DNA of 64,000 bases from Candidatus Aminicenantota bacterium. GTDB lineage: Bacteria; Acidobacteriota; Aminicenantia; Aminicenantales; UBA4085. The notes under the pieces are model-generated. The model was not told the DNA's origin and did not search any database. It saw only the letters and a list, made by a program, of their open reading frames with translations. The first letter of the stretch is position 1. Each line of letters opens with the position of its first letter. Made by a program: the position numbers and the translations under genes. The stretch is taken from contig PLMN01000005.1 of assembly GCA_003141555.1 (NCBI GenBank), positions 186,001 to 250,000 on the forward strand, given 5' to 3'. Shown one piece after another: positions 1-64,000 of this stretch.

Positions 1-768
1 CTGGACAACCCCGAATACGTCAACCAGGTGGCCTACGACTCCAAGAAGCTGGCCTACGAATCCGCCCAGCGGGAGTACACCACCCAGCAGGGCGTCTTCG
101 CCAAGGGAGGGATCACCCTCAAGGACCTGGCCGACGCCCAGAAGGCCTTCGTCGACGCGAAATACGCCTTCGACAACGCCGACATCGGGCTGAAAAAGCT
201 CAGCATCCTCGCCCCGTTCGACGGGGTCGTCGTCGACCTCCCCCACTTCACCGACGGCCAGATGATCGACGCGAGCACCTATGTCATCCGGCTCATGGAC
301 TATGCCCGCCTCTACGCCGACCTGACCCTGCCCGGCAAGGAGATGGACCGCCTCGTCAAAGGGCAGAAGGTCATCGTCACCGACTACGGCCAGGCTGCCG
401 CCTCCCAGCCCGGGGTCGTCACCCAGATCTCGCCGGCGCTCGACGCCGACAGCCGCATGTTCAAGATGACCGTCGAGATCCCGAATTCCAACCTCCGCCT
501 GAAGCCGGGGAGCTTCATCAAAACCGACATCGTCGTCCAGGAGAAGCCCGCCGCCCTGGTCATCTCCAAATCGATCATCCTCGACCGCCGCGGGGCCAAG
601 ACCGTCTTCGTCGTCGAGCGCGGGATCGCCCTGGAGCGGCGGATCACGACCGGCATCGAGAACATCGACGAGGCCGAGGTCCTGACCGGGCTCAAGGCGG
701 GAGACCGCGTGGTGACGGACGGCTTCGAAACCCTCCGGGCGAACGCCCGGGTCAAGATCATCGAATAG
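1..768 (+). CDS. RND efflux periplasmic adaptor subunit (5' truncated by window edge)
   Basis: The reading frame is open from base 1, so the N-terminus lies outside the window. What remains is the coiled-coil hairpin (Gln/Ala/Lys-rich, about residues 10-60), the second half of the lipoyl/barrel-sandwich domain (ILAPFDGVVVDLP), a beta-barrel domain and the membrane-proximal C-terminus (GLKAGDRVVTDGF). These are hallmarks of the membrane fusion protein family that links an inner-membrane RND pump to an outer-membrane channel. It ends 7 bases before the RND permease at 776, so the two are almost certainly co-transcribed. Substrate is unknown. Confidence 0.88.
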   Translation: MDNPEYVNQVAYDSKKLAYESAQREYTTQQGVFAKGGITLKDLADAQKAFVDAKYAFDNADIGLKKLSILAPFDGVVVDLPHFTDGQMIDASTYVIRLMDYARLYADLTLPGKEMDRLVKGQKVIVTDYGQAAASQPGVVTQISPALDADSRMFKMTVEIPNSNLRLKPGSFIKTDIVVQEKPAALVISKSIILDRRGAKTVFVVERGIALERRITTGIENIDEAEVLTGLKAGDRVVTDGFETLRANARVKIIE

Positions 769-775
769 GCCCCCG

Positions 776-3700
776 ATGTTCAAGCTCGCCCGGTTCGCCG
801 TCCGGTACCCGACGACGGTCGCCATGGCCGTCCTCGCCGTCCTCCTGCTCGGGTACATCTCCTACCAGAGGCTGGGCATGGACCTCCTGCCCCGGATCAA
901 CAATCCCCAGCTCTACGTCGAGGTCGCGGCCGGCGAGCGGCCGCCGGAGGAGATGGAGAAGCAGTTCGTCCAGAACCTCGAGTCGCTCGCCTCGCGGGGC
1001 CGCAACGTGACCAACGTCATCTCCCTGTCGCGCGTCGGGAAGGCCCTGATCACCGTCGAATACCAGTGGAACGCGGACATGGAGGAGGCCTACCTCGACC
1101 TCCAGAAGGCCGTGGCCGACTTCGGCCAGTCGAGCGGGGCCGACAGCATCACCGTCTCCCAGCTCGACCCGAACGCCCAGCCGGTCATCACGGCCGTCCT
1201 GATCCACGACGAGATCACCGACCTGGACAAGCTGCGGATGACCGCCGAGAACAACATCCGGAACGAGCTCATCCGCCTGCCGGGCATCGCCGCCGTGGAG
1301 CTCCTCGGGGACCGCAAGCGGGAGATCGAGGTCCGGTCTGACGCCGCCCGGCTCGCCGCATGCGGCCTGACCATGGACCAGATCTCCACCGTGATCCAGA
1401 ACTTCAACCGCAACCTCACCGGCGGGGCGATCGTCGAGATGGGCATCCGGTACACGATCCGGGGCGTCGGCCAGCTCACCTCGCTCGAGGACATCAAGAG
1501 CCTCATCGTCGCCTACCAGCTCAAGGCGGCCTCCGGTCAGCAGCCGGCCGCGCGCACGCCGATCTTCCTCCGGGACGTGGCGGACGTCGAATTCGGCCTG
1601 AGCGACGCCAAGAACGTCGTCCGCTACAACGGCCGGCCGGCCGTCGCCCTGGAGATCTACAAGGAGGCCGGGTCGAACACGACGGCCGCGGCCCAGGCGA
1701 TCAAGGACGAGCTCGACATTCTGGGGCGGTCCCTCACGGGATATCACCTGCCCATCATCCAGGACCAGTCGATCTTCATCAAGGACGCCATCGGGGAAGT
1801 CCAGCAGTCGGGCATCTTCGGCGGCATCCTGGCGATCATCGTCCTGTTCATCTTCCTCCGGAAGCTCGGCGTCACGGCAATCATCAGCCTGTCCATCCCG
1901 ATCTCCATCGTCGCGGCCTTCAACCTGATGTACTTCAACAGCCTGACGTTGAACATCATGACCTTGGGCGGCCTGGCCCTGGGCCTGGGGCGGCTCGTGG
2001 ACGACGCCATCGTCGTGGGAGAGAACATCTTCCGCCACGTCGAGGCGGGCCAGCCCGTCGCCGAGGCGGCCATCCGCGGGACGGGCGAGGTGGGCGGAGC
2101 CATCACGAGCTCCACCATCACCACGATCATCGTCTATCTGCCCATCGTCTACCTCCATGGGATCGCCGGGGAGCTGTTCAAGGACCACGCCCGGACCGTG
2201 GCCTATTCGCTCTTCTCCTCGCTCCTCGTGGCCATGACCGTCATCCCCATGCTCTTCTCCAGGACGATCAAAGCCAAGAGCATGCTGGCCGCCACGAAGT
2301 CCATCCGGTTCCGGTTCTACATCCCGCTCCTCGAGCGGATCATCCGCCGCCGCGGGCTGGTCATCGCCGGGGCCCTGGTCGTGCTCGGCATCGCGGTCTT
2401 CTGCCTGCGCTTCATCGGCAGCGAGTTCATGCCCACGCAGGTCCAGGACGAACTGGTCATCAACGTTAAACTGCCCGAGGGGACCGGCCTCGACCGGACG
2501 GAGGGCGCGGTCCGGAACCTCGAGACCATGGTCCGGGACCTGGCCGGGGACAAGCTCGATCGCCTGTTCGCCCGGGTGGGGCCGAAGACGACGGCCGAGA
2601 CCGCGGCCGAGGCCCTCGAGGACGAGAACAACGCCGTTCTCCAGGTCGGGTTCAAGAAGGGATCCGCCCGGACCTTGCCGGCCCTGGTCGCAGCCATGGA
2701 AAAGGAGATGTCCGCCATCCCCGACCTCTCCGTCCAGTTCGTCAAGCAGCAGACGACCCTCCAGGCAGCCCTCGGCACCCAGGACGCCCCCCTCGTCGTC
2801 GAGATCAAGGGCAAGGACCTCGACGTCCTGTTGAAGCTGGCCGACCAGGTCAAGGCCAAGCTCGCCAAGCTCCCCGAGCTGGCCAACGTCGAGACCAGCT
2901 TCCAGGCAGGTCGGCCCGAGGTCGACATCGAGATCGATAAAGCCCAGGCCGCCCGCTACTCGCTCCGGAGCGACACGATCGGCACCCAGATCAAGAACGT
3001 CCTGGCCGGCACCGACCTCGGCGAGGTCGAGGACAAGGGCGAATACATCAGCATCATGCTCCGCAATCCCAAGGTGGCCGTAGGCATGCTCCAGGACATG
3101 GTCCTGGTGGCCCCCTCCGGCCTCCACCTTCCCCTGAGCGACGTGGCCCGGCTCGTCCGGACGGAATCCCCGCGGGAGATCATCCGCAACAACCAGACGC
3201 GCGTCGCCCAGGTCCAGGCCCAGCTCGCGGGAAAAACGCCCTTCGACCGGATCATCGCCCGGGTCCGGGAGTCCATCAAGGACACCGCCCTGCCCGAGAA
3301 CTACTCGATGTCGATCGCGGGCGAGGAGATCCTCCGCCGCGAGTCCTTCAAGAACCTCAAGTTCGCCCTCCTCCTGGCGATCATCCTCGTCTATATGGTC
3401 ATGGCCGCCCAGTTCGAGTCGCTCCTCCACCCCCTGATCGTCCTCCTCACGATCCCGTTCGCCGGCGTCGGGGCGATCTTCCTGATGCTCATCATGGGCG
3501 TGCCGTTCAACATCATGTCGATCATCGGCTTGATCATGCTGGCCGGGATCGCGGTCAGCAACTCCATCGTCCTCGTGGACATGATCAACCAGAGCCGCCG
3601 GGCCGGCATGTCCATCGACGAGGCGATCGTCTTCGCCGGCCGGAACCGGATTCGGCCGATCCTCATGACCAGCCTGACGACGATCCTGGCCCTCCTGCCC

Positions 3701-3862
3701 TTCATCCTGGGCGTCGGTGCGGGCTCGTCGCTGCGGGCGCCGATGGCCGTGGCCGTGACCGGCGGGCTGATCAGCTCGACGATCATGACCCTGGTCGTCA
3801 TCCCGGCCGTCTACCGGCTGCTCGGCCGGCGGAGGGCGGAGGGGGGAGCCATCCACCCATGA
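776..3862 (+). CDS. Efflux RND transporter permease subunit
   Basis: This 1028-residue protein has the usual length and architecture of an AcrB/MdtB-type inner-membrane pump: TM1 at residues 10-30, a large periplasmic loop, a TM2-6 block around 340-470, a second periplasmic loop and a terminal TM block. The TM4 acidic pair of the proton relay is present in VDDAIVVGENI. In TM10 the lysine of AcrB is replaced in VSNSIVLVD, as in many non-AcrB RND families. Its stop codon overlaps the start of the next RND gene (ATGA at 3859), which implies translational coupling. The two RND subunits may form a heteromeric pump as MdtB/MdtC do, but this is inference. Confidence 0.93.
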   Translation: MFKLARFAVRYPTTVAMAVLAVLLLGYISYQRLGMDLLPRINNPQLYVEVAAGERPPEEMEKQFVQNLESLASRGRNVTNVISLSRVGKALITVEYQWNADMEEAYLDLQKAVADFGQSSGADSITVSQLDPNAQPVITAVLIHDEITDLDKLRMTAENNIRNELIRLPGIAAVELLGDRKREIEVRSDAARLAACGLTMDQISTVIQNFNRNLTGGAIVEMGIRYTIRGVGQLTSLEDIKSLIVAYQLKAASGQQPAARTPIFLRDVADVEFGLSDAKNVVRYNGRPAVALEIYKEAGSNTTAAAQAIKDELDILGRSLTGYHLPIIQDQSIFIKDAIGEVQQSGIFGGILAIIVLFIFLRKLGVTAIISLSIPISIVAAFNLMYFNSLTLNIMTLGGLALGLGRLVDDAIVVGENIFRHVEAGQPVAEAAIRGTGEVGGAITSSTITTIIVYLPIVYLHGIAGELFKDHARTVAYSLFSSLLVAMTVIPMLFSRTIKAKSMLAATKSIRFRFYIPLLERIIRRRGLVIAGALVVLGIAVFCLRFIGSEFMPTQVQDELVINVKLPEGTGLDRTEGAVRNLETMVRDLAGDKLDRLFARVGPKTTAETAAEALEDENNAVLQVGFKKGSARTLPALVAAMEKEMSAIPDLSVQFVKQQTTLQAALGTQDAPLVVEIKGKDLDVLLKLADQVKAKLAKLPELANVETSFQAGRPEVDIEIDKAQAARYSLRSDTIGTQIKNVLAGTDLGEVEDKGEYISIMLRNPKVAVGMLQDMVLVAPSGLHLPLSDVARLVRTESPREIIRNNQTRVAQVQAQLAGKTPFDRIIARVRESIKDTALPENYSMSIAGEEILRRESFKNLKFALLLAIILVYMVMAAQFESLLHPLIVLLTIPFAGVGAIFLMLIMGVPFNIMSIIGLIMLAGIAVSNSIVLVDMINQSRRAGMSIDEAIVFAGRNRIRPILMTSLTTILALLPFILGVGAGSSLRAPMAVAVTGGLISSTIMTLVVIPAVYRLLGRRRAEGGAIHP

Positions 3863-6800
3863 TCGAGTTTTTCATCCGCCGTCCCGTCTTCGTGGCCATG
3901 GTCCTCATCGGCCTGTGCCTGCTCGGGGTCATCTCCTACCTGCAGCTCCCCATGGAGCTCTTCCCCGAGACCGAATCCCCGCGGATGATCGTCACCGTGC
4001 GGGGCGGCACGACCTCGGATCCGGCCTACGTCGAGCAGCACGCCGTCATCCCCGTGGAAAGCGCCATCGCCGGGCTGGACAAAATCGACCGGATCGAGAC
4101 TCAGATCGACCAGCGGCGGGGCACGATCTACGTTTACTATGGGAACGACGTCAATCTGAAATACGCCTTCCTCAAGCTCCAGCAGTGCGTGGCCACGGTC
4201 CGGGCGGCGATCGGGACCGAGTTCACCTTCACGGTCTCGAAGTCCGACACCGAGCAGCTCTCCAACCGCTACCTCACCCTCCAGGCCCGGGGCGAAGGCA
4301 ACGTCGACCAGATCCGGGCCGTCGTCGACGAGAAGATCACGCCCGAGCTGCTGAATATCGACGGCGTGGCCAGCGTCGAGGTCTACGGCGGGCGGAAGCG
4401 CTCGGTGGAGGTCCTCCTCGACGACAACGCCATGAAGTCCTTCGGCCTGACCATCGGCCAGGTCCAGTCCAAGATCTCCGAGCAGTCCGGGAAGCGCCAA
4501 TTTCTCGGCCAGGCCCTGGACCCGCGCAAGGAGTACTTCGTCAACCTCGTCGCCGAGTACACCTCGATCCCGGCCATCGGCGACCTGATCGTCAAGGACA
4601 AGGGGCCGATCGTCCTCAAGCAGATCGCCAAGATCTCGGAGGGCGGAGCCGAGCAGACCGCGATCTCGCGGATCAACGGCCAGGAGGCGGTCACTCTGTC
4701 GCTCCAGCGCAGCTGGGAGGCCAACCTGATCAGCCTCGCCGGCCGGACCCGGCAGGCCGTGGCCCGGCTCAACGAGACCGTCAAGCCCGACGGCATCTCG
4801 CTCGTCATCCAGACGGACGAGGCCCAGACGATCCAGGGCAACCTCAGCTCCATCTTCTGGCTGATCGTGGCCGGCGGGCTCCTGGCCATCGCCGTCCTCT
4901 GGATGTTCCTCCGGAACATGGGCCTGGTGGTCACCGTCTCGGCCAGCGTCCCGATCTCCATCCTAATCTCGATGAACGTCTTCTACGCCCTGCACATCAC
5001 GATCAACACCCTGACCATGGTCGGGCTGGCCATCGCCATCGGGATGCTGGTCGATTGCAGCGTCGTCGTCCTGGAGAACATCGTCCGCCACTACGACCGC
5101 ACGGGAGACGCCCATCGGTCGGTCGTGACCGGGACGAAGGAGGTCGGACGGGCGGTCTTCGCCTCGACCCTGACCACGATCGGCGTCTTCCTGCCGTTCC
5201 TCTTCTCGACCAACCCCGAGATCCGGACTCTCGGGGCCCAGGCCGGCGCGTCGATCATTACGACGCTCCTTATCTCGCTGGCCGTCGCCTTCTTTCTCAT
5301 CCCGGTGCTGGCCAACTGGTTTTTCTCCCGCCGGCAGCGCAAGAGCCCCGGGGCGGAGCACGCCGTCCGCTCCATGGGCCGGATGCGGCAGATCTACGTC
5401 GTCCTGCTCAAGACGAGCCTCCGCAACCCGGCCCGGACCCTCGTGGCGACGGTCGCCCTCTTCTTCCTCACCCTGGGCCTGTGCCTGATGCAGAGCGTCA
5501 ACGCCCCGCGGGAAGTCCAGCTCAGCACTTTCAACATCTACGCCATCATGCCCTCGGGGACCACGCTCGAGGCCGCCGACGACCAAGTGAAGGCCATGGA
5601 CGGGCTCGTCAAGGACGTCCCCGAGGTCTCCGACCGTCTGGCGACGATCGAGGAGGACAACGTCACCATCACCTTCCGGCTCGCCGAGGACTATGCCAAG
5701 ACGTCCACCCGGTCCGTCACGGAGATCAAGGACGATATCATCGACCGCCTGTCGCGGGGCTATCCCCGGGTCGAGTTCTCGACCACGGAACCCACCCAGA
5801 ATTCGCGCTACATGGGCAGCGGAGGCGGCGGTGGCGGAGGCGGGACGGGCGGCGCGGCGGGCGGCGCCGGCAGCCGGCAGACCGGCGTCAGCCTGACCCG
5901 GATGCTCGGCATCGGGACGGCCCAGGAGAAGGTCCTCGTCCGCGGCCAGGACCTCGGCCTCCTCCGGGCCGTGGCCGAGGACGTGCGCTACAATGTCTCC
6001 AACCTGGACACGGTCCAGTCGGCGACGCTCAACGTCTCGAACCAGTCGCCGAGCATCGACCTCCAGCTCGACCAGGCGTCGATGAGCCATTTCGACGTCA
6101 GTCTCCAGGCGGTGAGGAACGAGCTGTCGGGCTTCCAGAAGGAGACCACGACCGACATCAAGTTCACGACGGCCAACGAGGAGATCGACATCGTCCTCAA
6201 GAGCGCCGACGACAAGGACAAGACGACCGGGGACCTGCGGCAGCTCCAGTTCCCGACCACGTCCGGCGGCCTGGTCCCGCTCCCGCTCGTCTCACGCCTG
6301 GTCTATTCTTCCGGATACTCGAACATCAACCGGATCAACCAGGAGGAGCAGGTCCAGGTGACCTACCGGTTCAACACCGACATCGAGCAGTCCAAGGCGC
6401 TCCTCGAAGCGGCCCGGAGCTCGGTCGAGGACCTCGTGGCCAGCATCGCCCCGCCGCCCGGCGTGATCATCGAAGTCGTCCGCGACGAGAGCGACATGTC
6501 GGAATTCTATTACATGTTCGCCCTCGGGATCCTCCTTCTGTACATGATCCTCGCCTCGACGTTCGAAGGCTTCCGGACGCCCCTGGTCATGCTCTTCACC
6601 CTGCCCCTGGCCGGGATCGGGGCCTTCTCGGCGCTCATCCTGACCTCGAACTCGCTCTACAACGCCAATGTCCTGATCGGCTTCCTCCTTCTCTTCGGCG
6701 TCGTGGTCAACAACGGCGTCCTCCTGATCGATTACGCCCGGCGGCTCGAGCTCCGCCACCAGCGCCGGACGCGCGCCCTGATGACCGCCGGCCTGACCCG

Positions 6801-8610
6801 GGTCCGGCCCATCCTGATCACGGCCATCACCACCGTCCTGGGCATGCTCCCGGTCGCCCTGGGCAAGCAGGAATACATTTCCATGATCGGGACGCCGTTC
6901 GCCGTCACGGTCATGGGCGGCCTGGCCGTGGCGACGCTCTTCACCCTGGTCCTCATCCCGACGTTCTCCCACGGCCTCGAGAACGCCCTGGCCTGGTGGC
7001 GCGGCCTCGGCTGGAAGAGCAAGCTCGCCCAGGGGCTGGCCTTCGCCGCCGGCATCTGGTTCCTGATGGCCAACATCGATTCCCTCCTATGGCGGATCGC
7101 GTACGCCCTGATCCTGTTCGTGGGCATCCCGGCCTTCACCTTCTTCGCCCAGACGAGCCTCCGCCGCAGTCGGTCCAAGCTCGTCCCGCAGGGCGCGGCC
7201 GTGACCATCACCATCCGGAACATCAGCAAGCTCTATGACGACTTCGCCAAGTTCACCAAGGAATGGCGGAAAGGCCGCCGCGAGAAGGAGCACCGGACCG
7301 TTTCGGAGGCCGAGCTGCGGCGCGAGCGGTTCCAATCGTTCCTCTGGGCCGTCCCGGTCTACGCTTTCCTGATCTACTTCACCTACTTCTACCTCCAGGG
7401 CAACGCCTGGCTCCTGATCTTCTCCGCGCTGACCTACGGCCTGCTCGCCGGCCTCCTGGAAGGCTGGCGGAAGCGGCAGCGCGTCCGTCCGGCATCCATC
7501 CGGACGAAGATCGTGCGGATCGCGGCCGCCGCGCTCTTCTGGGGCATCCCCCTGGCCGACGGCCTCTGGCTCCAATCGCGCTGGCAGCGCTGGGGCGCGG
7601 TCGGCGTCGTCCTCGTCCTGTGGTATGGGATCCTGGCCGTCTATCGCACGTCGCGGATGATCGAGGAGCGGAAGATCAACGTCAACCGGGTCACCGGACG
7701 CCTGCGCAAGCCCCGGACCGCCTTCTACCGTTTCGTCCTCAAGATCCCGATCATCGGGGCCAGCCGCTCGCCGTTCCAGGCCCTCGACCGGGTCTCCCTC
7801 GAGATCGGGAGCGGGATGTTCGGCCTCGTCGGCCCGAACGGCTCGGGGAAGACGACCCTCATGCGAATCATCTGCGGGATCCTGCCCCCGAGCCGGGGCA
7901 AGATCTATTTCAACGAGCTCGACCTAGGCCTCTACCGGGAAGAGCTCCAGGCTTTGATCGGCTATCTCCCCCAGGAATTCGGGGCCTACGAGAGCCTGAC
8001 CGCCGTCCAGTTCCTGGACTACCAGGCCCAGCTCAAGGGCCTCTGGGACACGGAAGCGCGGAAGGCGGCCGTCGAGTCGTCGCTCCGCGCCGTCCACCTC
8101 GCCGACCGCGGCCACGACAAGATCAAGACGTATTCCGGCGGCATGAAGCAGCGCCTGGGCATCGCCCAGACGCTCCTCCACCTGCCCCGCATCCTGGTGG
8201 TCGATGAACCCACGGCCGGCCTCGACCCGACCGAACGAATCGCGTTCCGCAACATGCTCTCGGAGCTCGCCCGGGACCGGATCGTGATCTTCTCGACCCA
8301 CATCATCGAGGACATCTCGAGCTCGTGCAACCGGCTGGCGGTCCTGCTCAAGGGCAAGGTCCGGTTCGTCGGGACGCCGGCCGAGCTGGTCAACCTGACC
8401 CGCGGCTCGGTCTGGCAGGTCACCGTGGACGACCTCGACTTCGACATCATCCGCCGGACCCACAAAGTCGTCCACCATCTCCGCGACGGGCTCCGGATCC
8501 GGGCCCGCATCCTCTCGGCGCTCCGGCCGACGGACGACGCCCAGCCGGTCGTCCCGACGCTCGAGGATTCCTACATGTGGCTGCTGGGACAGGAGGGGAT
8601 GACCCGATGA
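3859..8610 (+). CDS. RND permease fused to a C-terminal ABC ATPase domain
   Basis: This 1583-residue protein joins two transporter classes. Residues 1 to about 1055 form a complete RND permease (TM4 motif LVDCSVVVLEN near 396, with Cys in place of the second Asp). The second half carries a Gly-rich linker near 654-677. From about 1113 an ABC-type first strand begins (TIRNISKLYDD). It is interrupted by roughly 180 residues holding several hydrophobic segments, then resumes at FQALDRVSLEI near 1307. Walker A is GPNGSGKTT near 1325, the signature YSGGMKQ near 1425, Walker B LVVDEPTAGLD near 1445, and the H-loop is FSTHIIED. All ATPase motifs look intact. It overlaps its neighbours by ATGA at both ends, and the ABC-2 permease that follows is the obvious partner for the ATPase half. 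No frameshift is visible; the frame is open throughout. Confidence 0.9.
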   Translation: MIEFFIRRPVFVAMVLIGLCLLGVISYLQLPMELFPETESPRMIVTVRGGTTSDPAYVEQHAVIPVESAIAGLDKIDRIETQIDQRRGTIYVYYGNDVNLKYAFLKLQQCVATVRAAIGTEFTFTVSKSDTEQLSNRYLTLQARGEGNVDQIRAVVDEKITPELLNIDGVASVEVYGGRKRSVEVLLDDNAMKSFGLTIGQVQSKISEQSGKRQFLGQALDPRKEYFVNLVAEYTSIPAIGDLIVKDKGPIVLKQIAKISEGGAEQTAISRINGQEAVTLSLQRSWEANLISLAGRTRQAVARLNETVKPDGISLVIQTDEAQTIQGNLSSIFWLIVAGGLLAIAVLWMFLRNMGLVVTVSASVPISILISMNVFYALHITINTLTMVGLAIAIGMLVDCSVVVLENIVRHYDRTGDAHRSVVTGTKEVGRAVFASTLTTIGVFLPFLFSTNPEIRTLGAQAGASIITTLLISLAVAFFLIPVLANWFFSRRQRKSPGAEHAVRSMGRMRQIYVVLLKTSLRNPARTLVATVALFFLTLGLCLMQSVNAPREVQLSTFNIYAIMPSGTTLEAADDQVKAMDGLVKDVPEVSDRLATIEEDNVTITFRLAEDYAKTSTRSVTEIKDDIIDRLSRGYPRVEFSTTEPTQNSRYMGSGGGGGGGGTGGAAGGAGSRQTGVSLTRMLGIGTAQEKVLVRGQDLGLLRAVAEDVRYNVSNLDTVQSATLNVSNQSPSIDLQLDQASMSHFDVSLQAVRNELSGFQKETTTDIKFTTANEEIDIVLKSADDKDKTTGDLRQLQFPTTSGGLVPLPLVSRLVYSSGYSNINRINQEEQVQVTYRFNTDIEQSKALLEAARSSVEDLVASIAPPPGVIIEVVRDESDMSEFYYMFALGILLLYMILASTFEGFRTPLVMLFTLPLAGIGAFSALILTSNSLYNANVLIGFLLLFGVVVNNGVLLIDYARRLELRHQRRTRALMTAGLTRVRPILITAITTVLGMLPVALGKQEYISMIGTPFAVTVMGGLAVATLFTLVLIPTFSHGLENALAWWRGLGWKSKLAQGLAFAAGIWFLMANIDSLLWRIAYALILFVGIPAFTFFAQTSLRRSRSKLVPQGAAVTITIRNISKLYDDFAKFTKEWRKGRREKEHRTVSEAELRRERFQSFLWAVPVYAFLIYFTYFYLQGNAWLLIFSALTYGLLAGLLEGWRKRQRVRPASIRTKIVRIAAAALFWGIPLADGLWLQSRWQRWGAVGVVLVLWYGILAVYRTSRMIEERKINVNRVTGRLRKPRTAFYRFVLKIPIIGASRSPFQALDRVSLEIGSGMFGLVGPNGSGKTTLMRIICGILPPSRGKIYFNELDLGLYREELQALIGYLPQEFGAYESLTAVQFLDYQAQLKGLWDTEARKAAVESSLRAVHLADRGHDKIKTYSGGMKQRLGIAQTLLHLPRILVVDEPTAGLDPTERIAFRNMLSELARDRIVIFSTHIIEDISSSCNRLAVLLKGKVRFVGTPAELVNLTRGSVWQVTVDDLDFDIIRRTHKVVHHLRDGLRIRARILSALRPTDDAQPVVPTLEDSYMWLLGQEGMTR

Positions 8611-9374
8611 CCGCACCCGAACCCAAGGCTTCCCACGTACCCGCCGCCGGGGCGGCCCGGCGCCGCCGGCGCGATCTCCTCACCAATGCCTGGGCCTTCT
8701 TTCGCTACAACGCCTCCGCCGTCTTCTCCGGCCGGGCGGTCTATTTCATGATCCTGGCCGGCGTCGTGTTCCTGGCGGTCGTCATCCTGAACCTCGTCGG
8801 CCGCGGGGGCGATTTCAACGGCGAGAAGATCTACGACTACCTGCTCGTGCCCGGGATCCTGCTCGTCTTCTATCCCTCCGTCTTCGTCATCCAGAACGAC
8901 CGCGACTCGGGCATGATCGAAACGCTATTCGGCATCCCCGACTACCGCTACAAGGTCTGGCTGGCCCGGTATCTCACCCTGTATGCCATCGTGGCCGCGC
9001 TCGTGTTCGTCCTGGCGATCTTCTGCCGGCTGGGCCTGGCGGGCTTCCCCCTGAGCAGGATGGTCCTGCAGATCATGGTGCCCATCATCTTCGTGGGGAG
9101 CCTGGCCTTCTTCATCGCCAGCCAGACGGGAAGCGGCCTGGCCACGGCGGTCATCATGATCGTCGTGGTGATGCTTTTCTGGCTGTTCAAAGGCTCGCTC
9201 GCGGACAGCCCCTGGTATCTCTTCCACAATCCGTTCACGGTGACGAACGAGGTCCGGGCCGTCCTCCTGGCCAAGACGACGGTCGCCAACCGGCTCTACT
9301 TCATCAGCGCGTCCATCGCCTTGACGATGCTGGCCCTGCTGCGCCTCCAGAAGCGGGAAAAATTCGTCGGATGA
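8607..9374 (+). CDS. ABC-2 type permease subunit
   Basis: The 255-residue product has an Ala/Arg-rich cytoplasmic N-terminus, then about six hydrophobic segments, starting with FMILAGVVFLAVVILNLVG and ending near LYFISASIALTMLALLRL. The sequence VIQNDRDSGMIETLFG resembles the conserved region of ABC-2 permeases just after TM2, where the coupling segment reads like E/D-R-x-x-G-x-x-E. The ATG at 8607 overlaps the TGA of the RND-ABC fusion (8608-8610), and AGGAGGGG lies just upstream. It probably forms the membrane half of an exporter powered by the ATPase domain at the end of the preceding protein. Substrate unknown. Confidence 0.82.
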   Translation: MTAPEPKASHVPAAGAARRRRRDLLTNAWAFFRYNASAVFSGRAVYFMILAGVVFLAVVILNLVGRGGDFNGEKIYDYLLVPGILLVFYPSVFVIQNDRDSGMIETLFGIPDYRYKVWLARYLTLYAIVAALVFVLAIFCRLGLAGFPLSRMVLQIMVPIIFVGSLAFFIASQTGSGLATAVIMIVVVMLFWLFKGSLADSPWYLFHNPFTVTNEVRAVLLAKTTVANRLYFISASIALTMLALLRLQKREKFVG

Positions 9375-9441
9375 AACCCGGGCGATGCCCCGGGCGCCGT
9401 CGCCGTATACGAATGGCGGCCGAACCTGATACAATATCCGC

Positions 9442-11868
9442 ATGAGCGGCGGACTCATCAAGAAGAAGATCGAGAGCGCGCCGATGGACCGGCGCCGCTT
9501 CCTCGGTTGGAGCTCGTTTTTCGGCGGGTCCGCCCTGACGGCTTCGAAATGGGGAAAAAGGCTCAAGCTCGGCCCGGCCCGCGCGCGCGCTGAAGCGGGT
9601 GCTTCCGGGACCGGGGAAAAGATGATCCGCACCGGATGCCCGTCCCACAACTGCGGCGGGCGCTGCCTGCTCAAGGTCTATGTCTCCGAGGGGAAAATCA
9701 TCCGGATCGAGGGCGACGACCGCCCGGACGACACGGTCGAGTCCCCTCAGCTCCGGCCCTGCATCCGCGGCCGCCTCTACCGCCACCGCCAGGACCATCC
9801 CGACCGCCTCCTCCACCCCATGAAGCGGGCGGGCAGGCGCGGCGAAGGCAAGTTCGTCCGGATCTCATGGGATGAAGCCCTCGACACGATCGCTGCGGAG
9901 ATGAAACGAATCCGCCGGGCCTACGGCAACGCCGCATTCTACGTCCCATACGGCACGGGCAGCTACAACCAGACAAACGGCCGCCAGACGGCCGAGCGGC
10001 TCATGAACCTCTTCGGCGGCTCGCTCGGGTTCTACAACAGCTATTCCTGGGCCTCGATCTCCTGCGCGACGCCCTTTGTCTACGGGACGAACATCACCGG
10101 CAACCAGCGCCAGGATTGGCTGAACTCCAAATACATCCTCATGTGGAGCTGGAATCCGGCCGAGATGCGCGACGGGACGAACTCCGAGTTCCTCCTCAGG
10201 AAGGCGAGGGAGAAGGGCGCCCGGATCGTGTGCATCGATCCCCGGATGACCCTGAGCGCCGTGGCCCTGGCCGACGAGTGGCTGCCCATTCGTCCGGGCA
10301 CGGACGCGGCCATGATGTCGGCCATGGCGTATGTCATGATCGCGGAGAACCTCTACGACGCGGCCTTCGTCCGGACGCACTGCCTCGGCTTCGACGCCTC
10401 CCAGATGCCGCCCGGGGCGGAAGCCGCCGAGAGCTACAAGGACTACATCCTCGGGACGCGCGACGGTACGCCCAAGACGCCCGCCTGGGCGGAGGCGATC
10501 TGCGGCGTCCCGGCGGCGACGATCGCCCGGATCGCGCGCGAGTACGCAACCCGCAAACCCGCCGTCCTCTACCAGGGCTACGGCATGCAGCGGCGGGCCT
10601 ACGGCGAGCAGGTCGTCCGGGCGGGGTGCGTCCTGGCGGCCATCACGGGCAACGTCGGCCTGCCCGGCGGCTGGGCGGGCGGGATCGCCCTCCAGGCGCC
10701 CGACGGCGGGCCGGCCTGGATCGTCTTTCCGACCGGCGACAACCCGGTCAAGGCCCGGATCCCGTCCTTCCTGTGGTCCGAGGCCGTCCTCCGCGGCCGG
10801 GAGATGGGGCCGGCCGACGGCGTCGGCGGCGCCGAGAAGCTCGGCACGGACATCAAGATGATCTACGCCGTGGCCTGCAACGCGCTTATCAACCAGCACG
10901 CCAACATCAACCGCACGGCCGGCATCCTTCGCGACGAGAAGCGCGTGGAGCTCCTCGTCGTCCAGGACAACTTCCTGACCCCGACCGGCCGGTTCGCCGA
11001 CCTTCTCCTGCCGGCCTGCACCCAGTTTGAGACATGGGGGGTGGCCGACGGCTGGAAATACGGCGACGAGGTCCTCCTGATGCCCAAGATCGTGGAGCCG
11101 CCGGGCGAGGCGAAGAGCGACTACGCCATCTGCGCCGAAATCGCCGGCAGGCTGGGGCTCCGCGAAGCCTACACCGAGGGACGGAGCGAGCGCGACTGGG
11201 TCGCCTGGTCGATCGAGTACTACCGCAAGACGCGCTTCCCCGGCATCCCGGCCCTCGACGAGTTCGAGAAGTCCAACGCAGGCGTCTACGCCCTCCCGGT
11301 GACCAAGCCGGCCGTGGCCTTCGCCGATTTTCGCGAGGACCCGGTCAAATATCCCCTCTCGACCCCCTCGGGGAAGATCGAAATCTTCTCCAAGCGCCTC
11401 CACGACCTGGGCCGGCCGGACGTCGTCCCGGCCGTGCCGAAATACGTCCGCGAATGGGAGAGCCCGTTCGGCCCGGAGGCCAAGGCCTATCCCCTCCAAG
11501 TCATCGGGCACCACTACCTGGCCACCGTCCACTCGACGCTGGACAACGTGGATTGGCTGCGCGAGGCGTGGCCGCAGCGCCTGTTCATCAATCCCGTCGA
11601 CGCCGAGGCGCGCGGCATCGCCGGCGGCGACGAGGTCAAGGTGTTCAACGACCGCGGGGCGACCATCGTCCGCTGCCGCGTGACGCGCCGGATCATGCCC
11701 GGTGTCGTCGCCCTGCCCCAGGGCGCCTGGTGGACGCCGGGCCCCGATGGGGTGGACCGGCGCGGCTCGGTCAACGTCCTGACCTCGGAGCGCTGGACAC
11801 CCCTCGCTTTCGGCAACGCCCAGCACACGATCATGGCCCAAGTCGTGAAGGCGGAGAAGGGCGCATGA
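9442..11868 (+). CDS. Tat-exported molybdopterin oxidoreductase, DMSO-reductase family catalytic subunit (DmsA-like)
   Basis: The 808-residue protein starts with a twin-arginine signal (DRRRFLGW at residue 15, followed by a short hydrophobic stretch), so it should be exported folded. A 4Fe-4S site follows (CPSHNCGGRC, then Cys in LRPCIRGR). The body carries the molybdopterin-binding folds and ends with the dinucleotide-binding domain (about 665-800). The segment YSWASISCATPFVYG occupies the place where DmsA-type enzymes supply a serine molybdenum ligand; that assignment is inferred. Genes for a four-cluster ferredoxin subunit and a membrane anchor follow directly, giving a DmsABC/PsrABC-like complex that would pass quinol electrons to a terminal acceptor. 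The acceptor cannot be read from the sequence. A TACAAT box ends only 6 bases before the ATG, so the mRNA may be leaderless. Confidence 0.92.
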   Translation: MSGGLIKKKIESAPMDRRRFLGWSSFFGGSALTASKWGKRLKLGPARARAEAGASGTGEKMIRTGCPSHNCGGRCLLKVYVSEGKIIRIEGDDRPDDTVESPQLRPCIRGRLYRHRQDHPDRLLHPMKRAGRRGEGKFVRISWDEALDTIAAEMKRIRRAYGNAAFYVPYGTGSYNQTNGRQTAERLMNLFGGSLGFYNSYSWASISCATPFVYGTNITGNQRQDWLNSKYILMWSWNPAEMRDGTNSEFLLRKAREKGARIVCIDPRMTLSAVALADEWLPIRPGTDAAMMSAMAYVMIAENLYDAAFVRTHCLGFDASQMPPGAEAAESYKDYILGTRDGTPKTPAWAEAICGVPAATIARIAREYATRKPAVLYQGYGMQRRAYGEQVVRAGCVLAAITGNVGLPGGWAGGIALQAPDGGPAWIVFPTGDNPVKARIPSFLWSEAVLRGREMGPADGVGGAEKLGTDIKMIYAVACNALINQHANINRTAGILRDEKRVELLVVQDNFLTPTGRFADLLLPACTQFETWGVADGWKYGDEVLLMPKIVEPPGEAKSDYAICAEIAGRLGLREAYTEGRSERDWVAWSIEYYRKTRFPGIPALDEFEKSNAGVYALPVTKPAVAFADFREDPVKYPLSTPSGKIEIFSKRLHDLGRPDVVPAVPKYVREWESPFGPEAKAYPLQVIGHHYLATVHSTLDNVDWLREAWPQRLFINPVDAEARGIAGGDEVKVFNDRGATIVRCRVTRRIMPGVVALPQGAWWTPGPDGVDRRGSVNVLTSERWTPLAFGNAQHTIMAQVVKAEKGA

Positions 11869-12494
11869 GCTCCTCCTTCGTCCGCCAGTACGCCTTCCAT
11901 TACGACTCGAGCGTCTGCTCGGGCTGCAAGGCCTGCCAGGGCGCCTGCAAGGACAAGAACAACCTGCCGGCGGGCGTGCTGTGGCGGCGGGTCTACGAGG
12001 TGACGGGCGGAAGCTGGAAAAAAGAGGGCGGCCTCTGGGTCCCCGGCGTCTTCGCTTACAACCTGTCGCTGGCCTGCCACCACTGCGCAAAGCCGATTTG
12101 CGGCGAGGGCTGCCCCACCAAGGCGATTTACAAGCGGGACGACGGAGTCGTCCTCATCGACACGCAGGCCTGCATCGGCTGCCGGTATTGCGAATGGGCC
12201 TGCCCCTACGGCGCGATCCAGTTCGACGCCGAGCGCCGTCTCGAGACCAAGTGCGATTTCTGCATCGACCTCGTGGGCGCCGGGCGGCCGCCGGCCTGCG
12301 TCGCCGCCTGCCCCATGCGCGCCCTGGACTTCGGCGACCTCGACGACCTCCGCAAGAAATATGGCGGGACGAGCGAGATCTTCCCCCTCCCCGAGGCCGG
12401 CGTCACGGAGCCGGCCCTGCTGATCAAGCCCCATCGGGACGCGGCCCGGGCCTCGAAGGAAACCGCCGAGGTCGCCAACTGGGAAGAGATCTGA
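11865..12494 (+). CDS. 4Fe-4S ferredoxin-type electron-transfer subunit (DmsB-like)
   Basis: The product is 209 residues. Four cysteine groups are visible: CSGCKACQGAC, CHHCAKPICGEGC, CIGCRYCEWAC and CDFC followed by CVAAC, the standard four-cubane layout of DmsB/PsrB/NrfC proteins. It would carry electrons between the membrane anchor and the catalytic subunit. There is no signal peptide; such subunits are normally co-exported with the Tat-bearing catalytic partner. The ATG at 11865 overlaps the stop of the upstream gene, and the next gene starts one base after its stop, so the three are translationally coupled. Confidence 0.93.
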   Translation: MSSSFVRQYAFHYDSSVCSGCKACQGACKDKNNLPAGVLWRRVYEVTGGSWKKEGGLWVPGVFAYNLSLACHHCAKPICGEGCPTKAIYKRDDGVVLIDTQACIGCRYCEWACPYGAIQFDAERRLETKCDFCIDLVGAGRPPACVAACPMRALDFGDLDDLRKKYGGTSEIFPLPEAGVTEPALLIKPHRDAARASKETAEVANWEEI

Positions 12495-12495
12495 C

Positions 12496-13362
12496 ATGCC
12501 CGGGCCGGCGGGGCGGGAGTGGCCCCTGATCGCATTCACGATCCTCTCCCAGGCCGCCGTGGGCGCGTTCTGGACGGTCGCGGCCGCATTCCTCGGGGCG
12601 AATCCCGGCTCGGCCCTTATCCGCAACCCGTTATTCACCCTCCTCTTCCTGGCCTCCGTCCTGGCCGCCCTCGGCCTTGCGGCCGCCGTCTCCCTCCTCC
12701 ACCTCGGCCGGCCCGGCCGGGCCGCGACCGCCCTGGCCAACGTCCGGGCGTCATGGCTGAGCCGCGAAATCTTCTTCGAGCTGGCCTTCATCGTCTTCGT
12801 CCTCATCCTGGCGATTCTCCGCTGGCGCGGCCAGGAGTCCGGGCCCGCCTTCCGAGCGCTCGCCATCGCCGCGGCCGCCGCCGGGGCCCTCTTCCTGCTC
12901 AGCATGAGCCGGCTTTACATGCTCCGGACCGTGCCGGCCTGGCGCGCGCTCCACACGCCGGTCTCGTTCTTTGCCACCGCCCTCCTCCTCGGGCCATTGG
13001 CCGTCCTGGCCGGCCGGAGAATCCTGTTCGACTTTGCCGGGAGCATTTCCGCGTTCCAGGACAAAGCCGTCCTCACTTCGCTCGCGGCGATCGTGGCCGT
13101 CCTCCTGTCCGTCCTCTTCTTGACGCCGCGCGCCGGAGCGCTGGGCCCCAAGACCGAGACCCTGCGCGACCTCCCGGCAGGCCGGATCCTCTCTCTCCTC
13201 ATCTTCCGGCTCCTGTATCTCGGCACGGCGATGCTGTTCATCTTCTTCTTCCACGCCGCGCAGAATACGGGCTACGCGATCCTGGCCTTCATCGCGGCTT
13301 TGGCCTCTGAGGCCCTGGGCCGCTATCTTTTCTACGCGCTCTACGGCCGCATCGGCGTCTGA
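12496..13362 (+). CDS. DMSO-reductase-type membrane anchor subunit (DmsC-like)
   Basis: A 288-residue, strongly hydrophobic protein with about eight membrane segments. LHLGRPGRAATALANVRASWLS resembles the conserved loop of the DmsC/YnfH anchor family, and the length matches DmsC. It would bind quinol and hold the iron-sulfur and catalytic subunits at the membrane. It begins one base after the DmsB-like stop, and the HD-domain gene follows 4 bases after its own stop. Confidence 0.85.
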   Translation: MPGPAGREWPLIAFTILSQAAVGAFWTVAAAFLGANPGSALIRNPLFTLLFLASVLAALGLAAAVSLLHLGRPGRAATALANVRASWLSREIFFELAFIVFVLILAILRWRGQESGPAFRALAIAAAAAGALFLLSMSRLYMLRTVPAWRALHTPVSFFATALLLGPLAVLAGRRILFDFAGSISAFQDKAVLTSLAAIVAVLLSVLFLTPRAGALGPKTETLRDLPAGRILSLLIFRLLYLGTAMLFIFFFHAAQNTGYAILAFIAALASEALGRYLFYALYGRIGV

Positions 13363-13366
13363 GGAC

Positions 13367-14308
13367 ATGAGTACGCGCACCCGTCCGGATTTCGCCGCCG
13401 CCGTCGAAGCCCGCTATCCGGGCCTGGTCGACGCCGTGAAAACGATCATCGAACGATCCGAGCGCGCCTTCTCCGGAGGGCGGCGCGGCTCCGGAAGCTA
13501 TCTCTGGGAACACACGTCGCACGTCGCCGCCTTGAGCTATCGCCTGGCGCTCCTCGAAGACCGTGACCCCGTGATCGCGGCCGTCGTCGGCCTTTTCCAT
13601 GACGCGGGGAAATTCGCGGGGGGGACTTATCACCGGGGCGAGCAGGCGGAAGAAGAGGCAGCGGCTAGGATCGCGGCCCCGCGCCTCAAGGCCGCCGGGA
13701 TGGGCGTCCGGGACGCAAAACGGGTGACCGGCGCCCTTCGCGCCCTGTATAGTCCCGGACCGCAGGCGCGCGCCTCGATCGCAGACCTGGCGGCCGTCGT
13801 CCACGACGCCGATTTTCTGGCCAAATTCGGGACCCTCGGCGTCGCCCAGTTCTTCATCAAATCCACCCTCCGGGGACGGACGCTCCTCGACGCGATCCTG
13901 GGGCCGCTGAGCAAGGAGCTCACCTATGCCGCGGCCCTGCCCCGCAATATGCGAACCGCGGCCGGGCGCCGCGCGGCCGTCAAGAAGGCCGCGGACACGC
14001 AGGCTTATTTCCGGGGCCTCCTCCGCGAGCTGCGCGAGGCCCAGGCCGCGGACCTGCGCATCCGGGCCTTCCGCGTCGCTCCGGCCGAACCGGGCAAGGA
14101 CGGGCTCGACGTGGTCCTGGCCCTCCCCCGCGCCTGCGCCGGCTGCGGCGGCCGGCCGGAGGTCGCCTTCCGGAGAGACCAGGGGGCGAAATGCGAGACG
14201 CTTGAGGCGGAATCGGCGTGCCCCGCCTGCGGCCGACGGACACGCCTATCGTTCTGCCTGCCCGAGATCGAGGCCGGACGGGCGGCCCCGCACCGGCGCC
14301 GCGCTTGA
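13367..14308 (+). CDS. HD-domain protein with C-terminal zinc-ribbon-like Cys cluster
   Basis: Residues 1 to about 200 look like an HD-superfamily metal-dependent phosphohydrolase: His in LWEHTSHVAAL, the HD pair in GLFHDAGKFAGG, and a later Asp in VVHDADFLAKFG. Residues about 245-300 carry two Cys pairs, CAGC and CPAC, spaced like a four-Cys zinc site. The gene is packed 4 bases behind the anchor subunit of the DmsABC-like operon, so it is probably co-expressed with it. A role in maturation or regulation of the oxidoreductase is only a guess from position; nothing resembling the TorD/DmsD chaperone is visible. Confidence 0.7.
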   Translation: MSTRTRPDFAAAVEARYPGLVDAVKTIIERSERAFSGGRRGSGSYLWEHTSHVAALSYRLALLEDRDPVIAAVVGLFHDAGKFAGGTYHRGEQAEEEAAARIAAPRLKAAGMGVRDAKRVTGALRALYSPGPQARASIADLAAVVHDADFLAKFGTLGVAQFFIKSTLRGRTLLDAILGPLSKELTYAAALPRNMRTAAGRRAAVKKAADTQAYFRGLLRELREAQAADLRIRAFRVAPAEPGKDGLDVVLALPRACAGCGGRPEVAFRRDQGAKCETLEAESACPACGRRTRLSFCLPEIEAGRAAPHRRRA

Positions 14309-14383
14309 ACGCCGGGCCGTTTTGCTTTATCATTTTAAGACTCCATCCCGCCCGAGGAAATCGGACGAACGGAATAACGCCCC

Positions 14384-16048
14384 ATGACGCAGATCGTTGA
14401 ATTCCTGGCCGCGAACCCCATCTTTCTCTTGTTTTTTATCATCGGCCTGGGATTTCTCCTCGGGAACATCCGGCTGTTCGGATTCAACCTCGGCGTCTCG
14501 GCCGTCCTGTTCGTCGGGATCGCCTGCGGCGCGGTCGATCCCCGGCTGAATCTGCCGGAATACATCTACATCATCGGCCTCATCCTGTTCGTCTACACCA
14601 TCGGCCTGCAGTCGGGCCCCGTCTTCTTTGCCTCTTTCAGGAAGCGGGGGCTCCGAGTCAACGTCCTGGTCGTCGGAGCGCTCCTCGGGACGGCCATCCT
14701 GGCGTCCTTTCTCCGGAAGATCCCGGGCTTCAGCGTCCCGGGCCTTGCCGGGTTGTTCTGCGGGGCCCTGACGAACACGCCCGCCCTGGCGGCCTGCGTC
14801 GAGACCCTCAAGGGCCTCGCGAGCCATGTCCCTCAGGCCCAGCTCGAAACGCTCATCAGCAGCCCGGTCGTGACCTACGGCCTGGCCTACCCGTTCGGCG
14901 TCTTCGGCATGATCTTCTGGATGCACCTCGCGGCCAAGGTCTTCAAGGTCGATTTCGCCGCCGAGGAGGCCAAGCGCAAGCTCGAGGCGGGCGGGGGCGA
15001 GATCCTCAGCTGGACCTTCCTCGTCACGAACCCGGCCCTCGACGGCCGGACCGTCCGGGAATCCCTGACCCTCTTCGACCCGCCCGGGTTCGTCCTGAGC
15101 CGCATCCTCCACGACGGAGTGACGACGCTGGTCACCGGAGAGACGGTCCTGCACAAGGAGGACCGAGTGGTCGCGGTCGGCGACCTGAAGGCGCTTGAGC
15201 GCGCCCGGATGCTGTTCGGCCGCGTCGAGGAGGAGTTCCTCGAGGATGGGCTGGCCCGGTTCGTCTTCCAGAGGATCTTCGTCTCCAACAAGGACGTCAT
15301 CGGCCGGCGGATCGCCGACCTGGACCTCCAGAAGAAGTTCCCGTCGACCATCATCACCCGGGTCCGCCGGGGCGACATCGATTTCGTCCCCTCCGCGGCC
15401 ACGCTCCTCGAATCGGGCGACGCGCTCCGGATCATGTCCCGCCAGGAGAACGTGGAAGCCCTGCGGGCGTTCCTCGGCGACTCGATGAAGGCGACGGCCG
15501 AAGCCGATTTCCTGTCGATCTCGATCGGCATCATGCTCGGCATCCTCGTGGGGATGATCCCGATCCCCCTCCCCAACGGGATGGTTTTCAAGCTGGGGTT
15601 CGCCGGGGGGCCGCTCGTCGTCTCGCTCATCCTCGGCAAGATCGAGCGGACGGGCCCGCTCGCCTGGAGGATCCCGTTCAACGCCAACCTCGCCCTGCGC
15701 CAGATCGGCCTGGTCCTCTTCCTGGCCGCCATCGGGACGAAAGCCGGCCAGGGAATGACCGCGACGCTCCACGCCGGGGGATTGAAATTCATCGCCGCCG
15801 GGGCGCTCCTGACCACGTTCGCGGCCGGGCTCGTCCTGATCGTGGGCTACAAGGTCTTCAAGCTGCCCATGTCCGCCGTGATCGGGCTCCTGTCGGGGAT
15901 GCAGACCCAGCCGGCCTGCCTGGCCTACGCCAACCAGCAGGCCCCGAACGAGATGCCGAACATCTGGTATGCCACGGTGTACCCCGCCTCGATGGTGGCC
16001 AAGATCTTCCTGGCCCAGATCCTGATCTCGGTGTTCTTCGTCCTGTAG
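14384..16048 (+). CDS. AspT/YidE/YbjL-family transporter with central RCK_C-like domains
   Basis: The 554-residue length and layout fit the aspartate-alanine exchanger/YidE-YbjL family. There is an N-terminal membrane half (residues 1-190), a cytoplasmic middle of about 200 residues with two TrkA_C-like modules (each with a pattern such as GRTVRESLTL or GRRIADLDL), and a C-terminal membrane half from about 380. Motifs GALTNTPALAA in the first half and GMQTQPACLAYANQQ in the second half are the duplicated family signatures. Substrate is unknown; characterised AspT exchanges aspartate for alanine. It ends one base from the convergent amino-acid permease gene. Confidence 0.88.
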   Translation: MTQIVEFLAANPIFLLFFIIGLGFLLGNIRLFGFNLGVSAVLFVGIACGAVDPRLNLPEYIYIIGLILFVYTIGLQSGPVFFASFRKRGLRVNVLVVGALLGTAILASFLRKIPGFSVPGLAGLFCGALTNTPALAACVETLKGLASHVPQAQLETLISSPVVTYGLAYPFGVFGMIFWMHLAAKVFKVDFAAEEAKRKLEAGGGEILSWTFLVTNPALDGRTVRESLTLFDPPGFVLSRILHDGVTTLVTGETVLHKEDRVVAVGDLKALERARMLFGRVEEEFLEDGLARFVFQRIFVSNKDVIGRRIADLDLQKKFPSTIITRVRRGDIDFVPSAATLLESGDALRIMSRQENVEALRAFLGDSMKATAEADFLSISIGIMLGILVGMIPIPLPNGMVFKLGFAGGPLVVSLILGKIERTGPLAWRIPFNANLALRQIGLVLFLAAIGTKAGQGMTATLHAGGLKFIAAGALLTTFAAGLVLIVGYKVFKLPMSAVIGLLSGMQTQPACLAYANQQAPNEMPNIWYATVYPASMVAKIFLAQILISVFFVL

Positions 16049-16049
16049 C

Positions 16050-17435
16050 CTACGATTTCGCCTTCAGCTGCAGCTTGCTGTGCCGGACTCCGTACAGGAA
16101 ATAGATCCCCACGCCGACAAGAAGCCAGATCCCGAATTGGATCCAGGTGACCCCCGGCAGGCTGTACATCAGATAGAAGCAGAAGGCGATCGTGATCAGC
16201 GGGGTGAAGGGGACGCCCGGGACCCGGAACCGCCGCTCGACCTCGGGCCGCGTCTTCCGGAGGACGATGACTCCGATCGAAACGACCACGAAAGCGAACA
16301 GCGTCCCCATGTTGCAGAGGTCGATGGTCTTTGATATGGGGAAAATCCCGGCGATGAGGGCCGTGGCGATGCCCGTGATCCAGGTGCAAATGTGGGGCGT
16401 CATGTGCCGGGGATGGACTTTGGCGAACGGGGCCGGGAGAAGGCCGTCGCGGGCCATGACCATGAAGATCCGAATCTGGCCGTAGAGCGTGACGAGGATG
16501 GTCGAGATCATGCCGACGATGGCCCCCGTGGCGACGAGCGCCCCGCCCCAGCGGATGCCGATCCGGCCGAGGGCCGAGGGCAGGGCATTGTTCACGTCGA
16601 TCTCCTTGTAAGGCACGATGGACGTCAGGACGAAAGCCGTCCCAACGTAGAGGAGGATCACGACGCCCAGGCAAAGCATGAGCCCCAGCGGGATGTCGCG
16701 CTTGGGGTTCTTGGTCTCCTCGGCGGCCGTCGATATCGAATCGAAGCCGATGTAGGCGAAGAAGATGATGGCCGCCCCGGCCATGACCCCTTTCCAGCCG
16801 TAGGGCATGAAGGGCTTGAGGTTGGAGAGATTGATGTGCCTGATCCCGAGGAAGACGAAAAGCAAGATGACGAGGATCTTGAGCACGACGATGATGTTGT
16901 TGACCTTGGCGCTCTCCCGGATGCCGATGAAGAGGATCCACGTGATCAGGAGGGTGATCACTACCGCGGGCAGGTCGATGATCCCGCCCTGGAGGGGCGA
17001 CGTGAGCAGGGCCTTGGGCAGCGTGACCCCGGCGCCCTGGATCAGGCCGGCGAATGTCGACGACCAGCCCGAGGCGACCGCGCTCGCGGCCACGAGGTAT
17101 TCGAACATGAGATCCCAGCCGATGATCCAGGCGATGACCTCGCCGAAGGCGACATAGGTATAGGAATAGGTGCTCCCCGCCACCGGGAACATGCAGGCGA
17201 GCTCCGAATACGTGAGGGCGCAGAACCCGCAGGTGATCGCGGCGACGATGAACGAGAGGATGATGCCCGGCCCGGCCAGCTGGGCGCCCTGGCCCGTGGC
17301 GACGAAGATGCCCGTACCGACGACCGCGCCGATCCCGAGGGAGGCCAGGTCGAGGGCGGTCAGGTTTTTCTTGAGCTGGGTATGCTCCGAGGCGATGAAG
17401 ATATCGGCCGGGGTCTTGGTGATCCAGATGTTCAT
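16050..17435 (-). CDS. APC-superfamily amino-acid permease (cationic amino acid transporter-like)
   Basis: The start was set at the ATG opposite 17433-17435 because AAAGGAC sits just upstream; a longer open frame reaches further back but lacks permease character. The 461-residue product has about 12 hydrophobic segments. It carries the TM1 signature of APC transporters (GIGAVVGTGIFVATGQGAQLAGPG) and the ISTAAEETKNPKRDIPLG segment typical of the CAT/YfnA group. It likely imports amino acids by proton symport; specificity cannot be read. It is convergent with the AspT-like transporter and divergent from the DUF2177 gene. Confidence 0.92.
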   Translation of the reverse strand: MNIWITKTPADIFIASEHTQLKKNLTALDLASLGIGAVVGTGIFVATGQGAQLAGPGIILSFIVAAITCGFCALTYSELACMFPVAGSTYSYTYVAFGEVIAWIIGWDLMFEYLVAASAVASGWSSTFAGLIQGAGVTLPKALLTSPLQGGIIDLPAVVITLLITWILFIGIRESAKVNNIIVVLKILVILLFVFLGIRHINLSNLKPFMPYGWKGVMAGAAIIFFAYIGFDSISTAAEETKNPKRDIPLGLMLCLGVVILLYVGTAFVLTSIVPYKEIDVNNALPSALGRIGIRWGGALVATGAIVGMISTILVTLYGQIRIFMVMARDGLLPAPFAKVHPRHMTPHICTWITGIATALIAGIFPISKTIDLCNMGTLFAFVVVSIGVIVLRKTRPEVERRFRVPGVPFTPLITIAFCFYLMYSLPGVTWIQFGIWLLVGVGIYFLYGVRHSKLQLKAKS

Positions 17436-17540
17436 CCGCCGTCCTTTCGCCCGATGCGCCCGGGAAGGGCCGATTTTCAAGATGAAGGAATATAAGCCCC
17501 TCCCAAGACGAAAGTCAAGAAAGTATGGTACCCTGACGGG

Positions 17541-17954
17541 ATGAGCACCGAACAAATGCTGGGAATGTACCTGATCACGCTGGCGATCTTTTTCCTGATC
17601 GACATGGTTTGGCTGGGCGTCGCGGCCAAGGGGTTCTACAGGCGCCACCTCGGGCCGATGCTCAGCCCCAAAGTGAACTGGGCGGCGGCGATCCTGTTTT
17701 ATCTTCTCTTCATCGCCGGCCTGCTCGTGTTCGTGATCAGGCCCGCCCTGGAAGCCGGAGCTCCGCTCAAGGCGCTCGTCCTGGGAGCGCTGTTCGGGCT
17801 GATCAGCTACGCCACGTATGATCTCAGCAACCTGGCCACGCTGAAGGACTGGCCCCTGGCCGTGACGGTCGTCGACCTCGTCTGGGGCGCCGTCCTCGGC
17901 GGCTCGGTCTCCTGGCTCGCTGCCGTTCTCGGGCGGCATCTTCTGAAGCTCTGA
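17541..17954 (+). CDS. DUF2177-family small membrane protein
   Basis: A 137-residue protein with four predicted membrane segments: residues 8-28, 50-72, 80-100 and 107-130. The sequences DMVWLGVAAKGFYRRHLG and GLISYATYDLSNLATLKDWP match the DUF2177 family as I know it. Function is unknown. A TATGGT box sits about 12 bases ahead of the ATG and no clear Shine-Dalgarno is visible, so the leader is very short or absent. Confidence 0.85.
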   Translation: MSTEQMLGMYLITLAIFFLIDMVWLGVAAKGFYRRHLGPMLSPKVNWAAAILFYLLFIAGLLVFVIRPALEAGAPLKALVLGALFGLISYATYDLSNLATLKDWPLAVTVVDLVWGAVLGGSVSWLAAVLGRHLLKL

Positions 17955-17974
17955 GCGCGGCCGACGGCCCGCTT

Positions 17975-18427
17975 TTACGGTGTGGGGCGGGGCGATACGT
18001 CCGCCGGAGGACGAAAGCGGCTCTCGGACAGGACCAGATCCCGATTGCCGCTTACGGCGGCATGGAGCTGGGACAGCTTTCGAATGCTGGGGACGGCCCG
18101 TCCCTGTTCGTATCGAGCATAGCTGTTCGGAGAGCGCGAGCCAAGGCGGGCGGCAACCTGGGCCAGGCTGAGCCGGGACCGCTGACGGGCCCGCTTCAAA
18201 AGGAAAGCCGTCAAAGCGGCTTCATCCGACGCCCCGATCTCGAACTCCGGGCCCGGCCCGGGAAATACCTGCACGCGAAATCCGCGCCTATTGACGAGAG
18301 CTTCGATCGCGTCCGCGATCATGACATAGGCCTCTGCCTTCGACATTCCCTGAGATGATATATCGAGGATCGGCACTTCGATGACCCAGAACCGGCCTGC
18401 TTTGGACATTCGTCCCACGAATCTCAT
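17975..18427 (-). CDS. HicB-like / Xre-type HTH protein (orphan antitoxin or autoregulator)
   Basis: A 150-residue protein. The N-terminal 65 residues (WVIEVPILDISSQGMSKAEA..IADAIEALV) resemble the partial RNase-H fold of HicB antitoxins. Residues about 78-135 form a helix-turn-helix of the Xre/Cro type (SLAQVAARLGSRSPNSYARYEQGR). No HicA toxin reading frame is visible next to it. It is divergent from the restriction-modification gene, and a perfect 18-base palindrome lies between the two starts, 39 bases upstream of this ATG. It may repress itself, the RM gene, or both, which is a common role for small HTH proteins beside RM genes. Confidence 0.72.
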   Translation of the reverse strand: MRFVGRMSKAGRFWVIEVPILDISSQGMSKAEAYVMIADAIEALVNRRGFRVQVFPGPGPEFEIGASDEAALTAFLLKRARQRSRLSLAQVAARLGSRSPNSYARYEQGRAVPSIRKLSQLHAAVSGNRDLVLSESRFRPPADVSPRPTP

Positions 18428-18465
18428 GCTCGTTGCTCCGATTCATAACGATTCACGGACGAAAT

Positions 18466-18483
18466 ATACACATATATGTGTAT
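18466..18483. promoter_or_regulatory. Perfect 18-bp palindrome, candidate operator
   Basis: ATACACATATATGTGTAT is a perfect inverted repeat in the 137-base gap between the divergent HicB/Xre-like gene (start 18427) and the restriction-modification gene. Its size and symmetry fit a dimeric HTH repressor site. The binding partner is inferred from proximity. Confidence 0.55.
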
Positions 18484-18564
18484 TTGTCAAATTGATTTCA
18501 GCTTGAAATTCGGTGATATTCCTTTTATGCTAGTCCCAATTTATTGCTTAAGGGATTTGCAACA

Positions 18565-21500
18565 TTGAAAAAATATCCAACCTATTCCAATAAGAGATTT
18601 CCCAAGATCGCCGCTGATCCTAAAGCCTATTTGAAACTCACTCCGCCTGAGCGCTTTCAGGCCGCTTTATCGGACTTCGCCGATTCCATCAAAGAAAAAT
18701 TCTCGGTATCGAGCGCGGGTGAACCCGAAGACCAGCTACGAGCGCCAATCGAGGCGTTGTTTGAAAACTTCAGCCAAATCATAAGCCGAAGAATCCTCCT
18801 CACGGGAGAGCCTCATCTCAAAGATCGGGTGGGAAAGCCTGACTTCGCTGCCCATGATCAGGCTCAAAATTATACGATCGGTTTCGTTGAGGCCAAGGCC
18901 CCCGGAAAAGGGGCGAGGCCCACGTTATACAAAGGGCATGACCTCGAACAATGGCAACGATTCAAGAACGTACCGAATATCATTTATACGGATGGGAACG
19001 AGTGGGCTCTTTATCGAAGCGGAGATCTTGATGGATCTGTCATAAAATTGCGGGGAGATGCTTGCAAAGAAGGAAGCGAAGCGGTCACGGCCGACGTAGC
19101 CGCGCAGCTCTTCCAGATAATTGCAGGCTTTTGTTCCTGGACGCCTATCGTTCCCCGAAAGCCTAAAGATGTAGCGGAATTCCTAGCGCCTTATTGCCGT
19201 CTTATCCGAGCCGAGGTCGAAGAAGCGCTGAAAAACTCCAGATCACCGCTCCAAGACCTGAAAAAAGAAATCAAGAACCTCCTCTTTCCTGAAGCGAGCG
19301 ACCGGCAATTTGCCGATGCGTATGCCCAAACCGTTATTTTCGCCCTCCTCCTGGCCAAGATGGAAGGCGCGAGCGTACTCGACCTGAATGACGCTTATCG
19401 CGTTCTCGAATCCCACCATCTTCTCCTCTCCCGATCTCTGCAGTTCTTGACGGACAGCCAAGCTCGAGAAGAGATATCTTCATCTCTCGGACTGACGCAA
19501 CGCGTCATCCAAGAAATTCCTCCAGCGACTTTGAAATCGGAGGAGGGTGAAAATGATCCATGGCTGTTCTTTTATGAATTCTTCCTGGCGAAATACGATC
19601 CGAAGCTCCGGAAGGAATGGGGCGTCTACTATACTCCCGTCCAAGTCGTCCGTTGCCAAGTCAGCCTCATCGACGAAATCCTCGCCAAAGAGCTCGGCCA
19701 GACGATGGGATTCGTCGAGCCCGGAGTCGTAACTTTGGATCCTGCTCTTGGCACGGGAACCTATCTATTGGGAATTATCGATCATGCCTTGGACCGCGTT
19801 GAGAAAGAAGAGGGACATGGAGCCGTCAAGGGCGGAGCCCGCTCATTGGCCAAGAACCTCCATGGCTTCGAATGGATGGTCGGGCCTTATGCCGTCGCGC
19901 AGCTCAGATTCTCGCGCGCCTTGATCAATAAAGAAATAGCGTTGCCGCCCTCCGGATTGGGGATATATCTGACGAATACGCTCGAATCGCCGCATACCCA
20001 TCCGCCCGCGCCGCCTCTATTCCATAAACCGATGGCCGAGGAACATAGGCGCGCACTCAAAATCAAAGACGCAGAGCACGTGCTCGTCTGTTTGGGAAAT
20101 CCTCCATACGGACGGCATGCTGCTGCGAAGGAAGCCAATCATGCCGTCACCGGCGGATGGGTTCGCTATGGAGATGAGAGGCGGCCGCCCATCCTCGAAG
20201 ATTTTCTGGAGCCGGCCAGAAAGTCAGGATTCGGAATTCATCTCAAGAACCTCTACAATCAATACGTCTATTTCATCCGCTGGGCTCTTTGGAAGGTCTT
20301 CGAACACGAATCGGCTTCCGGGCCGGGCATCGTGTCTTTTATCACGGCCTCGAGCTATCTCGACGGGGACGCTTTCGCCGGGATGCGAGAGCATATGCGA
20401 CGGCAATGTGACCGGATCGACATCATCGACCTCGGGGGCGAGGGCCGGGGTACGCGCAGGGACGAGAACGTCTTCGCCATCCAGACGCCGGTTGCAATTT
20501 TTATCGCGTGGAGAAAAGAAAGGGCAGATTCAGATAAGCCGGCGGCTGCGAGATATACTCGGATCGAAGGCACTCGAGATGAAAAGCTTAAGATATTAGC
20601 CGCAATCTCCTCAGCGGATGATCTTGCTTGGAAAAAAGTACCATCGGATTGGCAATCTCCATTTCGGCCCATAACAAAAAGCGGATTTCGGGCATGGCCG
20701 CTGTTGATCGATCTGTTCCCTTGGCAACACTCTGGTCTAGAGGTTAAACGATCCTGGCCTATCGGACCTGAAGTCGAGGTCCTGAAAGACCGCTGGATTG
20801 CATTTGTGAAAGGGGACGAAAAAGCAGTTTTATTCAAAGAGACGCGTGATAGAAAGATTGGATTGAAATATCCTTCATTAGATCCATTTGAACCCGATCT
20901 TCCGCCATTGAAAGATGCCAAGGAATCGGATTGGCATCAACCTGTCCGGATTGGCTTTCGCTCTTTTGATCGTCAATTCCTGATTAATGATAATCGCATT
21001 GCAGACTATCTCCGTCCAGTTCTTTGGAGTGTCCATGGTCCTAATCAAATTTACTTATCGAGTTCTTTTGCGCTGCCTTTGAATTCTGGCCCGGGCCTTG
21101 CCATTTCGGAACTAGTCCCTGACCTACACTATTTTTGCAACAGAGGGGGAAAAGATATTATCCCGTTGTATCGTGATCGAAGATCGGATGTTCCAAATAT
21201 CGCACCCGGACTGCTAGATTTATTAGTCCGGGCATTCTCTAAGCCAGTAGCGGCAGAAGACCTTGCCGGCTACATCTATGCACTTCTTGCCCAACCGGAA
21301 TTCACATCGCGTTTCGCCCGGGAATTGGGAAACCGTGAAATCCGTGTTCCCCTGACGAAATCGGCGAAGCTTTTCTTCAAAGCCTCCGAATTCGGAAAAG
21401 CCCTGATCTGGCTTCATACGTATGGAGAGCGTATGGCCGGTGGAGGCCGGCCTCTCGGGTCGGTTCCTTCCGGCAAAGCCAAATGCCTAAAATCGATCTC

Positions 21501-21939
21501 CGATACGGAGGACGGCTATCCTAACGAATTCCACTTTGATGAGGATTCGAAAGAACTTCATGTGGGAGACGGACTATTCGGCCCCGTGGACCCGGAGGTT
21601 TATCACTTTGAAGTTTCGGGCTTCCACGTGGTCAAGTCGTGGTTGGGCTACAGGATGAGAGAGCGTTCGGGTAAGAAATCCAGCCCTCTTGACGAAATCC
21701 GGCCGAAAGTCTGGACGCACGAGTTCACACGAGAGCTACTCGAACTCCTCTGGGTCCTCGAAAAGACCATAGAAGGATACCCGAAACAAAAGAAGATCCT
21801 CGAAGAAATTCTCGATGGACCTCTCTTCCTTGAAAGCGAATTGCCTCCCGTTCCCGCGGAAGCCCGCGAAGCGCCGGCAACCCCAAGAAAGCAGACGGGG
21901 AAACAAAAAGAGCTCGCTTTTGAGAACGAAGACAATTGA
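18565..21939 (+). CDS. Single-chain restriction-modification enzyme (type IIG/ISP-like, N6-adenine methylase)
   Basis: The product is about 1124 residues and joins restriction and modification in one chain. An N-terminal PD-(D/E)xK-like nuclease is suggested by D93 (KPDFAAHDQ) and E109-A-K111 (GFVEAKAPGKG). Methylase motif I is DPALGTGTYLL near 392 and motif IV is NPPY near 512, typical of N6-adenine methylases. The remaining half should hold target recognition. No helicase motifs were seen between nuclease and methylase, which separates it from LlaBIII-type ISP enzymes. I chose the TTG at 18565 because AGGGA lies 9 bases upstream; an in-frame TTG at 18544 would add 7 residues. Base composition is visibly AT-richer than its neighbours, consistent with horizontal acquisition. 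Confidence 0.86.
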   Translation: MKKYPTYSNKRFPKIAADPKAYLKLTPPERFQAALSDFADSIKEKFSVSSAGEPEDQLRAPIEALFENFSQIISRRILLTGEPHLKDRVGKPDFAAHDQAQNYTIGFVEAKAPGKGARPTLYKGHDLEQWQRFKNVPNIIYTDGNEWALYRSGDLDGSVIKLRGDACKEGSEAVTADVAAQLFQIIAGFCSWTPIVPRKPKDVAEFLAPYCRLIRAEVEEALKNSRSPLQDLKKEIKNLLFPEASDRQFADAYAQTVIFALLLAKMEGASVLDLNDAYRVLESHHLLLSRSLQFLTDSQAREEISSSLGLTQRVIQEIPPATLKSEEGENDPWLFFYEFFLAKYDPKLRKEWGVYYTPVQVVRCQVSLIDEILAKELGQTMGFVEPGVVTLDPALGTGTYLLGIIDHALDRVEKEEGHGAVKGGARSLAKNLHGFEWMVGPYAVAQLRFSRALINKEIALPPSGLGIYLTNTLESPHTHPPAPPLFHKPMAEEHRRALKIKDAEHVLVCLGNPPYGRHAAAKEANHAVTGGWVRYGDERRPPILEDFLEPARKSGFGIHLKNLYNQYVYFIRWALWKVFEHESASGPGIVSFITASSYLDGDAFAGMREHMRRQCDRIDIIDLGGEGRGTRRDENVFAIQTPVAIFIAWRKERADSDKPAAARYTRIEGTRDEKLKILAAISSADDLAWKKVPSDWQSPFRPITKSGFRAWPLLIDLFPWQHSGLEVKRSWPIGPEVEVLKDRWIAFVKGDEKAVLFKETRDRKIGLKYPSLDPFEPDLPPLKDAKESDWHQPVRIGFRSFDRQFLINDNRIADYLRPVLWSVHGPNQIYLSSSFALPLNSGPGLAISELVPDLHYFCNRGGKDIIPLYRDRRSDVPNIAPGLLDLLVRAFSKPVAAEDLAGYIYALLAQPEFTSRFARELGNREIRVPLTKSAKLFFKASEFGKALIWLHTYGERMAGGGRPLGSVPSGKAKCLKSISDTEDGYPNEFHFDEDSKELHVGDGLFGPVDPEVYHFEVSGFHVVKSWLGYRMRERSGKKSSPLDEIRPKVWTHEFTRELLELLWVLEKTIEGYPKQKKILEEILDGPLFLESELPPVPAEAREAPATPRKQTGKQKELAFENEDN

Positions 21940-22110
21940 CCGGACGCCCAGGACAATTAGGGGCTGTTATTTCCAGATCTTTACAAATCTTCTTGACCAA
22001 GAAGCTCTTTGCGCTTCATTATAACGAAAGTTCAAGTTTTTCCCGGATGACCTTCTTCCCGGCAAACTCCTCTTCCGCGAGTTTCTTACAAGAATCTGTT
22101 GCCTGCACGC

Positions 22111-23847
22111 TTACCGATTGCCCGCCTTGAACCCCGGCCCGCGGAGCGCCCGCCCCGGCCTCGCCTCCGTGATCCGGCCTTGGTCCACGACCGCCCGGCC
22201 GTTGACGAAGACGTACATCATCCCGACCGAGTAATGATTCGGGTCCTCGAACGTGGCCACGTCCCGGATCATCGTGGGATCGAACACGGCCAAGTCGGCC
22301 ATCATCCCCGGCCGGAGGATCCCCCGGTCGCGGAGCCCGACGCGCGAGGCGGCGAGCGAAGTCATCTTCCGGACCGCCTCCTCCAGCCGCAGGAGCTTCT
22401 CGTCGCGGACGTATTTGCCCAGGATGCGCGGGAACGAGCCCCAGGCGCGCGGGTGGGATTTCGATCCGACGAGAGGGCCGTCCTCGGCCACGGCTTCCGA
22501 GTCGGTGCAGATGGAGACGAGGGGATGTTTGAGGGCGGTGCGGACGTCCTCCTCGCTCATGATCGAGGTCACGCACGCGCTCCGGCCCCGGTCGGACACG
22601 ACCAGGTCCATGACCGCGTCGCGCGGATCCTTCCCCAGCCGCCGGCCGATCTCGGCCAGATTCAAACCTTCGTATTTCTTCAGATCCTTATTGAGGACGG
22701 ACACGAGGAGGATCCCCTCCCCGCCGCCGGCCCCATACCACTGGTTCTCCCAGGTAGAGACGGTCGGATCGTCCATTTCTTTTTTGATCCGCTCGCGCTG
22801 GGCGGGGTCCCGGAGCCGGGCGATCGTCTTCTCGATGCCGCCCTCGCGGGCCCAGAGCGGGAGACAGGAATCCAGCCCGTTGGAGGCCCGGATGTAGGGA
22901 TATTGATTCGCCGTGACATCGATCCCGCGCGACCGGGCGGCCTCGATCCGGGCCAGGACCTCGGCCATCTTCCCCCAATTGGCTTTGTAGGCCGTCTTGA
23001 GGTGCCAGATCTCGGTCGGGACAGCCGCCTTCTCGGCGATCGTGAACACTTCCTCGAGCGACTCGAAGATCAGGTTCCCTTCCGAGCGCTGGTGGGTCAG
23101 ATAGACGCCGCCATATCTCGCCGCGACGCCGGCCAGGGCGACGAGCTCGGCCGTGTCGGCGAACCGGTCCGGCATATATTGAAGCGACGAGCTCAGTCCC
23201 AGAGCGCCTTGCTCCATGGCCTGGGCGACGAGGGCCTTCATCCGATCGAGCTCCTGGGACGTCGCCCTCCGATCGTCCTCGCCGATGACCGCATTGCGCA
23301 CGCCGCCCGCGCCGACGAACGTGGCCAGATTGATGGCCGGATGGACACGCTCCTCCAAGCGGCGGAAATACTCGCCGAGCGTCCGCCAATCCGCGACGAG
23401 GCCGAACGCTTTGTAGACCGGCGCCGATTCCTCGACCAGGCGCTCGGTCAGGGGCGCGATCGACGTCCCCTCGCCGGTTACCTCGGTCGTGATGCCCTGG
23501 GTGATCTTGCTGGCCGCCCGGTTGTCGACGAGGAGACAGAACTCGGACTGGCCGAGCATGTCGATAAATCCCGGGGCGACGACCAGGCCCGTCGCGTCGA
23601 TGCGCCGGGCCGCCCCCGCCGCGGACAAGTCGCCGATCGCCCGGATCCGGTCGCCCTGGATTCCGAGATCGCCCCGGAACCAGGGCGCGCCCGTGCCGTC
23701 GACGATCCTCCCGTGGGAGAGGATGACGTCGAAATCCGGGGGAGCCGGTTCCTGCGGGGGCACGGCCGAGACAAAAAGCCCGGCCCCAACAAGGGCCGGG
23801 ACCAGCCTCGCCATGATATGAAGAAAGCGGCTGTTCGGAGATTTCAT
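22111..23847 (-). CDS. Amidohydrolase of the N-acyl-D-amino-acid deacylase group, exported
   Basis: The ATG opposite 23845-23847 was chosen for its GGGAGG site and because it opens with a signal-peptide-like sequence (FLHIMARLVPALVGAGLFVSAV); the frame itself extends further upstream. The 578-residue protein has the composite beta-sandwich/TIM-barrel pattern of D-aminoacylases: VVAPGFIDML, HLKTA near the middle, TDSEAVAEDGP and HPRAWGSFPR later, and the C-terminal VNGRAVVDQGRITEARPGRALRG. The usual HxH after PGFID is absent (MLGQSE instead), and the cysteine ligand region reads GEGTS. It probably still hydrolyses an amide or N-acyl amino acid outside the cytoplasm, but the altered metal site makes the exact reaction uncertain. 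Confidence 0.85.
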   Translation of the reverse strand: MKSPNSRFLHIMARLVPALVGAGLFVSAVPPQEPAPPDFDVILSHGRIVDGTGAPWFRGDLGIQGDRIRAIGDLSAAGAARRIDATGLVVAPGFIDMLGQSEFCLLVDNRAASKITQGITTEVTGEGTSIAPLTERLVEESAPVYKAFGLVADWRTLGEYFRRLEERVHPAINLATFVGAGGVRNAVIGEDDRRATSQELDRMKALVAQAMEQGALGLSSSLQYMPDRFADTAELVALAGVAARYGGVYLTHQRSEGNLIFESLEEVFTIAEKAAVPTEIWHLKTAYKANWGKMAEVLARIEAARSRGIDVTANQYPYIRASNGLDSCLPLWAREGGIEKTIARLRDPAQRERIKKEMDDPTVSTWENQWYGAGGGEGILLVSVLNKDLKKYEGLNLAEIGRRLGKDPRDAVMDLVVSDRGRSACVTSIMSEEDVRTALKHPLVSICTDSEAVAEDGPLVGSKSHPRAWGSFPRILGKYVRDEKLLRLEEAVRKMTSLAASRVGLRDRGILRPGMMADLAVFDPTMIRDVATFEDPNHYSVGMMYVFVNGRAVVDQGRITEARPGRALRGPGFKAGNR

Positions 23848-23974
23848 GTTCGGCCTCCCGGTGTTCTCCATTATACATCCCGGCGCTTGTTTCAGGGCGC
23901 CGTTCTTTCTATAATCCTCTCGCCTTTCGCTCCCTCTCGGCGCGGAAGGACGCGGCGGCGCCAAGGAGGCCCTC

Positions 23975-24571
23975 ATGCTGGACAACGCCGATCCCGAAGT
24001 CCTCGATCTCTTCAAGGAATTCGACGCCCTTCTCCAAGGCCATTTCAAGCTGACGTCGGGCAAGCATTCGGAGTGGTACTTCGAGAAGATCCGCCTCATC
24101 GAAAACCCAGCCGCCCTGGAGAAGCTTGTCGACCTCCTCGCGGCGAAGATCAGGGCCGACGGCCGGGACTTCGACTATGTTGTCTCCCCCGCCTACGGGG
24201 CGATCGCCATCGGCTTCCTGGCCGCGCTCAAGCTCGGCAAAAAGTTCGCCTTCACCCAGCGGGTTGAGGAAAAGATGTCGTTCCGCGCTGGATTCTCGGA
24301 AATCGACGGCGCCCGGGCCGTCATCGTCGAGGACATCCTGACGACGGGCGGTTCGATCGCCGAGGTCGTGGAATGCCTGAAGCGGCACAACGTCAAGCTG
24401 GCCGGGATCTATGTCCTCGTCGATCGGACGGACGGAGAGGTCAGGATCGAAAGCCAGCCCGTCGGCAGCCTCATGGCCCTTAAAGTCCAGGCCTTCGAGC
24501 CGGAGTCCTGCCCCCTCTGCCAAAGCGGGAAAACCCTGACGAAACCGGGCGCCTCGGACAAAAAAGCCTAG
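23975..24571 (+). CDS. pyrE: Orotate phosphoribosyltransferase
   Basis: A 198-residue enzyme of UMP synthesis that transfers ribose-5-phosphate from PRPP to orotate. The PRPP-binding loop is VIVEDILTTGGS, and residues FKLTSGKHSEWYFEK form the N-terminal orotate-side segment of this family. The flexible lysine-rich loop is around LKLGKKFAFTQRVEEKM. A good ribosome site (AAGGAGG) precedes the ATG. No other pyrimidine genes are adjacent. A C-terminal CPLC pair (ESCPLCQSG) is an extra seen in some bacterial PyrE proteins. Confidence 0.95.
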   Translation: MLDNADPEVLDLFKEFDALLQGHFKLTSGKHSEWYFEKIRLIENPAALEKLVDLLAAKIRADGRDFDYVVSPAYGAIAIGFLAALKLGKKFAFTQRVEEKMSFRAGFSEIDGARAVIVEDILTTGGSIAEVVECLKRHNVKLAGIYVLVDRTDGEVRIESQPVGSLMALKVQAFEPESCPLCQSGKTLTKPGASDKKA

Positions 24572-24584
24572 GCCGCGCCGCCGG

Positions 24585-25628
24585 TCAGAGGTGGATGGTC
24601 AGGCCGGCCTTCAGCTGGAAGCCCGACAGGTCGAGGGCGAATTTCTGGAATCCGTTCCCGGTCGAATACCGGTTCTGGGGGGCGGTGACGGAGGATGTCC
24701 CCCAGGCGGACGTGACATCCGTCCGGAGGCTGTTCCAGCCCCCGGACCAGGATGACGTGACGGTGGTCTGGGAGCCGTTGGCGTCGGTGGAGATCGATTG
24801 CGAGGAGCTCGGGCCGGAAAGCTCGGCCCCCTCGCGGAAGCAATAGCTCAGCTCCGCGAAGAAATCCAGGAACCCGCCGGTCCTGGCGTAAATGCGGCCT
24901 CCCAATTCACCCGAGAAGCCGGTCGCCTTGCCTCGCATATCCAACGTGGTCAGGTTGCTCGTGACGGCGCCCGAGGCGTCGGTGGCGGACGTGAGGCGCG
25001 TGCTCACCGAATGGCAGGAAATGAACATCGGCCCGCCGCCGATGAGCGCCTCGAACCGGAGGACGCGGCCGACATCCCAACAGAAATGGGCCGCCACCTC
25101 GGGCACCCAGGCCGACACGCCCAGGAGGAATCCCGAATTCTGATAGGCATAGCCTTGGTAACCGTTGGCCTTGATATAGGCCGGGTCCGAATCCTGGATG
25201 GCGACGGTCATTCCTACGTTCGAGTGCTGCTGCCGGTCCAAGAACTGGACCCCGACCGACAGGCCCAGGGACGGACTGAGTTCGTAGCGCAGCCGGAATC
25301 CGTACGCCAGCGCATCCTTGACGGACTTGAACGGGGAATCGCCGGTCCGAGTGACCGTGGCTTGGTAATTAGCCCCATACAGGCCGCGGTAGTAGTTGAT
25401 TCGGGAGACATACCTGTCCTTGACATAGGCTTCCTCGGCGGTCGCAAAGGCATTGAAGTCCGAGGGTGTGATCTTGGAATACCCGCCGAGGAGCTCGAGG
25501 CTGAAGTTGGACAGCCGGAAGGGGTAGCCGTCCTCCTGGGCCAGCGCCGTCCCCGTAAAAAGAGTCACGGCCGCGAGAAGCGGCAGGGTAAAGGCGATCG
25601 AAATCCGGGCGGCGCGGCGAAGATCCAT
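24585..25628 (-). CDS. Predicted outer-membrane beta-barrel protein
   Basis: A 347-residue protein with a signal peptide (residues 1-30, ending TALAQ), then alternating polar/hydrophobic strands with many aromatic residues and a terminus ending in a hydrophobic strand (FQLKAGLTIHL). These are features of outer-membrane barrels. No named family was recognised. AAGGAGC precedes the ATG but lies inside a short hairpin (25634-25650), which could mask it. It converges with pyrE with 13 bases between. Confidence 0.72.
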   Translation of the reverse strand: MDLRRAARISIAFTLPLLAAVTLFTGTALAQEDGYPFRLSNFSLELLGGYSKITPSDFNAFATAEEAYVKDRYVSRINYYRGLYGANYQATVTRTGDSPFKSVKDALAYGFRLRYELSPSLGLSVGVQFLDRQQHSNVGMTVAIQDSDPAYIKANGYQGYAYQNSGFLLGVSAWVPEVAAHFCWDVGRVLRFEALIGGGPMFISCHSVSTRLTSATDASGAVTSNLTTLDMRGKATGFSGELGGRIYARTGGFLDFFAELSYCFREGAELSGPSSSQSISTDANGSQTTVTSSWSGGWNSLRTDVTSAWGTSSVTAPQNRYSTGNGFQKFALDLSGFQLKAGLTIHL

Positions 25629-25633
25629 TGAAG

Positions 25634-25650
25634 CTCCTTAAAAAGGAGCA
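25634..25650 (-). promoter_or_regulatory. Hairpin covering the ribosome-binding site of the beta-barrel gene
   Basis: GCTCCTT and AAGGAGC form a 7-base-pair stem around a 3-base loop. On the minus strand the second arm is the Shine-Dalgarno of the gene starting at 25628. A role in limiting translation is possible but the stem is short. Confidence 0.3.
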
Positions 25651-25716
25651 ATTCTATACCCGCCGGACCGGAAAAGGCAATAAATTTCCGGGCGATGCCC
25701 GGGGCTTCAGCCGCCG

Positions 25717-27282
25717 TCACCAGGCGTCCGTCCGGAACGGCGAAGCGGGCAGGCCCGCGGCGTTGATCAGGTTGGGCGCACAGTTCCGGTGCCAGGCGAA
25801 CCGGACGGCGGCCGGCTGCGGGACGTCCTCGGACCAGACGACGAGCGCCTGCCCATCGATCCGGGCGTGCGCTTTCTTGAACACCCGGTCCGCGCCGGCG
25901 ATCTCGAACCACGAGGGCTCGCCCCCTCCCACGGCGACCAGGCCTCCATCCGCATGGTCGAACGCGACCTGCGCTCTGCCCTCGCGGAATACGACGGACT
26001 TGAACAGCGGACCGGAATAGACCAGATCCTTCCGGCCGTAGTCCTTGGCCAGGGCCCAGAGCGCCAGCCGGTTCCCGACGTCCAGCTTGTTGCGGGGATG
26101 GATGTCCTTGAGATTGGCGATATCGGTCGTCACGGCCATGCCCGTATTGGGGATGGCGAGGATCGCCCGCTGCGCGTCCCAGAGCTTCGGCAGATCATCG
26201 CCCTCGTAGACCGCGTCGAGCGGGGCGATCTCGACAAAATAGAAGGGGAAGTCGCCCCGGCCCCAGAGGCTGCGCCAGCCGCCGATCAGGGCCTTCATCT
26301 TCTCGACATAGAGCGGCCCGTCGTGGATGGTCGCGTTGGCCTCGCCCTGGTACCAGAGCGCGCCCCGGATGGCGAAGGGCACCAGGGGATGGATCATCCC
26401 GTTGAACAGGCTGGTCGGCTGGTTGGGAAAACCCTCGCTGTAAATCGGGTGCTTGAGCATCTCGGGAGAAAGGGGCAGGGGCGCATCGGCCCGGAGGGCC
26501 TCCCGGGCGGCGGAGGTCCAAGCCTCGAATTCGCCGAGCTTGGCGGGAAGGGCCGCCCGGTATTGCCGGTCGGCCTCCCGGACCTTGATCGCGAGCTTGT
26601 CGAGCCCGGCGCCCAAGGCGAATCCGGAGGCGGGCGTCCAGACTTCGGCCAGGGTCCCGCCCCAGGAGCTGTTGATCAGGCCGACGGGGACGTTCAACTC
26701 AGCCTGGATCCGCCGGCCGAAAAAGAAAGCCACGGCCGAAAAGGCCTCGGCCGACTTCGGCGTGCATTCGGTCCATGCCCCCCGGATGTCGGGCTGCGGC
26801 TGCGGGGAAGGCCGCTTTTCGACCGTCAGGAGCCGGAGGCGCGGCAGATCCGCGGAGGCGAGGACCTCCTCGCCGTTGTCGGTGTTCTTCAGGTTCATCT
26901 CCATGTTCGACTGGCCCGAACACAGCCACACTTCGCCGACGAGCACGTCGGCCAGCATGATCCGGTTCTCCCCGGCCACGATCATCTCGAACGGGCCGCC
27001 CGCGGAAAGCGGGGGGAGCGTGACCCTCCAGCCGCCGGCCGCGTCGGCCGCGGCCGTCGCCGTCCGGCCGGCGAGAGTCACGGTCACATTCTCTCCGGCG
27101 CCGGCCCAGCCCCAGACGACGATCGGAGCGTCGCGCTGAAGGACCATATGGTCGCCGAAGACCTGGGGCAGGCGCACGGCGGCCGGGGCGGCCGCCGCCA
27201 GAAGGACGAGCGCAATCGCGAGCGCGGCCAAGCCGCGGACTTTTTGGAAGGCGGAGGCGAAGGGACGATGACTGTTTTCCAT
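25717..27282 (-). CDS. Sialate O-acetylesterase-like SGNH esterase, exported
   Basis: The 521-residue protein starts at the ATG opposite 27280-27282, with GAGGAG upstream and a signal peptide (about residues 10-35, ending AAAPAAVRL). Family motifs are clear: CSGQSNMEMNL with the catalytic serine, SSWGGTLAEVW, WYQGEANA, and DIHPRNK with the catalytic Asp and His. These define the sialic-acid O-acetylesterase (SASA) family. It probably removes acetyl groups from sugars in the periplasm or outside the cell. The true substrate in this organism, sialic acid or plant xylan, cannot be decided. Confidence 0.9.
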   Translation of the reverse strand: MENSHRPFASAFQKVRGLAALAIALVLLAAAAPAAVRLPQVFGDHMVLQRDAPIVVWGWAGAGENVTVTLAGRTATAAADAAGGWRVTLPPLSAGGPFEMIVAGENRIMLADVLVGEVWLCSGQSNMEMNLKNTDNGEEVLASADLPRLRLLTVEKRPSPQPQPDIRGAWTECTPKSAEAFSAVAFFFGRRIQAELNVPVGLINSSWGGTLAEVWTPASGFALGAGLDKLAIKVREADRQYRAALPAKLGEFEAWTSAAREALRADAPLPLSPEMLKHPIYSEGFPNQPTSLFNGMIHPLVPFAIRGALWYQGEANATIHDGPLYVEKMKALIGGWRSLWGRGDFPFYFVEIAPLDAVYEGDDLPKLWDAQRAILAIPNTGMAVTTDIANLKDIHPRNKLDVGNRLALWALAKDYGRKDLVYSGPLFKSVVFREGRAQVAFDHADGGLVAVGGGEPSWFEIAGADRVFKKAHARIDGQALVVWSEDVPQPAAVRFAWHRNCAPNLINAAGLPASPFRTDAW

Positions 27283-27413
27283 GGAGGGACTCCTCTCCCG
27301 GTCCGTCAAGGGAAAGCCGGAAACCGGTTATATTTCAGCCGGCCGTTCTTGTCAAACTCCGGCCTCCCCAACGCGCCGGGGATTTGATAAAATAGCGCCG
27401 GGAGGAAACGAGC

Positions 27414-28469
27414 ATGATTTTATCGAAAGGCCCGTGTTCTCATCGCGTCGTCCCGGCCCTGGGGGCCCTCCTCTTCACCCTGGCCGCCGGGCCGCTCCGG
27501 GCCCAGCTCCTCGAAGACGAGCGCAACACCATCGAGATCGTCAAGAAGAGCAAGAACTCGGTCGTGTTCATCACCAACATCCGGCTTGAGCGGGACTGGT
27601 TCAACGAGGAGAAGGTCGCCAAGGGCACCGGATCGGGTTTCATTTGGGACGATCAGGGCCATATCGTCACGAATTTCCATGTGATCGAGGACGGCACGGA
27701 GTTCAGCGTCACCCTGCCCAGCCAGGAGCAGCGGCCGGCGAAGCTCATCGGCAAGGATGAAGCCAAGGACGTAGCCGTCCTCCAGATCCAGGGCAACCTC
27801 AAGGACCTGGTCCCGGTCAAGGTCGGCAGCTCCAAGGACCTCCAGGTCGGCCAGAAGGTCATCGCCATCGGCAACCCCTTCGGCTTCGACCACACGGTCA
27901 CGACGGGCATCGTCAGCGCCCTCGGCCGCAAGATGCTCGGCGCGGGCGACGTCACGATCCGGGACATGATCCAGACCGACGCCTCCATCAATCCCGGCAA
28001 TTCGGGGGGGCCGCTCCTCAACTCGAGCGGCGATATCATCGGGATGAACGCCATGCTCATTTCGCCGTCGGGGGCATCGAGCGGAGTCGGCTTCGCCATT
28101 CCAGTCGACATCATCAAAAACGTCGTTCCGGAGCTCATCCGCTTCGGGAAGGTGATCCGGCCCGACATCGGGGCCTCGGTCCTCCCCGACCAATACAACC
28201 AGCGGTTCGGGATCAAGGGCGCGGCGATCTTGGAAGTCGCCAAGGGGAGCGCGGCGGAAAGCGCGGGCCTGACCGGCCTCAGTCGCGACCGCTACGGCCG
28301 CCTGTTCCTCGGCGACGTCATCACCGGCCTCGACGAGGCGAAGATCGGCTCCTATGACGATCTCTACACCGCGCTCGAAACCCGGAAAATCGGGGACGTC
28401 GTGACCCTGACCGTCGAGCGGGGCGGCAAAACGCGCAAAGTCAAGATCACGCTGGTCAAGGCGGAATAG
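27414..28469 (+). CDS. HtrA/DegP-like periplasmic serine protease with one PDZ domain
   Basis: A 351-residue protein with an N-terminal signal peptide (to about residue 31, LRAQ). The trypsin-like triad is visible: His in TNFHVIED, Asp in KDVAVLQI, and Ser in GNSGGPLLN. A single PDZ domain follows (residues about 250-350: GAAILEVAKGSAAESAGL, GDVITGLDEAKI). This is the layout of DegS/HtrA proteases for periplasmic protein quality control. GGGAGGA precedes the start. It lies directly upstream of the selenoprotein cluster, separated by a long inverted repeat. Confidence 0.92.
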   Translation: MILSKGPCSHRVVPALGALLFTLAAGPLRAQLLEDERNTIEIVKKSKNSVVFITNIRLERDWFNEEKVAKGTGSGFIWDDQGHIVTNFHVIEDGTEFSVTLPSQEQRPAKLIGKDEAKDVAVLQIQGNLKDLVPVKVGSSKDLQVGQKVIAIGNPFGFDHTVTTGIVSALGRKMLGAGDVTIRDMIQTDASINPGNSGGPLLNSSGDIIGMNAMLISPSGASSGVGFAIPVDIIKNVVPELIRFGKVIRPDIGASVLPDQYNQRFGIKGAAILEVAKGSAAESAGLTGLSRDRYGRLFLGDVITGLDEAKIGSYDDLYTALETRKIGDVVTLTVERGGKTRKVKITLVKAE

Positions 28470-28480
28470 AGAGTTCAGGT

Positions 28481-28571
28481 CCCGGCGGGTGGAAAAAGGG
28501 GACACAGAACGCCGGCCAACTCAAAGCAGATAATCCTCGGGGTTCTGTGTCCCCTTTTTCCACCCGCCGGG
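28481..28571. repeat. Perfect 30-bp inverted repeat with 31-base spacer
   Basis: The arms are 28481-28510 and 28542-28571 and are exactly complementary; each contains GGGGACACAGAAC or its complement. It fills the gap between the HtrA-like gene and the first thioredoxin gene and ends 4 bases before the -35 box at 28576. It could act as a terminator for the protease (a T-run lies in the right arm) or be a non-autonomous REP-like insertion. Confidence 0.85.
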
Positions 28572-28575
28572 CCTA

Positions 28576-28604
28576 TTGACTTCTTTGCTCCGCGAAAATA
28601 TAGT
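28576..28604 (+). promoter_or_regulatory. Sigma70-like promoter of selenoprotein gene 1
   Basis: TTGACT and TATAGT are separated by exactly 17 bases. The -10 box ends 6 bases before the ATG at 28611, so transcription should begin at or beside the start codon and the mRNA is probably leaderless; no Shine-Dalgarno is present. Confidence 0.65.
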
Positions 28605-28610
28605 CCCCTT

Positions 28611-30128
28611 ATGAAAAAAGCACTTCTCCTGCTGATGGTGCTTGTGCTCGCCTCCGCGGCTTTCGCCCAGGCCCCGAACTGGTTCAAGGGGACGCTGGAC
28701 GAAGCGATCGCCAAAGCCAAGGTCGATCACAAGCTGGTCCTCATCGACTTTTACTCGTACACCTGAGGGGGCTGTAAACTGCTGGGTCAGCAGTTTTACG
28801 ACAACCCCAAGTTCGGCGCCTTCCTCGACAAGAATTTCGTCCTCTTCAGGGCGGTCCTCCAGGAACCTGCGGGCGACGCGATCTTCAAGAGATTCAAGAT
28901 CAACGCGACGCCCACGATCATGACGATCGGCGGGGACGGGGCCGAGGTCGACTGGACCGTCGGCTACGATCCTCCGGCCGAGACGTTCCAGGCGACGCTC
29001 CAGAAGATGGTCGACGGCGTCGACACGTTCAAGGCTCTGAGCGCGGCCTATGCCAAAAATCCCAAGGACACGGCTACGGTCTTCAAGCTGGCCCGCAAGT
29101 ACGGCGACCGATACGACACCCCGTCATCCGTAGCCAAATATAAGGAAGTCCTGGCCCTCGACCCGCAGGGCAAGGCAGGCACCTATACCCGGGAATATAC
29201 CGGCATCACCGCCACCTACACCGAGTTCGCGTCGTTCTATCTCCTGACCGGGGACAGCCCGATGGCGAAGCCGGATATGGCCGCGGTGAAGGCCTTCATC
29301 GCCAAATACCCCAAAAGCCCCCTCATCAAGTCGGCTTACGAGAATATGGCCTACTACTATGGCTACCAAGCGACCAAGGAGGAGGCGGCCGCCTTCTTCC
29401 CCGAATATCTCGCCAAGTATCCGAACGATCCCGCCGCTCTCGAAAGCTGGCTGAACCGGATCGTCCAGGACAAGGGCCCCGCCGACAAGGGCCTCGAGCT
29501 CGCCGCGAAGCTCGAGGAGCTCACGAAGTTCAATCCCCGCCCGAGCATCAACCGGGCCCTCGCCCAGGCCTACCTGCTGAAGAACGACAAGGCCAAGGCC
29601 GATAAGCTCTACGGAAAGGGCTTCATCGAGAACAAGGTCTCGAGCTTCGGCTACGAGCTCATCGGCTGGGCGAGCTACCAGGCGCAGAACGGCGGCGACC
29701 TGGAGACCGCGATCAAGATGGGCGAGACCGCCCTCAAGCTCGAGCCGGACAGCGCCTACTTCCTCGGCCAGGTGGCCGGACTTTACGTCAAGGCCAACCA
29801 GCTGCCGAAGGCCCTCCAGATCTACGGGCCGGCCTATGCCCGCAAGAACGAGAAGGACGGCACGGCGCTCTACGAGTACGCCGGCTTCTGGGCCCGCCAG
29901 GAGAAAAACCTGGACGACGCGCTCGTCGCGGCCAAGAAGGCCGTGGCCCTCGTGCCCACGGGCTACTACATCTACAACACGCTGAGCCTGGTCTACCAGA
30001 AGATGAAGAACATGCCCGAAGCGATCAAGGCGGCCGAGAAGGCCCTCGAACTCGCTCCCGACACGGCTAAGACGTTCTACAAGCAGGCCCTCGACAAGCT
30101 CAAGAACCCCGCCCCCGAAAAGAAGTAG
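28611..30128 (+). CDS. Putative selenocysteine thioredoxin-TPR protein, copy 1 (in-frame TGA at codon 52)
   Basis: The frame from the ATG at 28611 is interrupted once, by TGA at 28764-28766, and otherwise runs open to the stop at 30128 (505 residues if TGA is read as Sec). Residues 1-20 are a signal peptide ending AFAQ. A thioredoxin fold follows: KLVLIDFYSYT, then U52-G-G-C55-K in the active-site position, and a cis-proline in ATPT (P101). Residues from about 150 form TPR-like helical repeats (KALQIYGPAYARK, AAEKALELAP). A SECIS-like hairpin lies at 28774-28799. The protein is probably a periplasmic thiol/selenol oxidoreductase; its partner is unknown. A plain caller would give only a 51-residue fragment and a protein starting near 28920. 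Confidence 0.85.
28774..28799 (+). promoter_or_regulatory. Candidate bacterial SECIS hairpin, copy 1
   Basis: AAACTGCTG (28776-28784) and CAGCAGTTT (28788-28796) pair perfectly around the loop GGT; two further pairs (GT/AC) extend the stem past one bulged T. The loop begins with G and starts 18 bases after the TGA, inside the 16-37 base range known for bacterial SECIS elements. The GGTC at the apex resembles the E. coli fdhF loop. Confidence 0.78.
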
Positions 30129-30134
30129 CGCGGC

Positions 30135-30173
30135 GACCCCGGGGGGATGCGTTTCTCGCATCCCTCCGGGGTC
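30135..30173 (+). terminator. Long hairpin after selenoprotein gene 1
   Basis: GACCCCGG (30135-30142) with CCGGGGTC (30166-30173), and GGGATGCG (30144-30151) with CGCATCCC (30157-30164), form a 17-pair stem with one G-T pair and a 5-base loop. No T-run follows, so intrinsic termination is uncertain. The -35 box of the next gene starts 3 bases later. Confidence 0.5.
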
Positions 30174-30175
30174 GG

Positions 30176-30204
30176 TTGACAACCCTCTCCCCGCTTCATA
30201 GAGT
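30176..30204 (+). promoter_or_regulatory. Sigma70-like promoter of selenoprotein gene 2
   Basis: TTGACA and TAGAGT are 17 bases apart. An overlapping TATAAG at 30204-30209 is an alternative -10 box. AAGGAGAGG just before the ATG at 30221 gives this copy a normal ribosome site, unlike copy 1. Confidence 0.5.
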
Positions 30205-30220
30205 ATAAGGAGAGGGGCGA

Positions 30221-31726
30221 ATGAAAAAACTAACCATTCTGTTCGTCGTGCTTGTGCTCGCCTCCGTGGCGTTCGCTCAAAATCCCATGTGGTTCAAGGG
30301 GACGCTGGACGGAGCGATCGCCAAGGCAAAAGTCGATCACAAGCTGGTCCTCATCGATTTTTACTCCTACACCTGAGGGGGATGTAAACTGCTGGGTCAG
30401 CAGTTCTACGACAACCCCAAGTTCGGCGCCTTCCTCGACAAGAATTTCGTCCTCTTCAGGGCGATCTCCCAGGAACCCGCTGGCGAAGCAGTCTTTAAAA
30501 AATTCGGGATCGTCGGCACACCGACGACTCTAGTAATCGGCGATGATGGTGCTGAGATTGATTGGTCGGTAGGCTATCGCCCCCCAGCCGAGAGTTTCCA
30601 GGCCTTGCTCCAGAAGATGGTGAACGGCGTCGATACGTTCAAGTCCATCGGCGCCGCTTATGCAAAGAACCCCAAGGACGCGGCCCTCGCCTTCAAGCTC
30701 GCTCTCAAGTATGGCGACCGCCATGACCCCAAGAAGTCTATCGAGAAATATAAGGAAGTCCTATCCCTGGATCCGCAAGCCAAGGCCGGGACCTACACCC
30801 AGGATTATTCGAATATCACCGCCCCCTATACTGAGTTCGCCGCCCTGGCCATCGCGGCGTACACGGATAAAGACATGACCCCGCTCAAGGCCTTCGTCGC
30901 CAAATATCCCAAAAGTCCGCTGGTCAAGCAGGCTTATCGCAACATGAGCTTCTACTACGGCTACCAGGCCACCAAGGAAGAGGCCGCGCCGTTCTTCGCA
31001 GAATATGCGGCCAAGTATCCGGCCGACTCGGAGGTCCTCAACGCATGGCTTACCCGAATTAACGCGGACAAGGGCCCCTTCGAAAAAGGCATCGAACTCG
31101 CCGACAAACTCCAGGAGCTCACCTGGCCCAATCCCGATCCGAACATCAACCAGACGATCGCCCAGTTCTATATGCTCAAGGGCGACAAGGCCAAGGCGGG
31201 CGAAGTATTCGGCAAAGCGTTTATGGACGGCCAGGTACAAAATATGGCCTACAATCTCATCACCTACGCCAACTTTTGGATGGCGAACGAAGGTGATAAA
31301 GAGAACGCGGCCGACATGGGCGAGATGGCCCTGAAACTCGAGCCAGACAACAGTTATTACCGCGAACAGGTGGCCGGCATCTACCTTAAGAACAACCAGG
31401 ACGCCAAGGCTCTCCAGCTATATGGCCCGGCCTTCTCCCGGAAGAACATGGCGGACGCGATGGCGCTCGGGCAATACGCCTCATTCTGGGCACAGCAGGG
31501 CAAGAACTTGCCCGACGCGCTCGGCGCGGCCAAGAAGTCCGTGGAGTTGATGCCCGCAACATATTATCTCTATTCCACGCTGAGCACGGTCTACGACAAG
31601 CTAAAGAACAAGACTGAAGCCGTCAAAGCGATGGAGAAGGCCATTGAGCTCGCGCCAGACGCGGTTAAAGAAACGTACAAGAAGAACCTCGAGAAACTCA
31701 AAAACCCGACGCCGGATAAAAAGTAG
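30221..31726 (+). CDS. Putative selenocysteine thioredoxin-TPR protein, copy 2 (in-frame TGA at codon 52)
   Basis: The frame opens at ATG 30221, meets TGA at 30374-30376 (codon 52, the same codon as in copy 1) and continues open to 31726: 501 residues with Sec. The signal peptide ends VAFAQ near residue 20. The active site reads SYT-U-G-G-C-K and the cis-proline region VGTPTT. The TPR-like tail runs from about residue 150 to the end (ALQLYGPAFSRKN, MEKAIELAPDAV). It is clearly paralogous to copies 1 and 3 over its full length, with many third-position differences, so the duplication is not recent. A SECIS-like hairpin lies at 30386-30406 and a strong terminator follows the gene. Confidence 0.85.
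30386..30406 (+). promoter_or_regulatory. Candidate bacterial SECIS hairpin, copy 2
   Basis: Same element as copy 1: AACTGCTG pairs with CAGCAGTT around GGT, with one end pair lost because the phenylalanine codon is TTC instead of TTT. Distance from TGA to loop is again 18 bases. Confidence 0.75.
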
Positions 31727-31747
31727 AAAGAGACTCGGCTGGACTCG

Positions 31748-31781
31748 AAAGGGGACGCGCCCGCGCGCGTCCCCTTTTTTT
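31748..31781 (+). terminator. Intrinsic terminator after selenoprotein gene 2
   Basis: AAAGGGGACGCGC (31748-31760) pairs with GCGCGTCCCCTTT (31765-31777) around a 4-base loop and runs into seven T (31775-31781). This is a textbook Rho-independent terminator. Confidence 0.85.
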
Positions 31782-31840
31782 CGCCGGGAAACAGGGAAAT
31801 GGGTATTGTGTCTTCTCATGGGCAAGGTGTTCTCCCCAAG

Positions 31841-31870
31841 TTGACTTTTGGGCCCCGCTGATAATATAGT
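31841..31870 (+). promoter_or_regulatory. Sigma70-like promoter of selenoprotein gene 3
   Basis: TTGACT and TATAGT are 18 bases apart. The box ends 16 bases before the ATG at 31887, with GAGGTG as a weak ribosome site. Confidence 0.6.
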
Positions 31871-31886
31871 TCCGCCAGAGGTGCGC

Positions 31887-33365
31887 ATGAAAAAACTAGT
31901 CATCCTGACCGTCGCGCTTGTGCTCGCCTCCACGGCGTTCGCCCAGAATCCGGAGTGGTTCAAAGGCTCCCTGGACGAGGCATACGCCAAAGCCAAAGTC
32001 GATCACAAGCTGGTTCTCCTCGATTTTTCCTCCTACACCTGACCGGGCTGTAAACTGCTGGGTCAGCAGTTTTACGACAACCCCAAGTTCAAGGACTTCC
32101 TGACCAAGAATTTTGTGCTCTACCGGGTCTATACCCAGGAACCGGAGGGTCAGCTCGTCTTTAAAAAGTTCGCCATCCACGCCACGCCGACCATCCTCCT
32201 GCTCGACGGCGACGGGGCGGAGGTCGACTGGACCGTGGGCTACGATCCCCCGGCCGAGAAATTCCAGGAGCTCCTGGAGAAGATGAAGGCCGGCGGCCCC
32301 GACACCTACAAGGGCCTGGCCGCGGCCTATGCCAAGAATCCGAAGGACGTCCCGACGCTCTTCAAGTTCGCCCAGAAATGGGCCGACCGCTATGACGACG
32401 TGAAGTCCGCGGAGAAGTACAAGGCCATCGTCGCCCTCGACCCCGACGGGAAGATGGGCTTGACCGATTATCAGAAGGACAAGGTTTCCTACACCGAGCT
32501 CGCGGAGTTCAGCCTCGGCTCGAACGCGATCCGCACCCGGCCGCCGGACCCCGCCCCGCTCCAGGCCTTCCTCAAGAAGTATAAAGACGGCCAGATCGTC
32601 AAGGACGCCTATAGCCGCTTGGCCCAGGGCTTCTATGGCCGGACCGCTCCCAAAGACGAGGCCGCAAAATTTTTCGAAGATTACGCCGCCCGCTATCCGG
32701 AGGACCCGCTGGTCCTCAGCGCCTACGTGCGGCGCATTCTCCAGGACAAGGACAACCTGGACAAGGGTCTCCAGCTCGCCCGGAAGGCGGTCGATCTCGC
32801 CACGGGCGGAGCGAAAGGCAATATGCTCCAACTTCTCGCCCAGGTGTACCTCCAGAAGGGTGACAAGGCCAAGGCCGCCGATACGGCCGAGGAGATCCTG
32901 AAGGTCGCCGGCGCCGGTGTTCCCAGCATGGCGGCGATCCCGGCGGGAGAAGCGGCGCCTGCACCTCCGCCGGCGCGGGCCGACATGTCGGCCATGAACG
33001 CCGCCCGGATCTTCATCGAGGCCGACAAGCCCGATCGGGCCCTGGCGGTCTTCGGCCCCGAGTACCTCAAGAAGAACTTGGACAAGGCCCCGGCGCTGGC
33101 CTCCTACGTCACGTTCTGGCTCGGCCAGGGCAAAAACCTAGAAAGCGCCTTGGAAGCGGCCCAAAAAGGGGTCGCCCTGACGCCCGACGCCTACACGGGC
33201 TGGAACAACCTCAGCCAGGTCAATCTGAAGCTCAAGAAGTACGACGACGCGCTCAAGGCCGCCGAAAAGGCCCTCGAGCTGGCTCCCGCCCAGCCGCCCC
33301 AGATCAAGGACAACATCAGGAAATCGATCGACCAGATCAAGGCCGCGGCTCTGGAGAAGAAGTAG
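31887..33365 (+). CDS. Putative selenocysteine thioredoxin-TPR protein, copy 3 (in-frame TGA at codon 52)
   Basis: ATG 31887, TGA at 32040-32042 (again codon 52), frame then open to 33365: 492 residues with Sec. The signal peptide ends TAFAQ. The active site is SYT-U-P-G-C-K, so the residue after Sec differs from the other copies, as CGPC does in classical thioredoxin. The cis-proline segment is HATPTILLLDGDG. The C-terminal two-thirds is TPR-like (LQLARKAVDLATGG, ALKAAEKALELAP) with an Ala/Pro-rich insert around residues 350-370. This is the most diverged copy. The SECIS-like hairpin is at 32052-32072. The GTG/ATG further upstream at 31848 would only add residues before the signal peptide and was not used. 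Confidence 0.85.
32052..32072 (+). promoter_or_regulatory. Candidate bacterial SECIS hairpin, copy 3
   Basis: AAACTGCTG (32052-32060), loop GGT, CAGCAGTTT (32064-32072): identical to copy 1 although the surrounding coding sequence has diverged. The loop begins 18 bases after the TGA. Confidence 0.78.
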
Positions 33366-33379
33366 CCGTCATTCGCCCG

Positions 33380-33424
33380 GGGACCGTGCGTCGGCGTTTT
33401 CGGACCCGGCGCACGGTCCCTTTT
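33380..33424 (+). terminator. Intrinsic terminator after selenoprotein gene 3
   Basis: GGGACCGTGCG (33380-33390) pairs with CGCACGGTCCC (33410-33420), followed by TTTT. It closes the three-gene cluster. Confidence 0.75.
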
Positions 33425-33448
33425 ATATTGCCGATAGGCTGAAAAGAC

Positions 33449-34138
33449 ATGGGTTCGCTCCGAGACGGAATCGCGGTCCTGGCCTTGATGACCGCTCTTG
33501 CCGTCTCCCTGCCCGCCCAAGAGGCCAAACCCGCCGGAGAAGGCTTTTTTATCGCGGTGAGCGGTCATGATCTCGCCTACAAAGGCGACCTCGACGGGAA
33601 GCTCAACCTCTGGCACTTCGACTTGGTCTTCCACATTCCCAAGCTCGAGGAAAAAATCTCCGCCGCCTTCGGCTTCGGCATTATCCATGCATCCTGGATG
33701 TGGGAGATCTCCTATCTGCGTTCGAACCCCACCGCTTCGCTCGAGGCCGGAAACACGCCGGCGCTGTTTCAGGCCGTCCAGATCACGGGCCGGACGTTCC
33801 TCCTGAAGAATTCTCCGATCAAGCCCTACATTTCCCTCGGCATCAGCATCCCCTGGCTCCGGATCGACGACGGGGCGGAGCTGTACGGCCAAAAATTGAA
33901 GGCTTCCTACATCGGAATGGAGGCGATCATCGGCGCGGGCCTGGCGATCCGGATCGGACCCGCCGTCTTCCTCCACGGAGGCGCGGCCTGGCGCCTCGGG
34001 GGGTTCTTTTATGCGAGCGGCGAGGGCGCGGGGCGGGACATCACCCATCTCTCCGTCGGCCAGGACGGCCCGCGGTGGGGCCGCTGGCTGCGGTCATCCT
34101 CGCTGGGGCTGGACTTCGGCCTGGGATTCGTCTTTTAG
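33449..34138 (+). CDS. Predicted outer-membrane beta-barrel protein (small)
   Basis: A 229-residue protein with a signal peptide (about residues 1-24, ending LPAQ). It then has alternating strands rich in aromatic residues and glycine and ends in LGLDFGLGFVF, with the terminal phenylalanine typical of barrels recognised by the BAM machinery. No named family was recognised. No clear ribosome site is visible. It is separated from the selenoprotein cluster by a terminator, so shared regulation is not implied. Confidence 0.7.
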   Translation: MGSLRDGIAVLALMTALAVSLPAQEAKPAGEGFFIAVSGHDLAYKGDLDGKLNLWHFDLVFHIPKLEEKISAAFGFGIIHASWMWEISYLRSNPTASLEAGNTPALFQAVQITGRTFLLKNSPIKPYISLGISIPWLRIDDGAELYGQKLKASYIGMEAIIGAGLAIRIGPAVFLHGGAAWRLGGFFYASGEGAGRDITHLSVGQDGPRWGRWLRSSSLGLDFGLGFVF

Positions 34139-34164
34139 GAGAAACCCGCCTTCGCGGGCTCTCC
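34138..34164. terminator. Hairpin between converging genes
   Basis: CCCGC-CTTC-GCGGG forms the inner stem and GGAGA/TCTCC an outer stem. It starts at the stop codon of the barrel gene and may serve both it and the converging DUF4097-like gene. There is no T-run on the plus strand. Confidence 0.35.
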
Positions 34165-34208
34165 GGCAAAGCCCAAGGCCCCCGGCTGTGGCAGGGCGAT
34201 CCATGCGG

Positions 34209-35060
34209 CTAGCGGCCGATGGTGATCCCGCCGTTCGTCGTGTGGAGGTCGATCAGCGGCCCTCCGTTCCCCAGTCTTCCTTCGATCGTCCGATGCGAGG
34301 AGCCGATCCCGCCCTGGATGGTGATCGGGACGTCGGTCTGGATCCGCCCGTTGGTCGTGTGAGCCTTCAGCTCGGCGTTCACCTCGCCGGTGACCCGGAG
34401 GGTGATCGAGCCGTTGGTCGTGCGAGCCGAGATCTCGGCGTCCACCTTCCCGAGCTCGAGGCGGACGCCGCCGTTCGTCGTGTGGGCGACGACCGGCCCG
34501 CGGGCGTCGATGAGCCGGACGCTACCGTTCGTCGTCTCGACCTCGCAGCGGCCCGCGGCACTGTCCACGCGGATGTCCCCGTTCGTGCTGCCGGCCTTGA
34601 CGTCGGCCAGCTTGCCCGAGATCTCTACGTCGCCGTTGGTCGTCCGGAGGCCGTCGAGGCGGGTATTCTCCGGGACCTTGATCTCATAGGCGACGCTCAC
34701 CCGGAGGTTGCGGAAGCGCGGGTAGACGGTCTCGACCTTGACGAAGCTCGCCCCGGAGCTGACGTCGATCTTGACCTTGTCGAGGTTGTCCTTGCTCCCC
34801 CGGGCGGTCTTTATCGCCCGGATTTCGACCTCGTCCCTGGCCCACGTCGACAGGCGGACCACGCCGTTCGTGTTGTTCAGGCTGAAACTCCCGCCGGCCG
34901 CCAGGGGGACGGTCTTCAGGAAGTCTTCCTTGTACTCAGGGCCGCCCAGGAAGGACAGCCCGTTTTCATCGAAGACGAAGCAAGCGGCGTTCAGGCCCAT
35001 CACGGCCACGCCAGCCAAGAGGACCAGGGCCAGCGTCAGGCTCGGAAGCGTTCTTTTCAT
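34209..35060 (-). CDS. DUF4097-like beta-helix/adhesin-type protein with TTNG repeats, exported
   Basis: The ATG opposite 35058-35060 was chosen: GGAGGAGG lies 8 bases upstream and a signal peptide follows (KRTLPSLTLALVLLAGVAVMGL). The 283-residue product is built of short repeats centred on TTNG or NTNG, occurring about every 20-22 residues (for example RTTNGDVEI, ETTNGSVRL, HTTNGGVRL, RTTNGSITL, HTTNGRIQT). Each repeat would give one pair of beta strands, as in the DUF4097/DUF4098 putative adhesin family. A cysteine soon after the hydrophobic stretch (AACFVF) could be lipidated, but the lipobox is poor. Function unknown. Confidence 0.8.
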   Translation of the reverse strand: MKRTLPSLTLALVLLAGVAVMGLNAACFVFDENGLSFLGGPEYKEDFLKTVPLAAGGSFSLNNTNGVVRLSTWARDEVEIRAIKTARGSKDNLDKVKIDVSSGASFVKVETVYPRFRNLRVSVAYEIKVPENTRLDGLRTTNGDVEISGKLADVKAGSTNGDIRVDSAAGRCEVETTNGSVRLIDARGPVVAHTTNGGVRLELGKVDAEISARTTNGSITLRVTGEVNAELKAHTTNGRIQTDVPITIQGGIGSSHRTIEGRLGNGGPLIDLHTTNGGITIGR

Positions 35061-35129
35061 GGACATAGCCTCCTCCACAAAAGGGATTCACTGGAAAAGA
35101 CGAAAAACGGGGTCAAAAGGTTGCGCCTG

Positions 35130-35297
35130 AAATCGGTGACAGTAACCTGATTTCCGAAATTGCATTATGCAAAGGCAATTCCTAGGCTTCCGAGAAACGA
35201 TGAAAACACAACGCAAGCGGGGATTGCGTTGACCGGCCTCATCGACAATAATATATCGAACGGAATCGGAAATAAGGAAATGCGGTTACTATCACCA
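35130..35297. repeat. Degenerate copy of the GGTGACAGTAACC inverted-repeat element
   Basis: The left arm (35130-35158) is identical over 29 bases to the left arm of the intact element at 63889. A decayed right arm is recognisable at 35264-35297 (GGTTACTATCACC near its end, with a small insertion). The element fills the gap between the DUF4097-like and HD genes and abuts the latter's ATG. Confidence 0.6.
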
Positions 35298-35299
35298 AA

Positions 35300-35950
35300 A
35301 TGAAAATCGATCGGGCGCTTTTCGAGCGCGTGCGGAAGACGGCCCAGCACCGGTTCAAGGGCGCCCGGGGCAGCCATGACTGGGACCACACGGAGCGCGT
35401 CCTCCGCCTCTGCCTCCGGATCGGGCGTAGGGAAAAGGCACGGCTCGGGATTCTGAAGCTGGCCGCCGTCCTCCATGACATCGGCCGGGCCGAGGAGGAC
35501 CGGACGCACGGCCGGGTCTGCCATTCCGAAGCGGGGGCCAGGCTGGCGGCGCGAATCCTGAGGGCCGAGGGCGTGGACGCGGACGCAATCGCCCGGGTCG
35601 CCCATTGCATCGAAACCCACCGCTTCCGGAAAAACGCCGTGCCGGCTACGCTCGAGGCCCGCATCCTCTTCGACGCCGACAAGCTCGACTCGATCGGCGC
35701 CGTCGGCGTCGGCCGGGCATTCCTGTTCGCCGGCGAAGTGGGCGCGCGCCTCCACAACAGGGGGACCGACCTGTCCAAGACCCGGCCCTACACCCGGGAG
35801 GACACAGCCTTCCGGGAGTTCATGGTAAAGCTGCGCTTTGTCAAGGACCGGATGCACACCCGGGAAGGACGGCGGATCGCCGCCGAACGGCACCGGTTCA
35901 TGGTCGCCTTTTTCGAGCGACTCGACCGGGAAACCGAAGGCGATCTTTGA
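35300..35950 (+). CDS. HD-domain metal-dependent phosphohydrolase
   Basis: A 216-residue protein of the YedJ/YpgQ-like HD group. The HD-superfamily ligands are visible: His in GSHDWDHTERVL, the HD pair in AAVLHDIGRAEED, His in CHSEAGARLAARIL, and Asp in LFDADKLDSIGAVG. It probably hydrolyses a nucleotide-type phosphate in the cytoplasm; substrate unknown. There is no Shine-Dalgarno, and a decayed inverted repeat ends right before the ATG. Confidence 0.85.
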   Translation: MKIDRALFERVRKTAQHRFKGARGSHDWDHTERVLRLCLRIGRREKARLGILKLAAVLHDIGRAEEDRTHGRVCHSEAGARLAARILRAEGVDADAIARVAHCIETHRFRKNAVPATLEARILFDADKLDSIGAVGVGRAFLFAGEVGARLHNRGTDLSKTRPYTREDTAFREFMVKLRFVKDRMHTREGRRIAAERHRFMVAFFERLDRETEGDL

Positions 35951-35973
35951 TTCCACACGCACAGGAGGCTCGC

Positions 35974-37767
35974 ATGGGCCAACCTCGACTTATCATCATC
36001 GGCCCCGTTCTCTTGGCTGCCCTGGCCCTCCTCCCCCGCGCCCTCTCGGGCGATGTCCCGATCGCGAAGCACGGGAAGGCCGAGGCCCGCATCGTCGTCG
36101 ACGCCGGGGCGGGCCCGGTCGAGCGCCAGGCCGCCGAAGAGCTGGCCTTCTTCCTCCATATCGTCACCGGCGCGAACTTCCCGGTGTCCGGCGACGCGCC
36201 CGCAACGGCTTCCCGGATCCTCGTCGGGCCGGGTGCAGCCCGGTCGGCCGTCCCGGGATTCGACGCCGCCGCCCTCAAGCCGGAGGAGACCATCGTCCGC
36301 GCCGCGGGCCGCGACCTCATCCTGGCCGGCGGCGGCCCGCGCGGGACCATCTATGCCGTGTACTCGTTCCTCGAGGACGTCGTCGGCTGCCGGTGGTGGA
36401 CGCCGCAGGCCAGTCTCATGCCCCGCCGCCCAACGCTCGAGATCGGCCCGGTCGACCTCCGCGCCGCGCCGCCCTTCGAATACCGCGAGCCCTACTGGTA
36501 CACGGCCTTCGACCCCGTCTGGGCAGCGCGCAACAAGCTCGACGGGATCGTCGCCGGCGGGGACGAGGCCCGCGGCGGTCACCAGGTCTACGAAGGCTTC
36601 GTCCACACGGCCTACTCTCTCATCCCCCCCGAGAAGTATTTCAAGGACCACCCCGACTGGTTCAGCGAGATCGACGGCAAGCGGACGGACCACGACGCCC
36701 AGCTCTGCCTGACCAACGAGGAGATGCGGCGGGAGCTGGTCAAGAACCTCAAGGAGCGCCTCCGGGCCAACCCCGGGGCGACCATCGCCTCGGTGTCCCA
36801 GAACGACTGCTTCAACCCCTGCCAATGCCCGGCGTGCCGGGCCGTCGACGAGGAGGAAGGGAGCCCCTCCGGGGCGCTCCTCCGGTTCGTGAACGCCGTG
36901 GCGGCCGACATCGAGGCCGAGTTCCCGAACGTGGCGATCGACACCCTGGCTTACCAGTACACCCGGAAGCCGCCGAAGATCACCCGGCCGCGGCCCAACG
37001 TCATCGTCCGGCTGTGCAGCATCGAATGCTCATTCAGCCGGCCGCTCGACGACGCCCGCAACAAGGATTTCTACGACGACCTGGACGCCTGGTCGAAGAT
37101 CGCCGGCCGGCTCTACGTCTGGGACTACACGACCGACTTCGCCCATTACGTCCAGCCCCATCCGAACCTCCAGGTCCTGGCCCCGAATATCCGGCTCTTC
37201 GCCGCCCACAATGTCCGGGGCGTTTTCGAGCAGGGCGCATACGAGTCCTGGGGCTCGGAGATGGCGGAGCTCCGGTCGTGGATGCTGGCCAAGCTGCTCT
37301 GGAACCCGGCGCTCGACCCGCGCCGGCTCCGCGAGGAATTCCTGAACGGCTACTACGGCCCGGCGGCGGGGCCGGTCGGACGCTATCTCGACCTCATGGA
37401 AGGCGCGGTCCTCGCCGCGGGCGACAAGCTCGGCTGCTACTCCCCGCCCGAGGCGAAATTCCTGTCGCTCGAGAACCTGGCGGCGGCCTGGGACCTGCTG
37501 GGCGGAGCCGAGCGCCGGGTGCGAGGCACGATCGAATATGCCCGACGGGTGCTCAGGGTCAAGATGCCGACGGCCTACGTCGCCCTCGTTCGGTGGGACG
37601 CCCTCCGCAAGGAAGCCCAGGCGAAGGGGACGGAATGGCCCTGGCCCAAGACGCGAGGGGAGCTCCTGGACTGGTTCCTGGCCTCCGCGAAGGCCGAAGG
37701 CGTGACCATGATTTCCGAGGGGCAAACCCTGGAAAGCTGGGCCGCTAAAAACGGCGGGGCGCGCTAG
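35974..37767 (+). CDS. DUF4838-family protein with GH20-like N-terminal domain, exported
   Basis: The start was placed at ATG 35974 (AGGAGG upstream, signal peptide ending RALSGDVPI), though the frame opens earlier inside the HD gene. The 597-residue product first has a domain like the N-terminal alpha/beta domain of GH20/GH67 glycosidases ([47 protein letters not shown]). The DUF4838 region follows ([54 protein letters not shown]). It is likely a carbohydrate-active protein of the periplasm or surface; no activity can be assigned. Its stop overlaps that of the convergent aldo/keto reductase by 3 bases. Confidence 0.85.
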
Positions 37768-38759
37768 CTCCGGAAATCGGGCTCGGGCTCGGGAGAGTTC
37801 CCCAGGATCTTCTCGATCCGGGCCAGCACGTCGCCGGTCAGGAGCCGGACCGCGTCCAAGGCCTTCATGTTCTCCTTGACCTGTTCGGGCCGGGAAGCGC
37901 CGGTGATGACGGTGCTGACCCCCGGGGTCCTGAGGCACCAGGCGATCGCGAGCTGGGGCAGGGTGACGCCCAGCCCGGCGGCGACCTTGACCAGCTTCTT
38001 CACCTTGGCCAGCTTTTCGGCGCCTTCCGAACCCTCGAACCGCTTCCTCAGCCACCCGTAGCCGCGCAGGGAGAGCCGCGAGCCCTCGGGAAAGCCCCGG
38101 AGGTATTTTCCGCTCAGGTAGCCGCTGGCCAGGGGGCTCCAGGTCGTCGTCCCCAGGCCGATATCCTCGTAGAGGCGGCGGTATTCCTTCTCCACGCGCT
38201 CGCGGTGGAACATGTTGTATTGGGCCTGTTCCATGGTCGGCGGGACGAGGTGCTCGCGGCGGGCGAGAGCGTAAGCCGTCCGGATGTCCTCGGCCCTCCA
38301 CTCGCTCGTCCCCCAGTAAAACGCCAGGCCCATGTCCACGATCCGGCTCATGGCCCGGACGGTCTCCTCGATCGGCGTCTCCTTGTCCGGGCGGTGGCAG
38401 AAGACGAGGTCCACGTAGTCGAGCTGGAGCCGGCGGAGCGAGGCTTCCAAGCCTTCGAAGATGTGTTTCCGCGACAGCCCCATGTCGTTGGGGCCTTTCC
38501 CTCCCCAGAAGATCTTGGTCGAGATCACGAGGTCCGAGCGCTTCCAGCCGGACTTACGGATGATCGCGCCCATGACGCTCTCGGCCTTCCCCTGAGCGTA
38601 GCCTTCCGCGTTGTCAAAGAAATTCACACCGGCCTCGCGGGCGGCTTTCATGCAGGCCGCGGCGGCCTCCTCATCGACCTGCTCCCCGAACGTCACCCAG
38701 CTCCCGAAGGACAGGGCGGAGACCTTCAGGCCCGATGTCCCCAAGCGGCGGTATTCCAT
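37764..38759 (-). CDS. Aldo/keto reductase (Kv-beta/YghZ-like)
   Basis: Start at the ATG opposite 38757-38759 (GGGAG 8 bases upstream; [21 protein letters not shown] is the standard AKR opening). The 331-residue protein shows the AKR tetrad region: Asp and Tyr in [14 protein letters not shown], Lys in VISTKIFWG, and His in [25 protein letters not shown] and [12 protein letters not shown] are characteristic of the potassium-channel beta-subunit-like group. It reduces carbonyl compounds with NADPH; physiological substrate unknown. It lies 22 bases behind the SDR gene on the same strand and probably shares its transcript. Confidence 0.92.
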
Positions 38760-38781
38760 GGCATGCGCTCCCGACTCGGCG

Positions 38782-39552
38782 TCAGACGCGGTTGACGACA
38801 AGGACGCCGGCCTGGGCCTGGGGCATGACGATCATGTCGTTGATGTTGACGTGCGGCGGCCGCGTAGCGCAGTAATGAACCGCGTCGGCGATGTCGTCGG
38901 GGGTGAGCGGGGTGAGGCCCTTGTAAGTCTTGTCCGCTTTCTCCTTGTCGCCGTGGTAGCGGACCAGGCTGAACTCGGTCTCGACCATCCCGGGATCGAC
39001 CGAGCTCACCCGGATGGGCGTCGCCACGAGGTCGATGCGCATGCCCTGGGAGATCGCTTTGACGGCGAACTTGGTGCCGCAGTAAACGTTGCCCCCGGGG
39101 TAGAGCTCGTGGCCGGCGATAGAGCCGATGTTGATGACGTGGCCGGCGCCGCGCTTCACCATGCCCGGGATGACCGCCCGGCTGACGTAGAGCAGGCCCT
39201 TGATGTTCGTGTCGATCATCTCCTCCCAGTCGGAGATCTTGGCCTCGTGGATCTTGTCCAGGCCGCGGCTCAGGCCCGCGTTATTGATCAGGACGTCGAT
39301 GGCCGCCCATTCGGGCGGCAGCCCGGCGATCGCCCTTTCCACAGCGGGTTGGTCGCGGACGTCGAGGTCGAAGGCGTGGACGGGGACCTTGTGGGCCGCG
39401 CGCAGCTCGTCGGCCAGCTTTTTCAGACGGTCTAGGCGGCGGGCGGCCATGAGGATGCGCGCCCCGTCGGCGGCGAAGATCCGGGCGCAGGCCAGGCCGA
39501 TGCCTGAGCTCGCGCCGGTGATGAAAACGACCTTGTTGCGAAGTGATGTCAT
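38782..39552 (-). CDS. SDR-family NAD(P)-dependent oxidoreductase (YdfG-like)
   Basis: A 256-residue classical short-chain dehydrogenase. The nucleotide-binding TGASSGIG is at residues 13-20, NNAG is near 92, the catalytic serine is in INIGSIAG and the YxxxK motif is YCGTK. An Arg after the first strand (MAARRLDRL) suggests NADP preference. The sequence is closest in feel to the YdfG 3-hydroxy-acid dehydrogenase group. It is the first gene of a two-gene unit with the aldo/keto reductase. Confidence 0.92.
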
Positions 39553-39618
39553 GGTTTCCTCCGGTCCCCTAGTTTACCAGATGCCGGGATTCTTGGCATC
39601 CCCGGACCCGCAAGATAG

Positions 39619-39723
39619 TCTATCGGCGGCGAGGACGCGATCAACCTCGACGGCGGCGGGTCGACGACCATGGTCGTTGGGGGCAAGGTCGTCAACCACC
39701 CTTCGGACACGGCCGGCGAGCGA
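39619..39723 (+). pseudogene. C-terminal remnant of a phosphodiester glycosidase (NAGPA-like)
   Basis: Read in frame from 39619, about 35 codons give SIGGEDAINLDGGGSTTMVV and then a GKVVNHPSD-type tail. NLDGGGSTTMV is the hallmark near the C-terminus of the phosphodiester glycosidase (NAGPA/DUF2233) family. A stop codon precedes it and the frame then continues without family resemblance up to the GGDEF gene. No start or catalytic core is present, so it is a decayed fragment in the 250-base gap between the SDR and GGDEF genes. Confidence 0.6.
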
Positions 39724-39788
39724 CGCCGGCAGCAGGCCGAGCGCGCCGACCAAGCCGCCCGGGGCTTCCTTCCCCCCGGGAGAGGGCG

Positions 39789-39794
39789 TATAAT
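39789..39794 (+). promoter_or_regulatory. TATAAT box just before the GGDEF gene
   Basis: A consensus -10 box ends 8 bases before the ATG at 39803. No good -35 is seen. If used, the transcript would start within a base or two of the start codon. Confidence 0.4.
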
Positions 39795-39802
39795 CTCTCA
39801 CA

Positions 39803-41365
39803 ATGTTTAACGGCCCCCTGCCCTACATCCTGGCCCTCGTCCTCGCCGCCGTCATTTGCGGCGCGGCGGCGGTCTACGCCTGGCGCTTCCGACTGGCTCC
39901 GCTTACCGCGGCCCTGACTGGGCTCCTGGTCTGCTCGGCGATCTACTCCCTCGGATACGCGCTCGAGCTCAACACCGATTCCCTCGACCATATGCTGATC
40001 CTGAACAAGGTCCAATACGTGGGGATCGCGTTCATCCCCTTCTTCTGGATCCTACTTTGCGCCCGCTTCGCCGGCCGGGAAACCTGGCTCCGCCGGCCCG
40101 TCCTGGCCATCCCGTTCTTCCTGTCCCTGACGACGCTCGTCCTCAACGTCACCAATTCGGTCCACCACCTTTTTTACCGGGCGGTCAGCCTCGACTCCAG
40201 CGGCCCCTTCCCGGTCATCGTCCTGGACAAGGGGGTCTGGTTCTGGATCCATATCGTCTATACGCATCTGGCCCTGATCGCCGGCACCGCCCTGCTCATT
40301 CGGATGCGGCAGAAAGCGCCGAGCCGATATCGGAGCCAGGCGGCCGTGCTCCTGATCGGGGCCGGCCTGCTCTGGATCGGATTGTTCGTCTACATCCTGG
40401 GCTTGACCCCTCACCGGATCGACACGACACCCCTGGCCATGACCCTTGCCGGGCCGGTCCTCGCCTGGGGATTGCTCCGGTACCGTTTCCTCGATCTCGT
40501 CCCGGTGGCCCGGGACAGCGTTTTCGCCGGCATGCGGGACGGGGCCGTCGTGATCGACCTCCAGGACAGGATCGTCGATGTCAACGCGGCCGCGGCGGAG
40601 ATCATCCCCGGTCTCTCGCCGGCCGCGATCGGAACGAAGCTGGGGGACGCTCTCCCGGACCAAAAAGAGCTGGCCGCGCTCCTTCAGACGACGGGCCGCG
40701 AGGAAGCGTCGATCCGGGTCGGAGATGGCGAGGGCATCCGCCATTACCTCGCCAGGCTCTCCCCCATCGCCGACCGACGCCGGAGGCTGCTGGGCCGGGC
40801 CCTGATCCTGACCGACGTGACCGAGCAGGTCCTCCTGATGCGGCGGCTCGAGAATCTGGCCACGATCGACGAGCTGACCGGCGCCTACAACCGGCGCCAT
40901 TTCTTCAATGTCGGGAAGGCGGAGATCGCCCGGGCGTGGCGCTATGGGCATCCCCTCTCGATCATCATCCTCGATCTCGACCACTTCAAGCGGGTCAACG
41001 ACACCTGGGGCCATGAAGCCGGCGATCGCGTGCTCCAAGAAGCCTGCCGGATCATCAAGTCCAGGATGAGGTCGATCGACATCTTCGGCCGCCACGGCGG
41101 CGAGGAGTTCGCCGTCCTCCTGCCCGAGACCCCTCCCGACCAGGCCGCCGCCGTGGCCGAACGGCTGCGGGCCTCCCTCGCCGACCACCAGGTAAAGGTC
41201 GCGGGCGACGCCAGCGTCTCGATCACCGCGAGCATCGGCGTCGCCGGCGCGCTCCGGATCCGGGAGGAGTCCATCGACAGCCTCATCCGGAGCGCCGACG
41301 CGGCGATGTACAAGGCCAAGGAAGCGGGCCGCAATTGCGTCCGTCTCGCCGCCCCGGCCGCTTGA
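39803..41365 (+). CDS. Membrane diguanylate cyclase: 7TM sensor, PAS, GGDEF
   Basis: The 520-residue protein has seven hydrophobic segments in residues 1-225 of the histidine-kinase N-terminal 7TM type (SAIYSLGYALEL, NKVQYVGIAFIPFFW, LLRYRFLDLVPVARD). A PAS-like domain (about 235-345) and a GGDEF domain (about 355-515) follow. The active site GGEEF is at 432-436, and the inhibitory RxxD site (RSID) lies 5 residues before it, so it should be an active, product-inhibited c-di-GMP synthase. It converges with the HD-GYP hybrid gene, which would degrade the same messenger. Confidence 0.92.
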   Translation: MFNGPLPYILALVLAAVICGAAAVYAWRFRLAPLTAALTGLLVCSAIYSLGYALELNTDSLDHMLILNKVQYVGIAFIPFFWILLCARFAGRETWLRRPVLAIPFFLSLTTLVLNVTNSVHHLFYRAVSLDSSGPFPVIVLDKGVWFWIHIVYTHLALIAGTALLIRMRQKAPSRYRSQAAVLLIGAGLLWIGLFVYILGLTPHRIDTTPLAMTLAGPVLAWGLLRYRFLDLVPVARDSVFAGMRDGAVVIDLQDRIVDVNAAAAEIIPGLSPAAIGTKLGDALPDQKELAALLQTTGREEASIRVGDGEGIRHYLARLSPIADRRRRLLGRALILTDVTEQVLLMRRLENLATIDELTGAYNRRHFFNVGKAEIARAWRYGHPLSIIILDLDHFKRVNDTWGHEAGDRVLQEACRIIKSRMRSIDIFGRHGGEEFAVLLPETPPDQAAAVAERLRASLADHQVKVAGDASVSITASIGVAGALRIREESIDSLIRSADAAMYKAKEAGRNCVRLAAPAA

Positions 41366-41443
41366 CGGACAGGTCCATCCCCGGGAAAATCGAAGAATTC
41401 TTGATGGATTGTCGACACGCCCTTGACGTGTCAGGACCGCGGG

Positions 41444-43984
41444 TCAGGCATCGTTGGCCGGAGAAACCGGCCCGTTGTTGGGGGTGAAGAACGTCTTGGC
41501 CACTTCGAGGAAGAAGCCCACGACCTCGGGATCGAACTGCCCGCCCGAGCACTTGAGGATTTCCTTGACCGCGGAGTTATGGGAGTCCGCGTTCCGGTAG
41601 GGACGATCCGAGGTGATGGAATCGTATGTGTCCGCGACGGCCATGATCCTGGAGCCGATGGGAATCTCCAGGCTCTTGAGGCCGTCCGGATAACCCCGGC
41701 CGTCATAGCGCTCGTGGTGGTGGCGGACCACCTTGGCGACCTGCTGAAGCTCGATGATGGGCTTCAGGATGTTCTCTCCGACGACGGGGTGCTGTTTGAT
41801 GTAGACGAACTCCTCCTCGGTCAGCCGCCCCCGCTTGTTCAGGATCTTCTCCGGGACGGCGATCTTGCCCACGTCATGGAGGATCGAGGCCAGCTCAAGG
41901 TCCTTCATCTCGCGTTCGTTCAGCCCCATCTTCGCCGCGATCTTGAGGGTAAACTCCGTGACCCGGGTCGAGTGGTCGCGGGTGTAGCGGTCCTTGGCGT
42001 CGAGGGCCGAGACGAGCGACTTGATCATCGACAGGAAGAGGACCCGCTGCCGCTCGACGAGGTCGGTCGTCCGGACCTTGAGGTTTTGGTTGACGAGGGC
42101 GAGCTCGGACTCGGCCTGCCGCATCCGGAGCAGGGACCGGATGCGGGCCTTGAGCTCCACCGAATCGAACGGCTTGGCGATGTAGTCGTCCGCCCCGGCC
42201 TCGATGCCTTCGGCCAGCATGTCCGAGCCGGACCGGGCGGTGACGAGGATCACGGGGATGTGGCGGAGGCCGTCCTCGGACTTGATCTTGCGGCAAAGCG
42301 TCTGGCCGTCCATGCCCGGCATCATGACATCGCTCAGGACAAGGTCGGGGACCTTGTCGTGCAGGATGGCCAGGGCGGCCTCCCCCGACGAGGCGAAGTC
42401 GAGGTCGAACTCATCGCTCAGAAGGAGCCTCATCAGCTTCAGGACCTCGGAGTTGTCGTCGACGACGAGCAATCGATAAGCGTGTTTCTTGTCCCGCTCC
42501 TTGAGGTCGGTGGCGACCTCCTGGCGTTCGAGGTCGACGAGTTGGAGCTTCCGGAAATCCGTGACGAGGTCCTGGATCCGGGGTCCTTCCGCGTCGGTCA
42601 CCCGCTTCTTGACGGATACCGGCTGGTCCCCCTGGCGGCGATCGAGGACGTCCTCGTTGAAATGGGCCTCGCCCTTCAGCAGCTCCACGTAGAAGCGCGA
42701 CCCTTTCTTCAGTTCGCTCTCGGCCCGGATCCGGCCGCCGTGGATCAGGACGATCTCCCGGGCCAGGGACAGGCCGATCCCCGTCCCCTCGTGGGCCCGG
42801 GAGAGCGATCCGTCGACCTGGGAGAACCGGTCGAAGATCGATTCGAGCATGTCCGCGGGAATGCCGATCCCCGTATCCTCGACGATCAGGCTGATGTCCT
42901 GCCCTCGGTCCTCGAGGTAGACCGTGATCCGGCCGCCCTCCGGGGTGAACTTGAGGGCGTTCGACAGCAGATTGAGCACCACCTTCTCGAAGTGCTCCGG
43001 ATCGAGGGTGATGTTCATCGGGGCGGAGGGGTGCTGGAAATAGAGGGTGATTTTCTTCCGGTCGGACAGGGGCTTGACCGAGGCGAGCAGGGTCGTGATG
43101 TACTCGACGAAGTCCACCGTCTTGATCTTCAGCCGCATCTTGCCCTCCTCGAGCTTGGTCAGATCGAGGAGGTTGTTGATCAGCTTCAGGAGCTTGAAGC
43201 CGTTGTTCTGGATCATGGCGATGGTTTCTTTCTGGGTGGCCGTGATCCGGCCCATCTCTCCCTCGGCCATGGGGCCCAGGGGCGCCAGGATGAGGGTCAA
43301 GGGCGTGCGGAGCTCGTGGCTGATGTTGGCGAAGAACTGGGTCTTAAGCTCGTCCAGGGTCTTCAGCTTCTTGTTCGACGCCTGGAGCTTGTCCGACGTC
43401 TCCTCCAACTGGATGCGGCTCCGCAGCTCGCGCCGGCGGATGTTTTCCATGATGTAGGACCCGAAGGCCCCGACGATGATGAGCCCCGTCAGGAAGAAGA
43501 GGCTGGAGAAGACTTCGCGCCAATCGGTGCTGGCCCGATGCATCGTCAACAGGCTCGGGATCGTGAAGCTCCCCCAGATGAGGCCGTAAAGAATCAAGGT
43601 CTGGCGAAAGGCGAGGGGGACGACGACGACCAGGCCCATGATGATGATATACAAGCCCTGGACGTACTTGGCCGAGAACCCCCCCAGGATCTGGATCATG
43701 ACCGCGATGCCGGCGACGTCGAAGATCGTCAGGGCGAACGCCAGGTTCGAGATGGCCCGGTCGGTCTTGAGGCGCGCCAGGAGGAGGAGGAGCAGGCCGT
43801 GGGCGGCCAGGACGACCAGCCGGATGATGAGGAACGTCTGAAAGTGCGGGACGGCGAAGGTCGCGTCGAGGATCAGGAAGAGGAGATAGAGGACGGCGGA
43901 GAGGTAGATGACCCGGCGGGTGCGGCCGCGGAGGTCGTACTCGCGGTTCAGCCGCTCCTCGAAGGCCTGCGTCACGTCCGTCAT
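41444..43984 (-). CDS. Hybrid histidine kinase / receiver / HD-GYP phosphodiesterase
   Basis: Start at the ATG opposite 43982-43984, one base after the stop of the upstream gene; the longer open frame lies inside that gene. The 846-residue protein has about six membrane segments (residues 20-195), a HisKA/HATPase pair (His223 in ANISHELRTPL; NLLSNALKFTPEGG; EDTGIGIP; GTGIGLSL), a receiver domain with phospho-acceptor Asp552 (SDVMMPGMDG), and a C-terminal HD-GYP domain. The HD pair is at 703-704 (HDVGKI), followed by HHHERYDGRGYPDG and DRPYR, all intact. It should sense an input, phosphorylate itself and control c-di-GMP breakdown. Translational coupling to the PilZ fusion gene suggests they act together. 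Confidence 0.92.
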   Translation of the reverse strand: MTDVTQAFEERLNREYDLRGRTRRVIYLSAVLYLLFLILDATFAVPHFQTFLIIRLVVLAAHGLLLLLLARLKTDRAISNLAFALTIFDVAGIAVMIQILGGFSAKYVQGLYIIIMGLVVVVPLAFRQTLILYGLIWGSFTIPSLLTMHRASTDWREVFSSLFFLTGLIIVGAFGSYIMENIRRRELRSRIQLEETSDKLQASNKKLKTLDELKTQFFANISHELRTPLTLILAPLGPMAEGEMGRITATQKETIAMIQNNGFKLLKLINNLLDLTKLEEGKMRLKIKTVDFVEYITTLLASVKPLSDRKKITLYFQHPSAPMNITLDPEHFEKVVLNLLSNALKFTPEGGRITVYLEDRGQDISLIVEDTGIGIPADMLESIFDRFSQVDGSLSRAHEGTGIGLSLAREIVLIHGGRIRAESELKKGSRFYVELLKGEAHFNEDVLDRRQGDQPVSVKKRVTDAEGPRIQDLVTDFRKLQLVDLERQEVATDLKERDKKHAYRLLVVDDNSEVLKLMRLLLSDEFDLDFASSGEAALAILHDKVPDLVLSDVMMPGMDGQTLCRKIKSEDGLRHIPVILVTARSGSDMLAEGIEAGADDYIAKPFDSVELKARIRSLLRMRQAESELALVNQNLKVRTTDLVERQRVLFLSMIKSLVSALDAKDRYTRDHSTRVTEFTLKIAAKMGLNEREMKDLELASILHDVGKIAVPEKILNKRGRLTEEEFVYIKQHPVVGENILKPIIELQQVAKVVRHHHERYDGRGYPDGLKSLEIPIGSRIMAVADTYDSITSDRPYRNADSHNSAVKEILKCSGGQFDPEVVGFFLEVAKTFFTPNNGPVSPANDA

Positions 43985-43985
43985 G

Positions 43986-46900
43986 TCAGTCCCTGACCTG
44001 CGCCACGACGACGTACCCCTGGGCCGGATCGCCGAAGGACGGGATCGTCGCAAGAGGCTCCCAGCCCGCCTCATCCAACAGCCCGTCCAGCTTGTCCGGA
44101 TCGAAGAAGTCGAACGTCCCCGCCTCTTCGAGCTCGACCAGGGCCTGGGCATCGTTGAGGAAGAAGCGAATCGATTCGAGGATGACCTCCCGCGGTCGGT
44201 CCGGCCCGAACTCCTCGGGCGGGGTGGCCGCGATCTTCTCCACCAGCCGGGTGAAGAGCCCCGAGGCGTCGGTGTCGGGCCGCATGCTCGACAGGACCAG
44301 CCGGCCGCCCGGGGCGATGATCCGCCGCAGCTCGATGAGGGTCTCGACCGGGTTGAAAATGTACGACAGGACGAGGCTCATGAGGATCTTGTTGAATTGG
44401 CCGGGCTTGATCGGCAGGTGGAGCGTCCCGTCGCCGGTCTCCGGAAAGACGAGCGTCCGAAACGCCGGCCGGCCCGGAATCCGGCCGCGGAGGAAGCGGG
44501 CGGCCTGGTTGAAGTCGAAGATGATCCGGTATTCGGGCAGCTCGAACTTGCTTTTCAGCCAGCGGTCGATCTCGGGCGTGATCGCGTCCCCGCGGAGGAG
44601 GCGGTGCAGGCGCGCGGAAAACGCGGCGTCGATCCGCTCGGCGCTCTGGAGAGGAAGGTTCTCGATCGCGTCGGCCAAAGCCCGGAAGCGCCCGATCTCG
44701 CCGGTCAGGAACCGCCGGACCGGGAGGTAGCGGTTCAGCTCGACGTCGAGGCCCAGGAATTCGATCCGGCCCGGCCCCTCCGCCGCGGCGAGGCGGGCGG
44801 CGAGCTTCTGCCGCGCTTGGACCATGGCCTTCGGGATGAGGTCGGCGATGAGGATCAGGGCGGGCAGGGGCCGGTTCTCCTTCAGGATGTGCTCCGCGAA
44901 ATTGCCGGTGCCGCCGCCGAGGTCGAGGAGCCGGTCGCCGGGCGCGAGGTCGAGGGCCCGGAGCTGGTCCTGCATGAGGCCCTGGTAATCCTCCGAGAGG
45001 GCCATCACGTCGAAGCCGATGAGGTTGTTCTCCCCGACGAGGTAGCGGCTCCAGTATTCCTGGCGGTTCTTGACCTTCCGCAGCGGGATGCGGTCCTTCT
45101 CGGCCCGCCGCTTGATCTCCATGTCGTTCTTGTCGGGCAGGACCGGCTTGATCGAATCGCGGTACAGGTGGCGGTGGACCAGGACGCTGACCGTCCCGAA
45201 CAGCTGGAGCGCCTCCTCGGAAGTCCGAGCATTGTGCCCCACCGGGACGGTGATGACGTCGCGCGGGGCGTCGACGTGGATGCTCATGATGTCCCGGACG
45301 AAGGCGGGCTTGATCCAATGATCGTGCTCGCCCAGGATCCACGTGACCGGGATGTCGATGTGGCGCATGTCCTCGCGCGCCTGGTCCAGCGTCGCCACCC
45401 CGTTGGCCACGACGTCGGCCGCGAAGGGGGCCATGCTGATCAGGTTGCCGAGGATGGGGATGACGCCGAGATCGATGCCGATCTGATATTGCTCGAGCAG
45501 GTCCAAGCCGCAGTTGATCCGGATCATGAGGTCCCGGAACTCCAGCGTCCCCATGCAGGCGATCCAATAGTTGACCCGCCGGCGCCAGGCCTCCTCCCGA
45601 AGGACGATGCGCGCTTCCAAGGCGGACAGCGAGAAGCTGACCAGGACGACGGCGCTCGGAGTGAGGACGGGGTTGTTCTGGAGCCAATCCAGGACGGCCT
45701 TGATGTCGTCGGCGCCCTGGCTGAGGCTGGCGTGGACCATCTCGTAGGGCGGGATCGACGCCTCGGGATCCTTGTAGCTCTCGCCCTTGCGCCGGATGCC
45801 GTCGTAGCGGAGGACGGCCACGGGCTCGCCCTTGGAATAGAAGCTGCAGGCGATCGTCTGGGCGAGGGCGAACAGCGTCTCCTTGGTCTTCCCGAACGCC
45901 GGCGGGACGACGATCACCGGGACGGGCGTGCCGTCGAGCGGCAGCGACACGTCCAGCAGCCCCACGATCTCCTCGCCCTTGGCGTTTTCCAGATGGACGA
46001 CGTGCGGCGGGCGCTTGGCGAGCTCCGTCAGGTCCGTCATCCGCCGGGGACCCGTCCTGAATTTTTCGGTGTCCTGGGTCTTCGGCTTTTCACCGTACGC
46101 CTCGAACGCGGGGATCGTCGCCGTTTGGATGGTCAGCCGGCCGATCCCGAACTGGACGCCGTAGCGCAGCCGGTCCGAGTCCCGGTCGCTGACCCGGTGG
46201 ATGTTCCGGATCTCGCCCCGGACCTCGCGGATCATCTCCTCGCCGTGGAAAATCCGGATCGACTCCAGGGGAGTCCCGATGAGAAGGGCGACATGGCGGG
46301 CGTCGGTCAGGAAGCTCACCCCCCCCTCGCTGATGTCGGTGATCGTTCCCCGGATGACGGTCTCGAAGGGCGGCGGCAGGGTGATCTCCGCCTCGAGCTC
46401 CCCATCCGAGCCCACCCGGCGGACCGACCGCTTCTCCGAGTAGAACATCATCCGGGGAAAGAAGCAGTCCAGGGCCCCGCCGTCCGGGCTGATCCGGTAG
46501 ACGACGGTCTCGAAATTGTAGGTCGCATATTCGGCCTGGAAGGAGACGAAGATGCTGTCCGACGTCTTGAACTTCGAATCCAGATGCTCCCCGGCCAGGC
46601 GGCAATGGCTGCCCGGCTCGACGGCCGCGAGCTGGAGGGTCGCGGGCTCCTTCTGGTGGGGATGGATGACCGTGATCTCGGTCTTGGTCCGGTGCGCCGC
46701 CGCCAGGAGCGCCTCGATCTTCGCGGAATCGGTGAAGGGCACGATGCTCTCGGTCCTGAGGAACTCGTATTTCTCCTTGAGGCCGGCCAATCCCTTGGGC
46801 GTAATGCTGTCCGCGATGAAGCGGACCAGCGACCGGCGGCTCTCCTCCTCCATCAGGAGGAATTTCACGCCGACGCCCCCGAAGTCGTCATCCGAACGCA

Positions 46901-47600
46901 CGATCCGGCCGGTGGCCAGGATTTCCTCGCCGGTGGGCAGCATGATCCGGAAGGGGAGGATATAGTCCTTGGGCAGGGTCGTCCGGACGAACATGCCGTC
47001 CTCGCTCAGGTTCTCGACGACCGCCTTCCCCCGGAGGCCGATCTCCACCTCGATATCGCGCTCCCCGGCGAACGTCGCCCGCATGATCCCGCGCTTTTCC
47101 CGGGATCGATGGGCCAGGAGAAAGGACGTCTTCAGTTTGATGCCCGCGGGGTCGAACGGCTTGTGGAACACATGGTCGATCCGCCCGATGCAGGGATTGA
47201 TCTCGGGCCCCAAGGCATCGCCGTTGTCCGCGATCACCATCTTGATGATGGACTCGGCCTTGGGCACCATCTCGTTCACGTAGCGGACCAGGGTCAGCCC
47301 GTCGATTTGGGGCAGGGTTTGGCCGACCAGGATGGCGTCGAAATGGGGGGTTTTCTTCACCAGCCGGACGGCATCCCGTCCGTTGGTTGCGATCACGACG
47401 GAATAGTCGGGCTCGAATACTCTCCTGAGCCTGTCGACCTTGGAGGAATCCTCGGCCGCGACAAGAATGACCGGCCTGGCGTCAGCCTCCTGCTCTTGGT
47501 CTTTCAATGTAGTATTACGCGAAAAAGGCCGGCCGGCAGCCGAAGCGCCCCCGACGGAAGGCCTTTTCCTTTTCTCTACTTTAGTCGTTAGTAACGGCAT
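43986..47600 (-). CDS. Giant fusion: pseudo-receiver, two PilZ domains, LuxD-like alpha/beta hydrolase, SAM methyltransferase
   Basis: The 1204-residue protein starts at the only in-frame ATG downstream of a good promoter (no Shine-Dalgarno seen). Residues about 40-150 resemble a receiver, but the phospho-acceptor Asp is replaced (LVGQTLPQIDG). PilZ 1 is about 165-265 (ENLSEDG). PilZ 2 is about 390-500 with RSVRR and DISEGG, the canonical c-di-GMP-binding pair. Residues about 545-820 form an alpha/beta hydrolase with Ser in SFSLSALEA (near 659), Asp in GEHDHWI and His in VGHNART. The SLSA context and DHW spacing resemble LuxD myristoyl-ACP thioesterase. From about 875 there is a class I methyltransferase (LLDLGGGTGNFAEHIL). 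The job is unknown; it may be a c-di-GMP-controlled acyl-transfer and methylation enzyme. Confidence 0.85.
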   Translation of the reverse strand: MPLLTTKVEKRKRPSVGGASAAGRPFSRNTTLKDQEQEADARPVILVAAEDSSKVDRLRRVFEPDYSVVIATNGRDAVRLVKKTPHFDAILVGQTLPQIDGLTLVRYVNEMVPKAESIIKMVIADNGDALGPEINPCIGRIDHVFHKPFDPAGIKLKTSFLLAHRSREKRGIMRATFAGERDIEVEIGLRGKAVVENLSEDGMFVRTTLPKDYILPFRIMLPTGEEILATGRIVRSDDDFGGVGVKFLLMEEESRRSLVRFIADSITPKGLAGLKEKYEFLRTESIVPFTDSAKIEALLAAAHRTKTEITVIHPHQKEPATLQLAAVEPGSHCRLAGEHLDSKFKTSDSIFVSFQAEYATYNFETVVYRISPDGGALDCFFPRMMFYSEKRSVRRVGSDGELEAEITLPPPFETVIRGTITDISEGGVSFLTDARHVALLIGTPLESIRIFHGEEMIREVRGEIRNIHRVSDRDSDRLRYGVQFGIGRLTIQTATIPAFEAYGEKPKTQDTEKFRTGPRRMTDLTELAKRPPHVVHLENAKGEEIVGLLDVSLPLDGTPVPVIVVPPAFGKTKETLFALAQTIACSFYSKGEPVAVLRYDGIRRKGESYKDPEASIPPYEMVHASLSQGADDIKAVLDWLQNNPVLTPSAVVLVSFSLSALEARIVLREEAWRRRVNYWIACMGTLEFRDLMIRINCGLDLLEQYQIGIDLGVIPILGNLISMAPFAADVVANGVATLDQAREDMRHIDIPVTWILGEHDHWIKPAFVRDIMSIHVDAPRDVITVPVGHNARTSEEALQLFGTVSVLVHRHLYRDSIKPVLPDKNDMEIKRRAEKDRIPLRKVKNRQEYWSRYLVGENNLIGFDVMALSEDYQGLMQDQLRALDLAPGDRLLDLGGGTGNFAEHILKENRPLPALILIADLIPKAMVQARQKLAARLAAAEGPGRIEFLGLDVELNRYLPVRRFLTGEIGRFRALADAIENLPLQSAERIDAAFSARLHRLLRGDAITPEIDRWLKSKFELPEYRIIFDFNQAARFLRGRIPGRPAFRTLVFPETGDGTLHLPIKPGQFNKILMSLVLSYIFNPVETLIELRRIIAPGGRLVLSSMRPDTDASGLFTRLVEKIAATPPEEFGPDRPREVILESIRFFLNDAQALVELEEAGTFDFFDPDKLDGLLDEAGWEPLATIPSFGDPAQGYVVVAQVRD

Positions 47601-47633
47601 GAAATTTAAAAAAACACACCACTTGCCATGAGT

Positions 47634-47663
47634 ACTATATATAGTGGCTCGCCTTAATGTCAA
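47634..47663 (-). promoter_or_regulatory. Sigma70-like promoter of the PilZ-fusion/HD-GYP operon
   Basis: On the minus strand TTGACA (47663-47658) and TATAGT (47639-47634) are 18 bases apart. This matches the window's recurring promoter pattern and gives a leader of roughly 30 bases before the ATG at 47600. Confidence 0.65.
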
Positions 47664-47796
47664 GGAGCGGGTGCCCCAATTTGTAGTCTTTCCCAGGCTG
47701 ACAAAGCCATAAGGAGAGAAACGGGGCACGGCGACGAGCCGGGCTTTCACAAAACCATTGCATGGGGCACTGGATCCGTTATAAGATTTTTAGGAC

Positions 47797-50058
47797 ATGG
47801 GGGATCGGGACGGGCGGAAAACTCCGGCATTTGGTTTTTCGCTTCTCGCCGGGATTCTCGTTCTCCTCGTCGGTCTCTACGGCCATCATCTCCTGAGGCT
47901 CAGGTGCGGCCTCCCGCCCGAAGTCGACCCCAGGCTTCTCGTCCGGATCGATAATACGGAGATCAGGGGCGAAAGCGACGAACGATTCGCCCTGACCCGC
48001 AAGACGCCCGGCGAATCCGCGGACTTCTTTTTGCGGACGCCGGAGGGGGGCATCGAAAGGAAAACCCTGCCTCTCGTTCCCTATTTCGCCCGGACGATCT
48101 TCCCCTCGGTTTTCCTGTTCATCGGGCTGGCCTGCAGCGCTCTCGGGTTCCTGACTTTCATCCTCAGGCCGGACGACCGAAAGGCCAGGATCTATTATGG
48201 GCTCAGCCTGGCGTTCGGATCGGCCATTCTCATCAGCGGGGAGGAGTATGGCCTGGGCCGTTCCTGGACGACCTTCGTCCCCAGCCTCCTCTTCATCGTG
48301 GCCTACGCGGCCTCCCCCGCCCTCCTGCTCCATTTTTCGCTCGCGTTCTCCGGCGGCGGGAAAAGGCCGCGGCGGCTATTGATCTTCGTTCCCGGGGCCA
48401 TCGTCGCCACGGCGCAGATCGCCGCGTTCCTGGTCGCGTTCCTCGAGCCGTCCGCCGCGGTCTTCCGCACCTACAACGCTTATTACCCCCTGTTCAGAGC
48501 CTATACCATCATCTACGCCGCCCTGTCCATCGTCGCCCTGAACCGCGCGTTCCGGCGGTCCCCGGATGACGAGGAGCGGGCCCAGATCAAGTGGATCTTC
48601 TTCGGTTTGACCGTCGGGATCCTGCCCTACCTCGTCCTCTACCAGGCACCCGTCGCGATCGGCGTCGCGCCCCTTCTTTCGGAGGAGATCTCGACGATCT
48701 TCTTCGTCGGGATCCCGCTGGCCTTTTCCGTGGCGATCGTCAAGTACCGGCTGATGAACATCGGGCTCGTCATCAACCGCAGCCTCGTCTACTCGCTCCT
48801 CACGGTCTTCACCGTCGGGATGTACCTGGTCTTCATCGAGCTCGCCCAGAGGATATTCGCCCGGTGGCTGGCCGGCCGCGAGCTCGGCGTCACCATCGCC
48901 GGGGTGTTCCTGGCGGCTCTCGCCTTCCAGCCCGCCCAGCACCGGATCCAGACCTTCGTCGACAAGGCGTTCTTCCGCCAGAGCTATGATTACCGGCGGA
49001 CCATCATGGCCTTCAACGAAAAAGCCCAGCAGATGGTGGATCGGGACGGCCTCCTGGACTTCTTCCGGCGCGAAATCACGCGCGTCCTCCCGGTCGAAAG
49101 CCTCCGGATCGGGCCTGACGCCGGCGCCCGGACGAAGCCGGAGGGCGGGGCGGAAGGCGACGGGGCCGGGCTGGCCCTGCCGCTCGCCGTCGATCCGGGA
49201 GGCGGCCCTTGTTTCCTGGTCCTGGGACGCAAGAAATCCGGAAGCCGCTACACGCGGGAGGACGTGGAACTCCTCCGATCGATGTCCGGCGAGCTCCAAG
49301 TGAACCTCGACCGCGTCCGGCTCCAGGAAGAAGTGATCTACGAGCGCGCCTCCCGGGAAAAGCTGGACGAGATCAACCGGCTCAAGACCGAGTTCATCTC
49401 GACCGTCTCCCACGAGCTCCGCACGCCCTTGAACTCGATCCAGTCCCTGGCGGAGCTCCTCCGGTCGGGAAGGATCAAGGACCGGGACAAGACCGAGGCC
49501 TACCTTGCCTTGATGGCCGCCGAAAGCACGCGGCTGTCCCGGTTCCTTCACAACATCCTCGACTACGGGAAGATCGAACAGCGGGTAAAGACCTATCATC
49601 TCCAGCCGGCCGTGCTCCAGGACGTGATCGAAGAAGCCGCGGCCATCTTCCGCCCTCTGATCGACGGGCGGGGCGCCCGCCTCGAGATCCTCCTTGTCCC
49701 GGAGGCCGTCCGCCTCGACATCGACGCCGACGCGGTGAAGCAGGCCTTGATCAACCTGATCGACAATGCTATAAAATATTCGGGCGGAAAGAAGGACGTC
49801 ACCGTGGAGCTCGCCGATGGAGGACGGACCTGGGACATCCGGGTTGCGGACCGGGGAATCGGCATCCCGCCCGACGACCTGAAAAAAATCTTCGAGAAGT
49901 TCTTCCGCTCGCCCCGGGCCGGGCAGATGTGCCCGGAGGGCGCCGGGCTAGGCCTCAAGATCATCCGGCATATCATGGATGCCCACAGAGGGGATATCCT
50001 GGTGCGCAGCGTGGAGGGTGAAGGGAGCGTCTTCACCCTGGCCTTTCCGAAACCATGA
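47797..50058 (+). CDS. Membrane sensor histidine kinase
   Basis: A 753-residue kinase. A first membrane segment (about 13-35) is followed by a PDZ-like extracytoplasmic region (LLVRIDNTEIRGESDERFAL). A block of seven or eight segments lies at about 100-395, then a GAF-like region and the transmitter. The H-box is VSHELRTPLNSIQS, the N-box LIDNAIKYSGG, and the G boxes ADRGIGIPPDD and GAGLGLKI. Its stop overlaps the start of the OmpR-type regulator (ATGA at 50055), so the pair forms a two-component system. A TATAAG box sits 11 bases ahead of the ATG. Signal unknown. Confidence 0.92.
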   Translation: MGDRDGRKTPAFGFSLLAGILVLLVGLYGHHLLRLRCGLPPEVDPRLLVRIDNTEIRGESDERFALTRKTPGESADFFLRTPEGGIERKTLPLVPYFARTIFPSVFLFIGLACSALGFLTFILRPDDRKARIYYGLSLAFGSAILISGEEYGLGRSWTTFVPSLLFIVAYAASPALLLHFSLAFSGGGKRPRRLLIFVPGAIVATAQIAAFLVAFLEPSAAVFRTYNAYYPLFRAYTIIYAALSIVALNRAFRRSPDDEERAQIKWIFFGLTVGILPYLVLYQAPVAIGVAPLLSEEISTIFFVGIPLAFSVAIVKYRLMNIGLVINRSLVYSLLTVFTVGMYLVFIELAQRIFARWLAGRELGVTIAGVFLAALAFQPAQHRIQTFVDKAFFRQSYDYRRTIMAFNEKAQQMVDRDGLLDFFRREITRVLPVESLRIGPDAGARTKPEGGAEGDGAGLALPLAVDPGGGPCFLVLGRKKSGSRYTREDVELLRSMSGELQVNLDRVRLQEEVIYERASREKLDEINRLKTEFISTVSHELRTPLNSIQSLAELLRSGRIKDRDKTEAYLALMAAESTRLSRFLHNILDYGKIEQRVKTYHLQPAVLQDVIEEAAAIFRPLIDGRGARLEILLVPEAVRLDIDADAVKQALINLIDNAIKYSGGKKDVTVELADGGRTWDIRVADRGIGIPPDDLKKIFEKFFRSPRAGQMCPEGAGLGLKIIRHIMDAHRGDILVRSVEGEGSVFTLAFPKP

Positions 50059-50741
50059 AGACGAAGATCCTGTTGATCGAGGACGACGAGGCCCTCCGGG
50101 TGGCGACGGCCGCCTTCCTGGAGAGCGAGGGATTTCGCGTCACCGCGGCCGCGGACGGTCGGAAGGGGCTCGAAACGGCCCTTCAGGGGACCTCCGACCT
50201 CATCGTCCTGGACCTGATGCTGCCCTCGATGTCGGGGCTCGAGATCTGCCGCTCCCTCCGGGAGAAAGGCATCGCCTCGCCCCTCATCATGATGACGGGG
50301 CGGAAGATCGACGAGATCGACAAGGTCACCGGCCTCGAGCTCGGCGCGGACGATTACATCCTCAAGCCGTTCGGCCAGCGCGAGCTTCTGGCGCGCATCC
50401 ACGCCGTCCTCCGCCGGGCCGTCCCGCCCGCCGCCCCGGTCGAGGCCGTCTCGTTCGGTGACGTGTCGATCGATTTCAAGAAGAAGACCGCCGTCAAGGG
50501 GAAGAAAGAGCTTTACCTCACCGCCCGGGAATACGATCTGCTCCGCTTCCTGACGGCCCGCGAAGGCGAAGTCGTCGACCGGGAGACCCTCCTCAACGAG
50601 GTCTGGGGCTATGAGAAGTTCCCGACGACGCGGACCATCGATACGTTCATCCATAACCTCCGGAAAAAGATCGAGAAGGATCCCGCCCGCCCCCTCCACC
50701 TGGTGACGATCCCCTGGTCGGGGTACAAGTTCCGGAAATAG
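50055..50741 (+). CDS. OmpR/PhoB-family response regulator
   Basis: A 228-residue protein. The receiver is residues 1-120, with the acidic pair in LLIEDDEA, phospho-acceptor Asp in VLDLMLPSMSG and Lys in ILKPFGQ. The winged-helix effector domain is about 130-228 (LTAREYDLLRFL, TTRTIDTFIHNLRKKI, PWSGYKFRK). It is the cognate partner of the overlapping kinase gene. Target genes are not evident. Confidence 0.95.
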   Translation: MKTKILLIEDDEALRVATAAFLESEGFRVTAAADGRKGLETALQGTSDLIVLDLMLPSMSGLEICRSLREKGIASPLIMMTGRKIDEIDKVTGLELGADDYILKPFGQRELLARIHAVLRRAVPPAAPVEAVSFGDVSIDFKKKTAVKGKKELYLTAREYDLLRFLTAREGEVVDRETLLNEVWGYEKFPTTRTIDTFIHNLRKKIEKDPARPLHLVTIPWSGYKFRK

Positions 50742-50788
50742 CCGGGTCATGACCGCCCGAGGCGCGTCGCCGTTGCGGCTCAAGCTCG

Positions 50789-50818
50789 TTGACAGGCTTC
50801 GGGGCTTCAGCCTATAGT
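50789..50818 (+). promoter_or_regulatory. Sigma70-like promoter of the MFS gene
   Basis: TTGACA and TATAGT are 18 bases apart, followed by GGGAG ahead of the ATG at 50841. It is the same promoter pattern as in the selenoprotein cluster and the PilZ operon. Confidence 0.65.
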
Positions 50819-50840
50819 TCCGGGCATCAGGGAGAAACTC

Positions 50841-52061
50841 ATGACAGACCAACCCCTCCGCGTTTACGGCTACCGCTGGGTCGTTCTGGCCTCGTTCGTC
50901 TTCATCGCCGCCATGACCCAGGTGCTCTGGATCTCGTTCGCCCCAGTCACGAGCGCCGCCGCGAGCTTTTATCACACCTCCGACCTCATGATCGGCCTGC
51001 TCTCGATGAGCTTTATGATCGTCTACATCCTCATGTTCCTGCCCGCCGCCTGGGCCATCGACACATGGGGTTTCAAGGCCGCGGTCGGGCTGGGGGCGTT
51101 CCTGACGGGCTTTTTCGGCCTGGCCCGCGGGCTCTTCGCCTCGAACTTCACCGTGGTTTTCATCGCCCAGATCGGCCTGGCCGTCGGCCAGCCCTTCGTC
51201 CTCGGGGCGATCACCAAGCTCGCCGCGCGCTGGTTCCCGGCGCGGGAGCGGGCGACCGCCGCGGGGTTGGGCACCCTGGCCCTGTATCTCGGCCCCCTGG
51301 CGGCGATGCTCCTCTCGCCCTACATCGTCCTGCGCTGGGGCCTGGTCCACATGCTCCGCGGCTTCGGCTACGCCGCGGCCGTCGCGGCCATCCTGTTCCT
51401 GGTCCTGGCCCGCGAGCATCCGCCCACACCCGCCGGCGCCGACGAGCGGGCCCTCATGCTCGACGGCCTCAAGTCCATGCTCCGCCGGTCCGACTTCCGC
51501 CGGCTGCTCCTCATCTTCTTCGTCGGCCTGGGTCTGTTCAACGCCGTGTCGACCTGGATCGAGGACATCGTCCGGCCGCGCGGCTTCAGCATCGCCCAGG
51601 CCGGCTTGATGGGCGGGCTGATGCTCGTCGGCGGGATCGTGGGGGCGGTGATCATGCCCCTGCTCTCCGACAAGATGCGCCGCCGGAAGCCGTTCATCGT
51701 CTTCGCCATCGCCGGGCTCATCCCCGGGCTCGTGGGCATGATCTTCGCCGCCTCCTATCCCCTCCTGCTCGTCTCGAGCTTCGTCTTCGGCTTCTGCCTG
51801 CTGAGCGCCGGCCCGATCGGATTCCAATACGCCGCGGAGATCACCCATCCCGCCCCCGAGGGGACGTCGAACACCCTGCTCCTGGTCATGGGCCAGATTT
51901 CGGGAATCCTCTTCATCTTCGGAATGGACATGCTCAAGGCGCCGGCGACCGGGGCCATGACCGGGCCGCTCCTCGCCCTGACCGCGCTCACCGCGGGATG
52001 CATCGCCCTGGCGGTCGCCCTCCCCGAATCGCCGATCCGCGATGGAACGCCCGGACGCTGA
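50841..52061 (+). CDS. Major facilitator superfamily transporter (FLVCR-like)
   Basis: A 406-residue protein with 12 predicted membrane segments. The motif between TM2 and TM3 is AAWAIDTWGFKAAVG, and GQPFVLGAITKLAARWFPARERATAAGLGTLA is the TM4-5 segment typical of FLVCR/NNP-like MFS carriers. The central loop around residues 190-215 separates the two halves. Substrate unknown. It has its own promoter and is independent of the preceding two-component pair. Confidence 0.9.
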   Translation: MTDQPLRVYGYRWVVLASFVFIAAMTQVLWISFAPVTSAAASFYHTSDLMIGLLSMSFMIVYILMFLPAAWAIDTWGFKAAVGLGAFLTGFFGLARGLFASNFTVVFIAQIGLAVGQPFVLGAITKLAARWFPARERATAAGLGTLALYLGPLAAMLLSPYIVLRWGLVHMLRGFGYAAAVAAILFLVLAREHPPTPAGADERALMLDGLKSMLRRSDFRRLLLIFFVGLGLFNAVSTWIEDIVRPRGFSIAQAGLMGGLMLVGGIVGAVIMPLLSDKMRRRKPFIVFAIAGLIPGLVGMIFAASYPLLLVSSFVFGFCLLSAGPIGFQYAAEITHPAPEGTSNTLLLVMGQISGILFIFGMDMLKAPATGAMTGPLLALTALTAGCIALAVALPESPIRDGTPGR

Positions 52062-52121
52062 GGCATCTCCGTCGCTTGACGCTCGTTCGGAGCCTGTGGT
52101 ACGTTGCCTCTCGCCCCATCC

Positions 52122-53327
52122 ATGAATTCCGCATCTCCGCCGCCGCCCGAAGTCCTCATCGAGACGAGCGCCCTCCATCCGCCCCTGAGCGGAGTGGGCT
52201 ATTACACCCGCGAGCTTCTCAAGGCCTATTCCCGCCTGCCGGGCCGCTTCCCGATGAAGCTCCTGGAGTACCGCTTCTTCCTCAAGCCCCGTTCCTCGCC
52301 CCGGGATGAATATCTGTCCGGGCTGGCCCGGGAGATCGGGGCCGAGGTCGAAGTCCGGGGCCGCCTGGCCCCGAGCCCCGTCCACCGCCGGCTCCGGAGC
52401 CGCGCCCTGCGGTCGCCGTTTCCCGTCGACGCCGCGGCCGGAGGCACGCGCCGCATTTATTTCTTCCCCAACTACATCGGGGCGCCGCTGCTGCGCTCCG
52501 CCTGCGTGCCGGTCGTCTATGACCTCGGGTTTCTCCATCACCCCGAGACGCTCAGGGACCGGGACCACGTCTTCCTCCGCCGCTATCTGCCCCGGACGCT
52601 CCGCCGGGCCGCCGTGATCGTCGTGATCTCGGAAAGCATCAAGCGGGAGCTCATGGCCGCCTTCGATCTCGCCGCGGACAGGATCGCGGTCATCCATCCC
52701 GCCGTGGACCCCTCCGTGTTCCGGCCGGACCTGCCGCCGGACGCGGGCCGGGCGGTTCGGGCGAAATACGGGCTCGACGGCCCTTATCTTTTCTCCCTGA
52801 GCACGCTCGAGCCGCGGAAAAACATTGCCGGGCTGGTCGAGGCTTACGCCCTGCTCCCGGAAGAAGTCAGGACGCGGATGCCGCTGGTCATCGCCGGCGG
52901 GCAGGGTTGGAAGAACGACTCCCTGTTCGACGCCGTCCGCCGCCTGAAGCTCGAATCGCGGATCAAATTCCTGGGATATATTTCCGAAGCCGACCGGGCG
53001 CCCCTGATGGGCGAGGCCGAGATCTTCGCCCTTCCTTCCCTCTACGAGGGCTTCGGCATGCCCGTCCTCGAGGCTATGGCCTGCGGGACGCCCGTCGTCA
53101 CGTCCGACCGCGGGGCCCTGGCCGAGGTCGGGGCGGACGCCGTCGTCTACGCAAACCCGCTCGACCCGGGGAGCATCGCCCAGGCCATCCTGTCCATCAT
53201 CGGCGATCCCCAGGCGCGGCGGCGGCTGTCGGCCGCGGGCCAGCGGCGGTCGGCCGCGTTCCGCTGGGAGACCGGGGCCGGGACGCTGGCCTCGGTGTTC
53301 GAGAGGGTCGCGCGAGAGATCCGCTGA
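52122..53327 (+). CDS. Glycosyltransferase family 4 (GT-B fold)
   Basis: Start at ATG 52122; an upstream in-frame TTG at 52104 is possible. The 401-residue protein has the N-terminal acceptor half (ALHPPLSGVGYYTRELL) and the C-terminal donor-binding half with LSTLEPRKNIAGLVEAY, FLGYISEADRAPLM and the E-x7-E motif in EGFGMPVLEAM. It would transfer a sugar from an NDP-sugar in surface polysaccharide or glycolipid synthesis. No other polysaccharide genes are adjacent. Confidence 0.92.
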   Translation: MNSASPPPPEVLIETSALHPPLSGVGYYTRELLKAYSRLPGRFPMKLLEYRFFLKPRSSPRDEYLSGLAREIGAEVEVRGRLAPSPVHRRLRSRALRSPFPVDAAAGGTRRIYFFPNYIGAPLLRSACVPVVYDLGFLHHPETLRDRDHVFLRRYLPRTLRRAAVIVVISESIKRELMAAFDLAADRIAVIHPAVDPSVFRPDLPPDAGRAVRAKYGLDGPYLFSLSTLEPRKNIAGLVEAYALLPEEVRTRMPLVIAGGQGWKNDSLFDAVRRLKLESRIKFLGYISEADRAPLMGEAEIFALPSLYEGFGMPVLEAMACGTPVVTSDRGALAEVGADAVVYANPLDPGSIAQAILSIIGDPQARRRLSAAGQRRSAAFRWETGAGTLASVFERVAREIR

Positions 53328-53583
53328 TCACGCCCGGTTTCGGCCTGAGGAAAGTCCTTATCGCGAACGGGAGAGGAACCTTCCCCCGGGCTTTTTCGTC
53401 TATCGTTATGATTCGCCGGAGGGCCGTATCCCAAGGGCAAGGAGAACAAGGACTCCGTGGTCCACGGCTTATCCCTGTCACCGAATTTCGCGGGGTCATA
53501 TCACCGATTTCCGCTCCTCCGTCCGCTTGCTTTTCCCTCCCAATTGCCATAGCATGACAGGGTTCATTGAGGGAAAAACGGAC

Positions 53584-55737
53584 ATGGAACATCCCGAACG
53601 ACTCGCCGTCGAGCTTGGCCTGGAATTAGATCGGATCGCCGCCGCGCTCGCCCTGCTCGAAGGCGGCGCCACGATCCCGTTCATCGCCCGGTACCGCAAG
53701 GAGCAGACCGACAACCTCGACGAAACCCAGCTCCGGGCCATCGCCGCGCGCCACCAATACTACCGGGAGCTCGACGAACGGCGGGCGACCGTCCTGAACA
53801 CCATCCGCGAGCAGGGCAAGCTGACCCCGGAGCTCGAGGCCCGAATCCTCGCCGTGACGCTCAAGCCCGAGCTCGAAGACCTGTACCTTCCCTTCAAGCC
53901 CAAGCGCACCACGCGCGCCTCCAAGGCCCGCGAAGCCGGGCTCGAGCCCCTGGCTCACTGGCTGTCCGACCTCACCGAGCCGGAAGCCGACCTCGCGGCC
54001 GAGGCGGCGAAATATGCCCTCGCCGACAAGGGCCTTGAAACGGCGGACGCCGCCCTCAAGGGCGCCTGCGACATCCTGGCCGAAGAATGGGCCGAGGACG
54101 CCGATGCCCGGAAGGAGCTGCGCGAGCTCGCCGCCAAGGAAGGCGTCTTCGCCTCCGCCGCCAAGAAGGAATTCGAGGCCGTGGCGACGAAGTTCGAAAT
54201 GTACCGCGACTTCCACGAGCCCGTGGGCTCCATCCCTTCCCACCGACTCCTGGCCCTGATCCGCGGAGAGCGGGAGAAGGTGCTCAAGGTCGAGCTCGAG
54301 ATCCCGAAGGACAAGGCCGTCCGGGCCCTCGTCTATCGGTTTATCCGCCACCCGCGGAGCGCCGCCGCCGGGCTCCTGCTCGAGACCGTCGTCGACGCCT
54401 TCGACCGCCTGCTGGCCCCCGCGACCGAGACCGAGATCCGCAAGCAGGTCCGGCGCAAGGCCGAGACCGAGGCGATCGCCGTCTTCGCCGAGAACCTGCG
54501 GGACCTCCTCCTCGCCCCGCCGGCCGGGCGGAAAGCCGTGCTCGGCGTCGATCCGGGCTTCCGGACCGGGTGCAAGATCGCGGCCGTCGACCCGACGGGC
54601 AAGTTCCTGGAATATCGCCCGGTGTTCCCCTTCGAGCCGAAGAACGATCTCGACGGGGCGAAGCTGGCCCTCCTGGCCATGGTCTGCGACGACAAGATCG
54701 AGCTCATCGCCGTCGGCAACGGCACGGCCGGGCGCGAGGCCGAGCGCTTCGTCCGGATGGCGCTCGAGGAGCTGCCCGAGGCCAAGCGCCCGCCGGTGGT
54801 GATGGCCAGCGAGGCGGGAGCAAGCGTTTACAGCGCCTCCGAGAACGCGATCCGCGAGTTTCCAAGGCTGGACATCACGGTCCGGGGAGCGATTTCCATC
54901 GCCCGCCGCCTCCAGGACCCGCTCTCCGAGCTGGTCAAGATCGAGCCCCGATCCATCGGCGTCGGGCAGTACCAGCACGACGTGGATCAGGGGGACCTCA
55001 AGGCCTCCCTCGACGCCGTGGTTGAGAGCTGCGTCGCCAAAGTGGGCGTCGACGCCAACCTGGCCTCGGTCGAGCTGCTGAAATACGTCGCCGGCTTGAA
55101 CCGCGCCGCGGCCGCGGCCATCGTCAGCCACCGCCACGAGCACGGGCCGTTCCGCTCCCGGGAGGCCTTGAAACAGGTCAAGGGGATGGGCGAGAAGACG
55201 TTCGAGCAATCCGTCGGATTCCTCCGCATCCCCGGGGCGATGAACCCCCTCGACAATTCCGCGGTCCACCCCGAGCGCTACGAGCTCGTGGAGAGCATGG
55301 CCCGGGCGCTGAACGTCACGGTCCGGGACCTCGTCGGGAACAAGGCCCTCCTCGAGGCCGTCGACCTCAAGGCGTTCGTCGGCGAGGCTATCGGGCTGCC
55401 TACGGTTCAAGATATCCTGAAAGAGCTCGAGAAGCCGGGCCGCGACCCGAGGGCCGAATTCCACTGCGCATCGTTCTCGGAAGGCGCCCGCGAGATCGGC
55501 CATCTTGAGATCGGCATGGTCCTCGAAGGCGTCGTCTCGAACGTGGCGAACTTCGGGGCGTTCGTGGATATCGGCGTCCACCAGGACGGCCTCGTCCACG
55601 TCTCGGAGCTGGCCGACCGCTTCGTGACCGAGCCGCGGACCGTGGTGAAGGTCGGGCAGGTGGTCAAGGTCAAGATCATCAAGCTCGACGCGGACATGAA
55701 GCGCATCGGCCTGTCGATGAAACAGGCGAAGTCCTAG
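53584..55737 (+). CDS. tex: Tex-family S1 RNA-binding protein
   Basis: The 717-residue length fits Tex. I chose ATG 53584 (GAGGG upstream; MEHPERLAVELGL is a normal Tex N-terminus), although the frame extends to 53527. Regions in order: helical Tex_N (GGATIPFIARYRKEQTDNLDE), a YqgF/RNase-H-like domain from about 319 (LGVDPGFRTGCKIAAVD), helix-hairpin-helix motifs near 505-560 (FRSREALKQVKGMG), and a C-terminal S1 domain from about 642 (GVVSNVANFGAFVDIGVHQDGLVHVSEL). Tex binds nucleic acid and influences transcription and RNA stability. Confidence 0.96.
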   Translation: MEHPERLAVELGLELDRIAAALALLEGGATIPFIARYRKEQTDNLDETQLRAIAARHQYYRELDERRATVLNTIREQGKLTPELEARILAVTLKPELEDLYLPFKPKRTTRASKAREAGLEPLAHWLSDLTEPEADLAAEAAKYALADKGLETADAALKGACDILAEEWAEDADARKELRELAAKEGVFASAAKKEFEAVATKFEMYRDFHEPVGSIPSHRLLALIRGEREKVLKVELEIPKDKAVRALVYRFIRHPRSAAAGLLLETVVDAFDRLLAPATETEIRKQVRRKAETEAIAVFAENLRDLLLAPPAGRKAVLGVDPGFRTGCKIAAVDPTGKFLEYRPVFPFEPKNDLDGAKLALLAMVCDDKIELIAVGNGTAGREAERFVRMALEELPEAKRPPVVMASEAGASVYSASENAIREFPRLDITVRGAISIARRLQDPLSELVKIEPRSIGVGQYQHDVDQGDLKASLDAVVESCVAKVGVDANLASVELLKYVAGLNRAAAAAIVSHRHEHGPFRSREALKQVKGMGEKTFEQSVGFLRIPGAMNPLDNSAVHPERYELVESMARALNVTVRDLVGNKALLEAVDLKAFVGEAIGLPTVQDILKELEKPGRDPRAEFHCASFSEGAREIGHLEIGMVLEGVVSNVANFGAFVDIGVHQDGLVHVSELADRFVTEPRTVVKVGQVVKVKIIKLDADMKRIGLSMKQAKS

Positions 55738-55839
55738 CGCGGGCTCGCCGCGTCGTCCGGTCGAACACCCGGATTATGGCTTCCTCCGCGTTTCCCCGAA
55801 AACCAATGAGAATCCCCGGTTCCCCAGGCGTCCTTTCCA

Positions 55840-55868
55840 TTGAAAAAAGCCGCAAAAAGGCGAATAAT
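55840..55868 (+). promoter_or_regulatory. Sigma70-like promoter of the ABC exporter genes
   Basis: TTGAAA and AATAAT are 17 bases apart, with GAGGG before the ATG at 55897. Confidence 0.45.
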
Positions 55869-55896
55869 CAGCAAATCTAAGCTGTGAGGGTGCATC

Positions 55897-57309
55897 ATGC
55901 TTAAAGACATCATCAAAAAAGAGATCGTCGAGACCATCACCAGCGCGAAGTTCGTCTTCACCTTCCTCTTATGCGCGGCGCTGATCCTCCTCTCGGTCTA
56001 TACCGGCCTGTCGAGCTACAAAGCCGACCAGAAGGAGTATTCCACGGCGGTGGGCTTGAACAAGCGCAACCTGGAAAGCCAAGCTAATTACCAGTCGCTC
56101 GCCGGCCTCGGGACGAAAATTAATCGCCCCCCCCAGGTGCTGGGCGCAATCGCCAGCGGCGTAAATGAGGCCGTGGGGCGCGTCGCCTCGGTGAACGTCG
56201 CCTACGATCCGAACCTGATCGACTCCAAGTATGAGAGCAACCCGGTCTTCTCCGTATTCGGGGCGCTCGATTTGACCTATATCGTCAAGATCGTCCTCAG
56301 CCTGTTCGCCATCCTTTTCACCTACGACGCGATCGTCGGCGAAAAGGAGAGAGGGACTCTGAAGCTCATGCTCTCCAACAAAATCCCGCGGGACAAGCTG
56401 ATTCTGGGCAAGGTCATCGGCGGCTTCATCAGCCTCCTCATCCCGCTGATCATCCCCCTGATCCTGAGCCTGCTCATCATCATGGTCTATCCGGGCATCG
56501 CCCTGGCGGGGGCGGACTGGATCCGCCTCCTCCTGATGTTCGTGATGTTCTTCCTCTACCTCTCGGTCTTTTTCACCCTCGGCATCCTCGTCTCGTCCCG
56601 GACGAACAAGAGCTCGACGAGCTTCCTCGTCCTGCTCTTCATCTGGGTGACGTTCGTCACGGTCATCCCCAAGCTCTCGATCGTGCTCGCCGCGCGCCTC
56701 AATCCCATCCCCTCGGTGCACGAGATCACGGCCAAGAAGGACGCCTTCCTCCAGCAGATCCAGGGCGGGGCCCAGAAGAAGGTCATGGACTGGATCAAGG
56801 AGAACACGCCCAAGACCAAGGAGGACCAGGCGACGTTCCAGGATAAAATGAAAAAATTCCTTGAAGACTATCAGCAGGACGCCACTTCGCAGATCGACGC
56901 CAACAACGCCGCCCTCGAGCGGGATTACCAGCTGAAGAAGAACTCGCAGGTGCGCCTGGCGGTCAACATGTCGCGGATTTCGCCCGCGTCGGCCCTGACC
57001 TTCTCGACGATGAGCCTCGCCCGGACCGGCCTCGACGAGCACGAACGCTTCCTGGCCTCCATCCGGGCCTACAAGCCCGTCTGGACCAAGTGGGCCAACG
57101 CCAAGATGATGCGAAACCTCAACTTCGGCTTGGGGACCACCCCCGAGACCAAGGTCGTCCTGGACGACATGCCCCAACACACGTTCGAACCCGAGACCCT
57201 CGGACCGTCGCTCGCCCGGACCATTCCCGATTTCGGGCTGATGGTCTTTTTGATCATCATCTTCTTCGCCGGGGCTTACGCCTCGTTCCTGAAGTACGAC
57301 GTCCGCTGA
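55897..57309 (+). CDS. ABC-2 type transporter permease
   Basis: A 470-residue membrane protein. TM1 is about residues 20-38, followed by a long extracytoplasmic domain, and KERGTLKLMLSNKIPRDKLILGK is the conserved cytoplasmic coupling segment of ABC-2 permeases. Several further segments lie at about 165-260, and a second large loop (about 275-435) precedes the last segment. The TM1-loop-TM2 pattern is like the DUF3526/GldF-type permeases. It is the first gene of a permease, ATPase and adaptor set. Substrate unknown. Confidence 0.86.
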   Translation: MLKDIIKKEIVETITSAKFVFTFLLCAALILLSVYTGLSSYKADQKEYSTAVGLNKRNLESQANYQSLAGLGTKINRPPQVLGAIASGVNEAVGRVASVNVAYDPNLIDSKYESNPVFSVFGALDLTYIVKIVLSLFAILFTYDAIVGEKERGTLKLMLSNKIPRDKLILGKVIGGFISLLIPLIIPLILSLLIIMVYPGIALAGADWIRLLLMFVMFFLYLSVFFTLGILVSSRTNKSSTSFLVLLFIWVTFVTVIPKLSIVLAARLNPIPSVHEITAKKDAFLQQIQGGAQKKVMDWIKENTPKTKEDQATFQDKMKKFLEDYQQDATSQIDANNAALERDYQLKKNSQVRLAVNMSRISPASALTFSTMSLARTGLDEHERFLASIRAYKPVWTKWANAKMMRNLNFGLGTTPETKVVLDDMPQHTFEPETLGPSLARTIPDFGLMVFLIIIFFAGAYASFLKYDVR

Positions 57310-57319
57310 GGAGGAACCC

Positions 57320-58036
57320 ATGCTCGAAGCCATCAATCTGACCAAGACCTACGAGGACGGCCAGCTGGCCCTCGACCACCTGAACCTGAAGGTCGAGCCG
57401 GGCGAGATCTTCTGCATGTTCGGGGCCAACGGCGCCGGCAAGACGACCACCATCAACCTCTTCCTGAACTTCATCCCGCCGACTTCGGGCACGGCCCTGA
57501 TCGAAGGGATCGATGTGGCCAAGGAACCGTTGCATTCCAAGGAATTCGTCTCGTTCGTCTCGGAGAACGTCACCCTTTACGGCAACTTCACCGCCTACCA
57601 GAACATCGACTTCTTCACCAAGCTGGCCGGGAAGCGCAACCTGACCAAGGCCGACTACGCCAGGGCGCTAGAGAGCGTCGGCCTCCAGAAGGACGCCTTC
57701 GATCTCAGGACAAAGACCTATTCGAAGGGCATGCGCCAGAAGCTCGGCCTGGCCATCGCCGTCATCAAGGGAGCGCCCAACATCCTGCTCGACGAGCCGA
57801 CCTCGGGCCTTGACCCGAAGAGCGGCCAGGAGTTTCTAAACCTCCTGATCAAGATGCGGGATGAGGGCAACTCCGTCTTCATGTCGACCCACGACATCTT
57901 CCGGGCCAAGCTCATCGCCGACCGGGTGGGGTTCATGAAGAAAGGCAAGCTGGTAATGCTCAAGACCCGGGCCGACCTCGAGGGCGAGGACCTGACCGAG
58001 CTCTACATCCAGTATATGGAGGAGCGCGAGGCTTGA
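57320..58036 (+). CDS. ABC transporter ATP-binding protein
   Basis: A 238-residue ATPase. Walker A is GANGAGKTTT, the signature region YSKGMRQKLGLA is a slightly atypical form (SKGMRQ for SGGxxQ), Walker B is NILLDEPTSGLD, and the H-loop is FMSTHDIF. GAGGAGG lies before the ATG and it begins 10 bases after the permease stop, so it energises that permease. Confidence 0.94.
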   Translation: MLEAINLTKTYEDGQLALDHLNLKVEPGEIFCMFGANGAGKTTTINLFLNFIPPTSGTALIEGIDVAKEPLHSKEFVSFVSENVTLYGNFTAYQNIDFFTKLAGKRNLTKADYARALESVGLQKDAFDLRTKTYSKGMRQKLGLAIAVIKGAPNILLDEPTSGLDPKSGQEFLNLLIKMRDEGNSVFMSTHDIFRAKLIADRVGFMKKGKLVMLKTRADLEGEDLTELYIQYMEEREA

Positions 58037-58061
58037 GGCGCCCGCACAAAGTGCCGGTGAA

Positions 58062-58077
58062 GCAACCCTGAGGTTGC
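58062..58077. repeat. Short hairpin in the 155-base gap before the adaptor gene
   Basis: GCAACC-CTGA-GGTTGC forms a 6-pair stem. The rest of the gap (58037-58191) holds no recognisable gene; GGGGAG serves as ribosome site for the adaptor. Confidence 0.35.
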
Positions 58078-58191
58078 TGAAGAGCACAGGGTGCCCGCGG
58101 AGTAGGGCAAAGCGCCAGCGGAGCCGCAAAGGTTTGACCTCGGACCAGCATCTAATTCCCTGGTGAGAATGATATCCCGGGGAGAAGACCC

Positions 58192-59364
58192 ATGAACAAG
58201 AAGCTCGTGATCGGCCTCGTCATTCTGATCGTCGTCCTCGTCGTCGGGCTCGAGCTCTACATCCACAGGAATTTCACCAAAGGGCCCAAGCTCAGGACGG
58301 AGGCCGTCCAGAGGGGCGACATCGAGGCGAATGTCGTGACGAGCGGCACGCTGTCCCCCGTGACCCTCGTCGCGGTCGGAGCCCAAATATCCGGCAAGGT
58401 CGTGAAGATCAGCGCCGATTTCAACGCCAAGGTCAAGAAGGGCGACGTCCTCGCCGAGCTCGACTCGGCGCCGTTCAAGGCGACGGTCGACCAGCGCGAA
58501 TCCAACCTGAGTTCCGCCCAGGCGGCTCTCGAACAGGCCCAGGTGGCGGCCGACGTGGCCAAGAAGGAAAGCGACCGGAACGTCGACCTATTCAACAAGG
58601 GCATGGTCTCGACCGAAGCCGAGGAGACGGCCGTCGACACCTGGAAGTCGGCCCAGGACGACGTTCTCTTCGCCCAGGCCGGCGTAAAGACGGCCCAGGC
58701 CCTCCTCGACCAGAGCCGGGTCGACCTGGCCAACTGCATCATTCGGGCGCCGATGGGCGGCGTCGTCATCAATCGCGAGGTCAACGTCGGCCAGACCCTG
58801 GCCTCGAGCTACCAAGCTCCCGAGCTCTTCCAGATCGCCAACGACGTCGGCAAGCTGCTCCTGGACTGCTCCCTGGACGAGGCGGACGTAGGCCGCGTCA
58901 AGGAGGGGCAGGATGTGCGGTTCGAGGTCGAGGCCTATCCCGGCGTCACATTCACCGGGAAGGTGATCCAGGTCCGGGCCGGCGGGGAAACGGATACGAC
59001 CTTGAAAGTGGTCACATACCACACGTTCGTCGATGCTGAAAATCCCGAGGGCAAGCTCCTCCCCGGCATGATGGCTACCGGGACCATCGTCACCGCTGCG
59101 GCCAAGAACGTCCTGTATGTGAACAATTCGGCCCTGAAGTTCGAGCCCGCCCTTCCGGCGACGAAGAAGAAAGCGAAGACTCCGGCGATCAAGCCCGCGG
59201 CCAAGCGGACCTCGCCCCGGATCTGGATCCAGAAGACCGATGGGACGCTCACGCCGGTCAACGTCCACACCGGAATCAGCGGCAACATCTACACCGAGAT
59301 CGCCGGCGGAGACGTGAAGGAAGGCGACATCGTCGTCCTCGGCCTTGATTACACCAAGAAGTGA
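58192..59364 (+). CDS. HlyD/MacA-type efflux periplasmic adaptor
   Basis: A 390-residue protein with an N-terminal membrane anchor (residues 4-24), a barrel-sandwich domain (VAVGAQISGKVVKISADFNAKVKKGDVLAELD and CIIRAPMGGVVINREVNVGQTL), a coiled-coil hairpin (about 95-170), a beta-barrel and a membrane-proximal domain. A Lys/Ala/Pro-rich insert lies near residues 322-343. It resembles MacA, which pairs with ABC pumps, and it follows an ABC permease/ATPase pair. A matching outer-membrane channel gene is not in the window. Confidence 0.92.
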   Translation: MNKKLVIGLVILIVVLVVGLELYIHRNFTKGPKLRTEAVQRGDIEANVVTSGTLSPVTLVAVGAQISGKVVKISADFNAKVKKGDVLAELDSAPFKATVDQRESNLSSAQAALEQAQVAADVAKKESDRNVDLFNKGMVSTEAEETAVDTWKSAQDDVLFAQAGVKTAQALLDQSRVDLANCIIRAPMGGVVINREVNVGQTLASSYQAPELFQIANDVGKLLLDCSLDEADVGRVKEGQDVRFEVEAYPGVTFTGKVIQVRAGGETDTTLKVVTYHTFVDAENPEGKLLPGMMATGTIVTAAAKNVLYVNNSALKFEPALPATKKKAKTPAIKPAAKRTSPRIWIQKTDGTLTPVNVHTGISGNIYTEIAGGDVKEGDIVVLGLDYTKK

Positions 59365-59424
59365 GGAAGAGCGCCGGAGGAATCGCGGGCGCGGCCCCGG
59401 GGTTGCGGGTTCCGGGCCTTCGGC

Positions 59425-60507
59425 TCAGACCGCGAACCGGAAGTTGATGATGTCCCCGTCCTGGACGGGGTAGTCCTTGCCCTCGAGGCGGAGGGCGCCG
59501 GCCGTCCGGCATTCGGGAAGGGAGCGGCAGGCCGCGAACTCCTCGAAGGGAACCACTTCCGCCCGGATGAATCCCCGCTCGATGTCGGAGTGGATGACGC
59601 CGGCCGCCTGGACGGCGCGCATCCCCTCGCGGATCGTCCAGGCCTTGACCTCGTCGCTCCCCACGGTGAAAAACGAAGCGAGGCCCATCAGCCGGAACGA
59701 CGTGGCGATCAGCTTGTCGAGCGCGGGGCTCTCGATCCCGAAATCGGCGAGGAAAGCCTTGGCCTCGCCCTCGGGAAGCTGGCGGATCTCCATCTCCAGG
59801 CGCGCGGACAGCCCGATGACGGCCGAGCGCGGACCCTCCGCCCACGGGGCGAAGGGGGCCAGGGCTTCAACTTGGCGGCCGACCTCGTCCTCGCCCAGGT
59901 TGACGGCCACGATGAGCGGCTTCTGGGTCAGGAACCGATAGCCGCGGAGAAGGATCTCGTCGTCGGGCGCGAGATCGGCCCAGCGGAGCGGCGTTTCGGC
60001 CTCGAGGCGCTCGCGGCATCGGCCGAGGACGCCGAGCTCGCGGACGTCGCGGTCGCTCTTCTTGGCGGCGATCTGCTTGGTCAGCTTTTCCGTGCGCGCC
60101 TCGACGATCGCCAGGTCCGCGAGCAGGAACTCGGTCTCGAGGGCGCGCAGGTCGCGGACGGGATCGATCGATTCGAGGGGATGCGGGAGGGAGGGATCGG
60201 CGAAAGCCCGGACGACGCAGAGCAGGGCGTCGGCCGCCCGGAGGCGGGCCAGGTACTGTTCCGAAAGGCCCTGCTTCTTCGGCTCGCCGGCGCCGAGACC
60301 GGCGATCTCGGTAAATTCTATCGAGGCAGGCGTTTTCTTCCGAGGCTTGAAGATCTCGTTCAGGAGCTCGATCCGATCGTCGGGGACCTTGACCACGGCG
60401 ATCTGCTCGGGGCCTTTCGTCGAGGCCGGGGCCGCGGCCAGGCCGGTCAAGGCGGAGAACAAGGCCGATTTTCCCGAAAGCGGCAGACCGACCAGACAAA
60501 TCTTCAT
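59425..60507 (-). CDS. ychF: YchF-like Obg-family P-loop ATPase/GTPase
   Basis: A 360-residue protein with the P-loop GLPLSGKSALFSALTG, switch region EIAGLGAGEPKKQGLS and the altered specificity motif NLGE in place of NKxD, which in this family goes with ATP binding. A coiled insertion (about 115-190) and a C-terminal TGS domain (about 285-360, ending GDIINFRFAV) complete the YchF/OLA1 layout. The coiled region and identity look more diverged than in typical YchF, so a paralogue of that family is possible. Confidence 0.87.
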   Translation of the reverse strand: MKICLVGLPLSGKSALFSALTGLAAAPASTKGPEQIAVVKVPDDRIELLNEIFKPRKKTPASIEFTEIAGLGAGEPKKQGLSEQYLARLRAADALLCVVRAFADPSLPHPLESIDPVRDLRALETEFLLADLAIVEARTEKLTKQIAAKKSDRDVRELGVLGRCRERLEAETPLRWADLAPDDEILLRGYRFLTQKPLIVAVNLGEDEVGRQVEALAPFAPWAEGPRSAVIGLSARLEMEIRQLPEGEAKAFLADFGIESPALDKLIATSFRLMGLASFFTVGSDEVKAWTIREGMRAVQAAGVIHSDIERGFIRAEVVPFEEFAACRSLPECRTAGALRLEGKDYPVQDGDIINFRFAV

Positions 60508-60684
60508 CTTCGTTTCTCTTTAGGGATTTAAGCCGAAAGACGAATGAGGAATGTATGATAGCACGATTGGGCCTAAGGCTCAAGAGCCGGAGCGAGAATT
60601 TATTGCGATTTCAATGAAGATCTTGCTCCGGGCACGTTGAATAGCATTTACAAACAAGCCGGCATAAAATAGACAGGTGAAGAA

Positions 60685-60699
60685 CAGGTTACTGTCACC
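60685..60699. repeat. Solo core of the GGTGACAGTAACC repeat (right-arm orientation)
   Basis: CAGGTTACTGTCACC matches the right-arm core of the intact element at 63940-63970. No left arm is recognisable nearby. It sits in the 243-base gap between the M14 gene and ychF. Confidence 0.5.
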
Positions 60700-60702
60700 A
60701 AT

Positions 60703-60734
60703 AAAAAACGGCGGCCGACCCGCTTCAGCCGCCG
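60703..60734 (-). terminator. Intrinsic terminator of the M14 peptidase gene
   Basis: On the minus strand CGGCGGC pairs with GCCGCCG around a 12-base loop and is followed by six T. It lies 17 bases beyond the stop of the M14 gene. Confidence 0.7.
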
Positions 60735-60750
60735 CTTGTCGTTGAGTCGC

Positions 60751-63700
60751 TTACTTCGCCGGAGGTGCCGGAGGGGCCGGCGCAGCGGGCGCGGGTCCCA
60801 GGTTCTTGAAGTTCAACATGGCGTTCATGACCAGGGAATAACTTCCTTGCGTCTCGTGGCGCCACATGGGGTTGAAGCTGAACATGATCACGTGACCCGT
60901 CCCGATGGGCGCATCCACCAGGGCCGGGGTACCGGCCAGCTCGGCTCCGCCGTCCAGCCCGCCGCTGATCAGCAGGTCCTTCGCGTCCCGGGTGAAGCTG
61001 ATGATGGTCCGGCTACGCGCCGTACCGCCGCCCATGCCGCCCCGCGCTCCCCCGCCCGGGCCCCCGCCCGGGCCGGCCGCGGCCGCGCCCTGGGGCTGCG
61101 CTTTGCGGAAAGCGTCGGCGGAAGCCACGCCGATGTCGCGCGGCCGGCCCTGCGGGATGTCGGCCTCGGTCGCGGTGCCGCGGCCCGAGGGACGTCCGAC
61201 GCCCCCCGCTCCGCCGGGCATGCCGCCGGGCATCCCGCCGCCGCGCATTCCGCCGAAGCCGCCCTGGCCGAACACCGGCGATTGGCTGAAGTACACGCCC
61301 AGGGTGTCGTCGTAGCCGTAGACGATCGGGCTGGTGGCGTCGGTCACGTCGGCTTTGAAAACGCCGCCCCGCGCCCAGAGGTTTTGGGTCTGCCGGATCG
61401 AGATGCCGCCGGCCAGGCCGAATTGGATCGGCAGGGCCGAGCTGCTCGCGATGGTGATGAACAGGCCACCGTCCTTGACGAAGTCGCGCAGATGGAGCAC
61501 GCCTTCGAGCTCGATCCCGCCCCGCATGTCGTCGGTCGAATCCTCGGACCCGAGGTTGGGGGTCAGGGCGGTCTTCTTGTAGGGCATCGGTTGGTCGCCG
61601 GCGAGGCCGGAGACCGTGCTCAGCGCGTCGCCGGACGCGGGCCCGAAGAGGATGACGTCGTATTTGTCGCGGAGGCGGGCGTTGTCCCGGACCGCATGGA
61701 CCGAAACGTAATCGTAGGGGATCTTGAGATCGTCGAGAGCGATGCGGACCCAGCCCTCGTTCTGCGTATTCTGCCAGGTGTGCATGACGGCGATGCGCGG
61801 CAGAACCAGGTCATGGACCGGGACGGTGGGAACGGCGGGGACGCCAAAAGCCGATATTCCGCCGCCGGCCCCTCCGACGCCGTTGAAAAAGCCGTCCAGG
61901 TAGGTGGAGGCGTCGTCGTTGTCGGCCCGGAAAATATAGCTTCCCGCGGCGAACTTCTTCCCTTGGGCTTCGAAGGGCTTTTCGGCGATCTGGATCTTGA
62001 TGTCCTTCAATCTCGGGTTGGTCTTCGTCATGAACAGGAACGAAGCCAGCTGGTTGTCCGCGTTGTTATTGATCAGAAAGGCCCGGGCCGCGCCTGTCCC
62101 GAGATGGCTCACGCCGCCGGGCGCCTTGACGTCGCCTTTGACCAGCGTCATCGGGACCGTGAGCACCGCCTGGTCGTCCAGCCGCGCGGTCCTGACGTTG
62201 AAGACCGGCCCGAGCGTCCAGCCCACGTCATCGTAAGGCGCCGCGTCCTTGACGTTGAAATACTGCTTGTCGAGGAGCATGTCGGCCATCCGGCAATACG
62301 GCTGGTCCATCCGGACGACGTAGCTGCCGGCGCCGTATTCGACGTCGCCGACCTTGAAGGCCTTGTCGGCCTTGTGGATCTCGACGCCCTGGGCCTGCAG
62401 GAGCTGGAGGAGCTTAGCCTGCTGGCCGAGGCGCGGGTCGTTCGCCGGGAAAATATAGGCCGAGGGGCCTTCGTTCTTCGGCTTGGCCACGGAGCGCTTG
62501 CTTTTGAGGTAGAAGTTCTCGAGATAATGCTCACGGTTCGTGGCGATGTAGTTCATCCCCATGAGGAGGGCGCTCTCCTGGACGTTCACGTTGTTGCGGA
62601 TCGACCAGAGCGTCGTGGCGACGGGGGGATTGGGCCGGTACCAGGCCCGGTCCGTGCTGCTGTTGATGATCCGGGTGCTACCGTCGCCGGCGCCCTGCGT
62701 CTCGTAGAACCGGCCGATGGAGTTATGGCCGTTGGCCGCGTAAAAGGCGTAGTTCGGCGCCCAGCCGTCGTAGTAATTGTGCGTCCAGACGCCGGGCACG
62801 CCCTCGCGGGTCATGCCGTCCACTTCGTTGTAGGCCAGCTGGCTCCACTCGTCGACGACGATCGGGTCGAGCCAGGCGTTGTACGGGCCCGAGCCCGTGG
62901 AGATATAAAGGTGCGAAACCGATTCGTGGAGGTCGTGCATCACCTGGGGATGGTATTCGAGCTCGACCTTCATGATGTTCTTGGACAGGGCCAGGGACAG
63001 GGCGATGTTGTCCCGGTTGTTGTCGTGGGCGACGTATTTGCCCCACCAGATGATGTTGCGCGGCACGACGGCCTTGGGGTCCTTGCGGGGGGCCATGGCG
63101 ACGTCGACGTACTTGTCGCGGCCGTCGACCTCGAGGATGGGCGTGATCATGACGATCGAGTTCTCGCGGATGGTCCTGATGAAGGGCGAGTCGTCGACCG
63201 CAATCCGGTAGGCGAGCTCCATGAGCATCTCGCACGAGCCCGTTTCGGAGGAGTGCATGCCGCCCGTCGCCCAGTAGATGGGCTTGGCCTGCTTGATCAA
63301 GGCCTGGGCCTCGGCGTCCGTGATCCTCCGGGGATCGGCCAGCTTGGCCGTCATCTCTTTATAGCGGTCGAGGTTTCGGATCGTGCTTTCGTCGGAGACG
63401 ACGACCAGGATCGAATCGCGGCCTTCCTCGGTCTTGCCGATGGTGAAGACCTTGACCCGGGGCGAGGCCGCGGCCAGGGCCCGCATGTACTTGTAGACGT
63501 CCTGGGAATAGCTCAGGATGTTCGGCGCGCCGACGATATGGCCCAGCACCTGCAGGGGCGTGGGCACCCCGGACTTGGCCGGGAGGTAATCCACATATTT
63601 CGTCGAAAAGTGGGGGTCCGTGGTGTATTCGCGGATCTTCTTCGTGTATTCCTGGTCGACGGCCTGGGGAAACGCCGTGGAGACGACGACCAGGGCCGCC

Positions 63701-63777
63701 AGGACGATCGCCAGAGGCATGCGGACGGATTTCGCTCGGCGGACGGCATCCGCGAGGCTGCGGGAGAGTGATGTCAT
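60751..63777 (-). CDS. Secreted M14-family zinc carboxypeptidase
   Basis: A 1008-residue protein starting at the ATG opposite 63775-63777 (AAGGAGG upstream). An N-terminal signal region covers about residues 20-38 (MPLAIVLAALVVVSTAFPQ). The peptidase domain follows: zinc ligands in GGMHSSETGS (HxxE) and probably HDLHES, and substrate-binding segments such as NNRDN. A large C-terminal extension from about residue 450 includes a Gly/Met/Ala-rich stretch (near 840-925), which in turn precedes a region resembling a class I glutamine-amidotransferase-like fold (GTGHVIMFSFNPMWRHETQGSY). It degrades peptides outside the cytoplasm; specificity unknown. No neighbouring gene is obviously linked. Confidence 0.9.
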   Translation of the reverse strand: MTSLSRSLADAVRRAKSVRMPLAIVLAALVVVSTAFPQAVDQEYTKKIREYTTDPHFSTKYVDYLPAKSGVPTPLQVLGHIVGAPNILSYSQDVYKYMRALAAASPRVKVFTIGKTEEGRDSILVVVSDESTIRNLDRYKEMTAKLADPRRITDAEAQALIKQAKPIYWATGGMHSSETGSCEMLMELAYRIAVDDSPFIRTIRENSIVMITPILEVDGRDKYVDVAMAPRKDPKAVVPRNIIWWGKYVAHDNNRDNIALSLALSKNIMKVELEYHPQVMHDLHESVSHLYISTGSGPYNAWLDPIVVDEWSQLAYNEVDGMTREGVPGVWTHNYYDGWAPNYAFYAANGHNSIGRFYETQGAGDGSTRIINSSTDRAWYRPNPPVATTLWSIRNNVNVQESALLMGMNYIATNREHYLENFYLKSKRSVAKPKNEGPSAYIFPANDPRLGQQAKLLQLLQAQGVEIHKADKAFKVGDVEYGAGSYVVRMDQPYCRMADMLLDKQYFNVKDAAPYDDVGWTLGPVFNVRTARLDDQAVLTVPMTLVKGDVKAPGGVSHLGTGAARAFLINNNADNQLASFLFMTKTNPRLKDIKIQIAEKPFEAQGKKFAAGSYIFRADNDDASTYLDGFFNGVGGAGGGISAFGVPAVPTVPVHDLVLPRIAVMHTWQNTQNEGWVRIALDDLKIPYDYVSVHAVRDNARLRDKYDVILFGPASGDALSTVSGLAGDQPMPYKKTALTPNLGSEDSTDDMRGGIELEGVLHLRDFVKDGGLFITIASSSALPIQFGLAGGISIRQTQNLWARGGVFKADVTDATSPIVYGYDDTLGVYFSQSPVFGQGGFGGMRGGGMPGGMPGGAGGVGRPSGRGTATEADIPQGRPRDIGVASADAFRKAQPQGAAAAGPGGGPGGGARGGMGGGTARSRTIISFTRDAKDLLISGGLDGGAELAGTPALVDAPIGTGHVIMFSFNPMWRHETQGSYSLVMNAMLNFKNLGPAPAAPAPPAPPAK

Positions 63778-63888
63778 GAGGCTCCTCCTTCAAAAAAAAC
63801 GCGGCCTCACGTTATCACCGGACGAGGAAACCTGTCAATGGCGGCTCTGGCCATCGCCAGTCAGAGAATGTCGGCCGGACCGCTAATA

Positions 63889-63970
63889 AAATCGGTGACA
63901 GTAACCTGATTTCCGAATTTCCTCGTTTTGTAATGTATTAATTCGGAAATCAGGTTACTGTCACCGATTT
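63889..63970. repeat. Intact 31-bp inverted repeat element, GGTGACAGTAACC family
   Basis: The arms 63889-63919 and 63940-63970 are perfectly complementary around a 20-base AT-rich spacer. Related copies lie at 35130-35297 (degenerate) and 60685-60699 (core only). Small size, perfect pairing and intergenic dispersal suggest a REP- or MITE-like non-coding mobile element. No transposase is visible in the window. Confidence 0.85.
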
Positions 63971-64000
63971 ATTGACGGACGAAGTGGGGCATCTCGAAGG

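Follow-up and report, generated by a model that had tools for sequence, protein, structure and literature searches.

The in-frame UGA codons of three tandem genes in a Candidatus Aminicenantota genome very probably encode selenocysteine (Sec), which would stand in the active site of exported thioredoxin-like (Trx) proteins that carry a long TPR tail. The case is built on sequence, in which computation shows a read-through frame under selection, an exchange between Sec and Cys among homologues, a covarying hairpin behind the UGA, the sel machinery, and linkage of the gene to sel genes. Trx-TPR selenoproteins, an apparently undescribed family, are common in one uncultured lineage, Candidatus Aminicenantes. 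The stretch of DNA that we analysed, called the window throughout, is 64,000 nucleotides long (G000:C31:186001-250000) and belongs to an assembly of 3.79 Mb that is in contigs and 97% complete.

Three tandem genes and their predicted role

An earlier note on this DNA had described a frame that runs from a signal-peptide ATG into a TGA at codon 52 and stays open for a long stretch afterwards, and read-through translation confirmed this for each of the three genes. All lie on the plus strand. Copy 1 (28611..30128) encodes 505 aa and ends in TAG, copy 2 (30221..31726) encodes 501 aa, and copy 3 (31887..33365) encodes 492 aa; the putative Sec52 codons are at 28764..28766, 30374..30376, and 32040..32042, respectively. 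Read through from the ATG codons at 28611, 30221, and 31887, each frame contains a single TGA, at codon 52, and no further stop before its TAG, with 440-453 residues beyond the Sec codon. This pattern of single-TGA frames lies far beyond chance.

In all three genes the TGA occupies the place of the first Cys of the thioredoxin CxxC, as had been claimed, and the motif reads SYT-U-GGCK in two copies and SYT-U-PGCK in copy 3. The cis-Pro motif TPT, noted earlier at the expected distance, is indeed there at residues 100-102. The N-termini, as read from the sequence, have the form of a signal peptide, MKK...ASxAFA-Q, with an AFA-Q cleavage site. Pfam searches assigned the thioredoxin part to Thioredoxin_7 (PF13899, 38.6-47.4 bits) and Thioredoxin_2 (PF13098, 35.7-47.7 bits), both above the gathering score of 27; the classical thioredoxin family PF00085 gave 23.1-23.3 bits with the window proteins, under its gathering score of 23.5. 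From there TPR repeats run to the C-terminus, forming a tail of ~350 residues. Protein identity among the three copies is 52-66%. An AlphaFold2 model has a whole-protein mean pLDDT of 80.6, with good confidence in the helical-repeat tail and low confidence in the active-site loop (pLDDT <50 at residues 50-56). Foldseek matches in the PDB are dominated by TPR superhelices, from which the thioredoxin part gets no information.

The fold, together with UxxC and the cis-Pro, implies thiol-disulfide chemistry. For the Trx domain, the NCBIfam profiles that come closest include the C-terminal parts of DsbD and TsoB, and the best thioredoxin-fold relative in the PDB by profile is 2kuc, a putative disulphide isomerase (1.5e-16). 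Taken with the fold and the modelled tail, these matches lead to the prediction of a periplasmic or envelope reductase or isomerase with a protein-binding arm. We have fair confidence in this role, i.e., that of an extracytoplasmic Sec-based thiol-disulfide reductase/isomerase whose TPR part would serve as the client-binding arm.

The mechanism that we infer covers Sec insertion, export, redox direction, a DsbD-type donor, and client binding by the TPR part. SelB, on the hairpin a few codons past the UGA, would bring Sec-tRNA(Sec) to codon 52, so that the ribosome would continue and give a product of ~500 residues, which would be exported and lose its signal peptide by cleavage. The Sec of U-x-x-C would be the attacking residue of the thioredoxin fold, which may reduce or isomerise disulfides, or related oxidised thiols, of envelope proteins, while the TPR superhelix would grip client proteins or a partner; the clients probably differ among the copies. 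The oxidised Se-S bond would probably be re-reduced via a DsbD-type relay, because several relatives have a gene for a DsbD_N-like protein next to the Trx-TPR gene.

This neighbour protein, which has a conserved Cys pair, is found near the Trx-TPR gene in the genomes G015, G017, G041, and G057. In G015, selA, selD, the Trx-TPR gene, and the DsbD_N gene lie on one strand, and selB follows within 1 kb. The order selA, selD, Trx-TPR recurs in G016 and G041, and in G057 the genes for DsbD_N, SelA, and SelB lie ahead of the Trx-TPR gene on the opposite strand. In the parts of the own genome that were fetched, no DsbD_N is close to the Trx-TPR genes. A small zinc-ribbon-like ORF (L115 5744-5956; FmdB-like by eye) is located opposite the DsbD_N gene in the sel cluster of G015.

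The location of the gene in or beside the sel cluster in several relatives would also suit a true selenoprotein with another role, e.g., in the reduction of peroxides or sulfenic acids, the handling of metals or heme, or the delivery of selenium, and Sec-thioredoxin folds do serve many chemistries. However, dithiol chemistry is favoured by the UxxC motif with its cis-Pro loop, by the Thioredoxin_2/Thioredoxin_7 fold, by the DsbD and TsoB C-terminal domains among the nearest NCBIfam profiles, and by the DsbD_N neighbour in relatives. We therefore regard such another role as possible, though rather unlikely.

Immediately upstream of the array, the window contains a gene for an HtrA/DegP-like exported trypsin-PDZ protease (27414..28469, plus strand). 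A gene of this kind adjoins the array in the only other genome of the genus, and none was seen in the flanks fetched from other genera. Between the protease gene and copy 1 is an inverted repeat (28481-28571) with 34-bp arms, 97% complementary, and a 23-nt spacer. A 19-base piece of its arm has no other occurrence in the fetched loci, and the repeat could be terminator-like or a mobile element.

Selenocysteine machinery and the hairpin behind the UGA

The earlier note had named selA, selB, selC, and selD as genes that this genome should possess, and all four were found at 48-56 kb of the contig that contains the window. SelA, SelB, and SelD gave matches of 8.6e-138, 3.1e-104, and 4.4e-108, respectively, and selC is a tRNA-Sec with a TCA anticodon (73.3 bits against a gathering score of 47). 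Another contig of the assembly, C4, carries a second tRNA-Sec-like gene (G000:C4:108362-108453; L004 1501-1592), also with a TCA anticodon, whose anticodon and variable arms approximately match those of selC and whose acceptor and T arms differ; CCA is not encoded. This gene is either a pseudogene or a second selC.

Within the class, the TGA form of the gene goes together with SelA. In a cross-tabulation of 142 genomes, counted by hand from the hit tables, both were present in 30 genomes, the TGA form only in 3, SelA only in 5, and neither in 104 (Fisher p = 3e-22). In other words, SelA occurs in 30 of the 33 genomes with the TGA form and in 5 of the remaining 109, and the TGA form occurs in 30 of the 35 SelA-bearing genomes. 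None of the 14 genomes with stop-free homologues has SelA; in a few of these 14 a TAG or TAA lies within the matched stretch and was interpreted as the natural end of the gene. Three genomes (G004, G017, and G030) have the TGA form without a SelA match, and all three are 80-86% complete. One genome, G014, was left unscored, as the sequence of its thioredoxin part consists of N only.

These counts bear on how UGA 52 is decoded, as the codon might, through a suppressor tRNA or a reassigned code, specify Cys, Trp, or a similar residue instead of Sec. A general reassignment of UGA is ruled out, since UGA is the commonest stop in the genome stretches scanned (32 of 56 long ORFs). Non-Sec decoding could find a basis in the second TCA-anticodon gene on C4 and in Cys as the alternative residue in homologues, but the TGA form tracks SelA, the maker of Sec, and a covarying hairpin just past the UGA fits SelB-directed Sec, whereas a suppressor gives no reason to expect one. 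We consider it very unlikely, and continue with the reading of the codon as Sec.

In each of the three copies, the UGA is followed by 18 nt and then by a GGU triloop closed by CUGCUG/CAGCAG, the stem extending to 8 bp. These SECIS-type hairpins are located on the plus strand at 28777..28795 (copy 1), 30387..30405 (copy 2), and 32053..32071 (copy 3). The published bSECIS model specifies a loop of 3-9 nt with G in the first two places, an upper stem of 4-16 bp, a spacing of 16-37 nt, and an MFE <= -7.5 kcal/mol (PMC13188914). The window hairpins agree with this model in their GGU loop, 8-bp stem, and 18-nt spacing, and 42 of 46 isolated hairpins of the family are at or below -7.5 kcal/mol. At the same spacing, a perfect 6-bp hairpin with a triloop starting in G follows 4 of the 783 plus-strand TGA triplets in the window, and three of the four are the family genes. 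Genome-wide, the motif CTGCTSGGTSAGCAG has four sites, one per family gene, and a control pattern has 0.

From an alignment of 28 sites, RNAalifold chose this hairpin alone, with three pairs altered on both sides; paired cells make up 98.6%, and the covariation score reaches 0.217, where slid controls stay at or below 0.038. Seven base pairs hold in all 46 distinct sequences (46/46), and the first loop base is likewise G in 46/46, the loops being GGU, GGC, GUU, GAU, or GUG. As closing pair, 33 of these sequences have G-C and 13 have C-G, and a mixed state is found in none. The Leu codons CTG and TTG occur exclusively with the Gln codon CAG, and CTC exclusively with the Glu codon GAG, so that the switch from CTG/CAG to CTC/GAG couples a silent Leu change to a forced Gln-to-Glu change. 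On a protein tree for which the hairpin codons were masked, both sides of the closing pair change about seven times, coordinately and never half-done; on well-supported branches, four of four independent switches are concordant, a number too small for a sign test at 0.05. Across 25 coding sequences, synonymous-codon identity averages 0.59 and rises to 0.83-0.88 at codons 53-64; the conservation peak spans codons 52-64. The hairpin is a clean case of an RNA base pair that settles whether Gln or Glu stands close to an active site.

Single-sequence folding in 60-nt windows gave z values of only -1.4 to -1.7, so it is covariation, rather than folding energy, that carries the case for the hairpin. 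An Rfam search over the gene array gave no match to a SECIS family; all its matches there were below the gathering score and mostly fell on the long inverted repeat.

Homologues and selection on the frame

The genome contains a fourth copy, absent from the earlier note, which also has one TGA (G000:C7:121521-123026). In the taxonomic family, as grouped by the search tool, the gene is present in 10 of 12 genomes with one TGA in every copy that spans the site, and both genomes without the gene are also without SelA. Across the class, matches were obtained in 49 of 142 genomes, and every match spanning the full profile has exactly one TGA at the site. The TGA forms of the class often come as several tandem copies, in some cases adjoining selA and selD and accompanied by a DsbD_N-type partner.

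The search for homologues with Cys at residue 52, which had been suggested as a check, returned Cys at exactly this place, in genomes without SelA. These stop-free homologues have the same Trx-plus-TPR build, with CxxC at the aligned position in those read, and are more distant, sharing 25-26% identity with copy 1. Among close full-length homologues a Cys form was looked for and not found; the Cys forms observed are the more distant ones, at ~25% identity. Outside the class, the phylum contains shorter Trx-TPR proteins in TGA and TGC forms, which coexist within a single genome in G185 and G218. A remote relative (L037) with 31% identity has U-x4-C, an identical hairpin, and SelA in the same genome.

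Other Sec-type homologues were observed as well. A second Trx-TPR group (L101-L105), from other genera of the order, has UGGCVxLD, an apparent lipoprotein signal, and ~435 aa, and its sequence after the TGA is unlike the main hairpin. A third group (L126, L131, L133, L135, L139, and L141), from elsewhere in the phylum, has UG[AS]C[KQ]KLD, ~340-360 aa, and a different candidate hairpin near GGACCGTGAYGTCC. Two longer homologues of 722 aa (L058 1501-3669 and L063 1495-3663) have a TGA read through at codon 53 and a TGA terminator, so both uses of UGA are apparent in one gene.

Downstream of the TGA and the hairpin, dN/dS is 0.10-0.36 for orthologues and near copies and 0.60 for copy 1 versus copy 3; values of 0.10-0.60 after the TGA indicate a frame under purifying selection. 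Together with the recurrence of the TGA in the class, they back the earlier argument that a TGA shared by diverged copies speaks against error or decay. In-frame stops are the usual mark of decay, but the idea that the genes are pseudogenes or assembly errors, translated only into a short peptide ending at codon 52, is hardly credible given the same TGA in dozens of genomes from two collections, a downstream dN/dS well below 1, and no second in-frame stop across 440-453 codons.

We lean towards the view that this exported Trx-TPR family is new, that it may be the principal selenoprotein of the class and a main reason why the Sec machinery has been kept, and that its embedded SECIS would dictate part of the protein sequence adjoining the active site. 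If so, it is a selenoprotein family that automatic annotation may break up, leaving a short peptide and a TPR protein without its head; it would explain why a widespread lineage of uncultured bacteria uses selenium, and it would offer a natural series of Sec and Cys homologues of the same architecture.

Comparison with known selenoproteins

A 2026 catalogue lists 119 prokaryotic selenoprotein families or subfamilies, and the thioredoxin-TPR type is not among them (PMC13188914). None of the NCBIfam selenoprotein models reaches its cut-off, and in the open-licence literature we found no description of a bacterial Trx-TPR selenoprotein and no paper linking Aminicenantes with selenoproteins. The suggestion that an exported UxxC thioredoxin with a long TPR tail is undescribed thus holds within the catalogue, NCBIfam, and this literature; with the search confined to such libraries and to papers under an open licence, a description may exist in other sources.

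Judged solely on domain and motif, the closest entry of the catalogue is the PF13098 UxxC thiol:disulfide interchange selenoprotein (WP_011366075.1, PMC13188914), which shares the Thioredoxin_2-type domain and has Sec at the first motif position. The window proteins satisfy the description PF13098 plus UxxC at the domain level only; its listing names no TPR, whereas they have a TPR tail of ~350 residues, the two being compared by description only. The Trx7/PDZ selenoprotein (NF041199) similarly contains Thioredoxin_7 within a longer fusion protein. However, it is a CxxU protein, with Sec in second place, and PDZ is its partner domain, whereas the window copies are UxxC without a PDZ match; the best score, that of the fourth copy, is 20.9 bits against a cut-off of 300.

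The best-scoring NCBIfam selenoprotein model over the Trx domain is that of the TsoB rhodanese/DsbD fusion-like selenoprotein (NF045694), with 28.6-40.3 bits for the own-genome copies against a cut-off of 805. TsoB, however, has another architecture, with two Sec listed and no TPR. The DsbD C-terminal domain is among the best-scoring disulfide-reductase profiles over the same domain, but the window proteins are without the membrane domain of DsbD and have TPR in its stead. The Sec-thioredoxin of PF00085 (UxxC) has the motif and the fold in common with the window proteins; in contrast to this classical thioredoxin, they are predicted to be exported, are fused to TPR, and score slightly under the gathering score. 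Therefore, although UxxC thioredoxin-fold selenoproteins are known, the Trx-TPR architecture appears to be new.

Follow-up and report, generated by a model that had tools for sequence, protein, structure and literature searches.

The cellulose synthase BcsA is a fusion of a PilZ domain with an enzyme. Linked genes of the Rpf/DSF system encode a thioesterase-active synthase, a fatty acyl ligase, a multi-transmembrane (multi-TM) hybrid sensor kinase and an HD-GYP phosphodiesterase, as outlined in the published account (PMC4504480). CqsS and LqsS carry a six-helix membrane sensor before the histidine kinase and respond to lipophilic ligands, according to a second account (PMC4821796).

Here we analyse, by computation only, a 64,000-nucleotide stretch of contig PLMN01000005.1 from a Candidatus Aminicenantota bacterium (the window), which encodes a PilZ fusion protein (FUS; 43986..47600, minus strand) that comprises, in order, a degenerate receiver, a PilZ domain, a YcgR-N-like domain, a second PilZ domain, a LuxD-like acyl hydrolase and a SAM methyltransferase. 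It is followed by the gene for an 846-aa hybrid of a six-helix membrane sensor, histidine kinase, receiver and HD-GYP phosphodiesterase (HK-REC-HD-GYP; 41444..43984, minus strand), on which the gene for a 520-aa 7TM-PAS-GGDEF diguanylate cyclase with an I-site (39803..41365, plus strand) converges. The preliminary description of this DNA had placed the three genes at these positions, within 8 kb and with their GGEEF and RxxD, HD-GYP and PilZ motifs intact, all of which we confirm. FUS, whose acyl hydrolase and methyltransferase parts went unnamed there, is the main novelty of the locus.

Domain content of FUS and of the HD-GYP hybrid

The open reading frame of FUS begins with GTG at 47750 and ends with the stop codon at 43988..43986 (minus strand); ATG 47600, chosen in the preliminary description, and TTG 47507 are further start candidates. 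The start is still uncertain, with alignment and promoter spacing favouring TTG 47507. A promoter-like site of the sigma-70 type (TTGACA-18-TATAGT) lies before FUS at 47634..47663 (minus strand), and a comparison of 19 leaders, window included (L089 and L061, whose starts are incomplete, and L114 were left out), revealed a conserved 8-mer, CGACTAAA, in the upstream/leader region at 47580..47587 (minus strand). Scanning 34000..53000 against Rfam (cmscan, E ≤ 1) detected neither a c-di-GMP riboswitch nor any other known riboswitch near the unit, returning two sub-threshold matches (one frameshift element, 34437..34469).

FUS has Pfam matches above cut-off to PilZ, in two stretches, and to Acyl_transf_2 and methyltransferase models. 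The PilZ model (PF07238) scores 56.9 bits against a cut-off of 22.5, and both RxxxR and [DN]xSxxG are complete in PilZ 1 (RxxxR, NxSxxG; 46803..47102, minus strand, limits approximate) and PilZ 2 (RxxxR, DxSxxG; 46149..46436, minus strand, limits approximate). In the alignment of 30 FUS proteins (A5; the incomplete rows L126, L119 and L120 counted only at sites with letters), the Arg pair of PilZ 1 is kept in all 28 rows with letters, the Arg pair and the Gly of PilZ 2 are kept in 30/30, and other PilZ motif positions vary in a few rows. Between the two PilZ domains lies a YcgR-N (PilZN)-like domain (46449..46751, minus strand, limits approximate), the structure model of which matches YcgR, PP4397 and VCA0042 in Foldseek. 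On these motifs, FUS is predicted to be a c-di-GMP-binding PilZ protein. Its receiver-like domain (47103..47471, minus strand) scores 25.7 against a Pfam cut-off of 30.2 for Response_reg and does not qualify as a phosphorylatable receiver, having Gly at the phospho-Asp column; of the 21 receiver-bearing rows, window included, 6 have Asp at this column, 11 have Asn, 2 have His, and Ser and Gly occur once each. The predicted model places the domains relative to each other with only fair certainty (pTM 0.63).

The acyl hydrolase/transferase domain (45081..46031, minus strand) contains a Ser657, Asp760 and His789 triad (numbered from ATG 47600), and the adjoining class I SAM methyltransferase domain (43992..45080, minus strand) contains a DxGxGTG motif I followed by a long insert. 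Both the triad and DxGxGTG are invariant in all 30 aligned FUS proteins, among which overall identity falls to 26–29%. The best solved match of the hydrolase model is LuxD, 1THT (Z 28.9, rmsd 2.6, 276 residues; next match Z 24.6), which is also the sole match at E ≤ 0.01 (E 7.7e-7) when a profile of the hydrolase domain alone is compared with PDB sequences. In the printed alignment, counted by hand, the invariant Ser and Asp pair with 1THT chain positions 114 and 211, which we take to be catalytic residues of LuxD; the invariant His falls outside that alignment. Additionally, Acyl_transf_2 (PF02273) scores 25.9 bits on the window FUS against a cut-off of 20.3 and matches 19 of 21 FUS family members at E ≤ 0.01. 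The LuxD equivalog model (NCBIfam NF052253) scores 24.2 bits, below its cut-off of 420. The fused enzymes of FUS probably handle fatty acids.

The hybrid carries the kinase motif ISHELRTP, the phospho-Asp D552 and, within its HD-GYP (HD_5) domain (41522..42016, minus strand), the intact catalytic motifs HDVGK and HHERYDGRGYP. Throughout 28 aligned hybrids, the kinase His, the receiver Asp, HD, the first His and the Glu of HHE, and GxGYP are kept; Gln replaces the second His of HHE in 3 hybrids and Asn replaces the Asp of DG in 4, both positions being intact in the window. The predicted fold of the membrane sensor region (43373..43933, minus strand) resembles that of ImcA and of mammalian adenylyl cyclase membrane regions, with ImcA and adenylyl cyclases 5, 8 and 9 filling the top 12 rows of matches (Z 13.3–17.6; next row 10.7) and the bacterial cyclase Rv1625c reaching only Z 9.0. 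No CqsS structure is among the matches listed for the sensor model, which does not count against a likeness to CqsS. MASE8, for which we found no literature, matches 5 of 28 hybrids weakly (best E 0.0018), and no Hpt model occurs among the 17 Pfam families that the 28 hybrids match at E ≤ 0.05, which include one weak PF10090 match.

Gene coupling and distribution of the unit

A single base, C at 43985, separates the FUS stop codon from the hybrid ATG at 43984, as had been reported in the preliminary description. Among 19 relatives in which the junction was measured, the two reading frames overlap by 4–26 bp in 18, and a single base lies between them in the remaining one. Moreover, the HD-GYP gene lies directly downstream of FUS in 25/25 relatives of the two-gene type whose contig continues past FUS. 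These adjacency counts leave out loci whose contig stops short of the HD-GYP position (L061, L070, L089, L091 and L092; of the other type, L069, L119, L120, L127 and L129), count L069 = L121 and L124 = L171 once each as the same loci, and include both copies of G222 (L086 and L087). Taken together, FUS and the HD-GYP gene form a conserved, coupled two-gene unit, beyond chance.

Of 94 genomes sampled from the order, 28 encode FUS, counting the own genome (best-match E values of 1.2e-100 or below), and it also occurs in Spirochaetota and in sulfate-reducer records. With no more than two candidates per genome scored, at least 5 of 392 sampled Spirochaetota genomes contain it. A phylum sample, scored at three candidates per genome, yielded long matches in 7 of 199 genomes: G188 and six members of the order, among them the own genome. 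FUS was not found in 3 of 12 family genomes, including the same-genus G199 (98% complete, 7% contaminated), so the FUS system is dispensable. No relative was found in viral contigs or, by tblastn at E ≤ 1e-20, in plasmids, and we rejected a mobile-element or phage cargo.

The spirochaetal units have the order FUS, AMP ligase, ACP, (B12 radical SAM), HD-GYP hybrid. Where a spirochaetal unit is covered from end to end, AMP ligase and ACP genes stand between FUS and the hybrid (8/8), joined by the B12 radical SAM gene in six of the eight; the window unit has no ligase, ACP or radical SAM gene. A complete pathway encoded elsewhere in the genome is provisionally rejected, as profile searches of 12 family genomes gave no convincing, co-distributed AMP-ligase or radical SAM homologue: the AMP-ligase profile gave partial matches of at most 106 bits, mostly in ORFs of about 600 aa, and the best radical SAM matches occur also in family genomes without FUS. 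Whichever the gene layout or tree clade, the unit ends with the HD-GYP hybrid.

The cyclase gene has a different distribution. Its product carries RSID-N5-GGEEF (RSIDIFGRHGGEEF), an I-site and an A-site with the RxxD and GG[DE]EF motifs, and its stop codon lies 78 bp from that of the HD-GYP gene, in line with the convergent arrangement described before. Linkage across relatives, proposed as a check on the three genes, holds for FUS and the HD-GYP gene, whereas a GGDEF gene stands beside the unit in only 6 of 21 two-gene-type relatives, all from one genus (g3) and differing from the window cyclase. Four loci with part of the HD-GYP gene only (L072, L087, L027 and L090) entered the adjacency counts and not this one. 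The flanks (0–12 kb; HD-GYP side from 0.6 kb) of the other 15 two-gene-type relatives and of 8/8 ligase-type loci have no GGDEF. Full-length relatives of the window cyclase (46–49% identity) occur in 4 of 11 other family genomes, each on a contig other than that of FUS and with no FUS or HD-GYP sequence in their flanks, which span 1.5 kb per side except for one side of the G207 locus (0.26 kb). Thus relatives with unlinked genes, named beforehand as evidence against the circuit, exist for the cyclase and not for FUS with the HD-GYP gene.

Proposed mechanism and rival readings

We propose, with moderate confidence, that FUS is an enzyme processing acyl groups under the gating of c-di-GMP, and that the hybrid coupled to it, with its six-helix membrane sensor, is a phosphodiesterase acting in feedback, a reading based on domain content, motifs, gene coupling and the ACP and ligase company in Spirochaetota. 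The PilZ domains of FUS, two in the window, would bind c-di-GMP, which would switch or localise the LuxD-type serine acyl hydrolase/transferase and the SAM methyltransferase. The two enzymes would take turns on one kind of substrate, an acyl-thioester that is probably acyl-ACP. The six-helix sensor of the hybrid may detect a ligand in the membrane, and phosphate would pass from the hybrid kinase to its own receiver and tune c-di-GMP breakdown, so that the messenger level gating the acyl enzyme would be set by its own partner. The pair, recurring in many relatives, may represent an unrecognised signalling circuit. If so, c-di-GMP would directly gate acyl- and methyl-transfer chemistry within one polypeptide, an output that differs from the PilZ targets known in glycan synthesis, motility and transcription. 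It would also provide a testable signalling pathway for Ca. Aminicenantes, some Spirochaetota and some Desulfobacteraceae, and a defined enzyme/sensor pair for asking if endogenous lipids are ligands of 6TM sensor anchors. Among the literature matches listed, no title or abstract opening described a FUS-type fusion, although one may be in print in subscription papers; no literature linking Aminicenantes with c-di-GMP was found, and a term search of the main texts of papers on Leptospira PilZ/HD-GYP proteins gave no mention of methyltransferase, hydrolase or acyl.

It is a possibility of some weight, held tentatively, that c-di-GMP controls the production of a surfactant or a lipid with a structural role by the FUS enzymes and that the cue of the sensor is unrelated to the product. 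Surface life is commonly under c-di-GMP control, and ACP, AMP ligase and B12 radical SAM suit modification of a lipid or another acyl compound equally with that of a signal; however, the hybrid ends the unit in both layouts and both clades, a linkage not required of a sensor whose cue is unrelated, which suggests that the sensor belongs to the pathway. The boldest reading, held rather doubtfully, is that the unit represents a new lipid-signalling family, for cell–cell or self-sensing, in which FUS would be a signal synthase set by c-di-GMP and the six-helix hybrid a receptor of its product that lowers c-di-GMP and closes the loop, resembling Rpf with unrelated parts. FUS would then release an acyl chain from ACP and methylate it, and second-messenger receptor and signal synthase would be joined in a single polypeptide.

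A dedicated three-gene circuit, in which the GGEEF cyclase supplies, the hybrid removes and FUS reads one local c-di-GMP pool, is unlikely. All three genes have intact motifs within 8 kb, and in g3 a GGDEF gene with a 7TM-like N-terminus directly follows the HD-GYP gene, codirectionally, in 6 of 8 loci; as this gene differs from the window cyclase gene, recruitment of a cyclase may have happened repeatedly. Against this stand the flanks without GGDEF and the four unlinked cyclase relatives described above; moreover, the g3 cyclases are 26–30% identical over the N-terminal part and are thus probably paralogues. Across the own genome there are 6 matches to GGDEF, 12 to HD_5 and 5 to PilZ, the last spread over 4 proteins, with five GGDEF regions besides that of the window cyclase. 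Because of these counts and of the cyclase relatives unlinked to FUS, we reject the earlier view of a self-contained c-di-GMP circuit; the window cyclase is one of several able to feed the c-di-GMP pool, a neighbour outside the conserved core and not a dedicated part. Finally, it is highly improbable that the enzyme domains are relics and that FUS regulates motility, or some other machine, in the manner of YcgR. The PilZN-PilZ arrangement does resemble YcgR, MrkH and VCA0042, but the triad and the SAM motif stay invariant down to the lowest overall identity, ACP and ligase genes accompany FUS in Spirochaetota, and the decaying part is the receiver.

Comparison with described systems

FUS resembles LuxD, a myristoyl-ACP thioesterase, in fold, in the Ser and Asp positions, in the PF02273 match and in adjoining AMP ligase and ACP genes in Spirochaetota. 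It differs in its 17% identity, its score below the equivalog cut-off and its fusion to PilZ and methyltransferase domains, and none of the FUS neighbours identified is luxA, luxB or luxC. With Rpf/DSF (RpfF, RpfB, RpfC and RpfG), as described in the published account, the FUS unit types share linked genes for an enzyme of thioesterase type (predicted in FUS), a ligase, a multi-TM kinase and HD-GYP. However, RpfF belongs to the crotonase family, no model of which is among the Pfam matches of FUS at E ≤ 1, whereas FUS joins an alpha/beta hydrolase to a methyltransferase and to PilZ domains. RpfC and RpfG, which include a phosphotransfer domain, are separate proteins; the hybrid is one protein without an Hpt match.

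Like CqsS and LqsS, the hybrid has a predicted six-helix sensor ahead of the histidine kinase, but its output is HD-GYP, and no cqsA/lqsA-type gene was noticed among its neighbours. The sensor also resembles the 6TM anchors of adenylate cyclases in the predicted-fold matches to adenylyl cyclases 5, 8 and 9, a likeness that is weaker for the bacterial Rv1625c. The PilZN-PilZ pair and c-di-GMP motifs of FUS are shared with YcgR, MrkH and VCA0042, from which FUS is distinct in having an extra PilZ and two enzyme domains. As in BcsA, a c-di-GMP receptor domain is joined to an enzyme; the predicted output of FUS is acyl and methyl chemistry, whereas that of BcsA is glycan synthesis.

Gene order and distribution of the fusion/HD-GYP unit

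In the window, the GGDEF protein P0003 (39803..41365, + strand), which combines a 7TM sensor, a PAS domain and a GGDEF domain with an RSID I-site and a GGEEF motif, is convergent with a two-gene unit on the opposite strand, with 78 bp from stop to stop. The unit consists of the PilZ fusion, which ends at 43986, and, one base further, the sensor-kinase-receiver-HD-GYP hybrid (43984..41444) as its second gene. The three genes are placed as in the preliminary description.

Strong long matches to the fusion occur in 28 of 94 genomes surveyed at the order level and in 9 of 12 at the family level, own genome included in both, and the family survey returned no fusion match in G199, a genome of the same genus. 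Wherever the contig of a two-gene-type relative runs on past the fusion, the next gene is the HD-GYP gene (25 of 25: 24 loci from the order of the window and one Deltaproteobacteria MAG). With starts chosen by script, the two reading frames overlap by 4-26 bp in 18 of 19 measured relatives and are separated by one base in the other. A comparison of 28 hybrids shows no change at the kinase His, the receiver Asp or most residues of the HD-GYP motifs; three have Gln in place of the second His of HHE, and four have Asn in place of the Asp of DG. The genome bin G222 holds the unit in two copies (L086 and L087).

A second gene order is found in Spirochaetota, where all eight units visible over their full length run fusion, AMP-binding ligase, ACP and HD-GYP hybrid, with a B12 radical SAM gene between ACP and hybrid in six; two additional contigs (L127 and L129) end within the fusion. 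Two Desulfobacteraceae contigs (L119 and L120) begin in the same way, with fusion then ligase up to the contig end, and locus L121 of G093, a genome of the window's order, shows fusion, ligase, ACP and the start of the radical SAM gene before its contig ends. In Spirochaetota-type fusion sequences, a further PilZ domain replaces the receiver at the N-terminus (Pfam PilZ at 14-113 in the L123 protein). A quick tree, with SH-aLRT as its only support measure and with long-branch warnings, separates a receiver-bearing two-gene clade from a PilZ-first ligase-bearing clade and places the truncated fusion of G188 in the former on a long branch. The ligase (L123:10647-12041 and homologues) carries a P-loop-like stretch, TYRG(Y/C)GYPLGA, in 7/7 aligned members, which we take to differ from the usual ANL P-loop.

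Linkage of the cyclase

Of the 11 other family genomes, four contain a full-length relative of P0003 (46-49% identity), always on a different contig from that genome's fusion, and no fusion or HD-GYP sequence was found in their flanks, one of which, in G207, is only 256 bp long; the G207 fusion contig ends within the HD-GYP gene. A GGDEF gene adjoins the unit in 6 of 21 two-gene-type relatives, all of the coded genus g3, and in none of eight ligase-type loci; as the flanks span 0-12 kb (at least 0.6 kb on the side of the HD-GYP gene), a few adjoining GGDEF genes could be missed. The g3 genes, of the 7TM type but different from the P0003 gene, are codirectional and directly 3' of the HD-GYP gene in six of eight g3 loci (L080, L081, L082, L083, L084 and L088), possibly reflecting repeated recruitment of a cyclase to the unit. 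Their products contain GG[DE]EF and RxxD and share 26-30% identity with P0003 over the 7TM-PAS part.

The own genome (3.79 Mb, with the window on contig C31) totals 6 GGDEF, 12 HD_5 and 5 PilZ matches, the last in 4 proteins. Elsewhere in this genome, at G000:C8:56632-57567, a GGDEF match adjoins a PilZ match, both assigned to an open frame listed at 690 aa, and the two may form a fused cyclase and receptor.

Domains and leader of the fusion, and the sensor of the hybrid

In Pfam, the fusion matches the receiver model weakly, PilZ over two stretches, and the Acyl_transf_2 and methyltransferase models. An AlphaFold2 model (1170 residues, 30 aligned sequences) reached a mean pLDDT of 81.3 and a pTM of 0.63, and the predicted domains are believable, their placement relative to one another less so. 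LuxD (1THT), YcgR, MrkH and PP4397 fill the top five Foldseek rows, followed by other esterases, thioesterases and VCA0042. In VIA-align, LuxD scores Z 28.9 (rmsd 2.6, 276 of 293 aligned), ahead of other hydrolases (24.6); additionally, when a profile of the hydrolase domain alone is run against the PDB at E <= 0.01, 1THT is the one sequence retrieved (E 7.7e-7). The invariant Ser and Asp pair with 1THT chain positions 114 and 211 (profile alignment, counted by hand), which we take to be LuxD catalytic residues. The acyl triad and SAM motif are invariant in 30/30 aligned proteins, and the PilZ Arg pairs are kept in 28/28 and 30/30 alignment rows with letters. Unlike these motifs, the receiver decays, its phospho-Asp remaining in 6 of 21 receiver-bearing rows and being Gly in the window. 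The methyltransferase domain (43992..45080, - strand) carries an insertion of about 110 residues that separates motif I from the later motifs, judged from profile positions against 3MGG.

Upstream of the fusion lies a promoter-like site, TTGACA-18-TATAGT; exact TTGACA occurs in 16 of 19 fusion leaders (window included), and the best-scoring promoter stands 111-136 nt upstream of the start in 13 of 19 relatives, a spacing that TTG 47507 fits better than ATG 47600. Between these two starts, a terminator-like hairpin with a T run (47527..47543, - strand) may be an attenuator or chance. The 8-mer CGACTAAA (47580..47587, - strand) in the window's leader recurs in 12 relatives' leaders (13 of 19 in all, six being without it). 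It occurs 13 times against 6.8 expected from base composition (422,843 bases, 22 fusion-bearing sequences, both strands), always on the fusion strand and 11-211 bp upstream of a fusion start, so its position is striking and its number is not. The occurrences span three families, and within-genus sequences are close, so the 13 are not independent events; the 8-mer is a possible operator or leader element.

Residues 1-205 of the HD-GYP hybrid are predicted to form a six-helix membrane bundle behind a short leading helix (pLDDT 85). The best Foldseek E for this sensor, 6.7e-3, is not significant. The top 12 VIA-align rows are all membrane regions of ImcA or adenylyl cyclases (5, 8, 9) at Z 13.3-17.6, a moderate match given that helical models without clear relatives get a best Z near 14; the next row is unrelated (10.7), and the bacterial cyclase Rv1625c scores 9.0. 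According to Beltz et al. (PMC4821796), the autoinducer receptors CqsS and LqsS have lipophilic ligands and a 6TM design that is in essence identical to that of cyclase anchors. This gives a lead towards a lipophilic ligand for the hybrid's sensor, not a test of one.

Proposed mechanism and comparison with Rpf/DSF

Taken together, the anatomy of the unit points to an acyl-processing enzyme that is gated by c-di-GMP and paired with a phosphodiesterase. The HD-GYP protein could pull down c-di-GMP, the messenger that would gate the enzyme. That the product is a signal stays a hypothesis, no likelier than a structural lipid. The unit does not qualify as an Rpf/DSF system, with no crotonase synthase or phosphotransfer domain among its Pfam matches and no separate RpfG. 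Rpf/DSF, whose parts as described in PMC4504480 are a synthase with thioesterase activity, an acyl ligase, a multi-TM hybrid kinase and an HD-GYP protein, is nevertheless the closest working analogue of the unit, and the logic of the two is alike.
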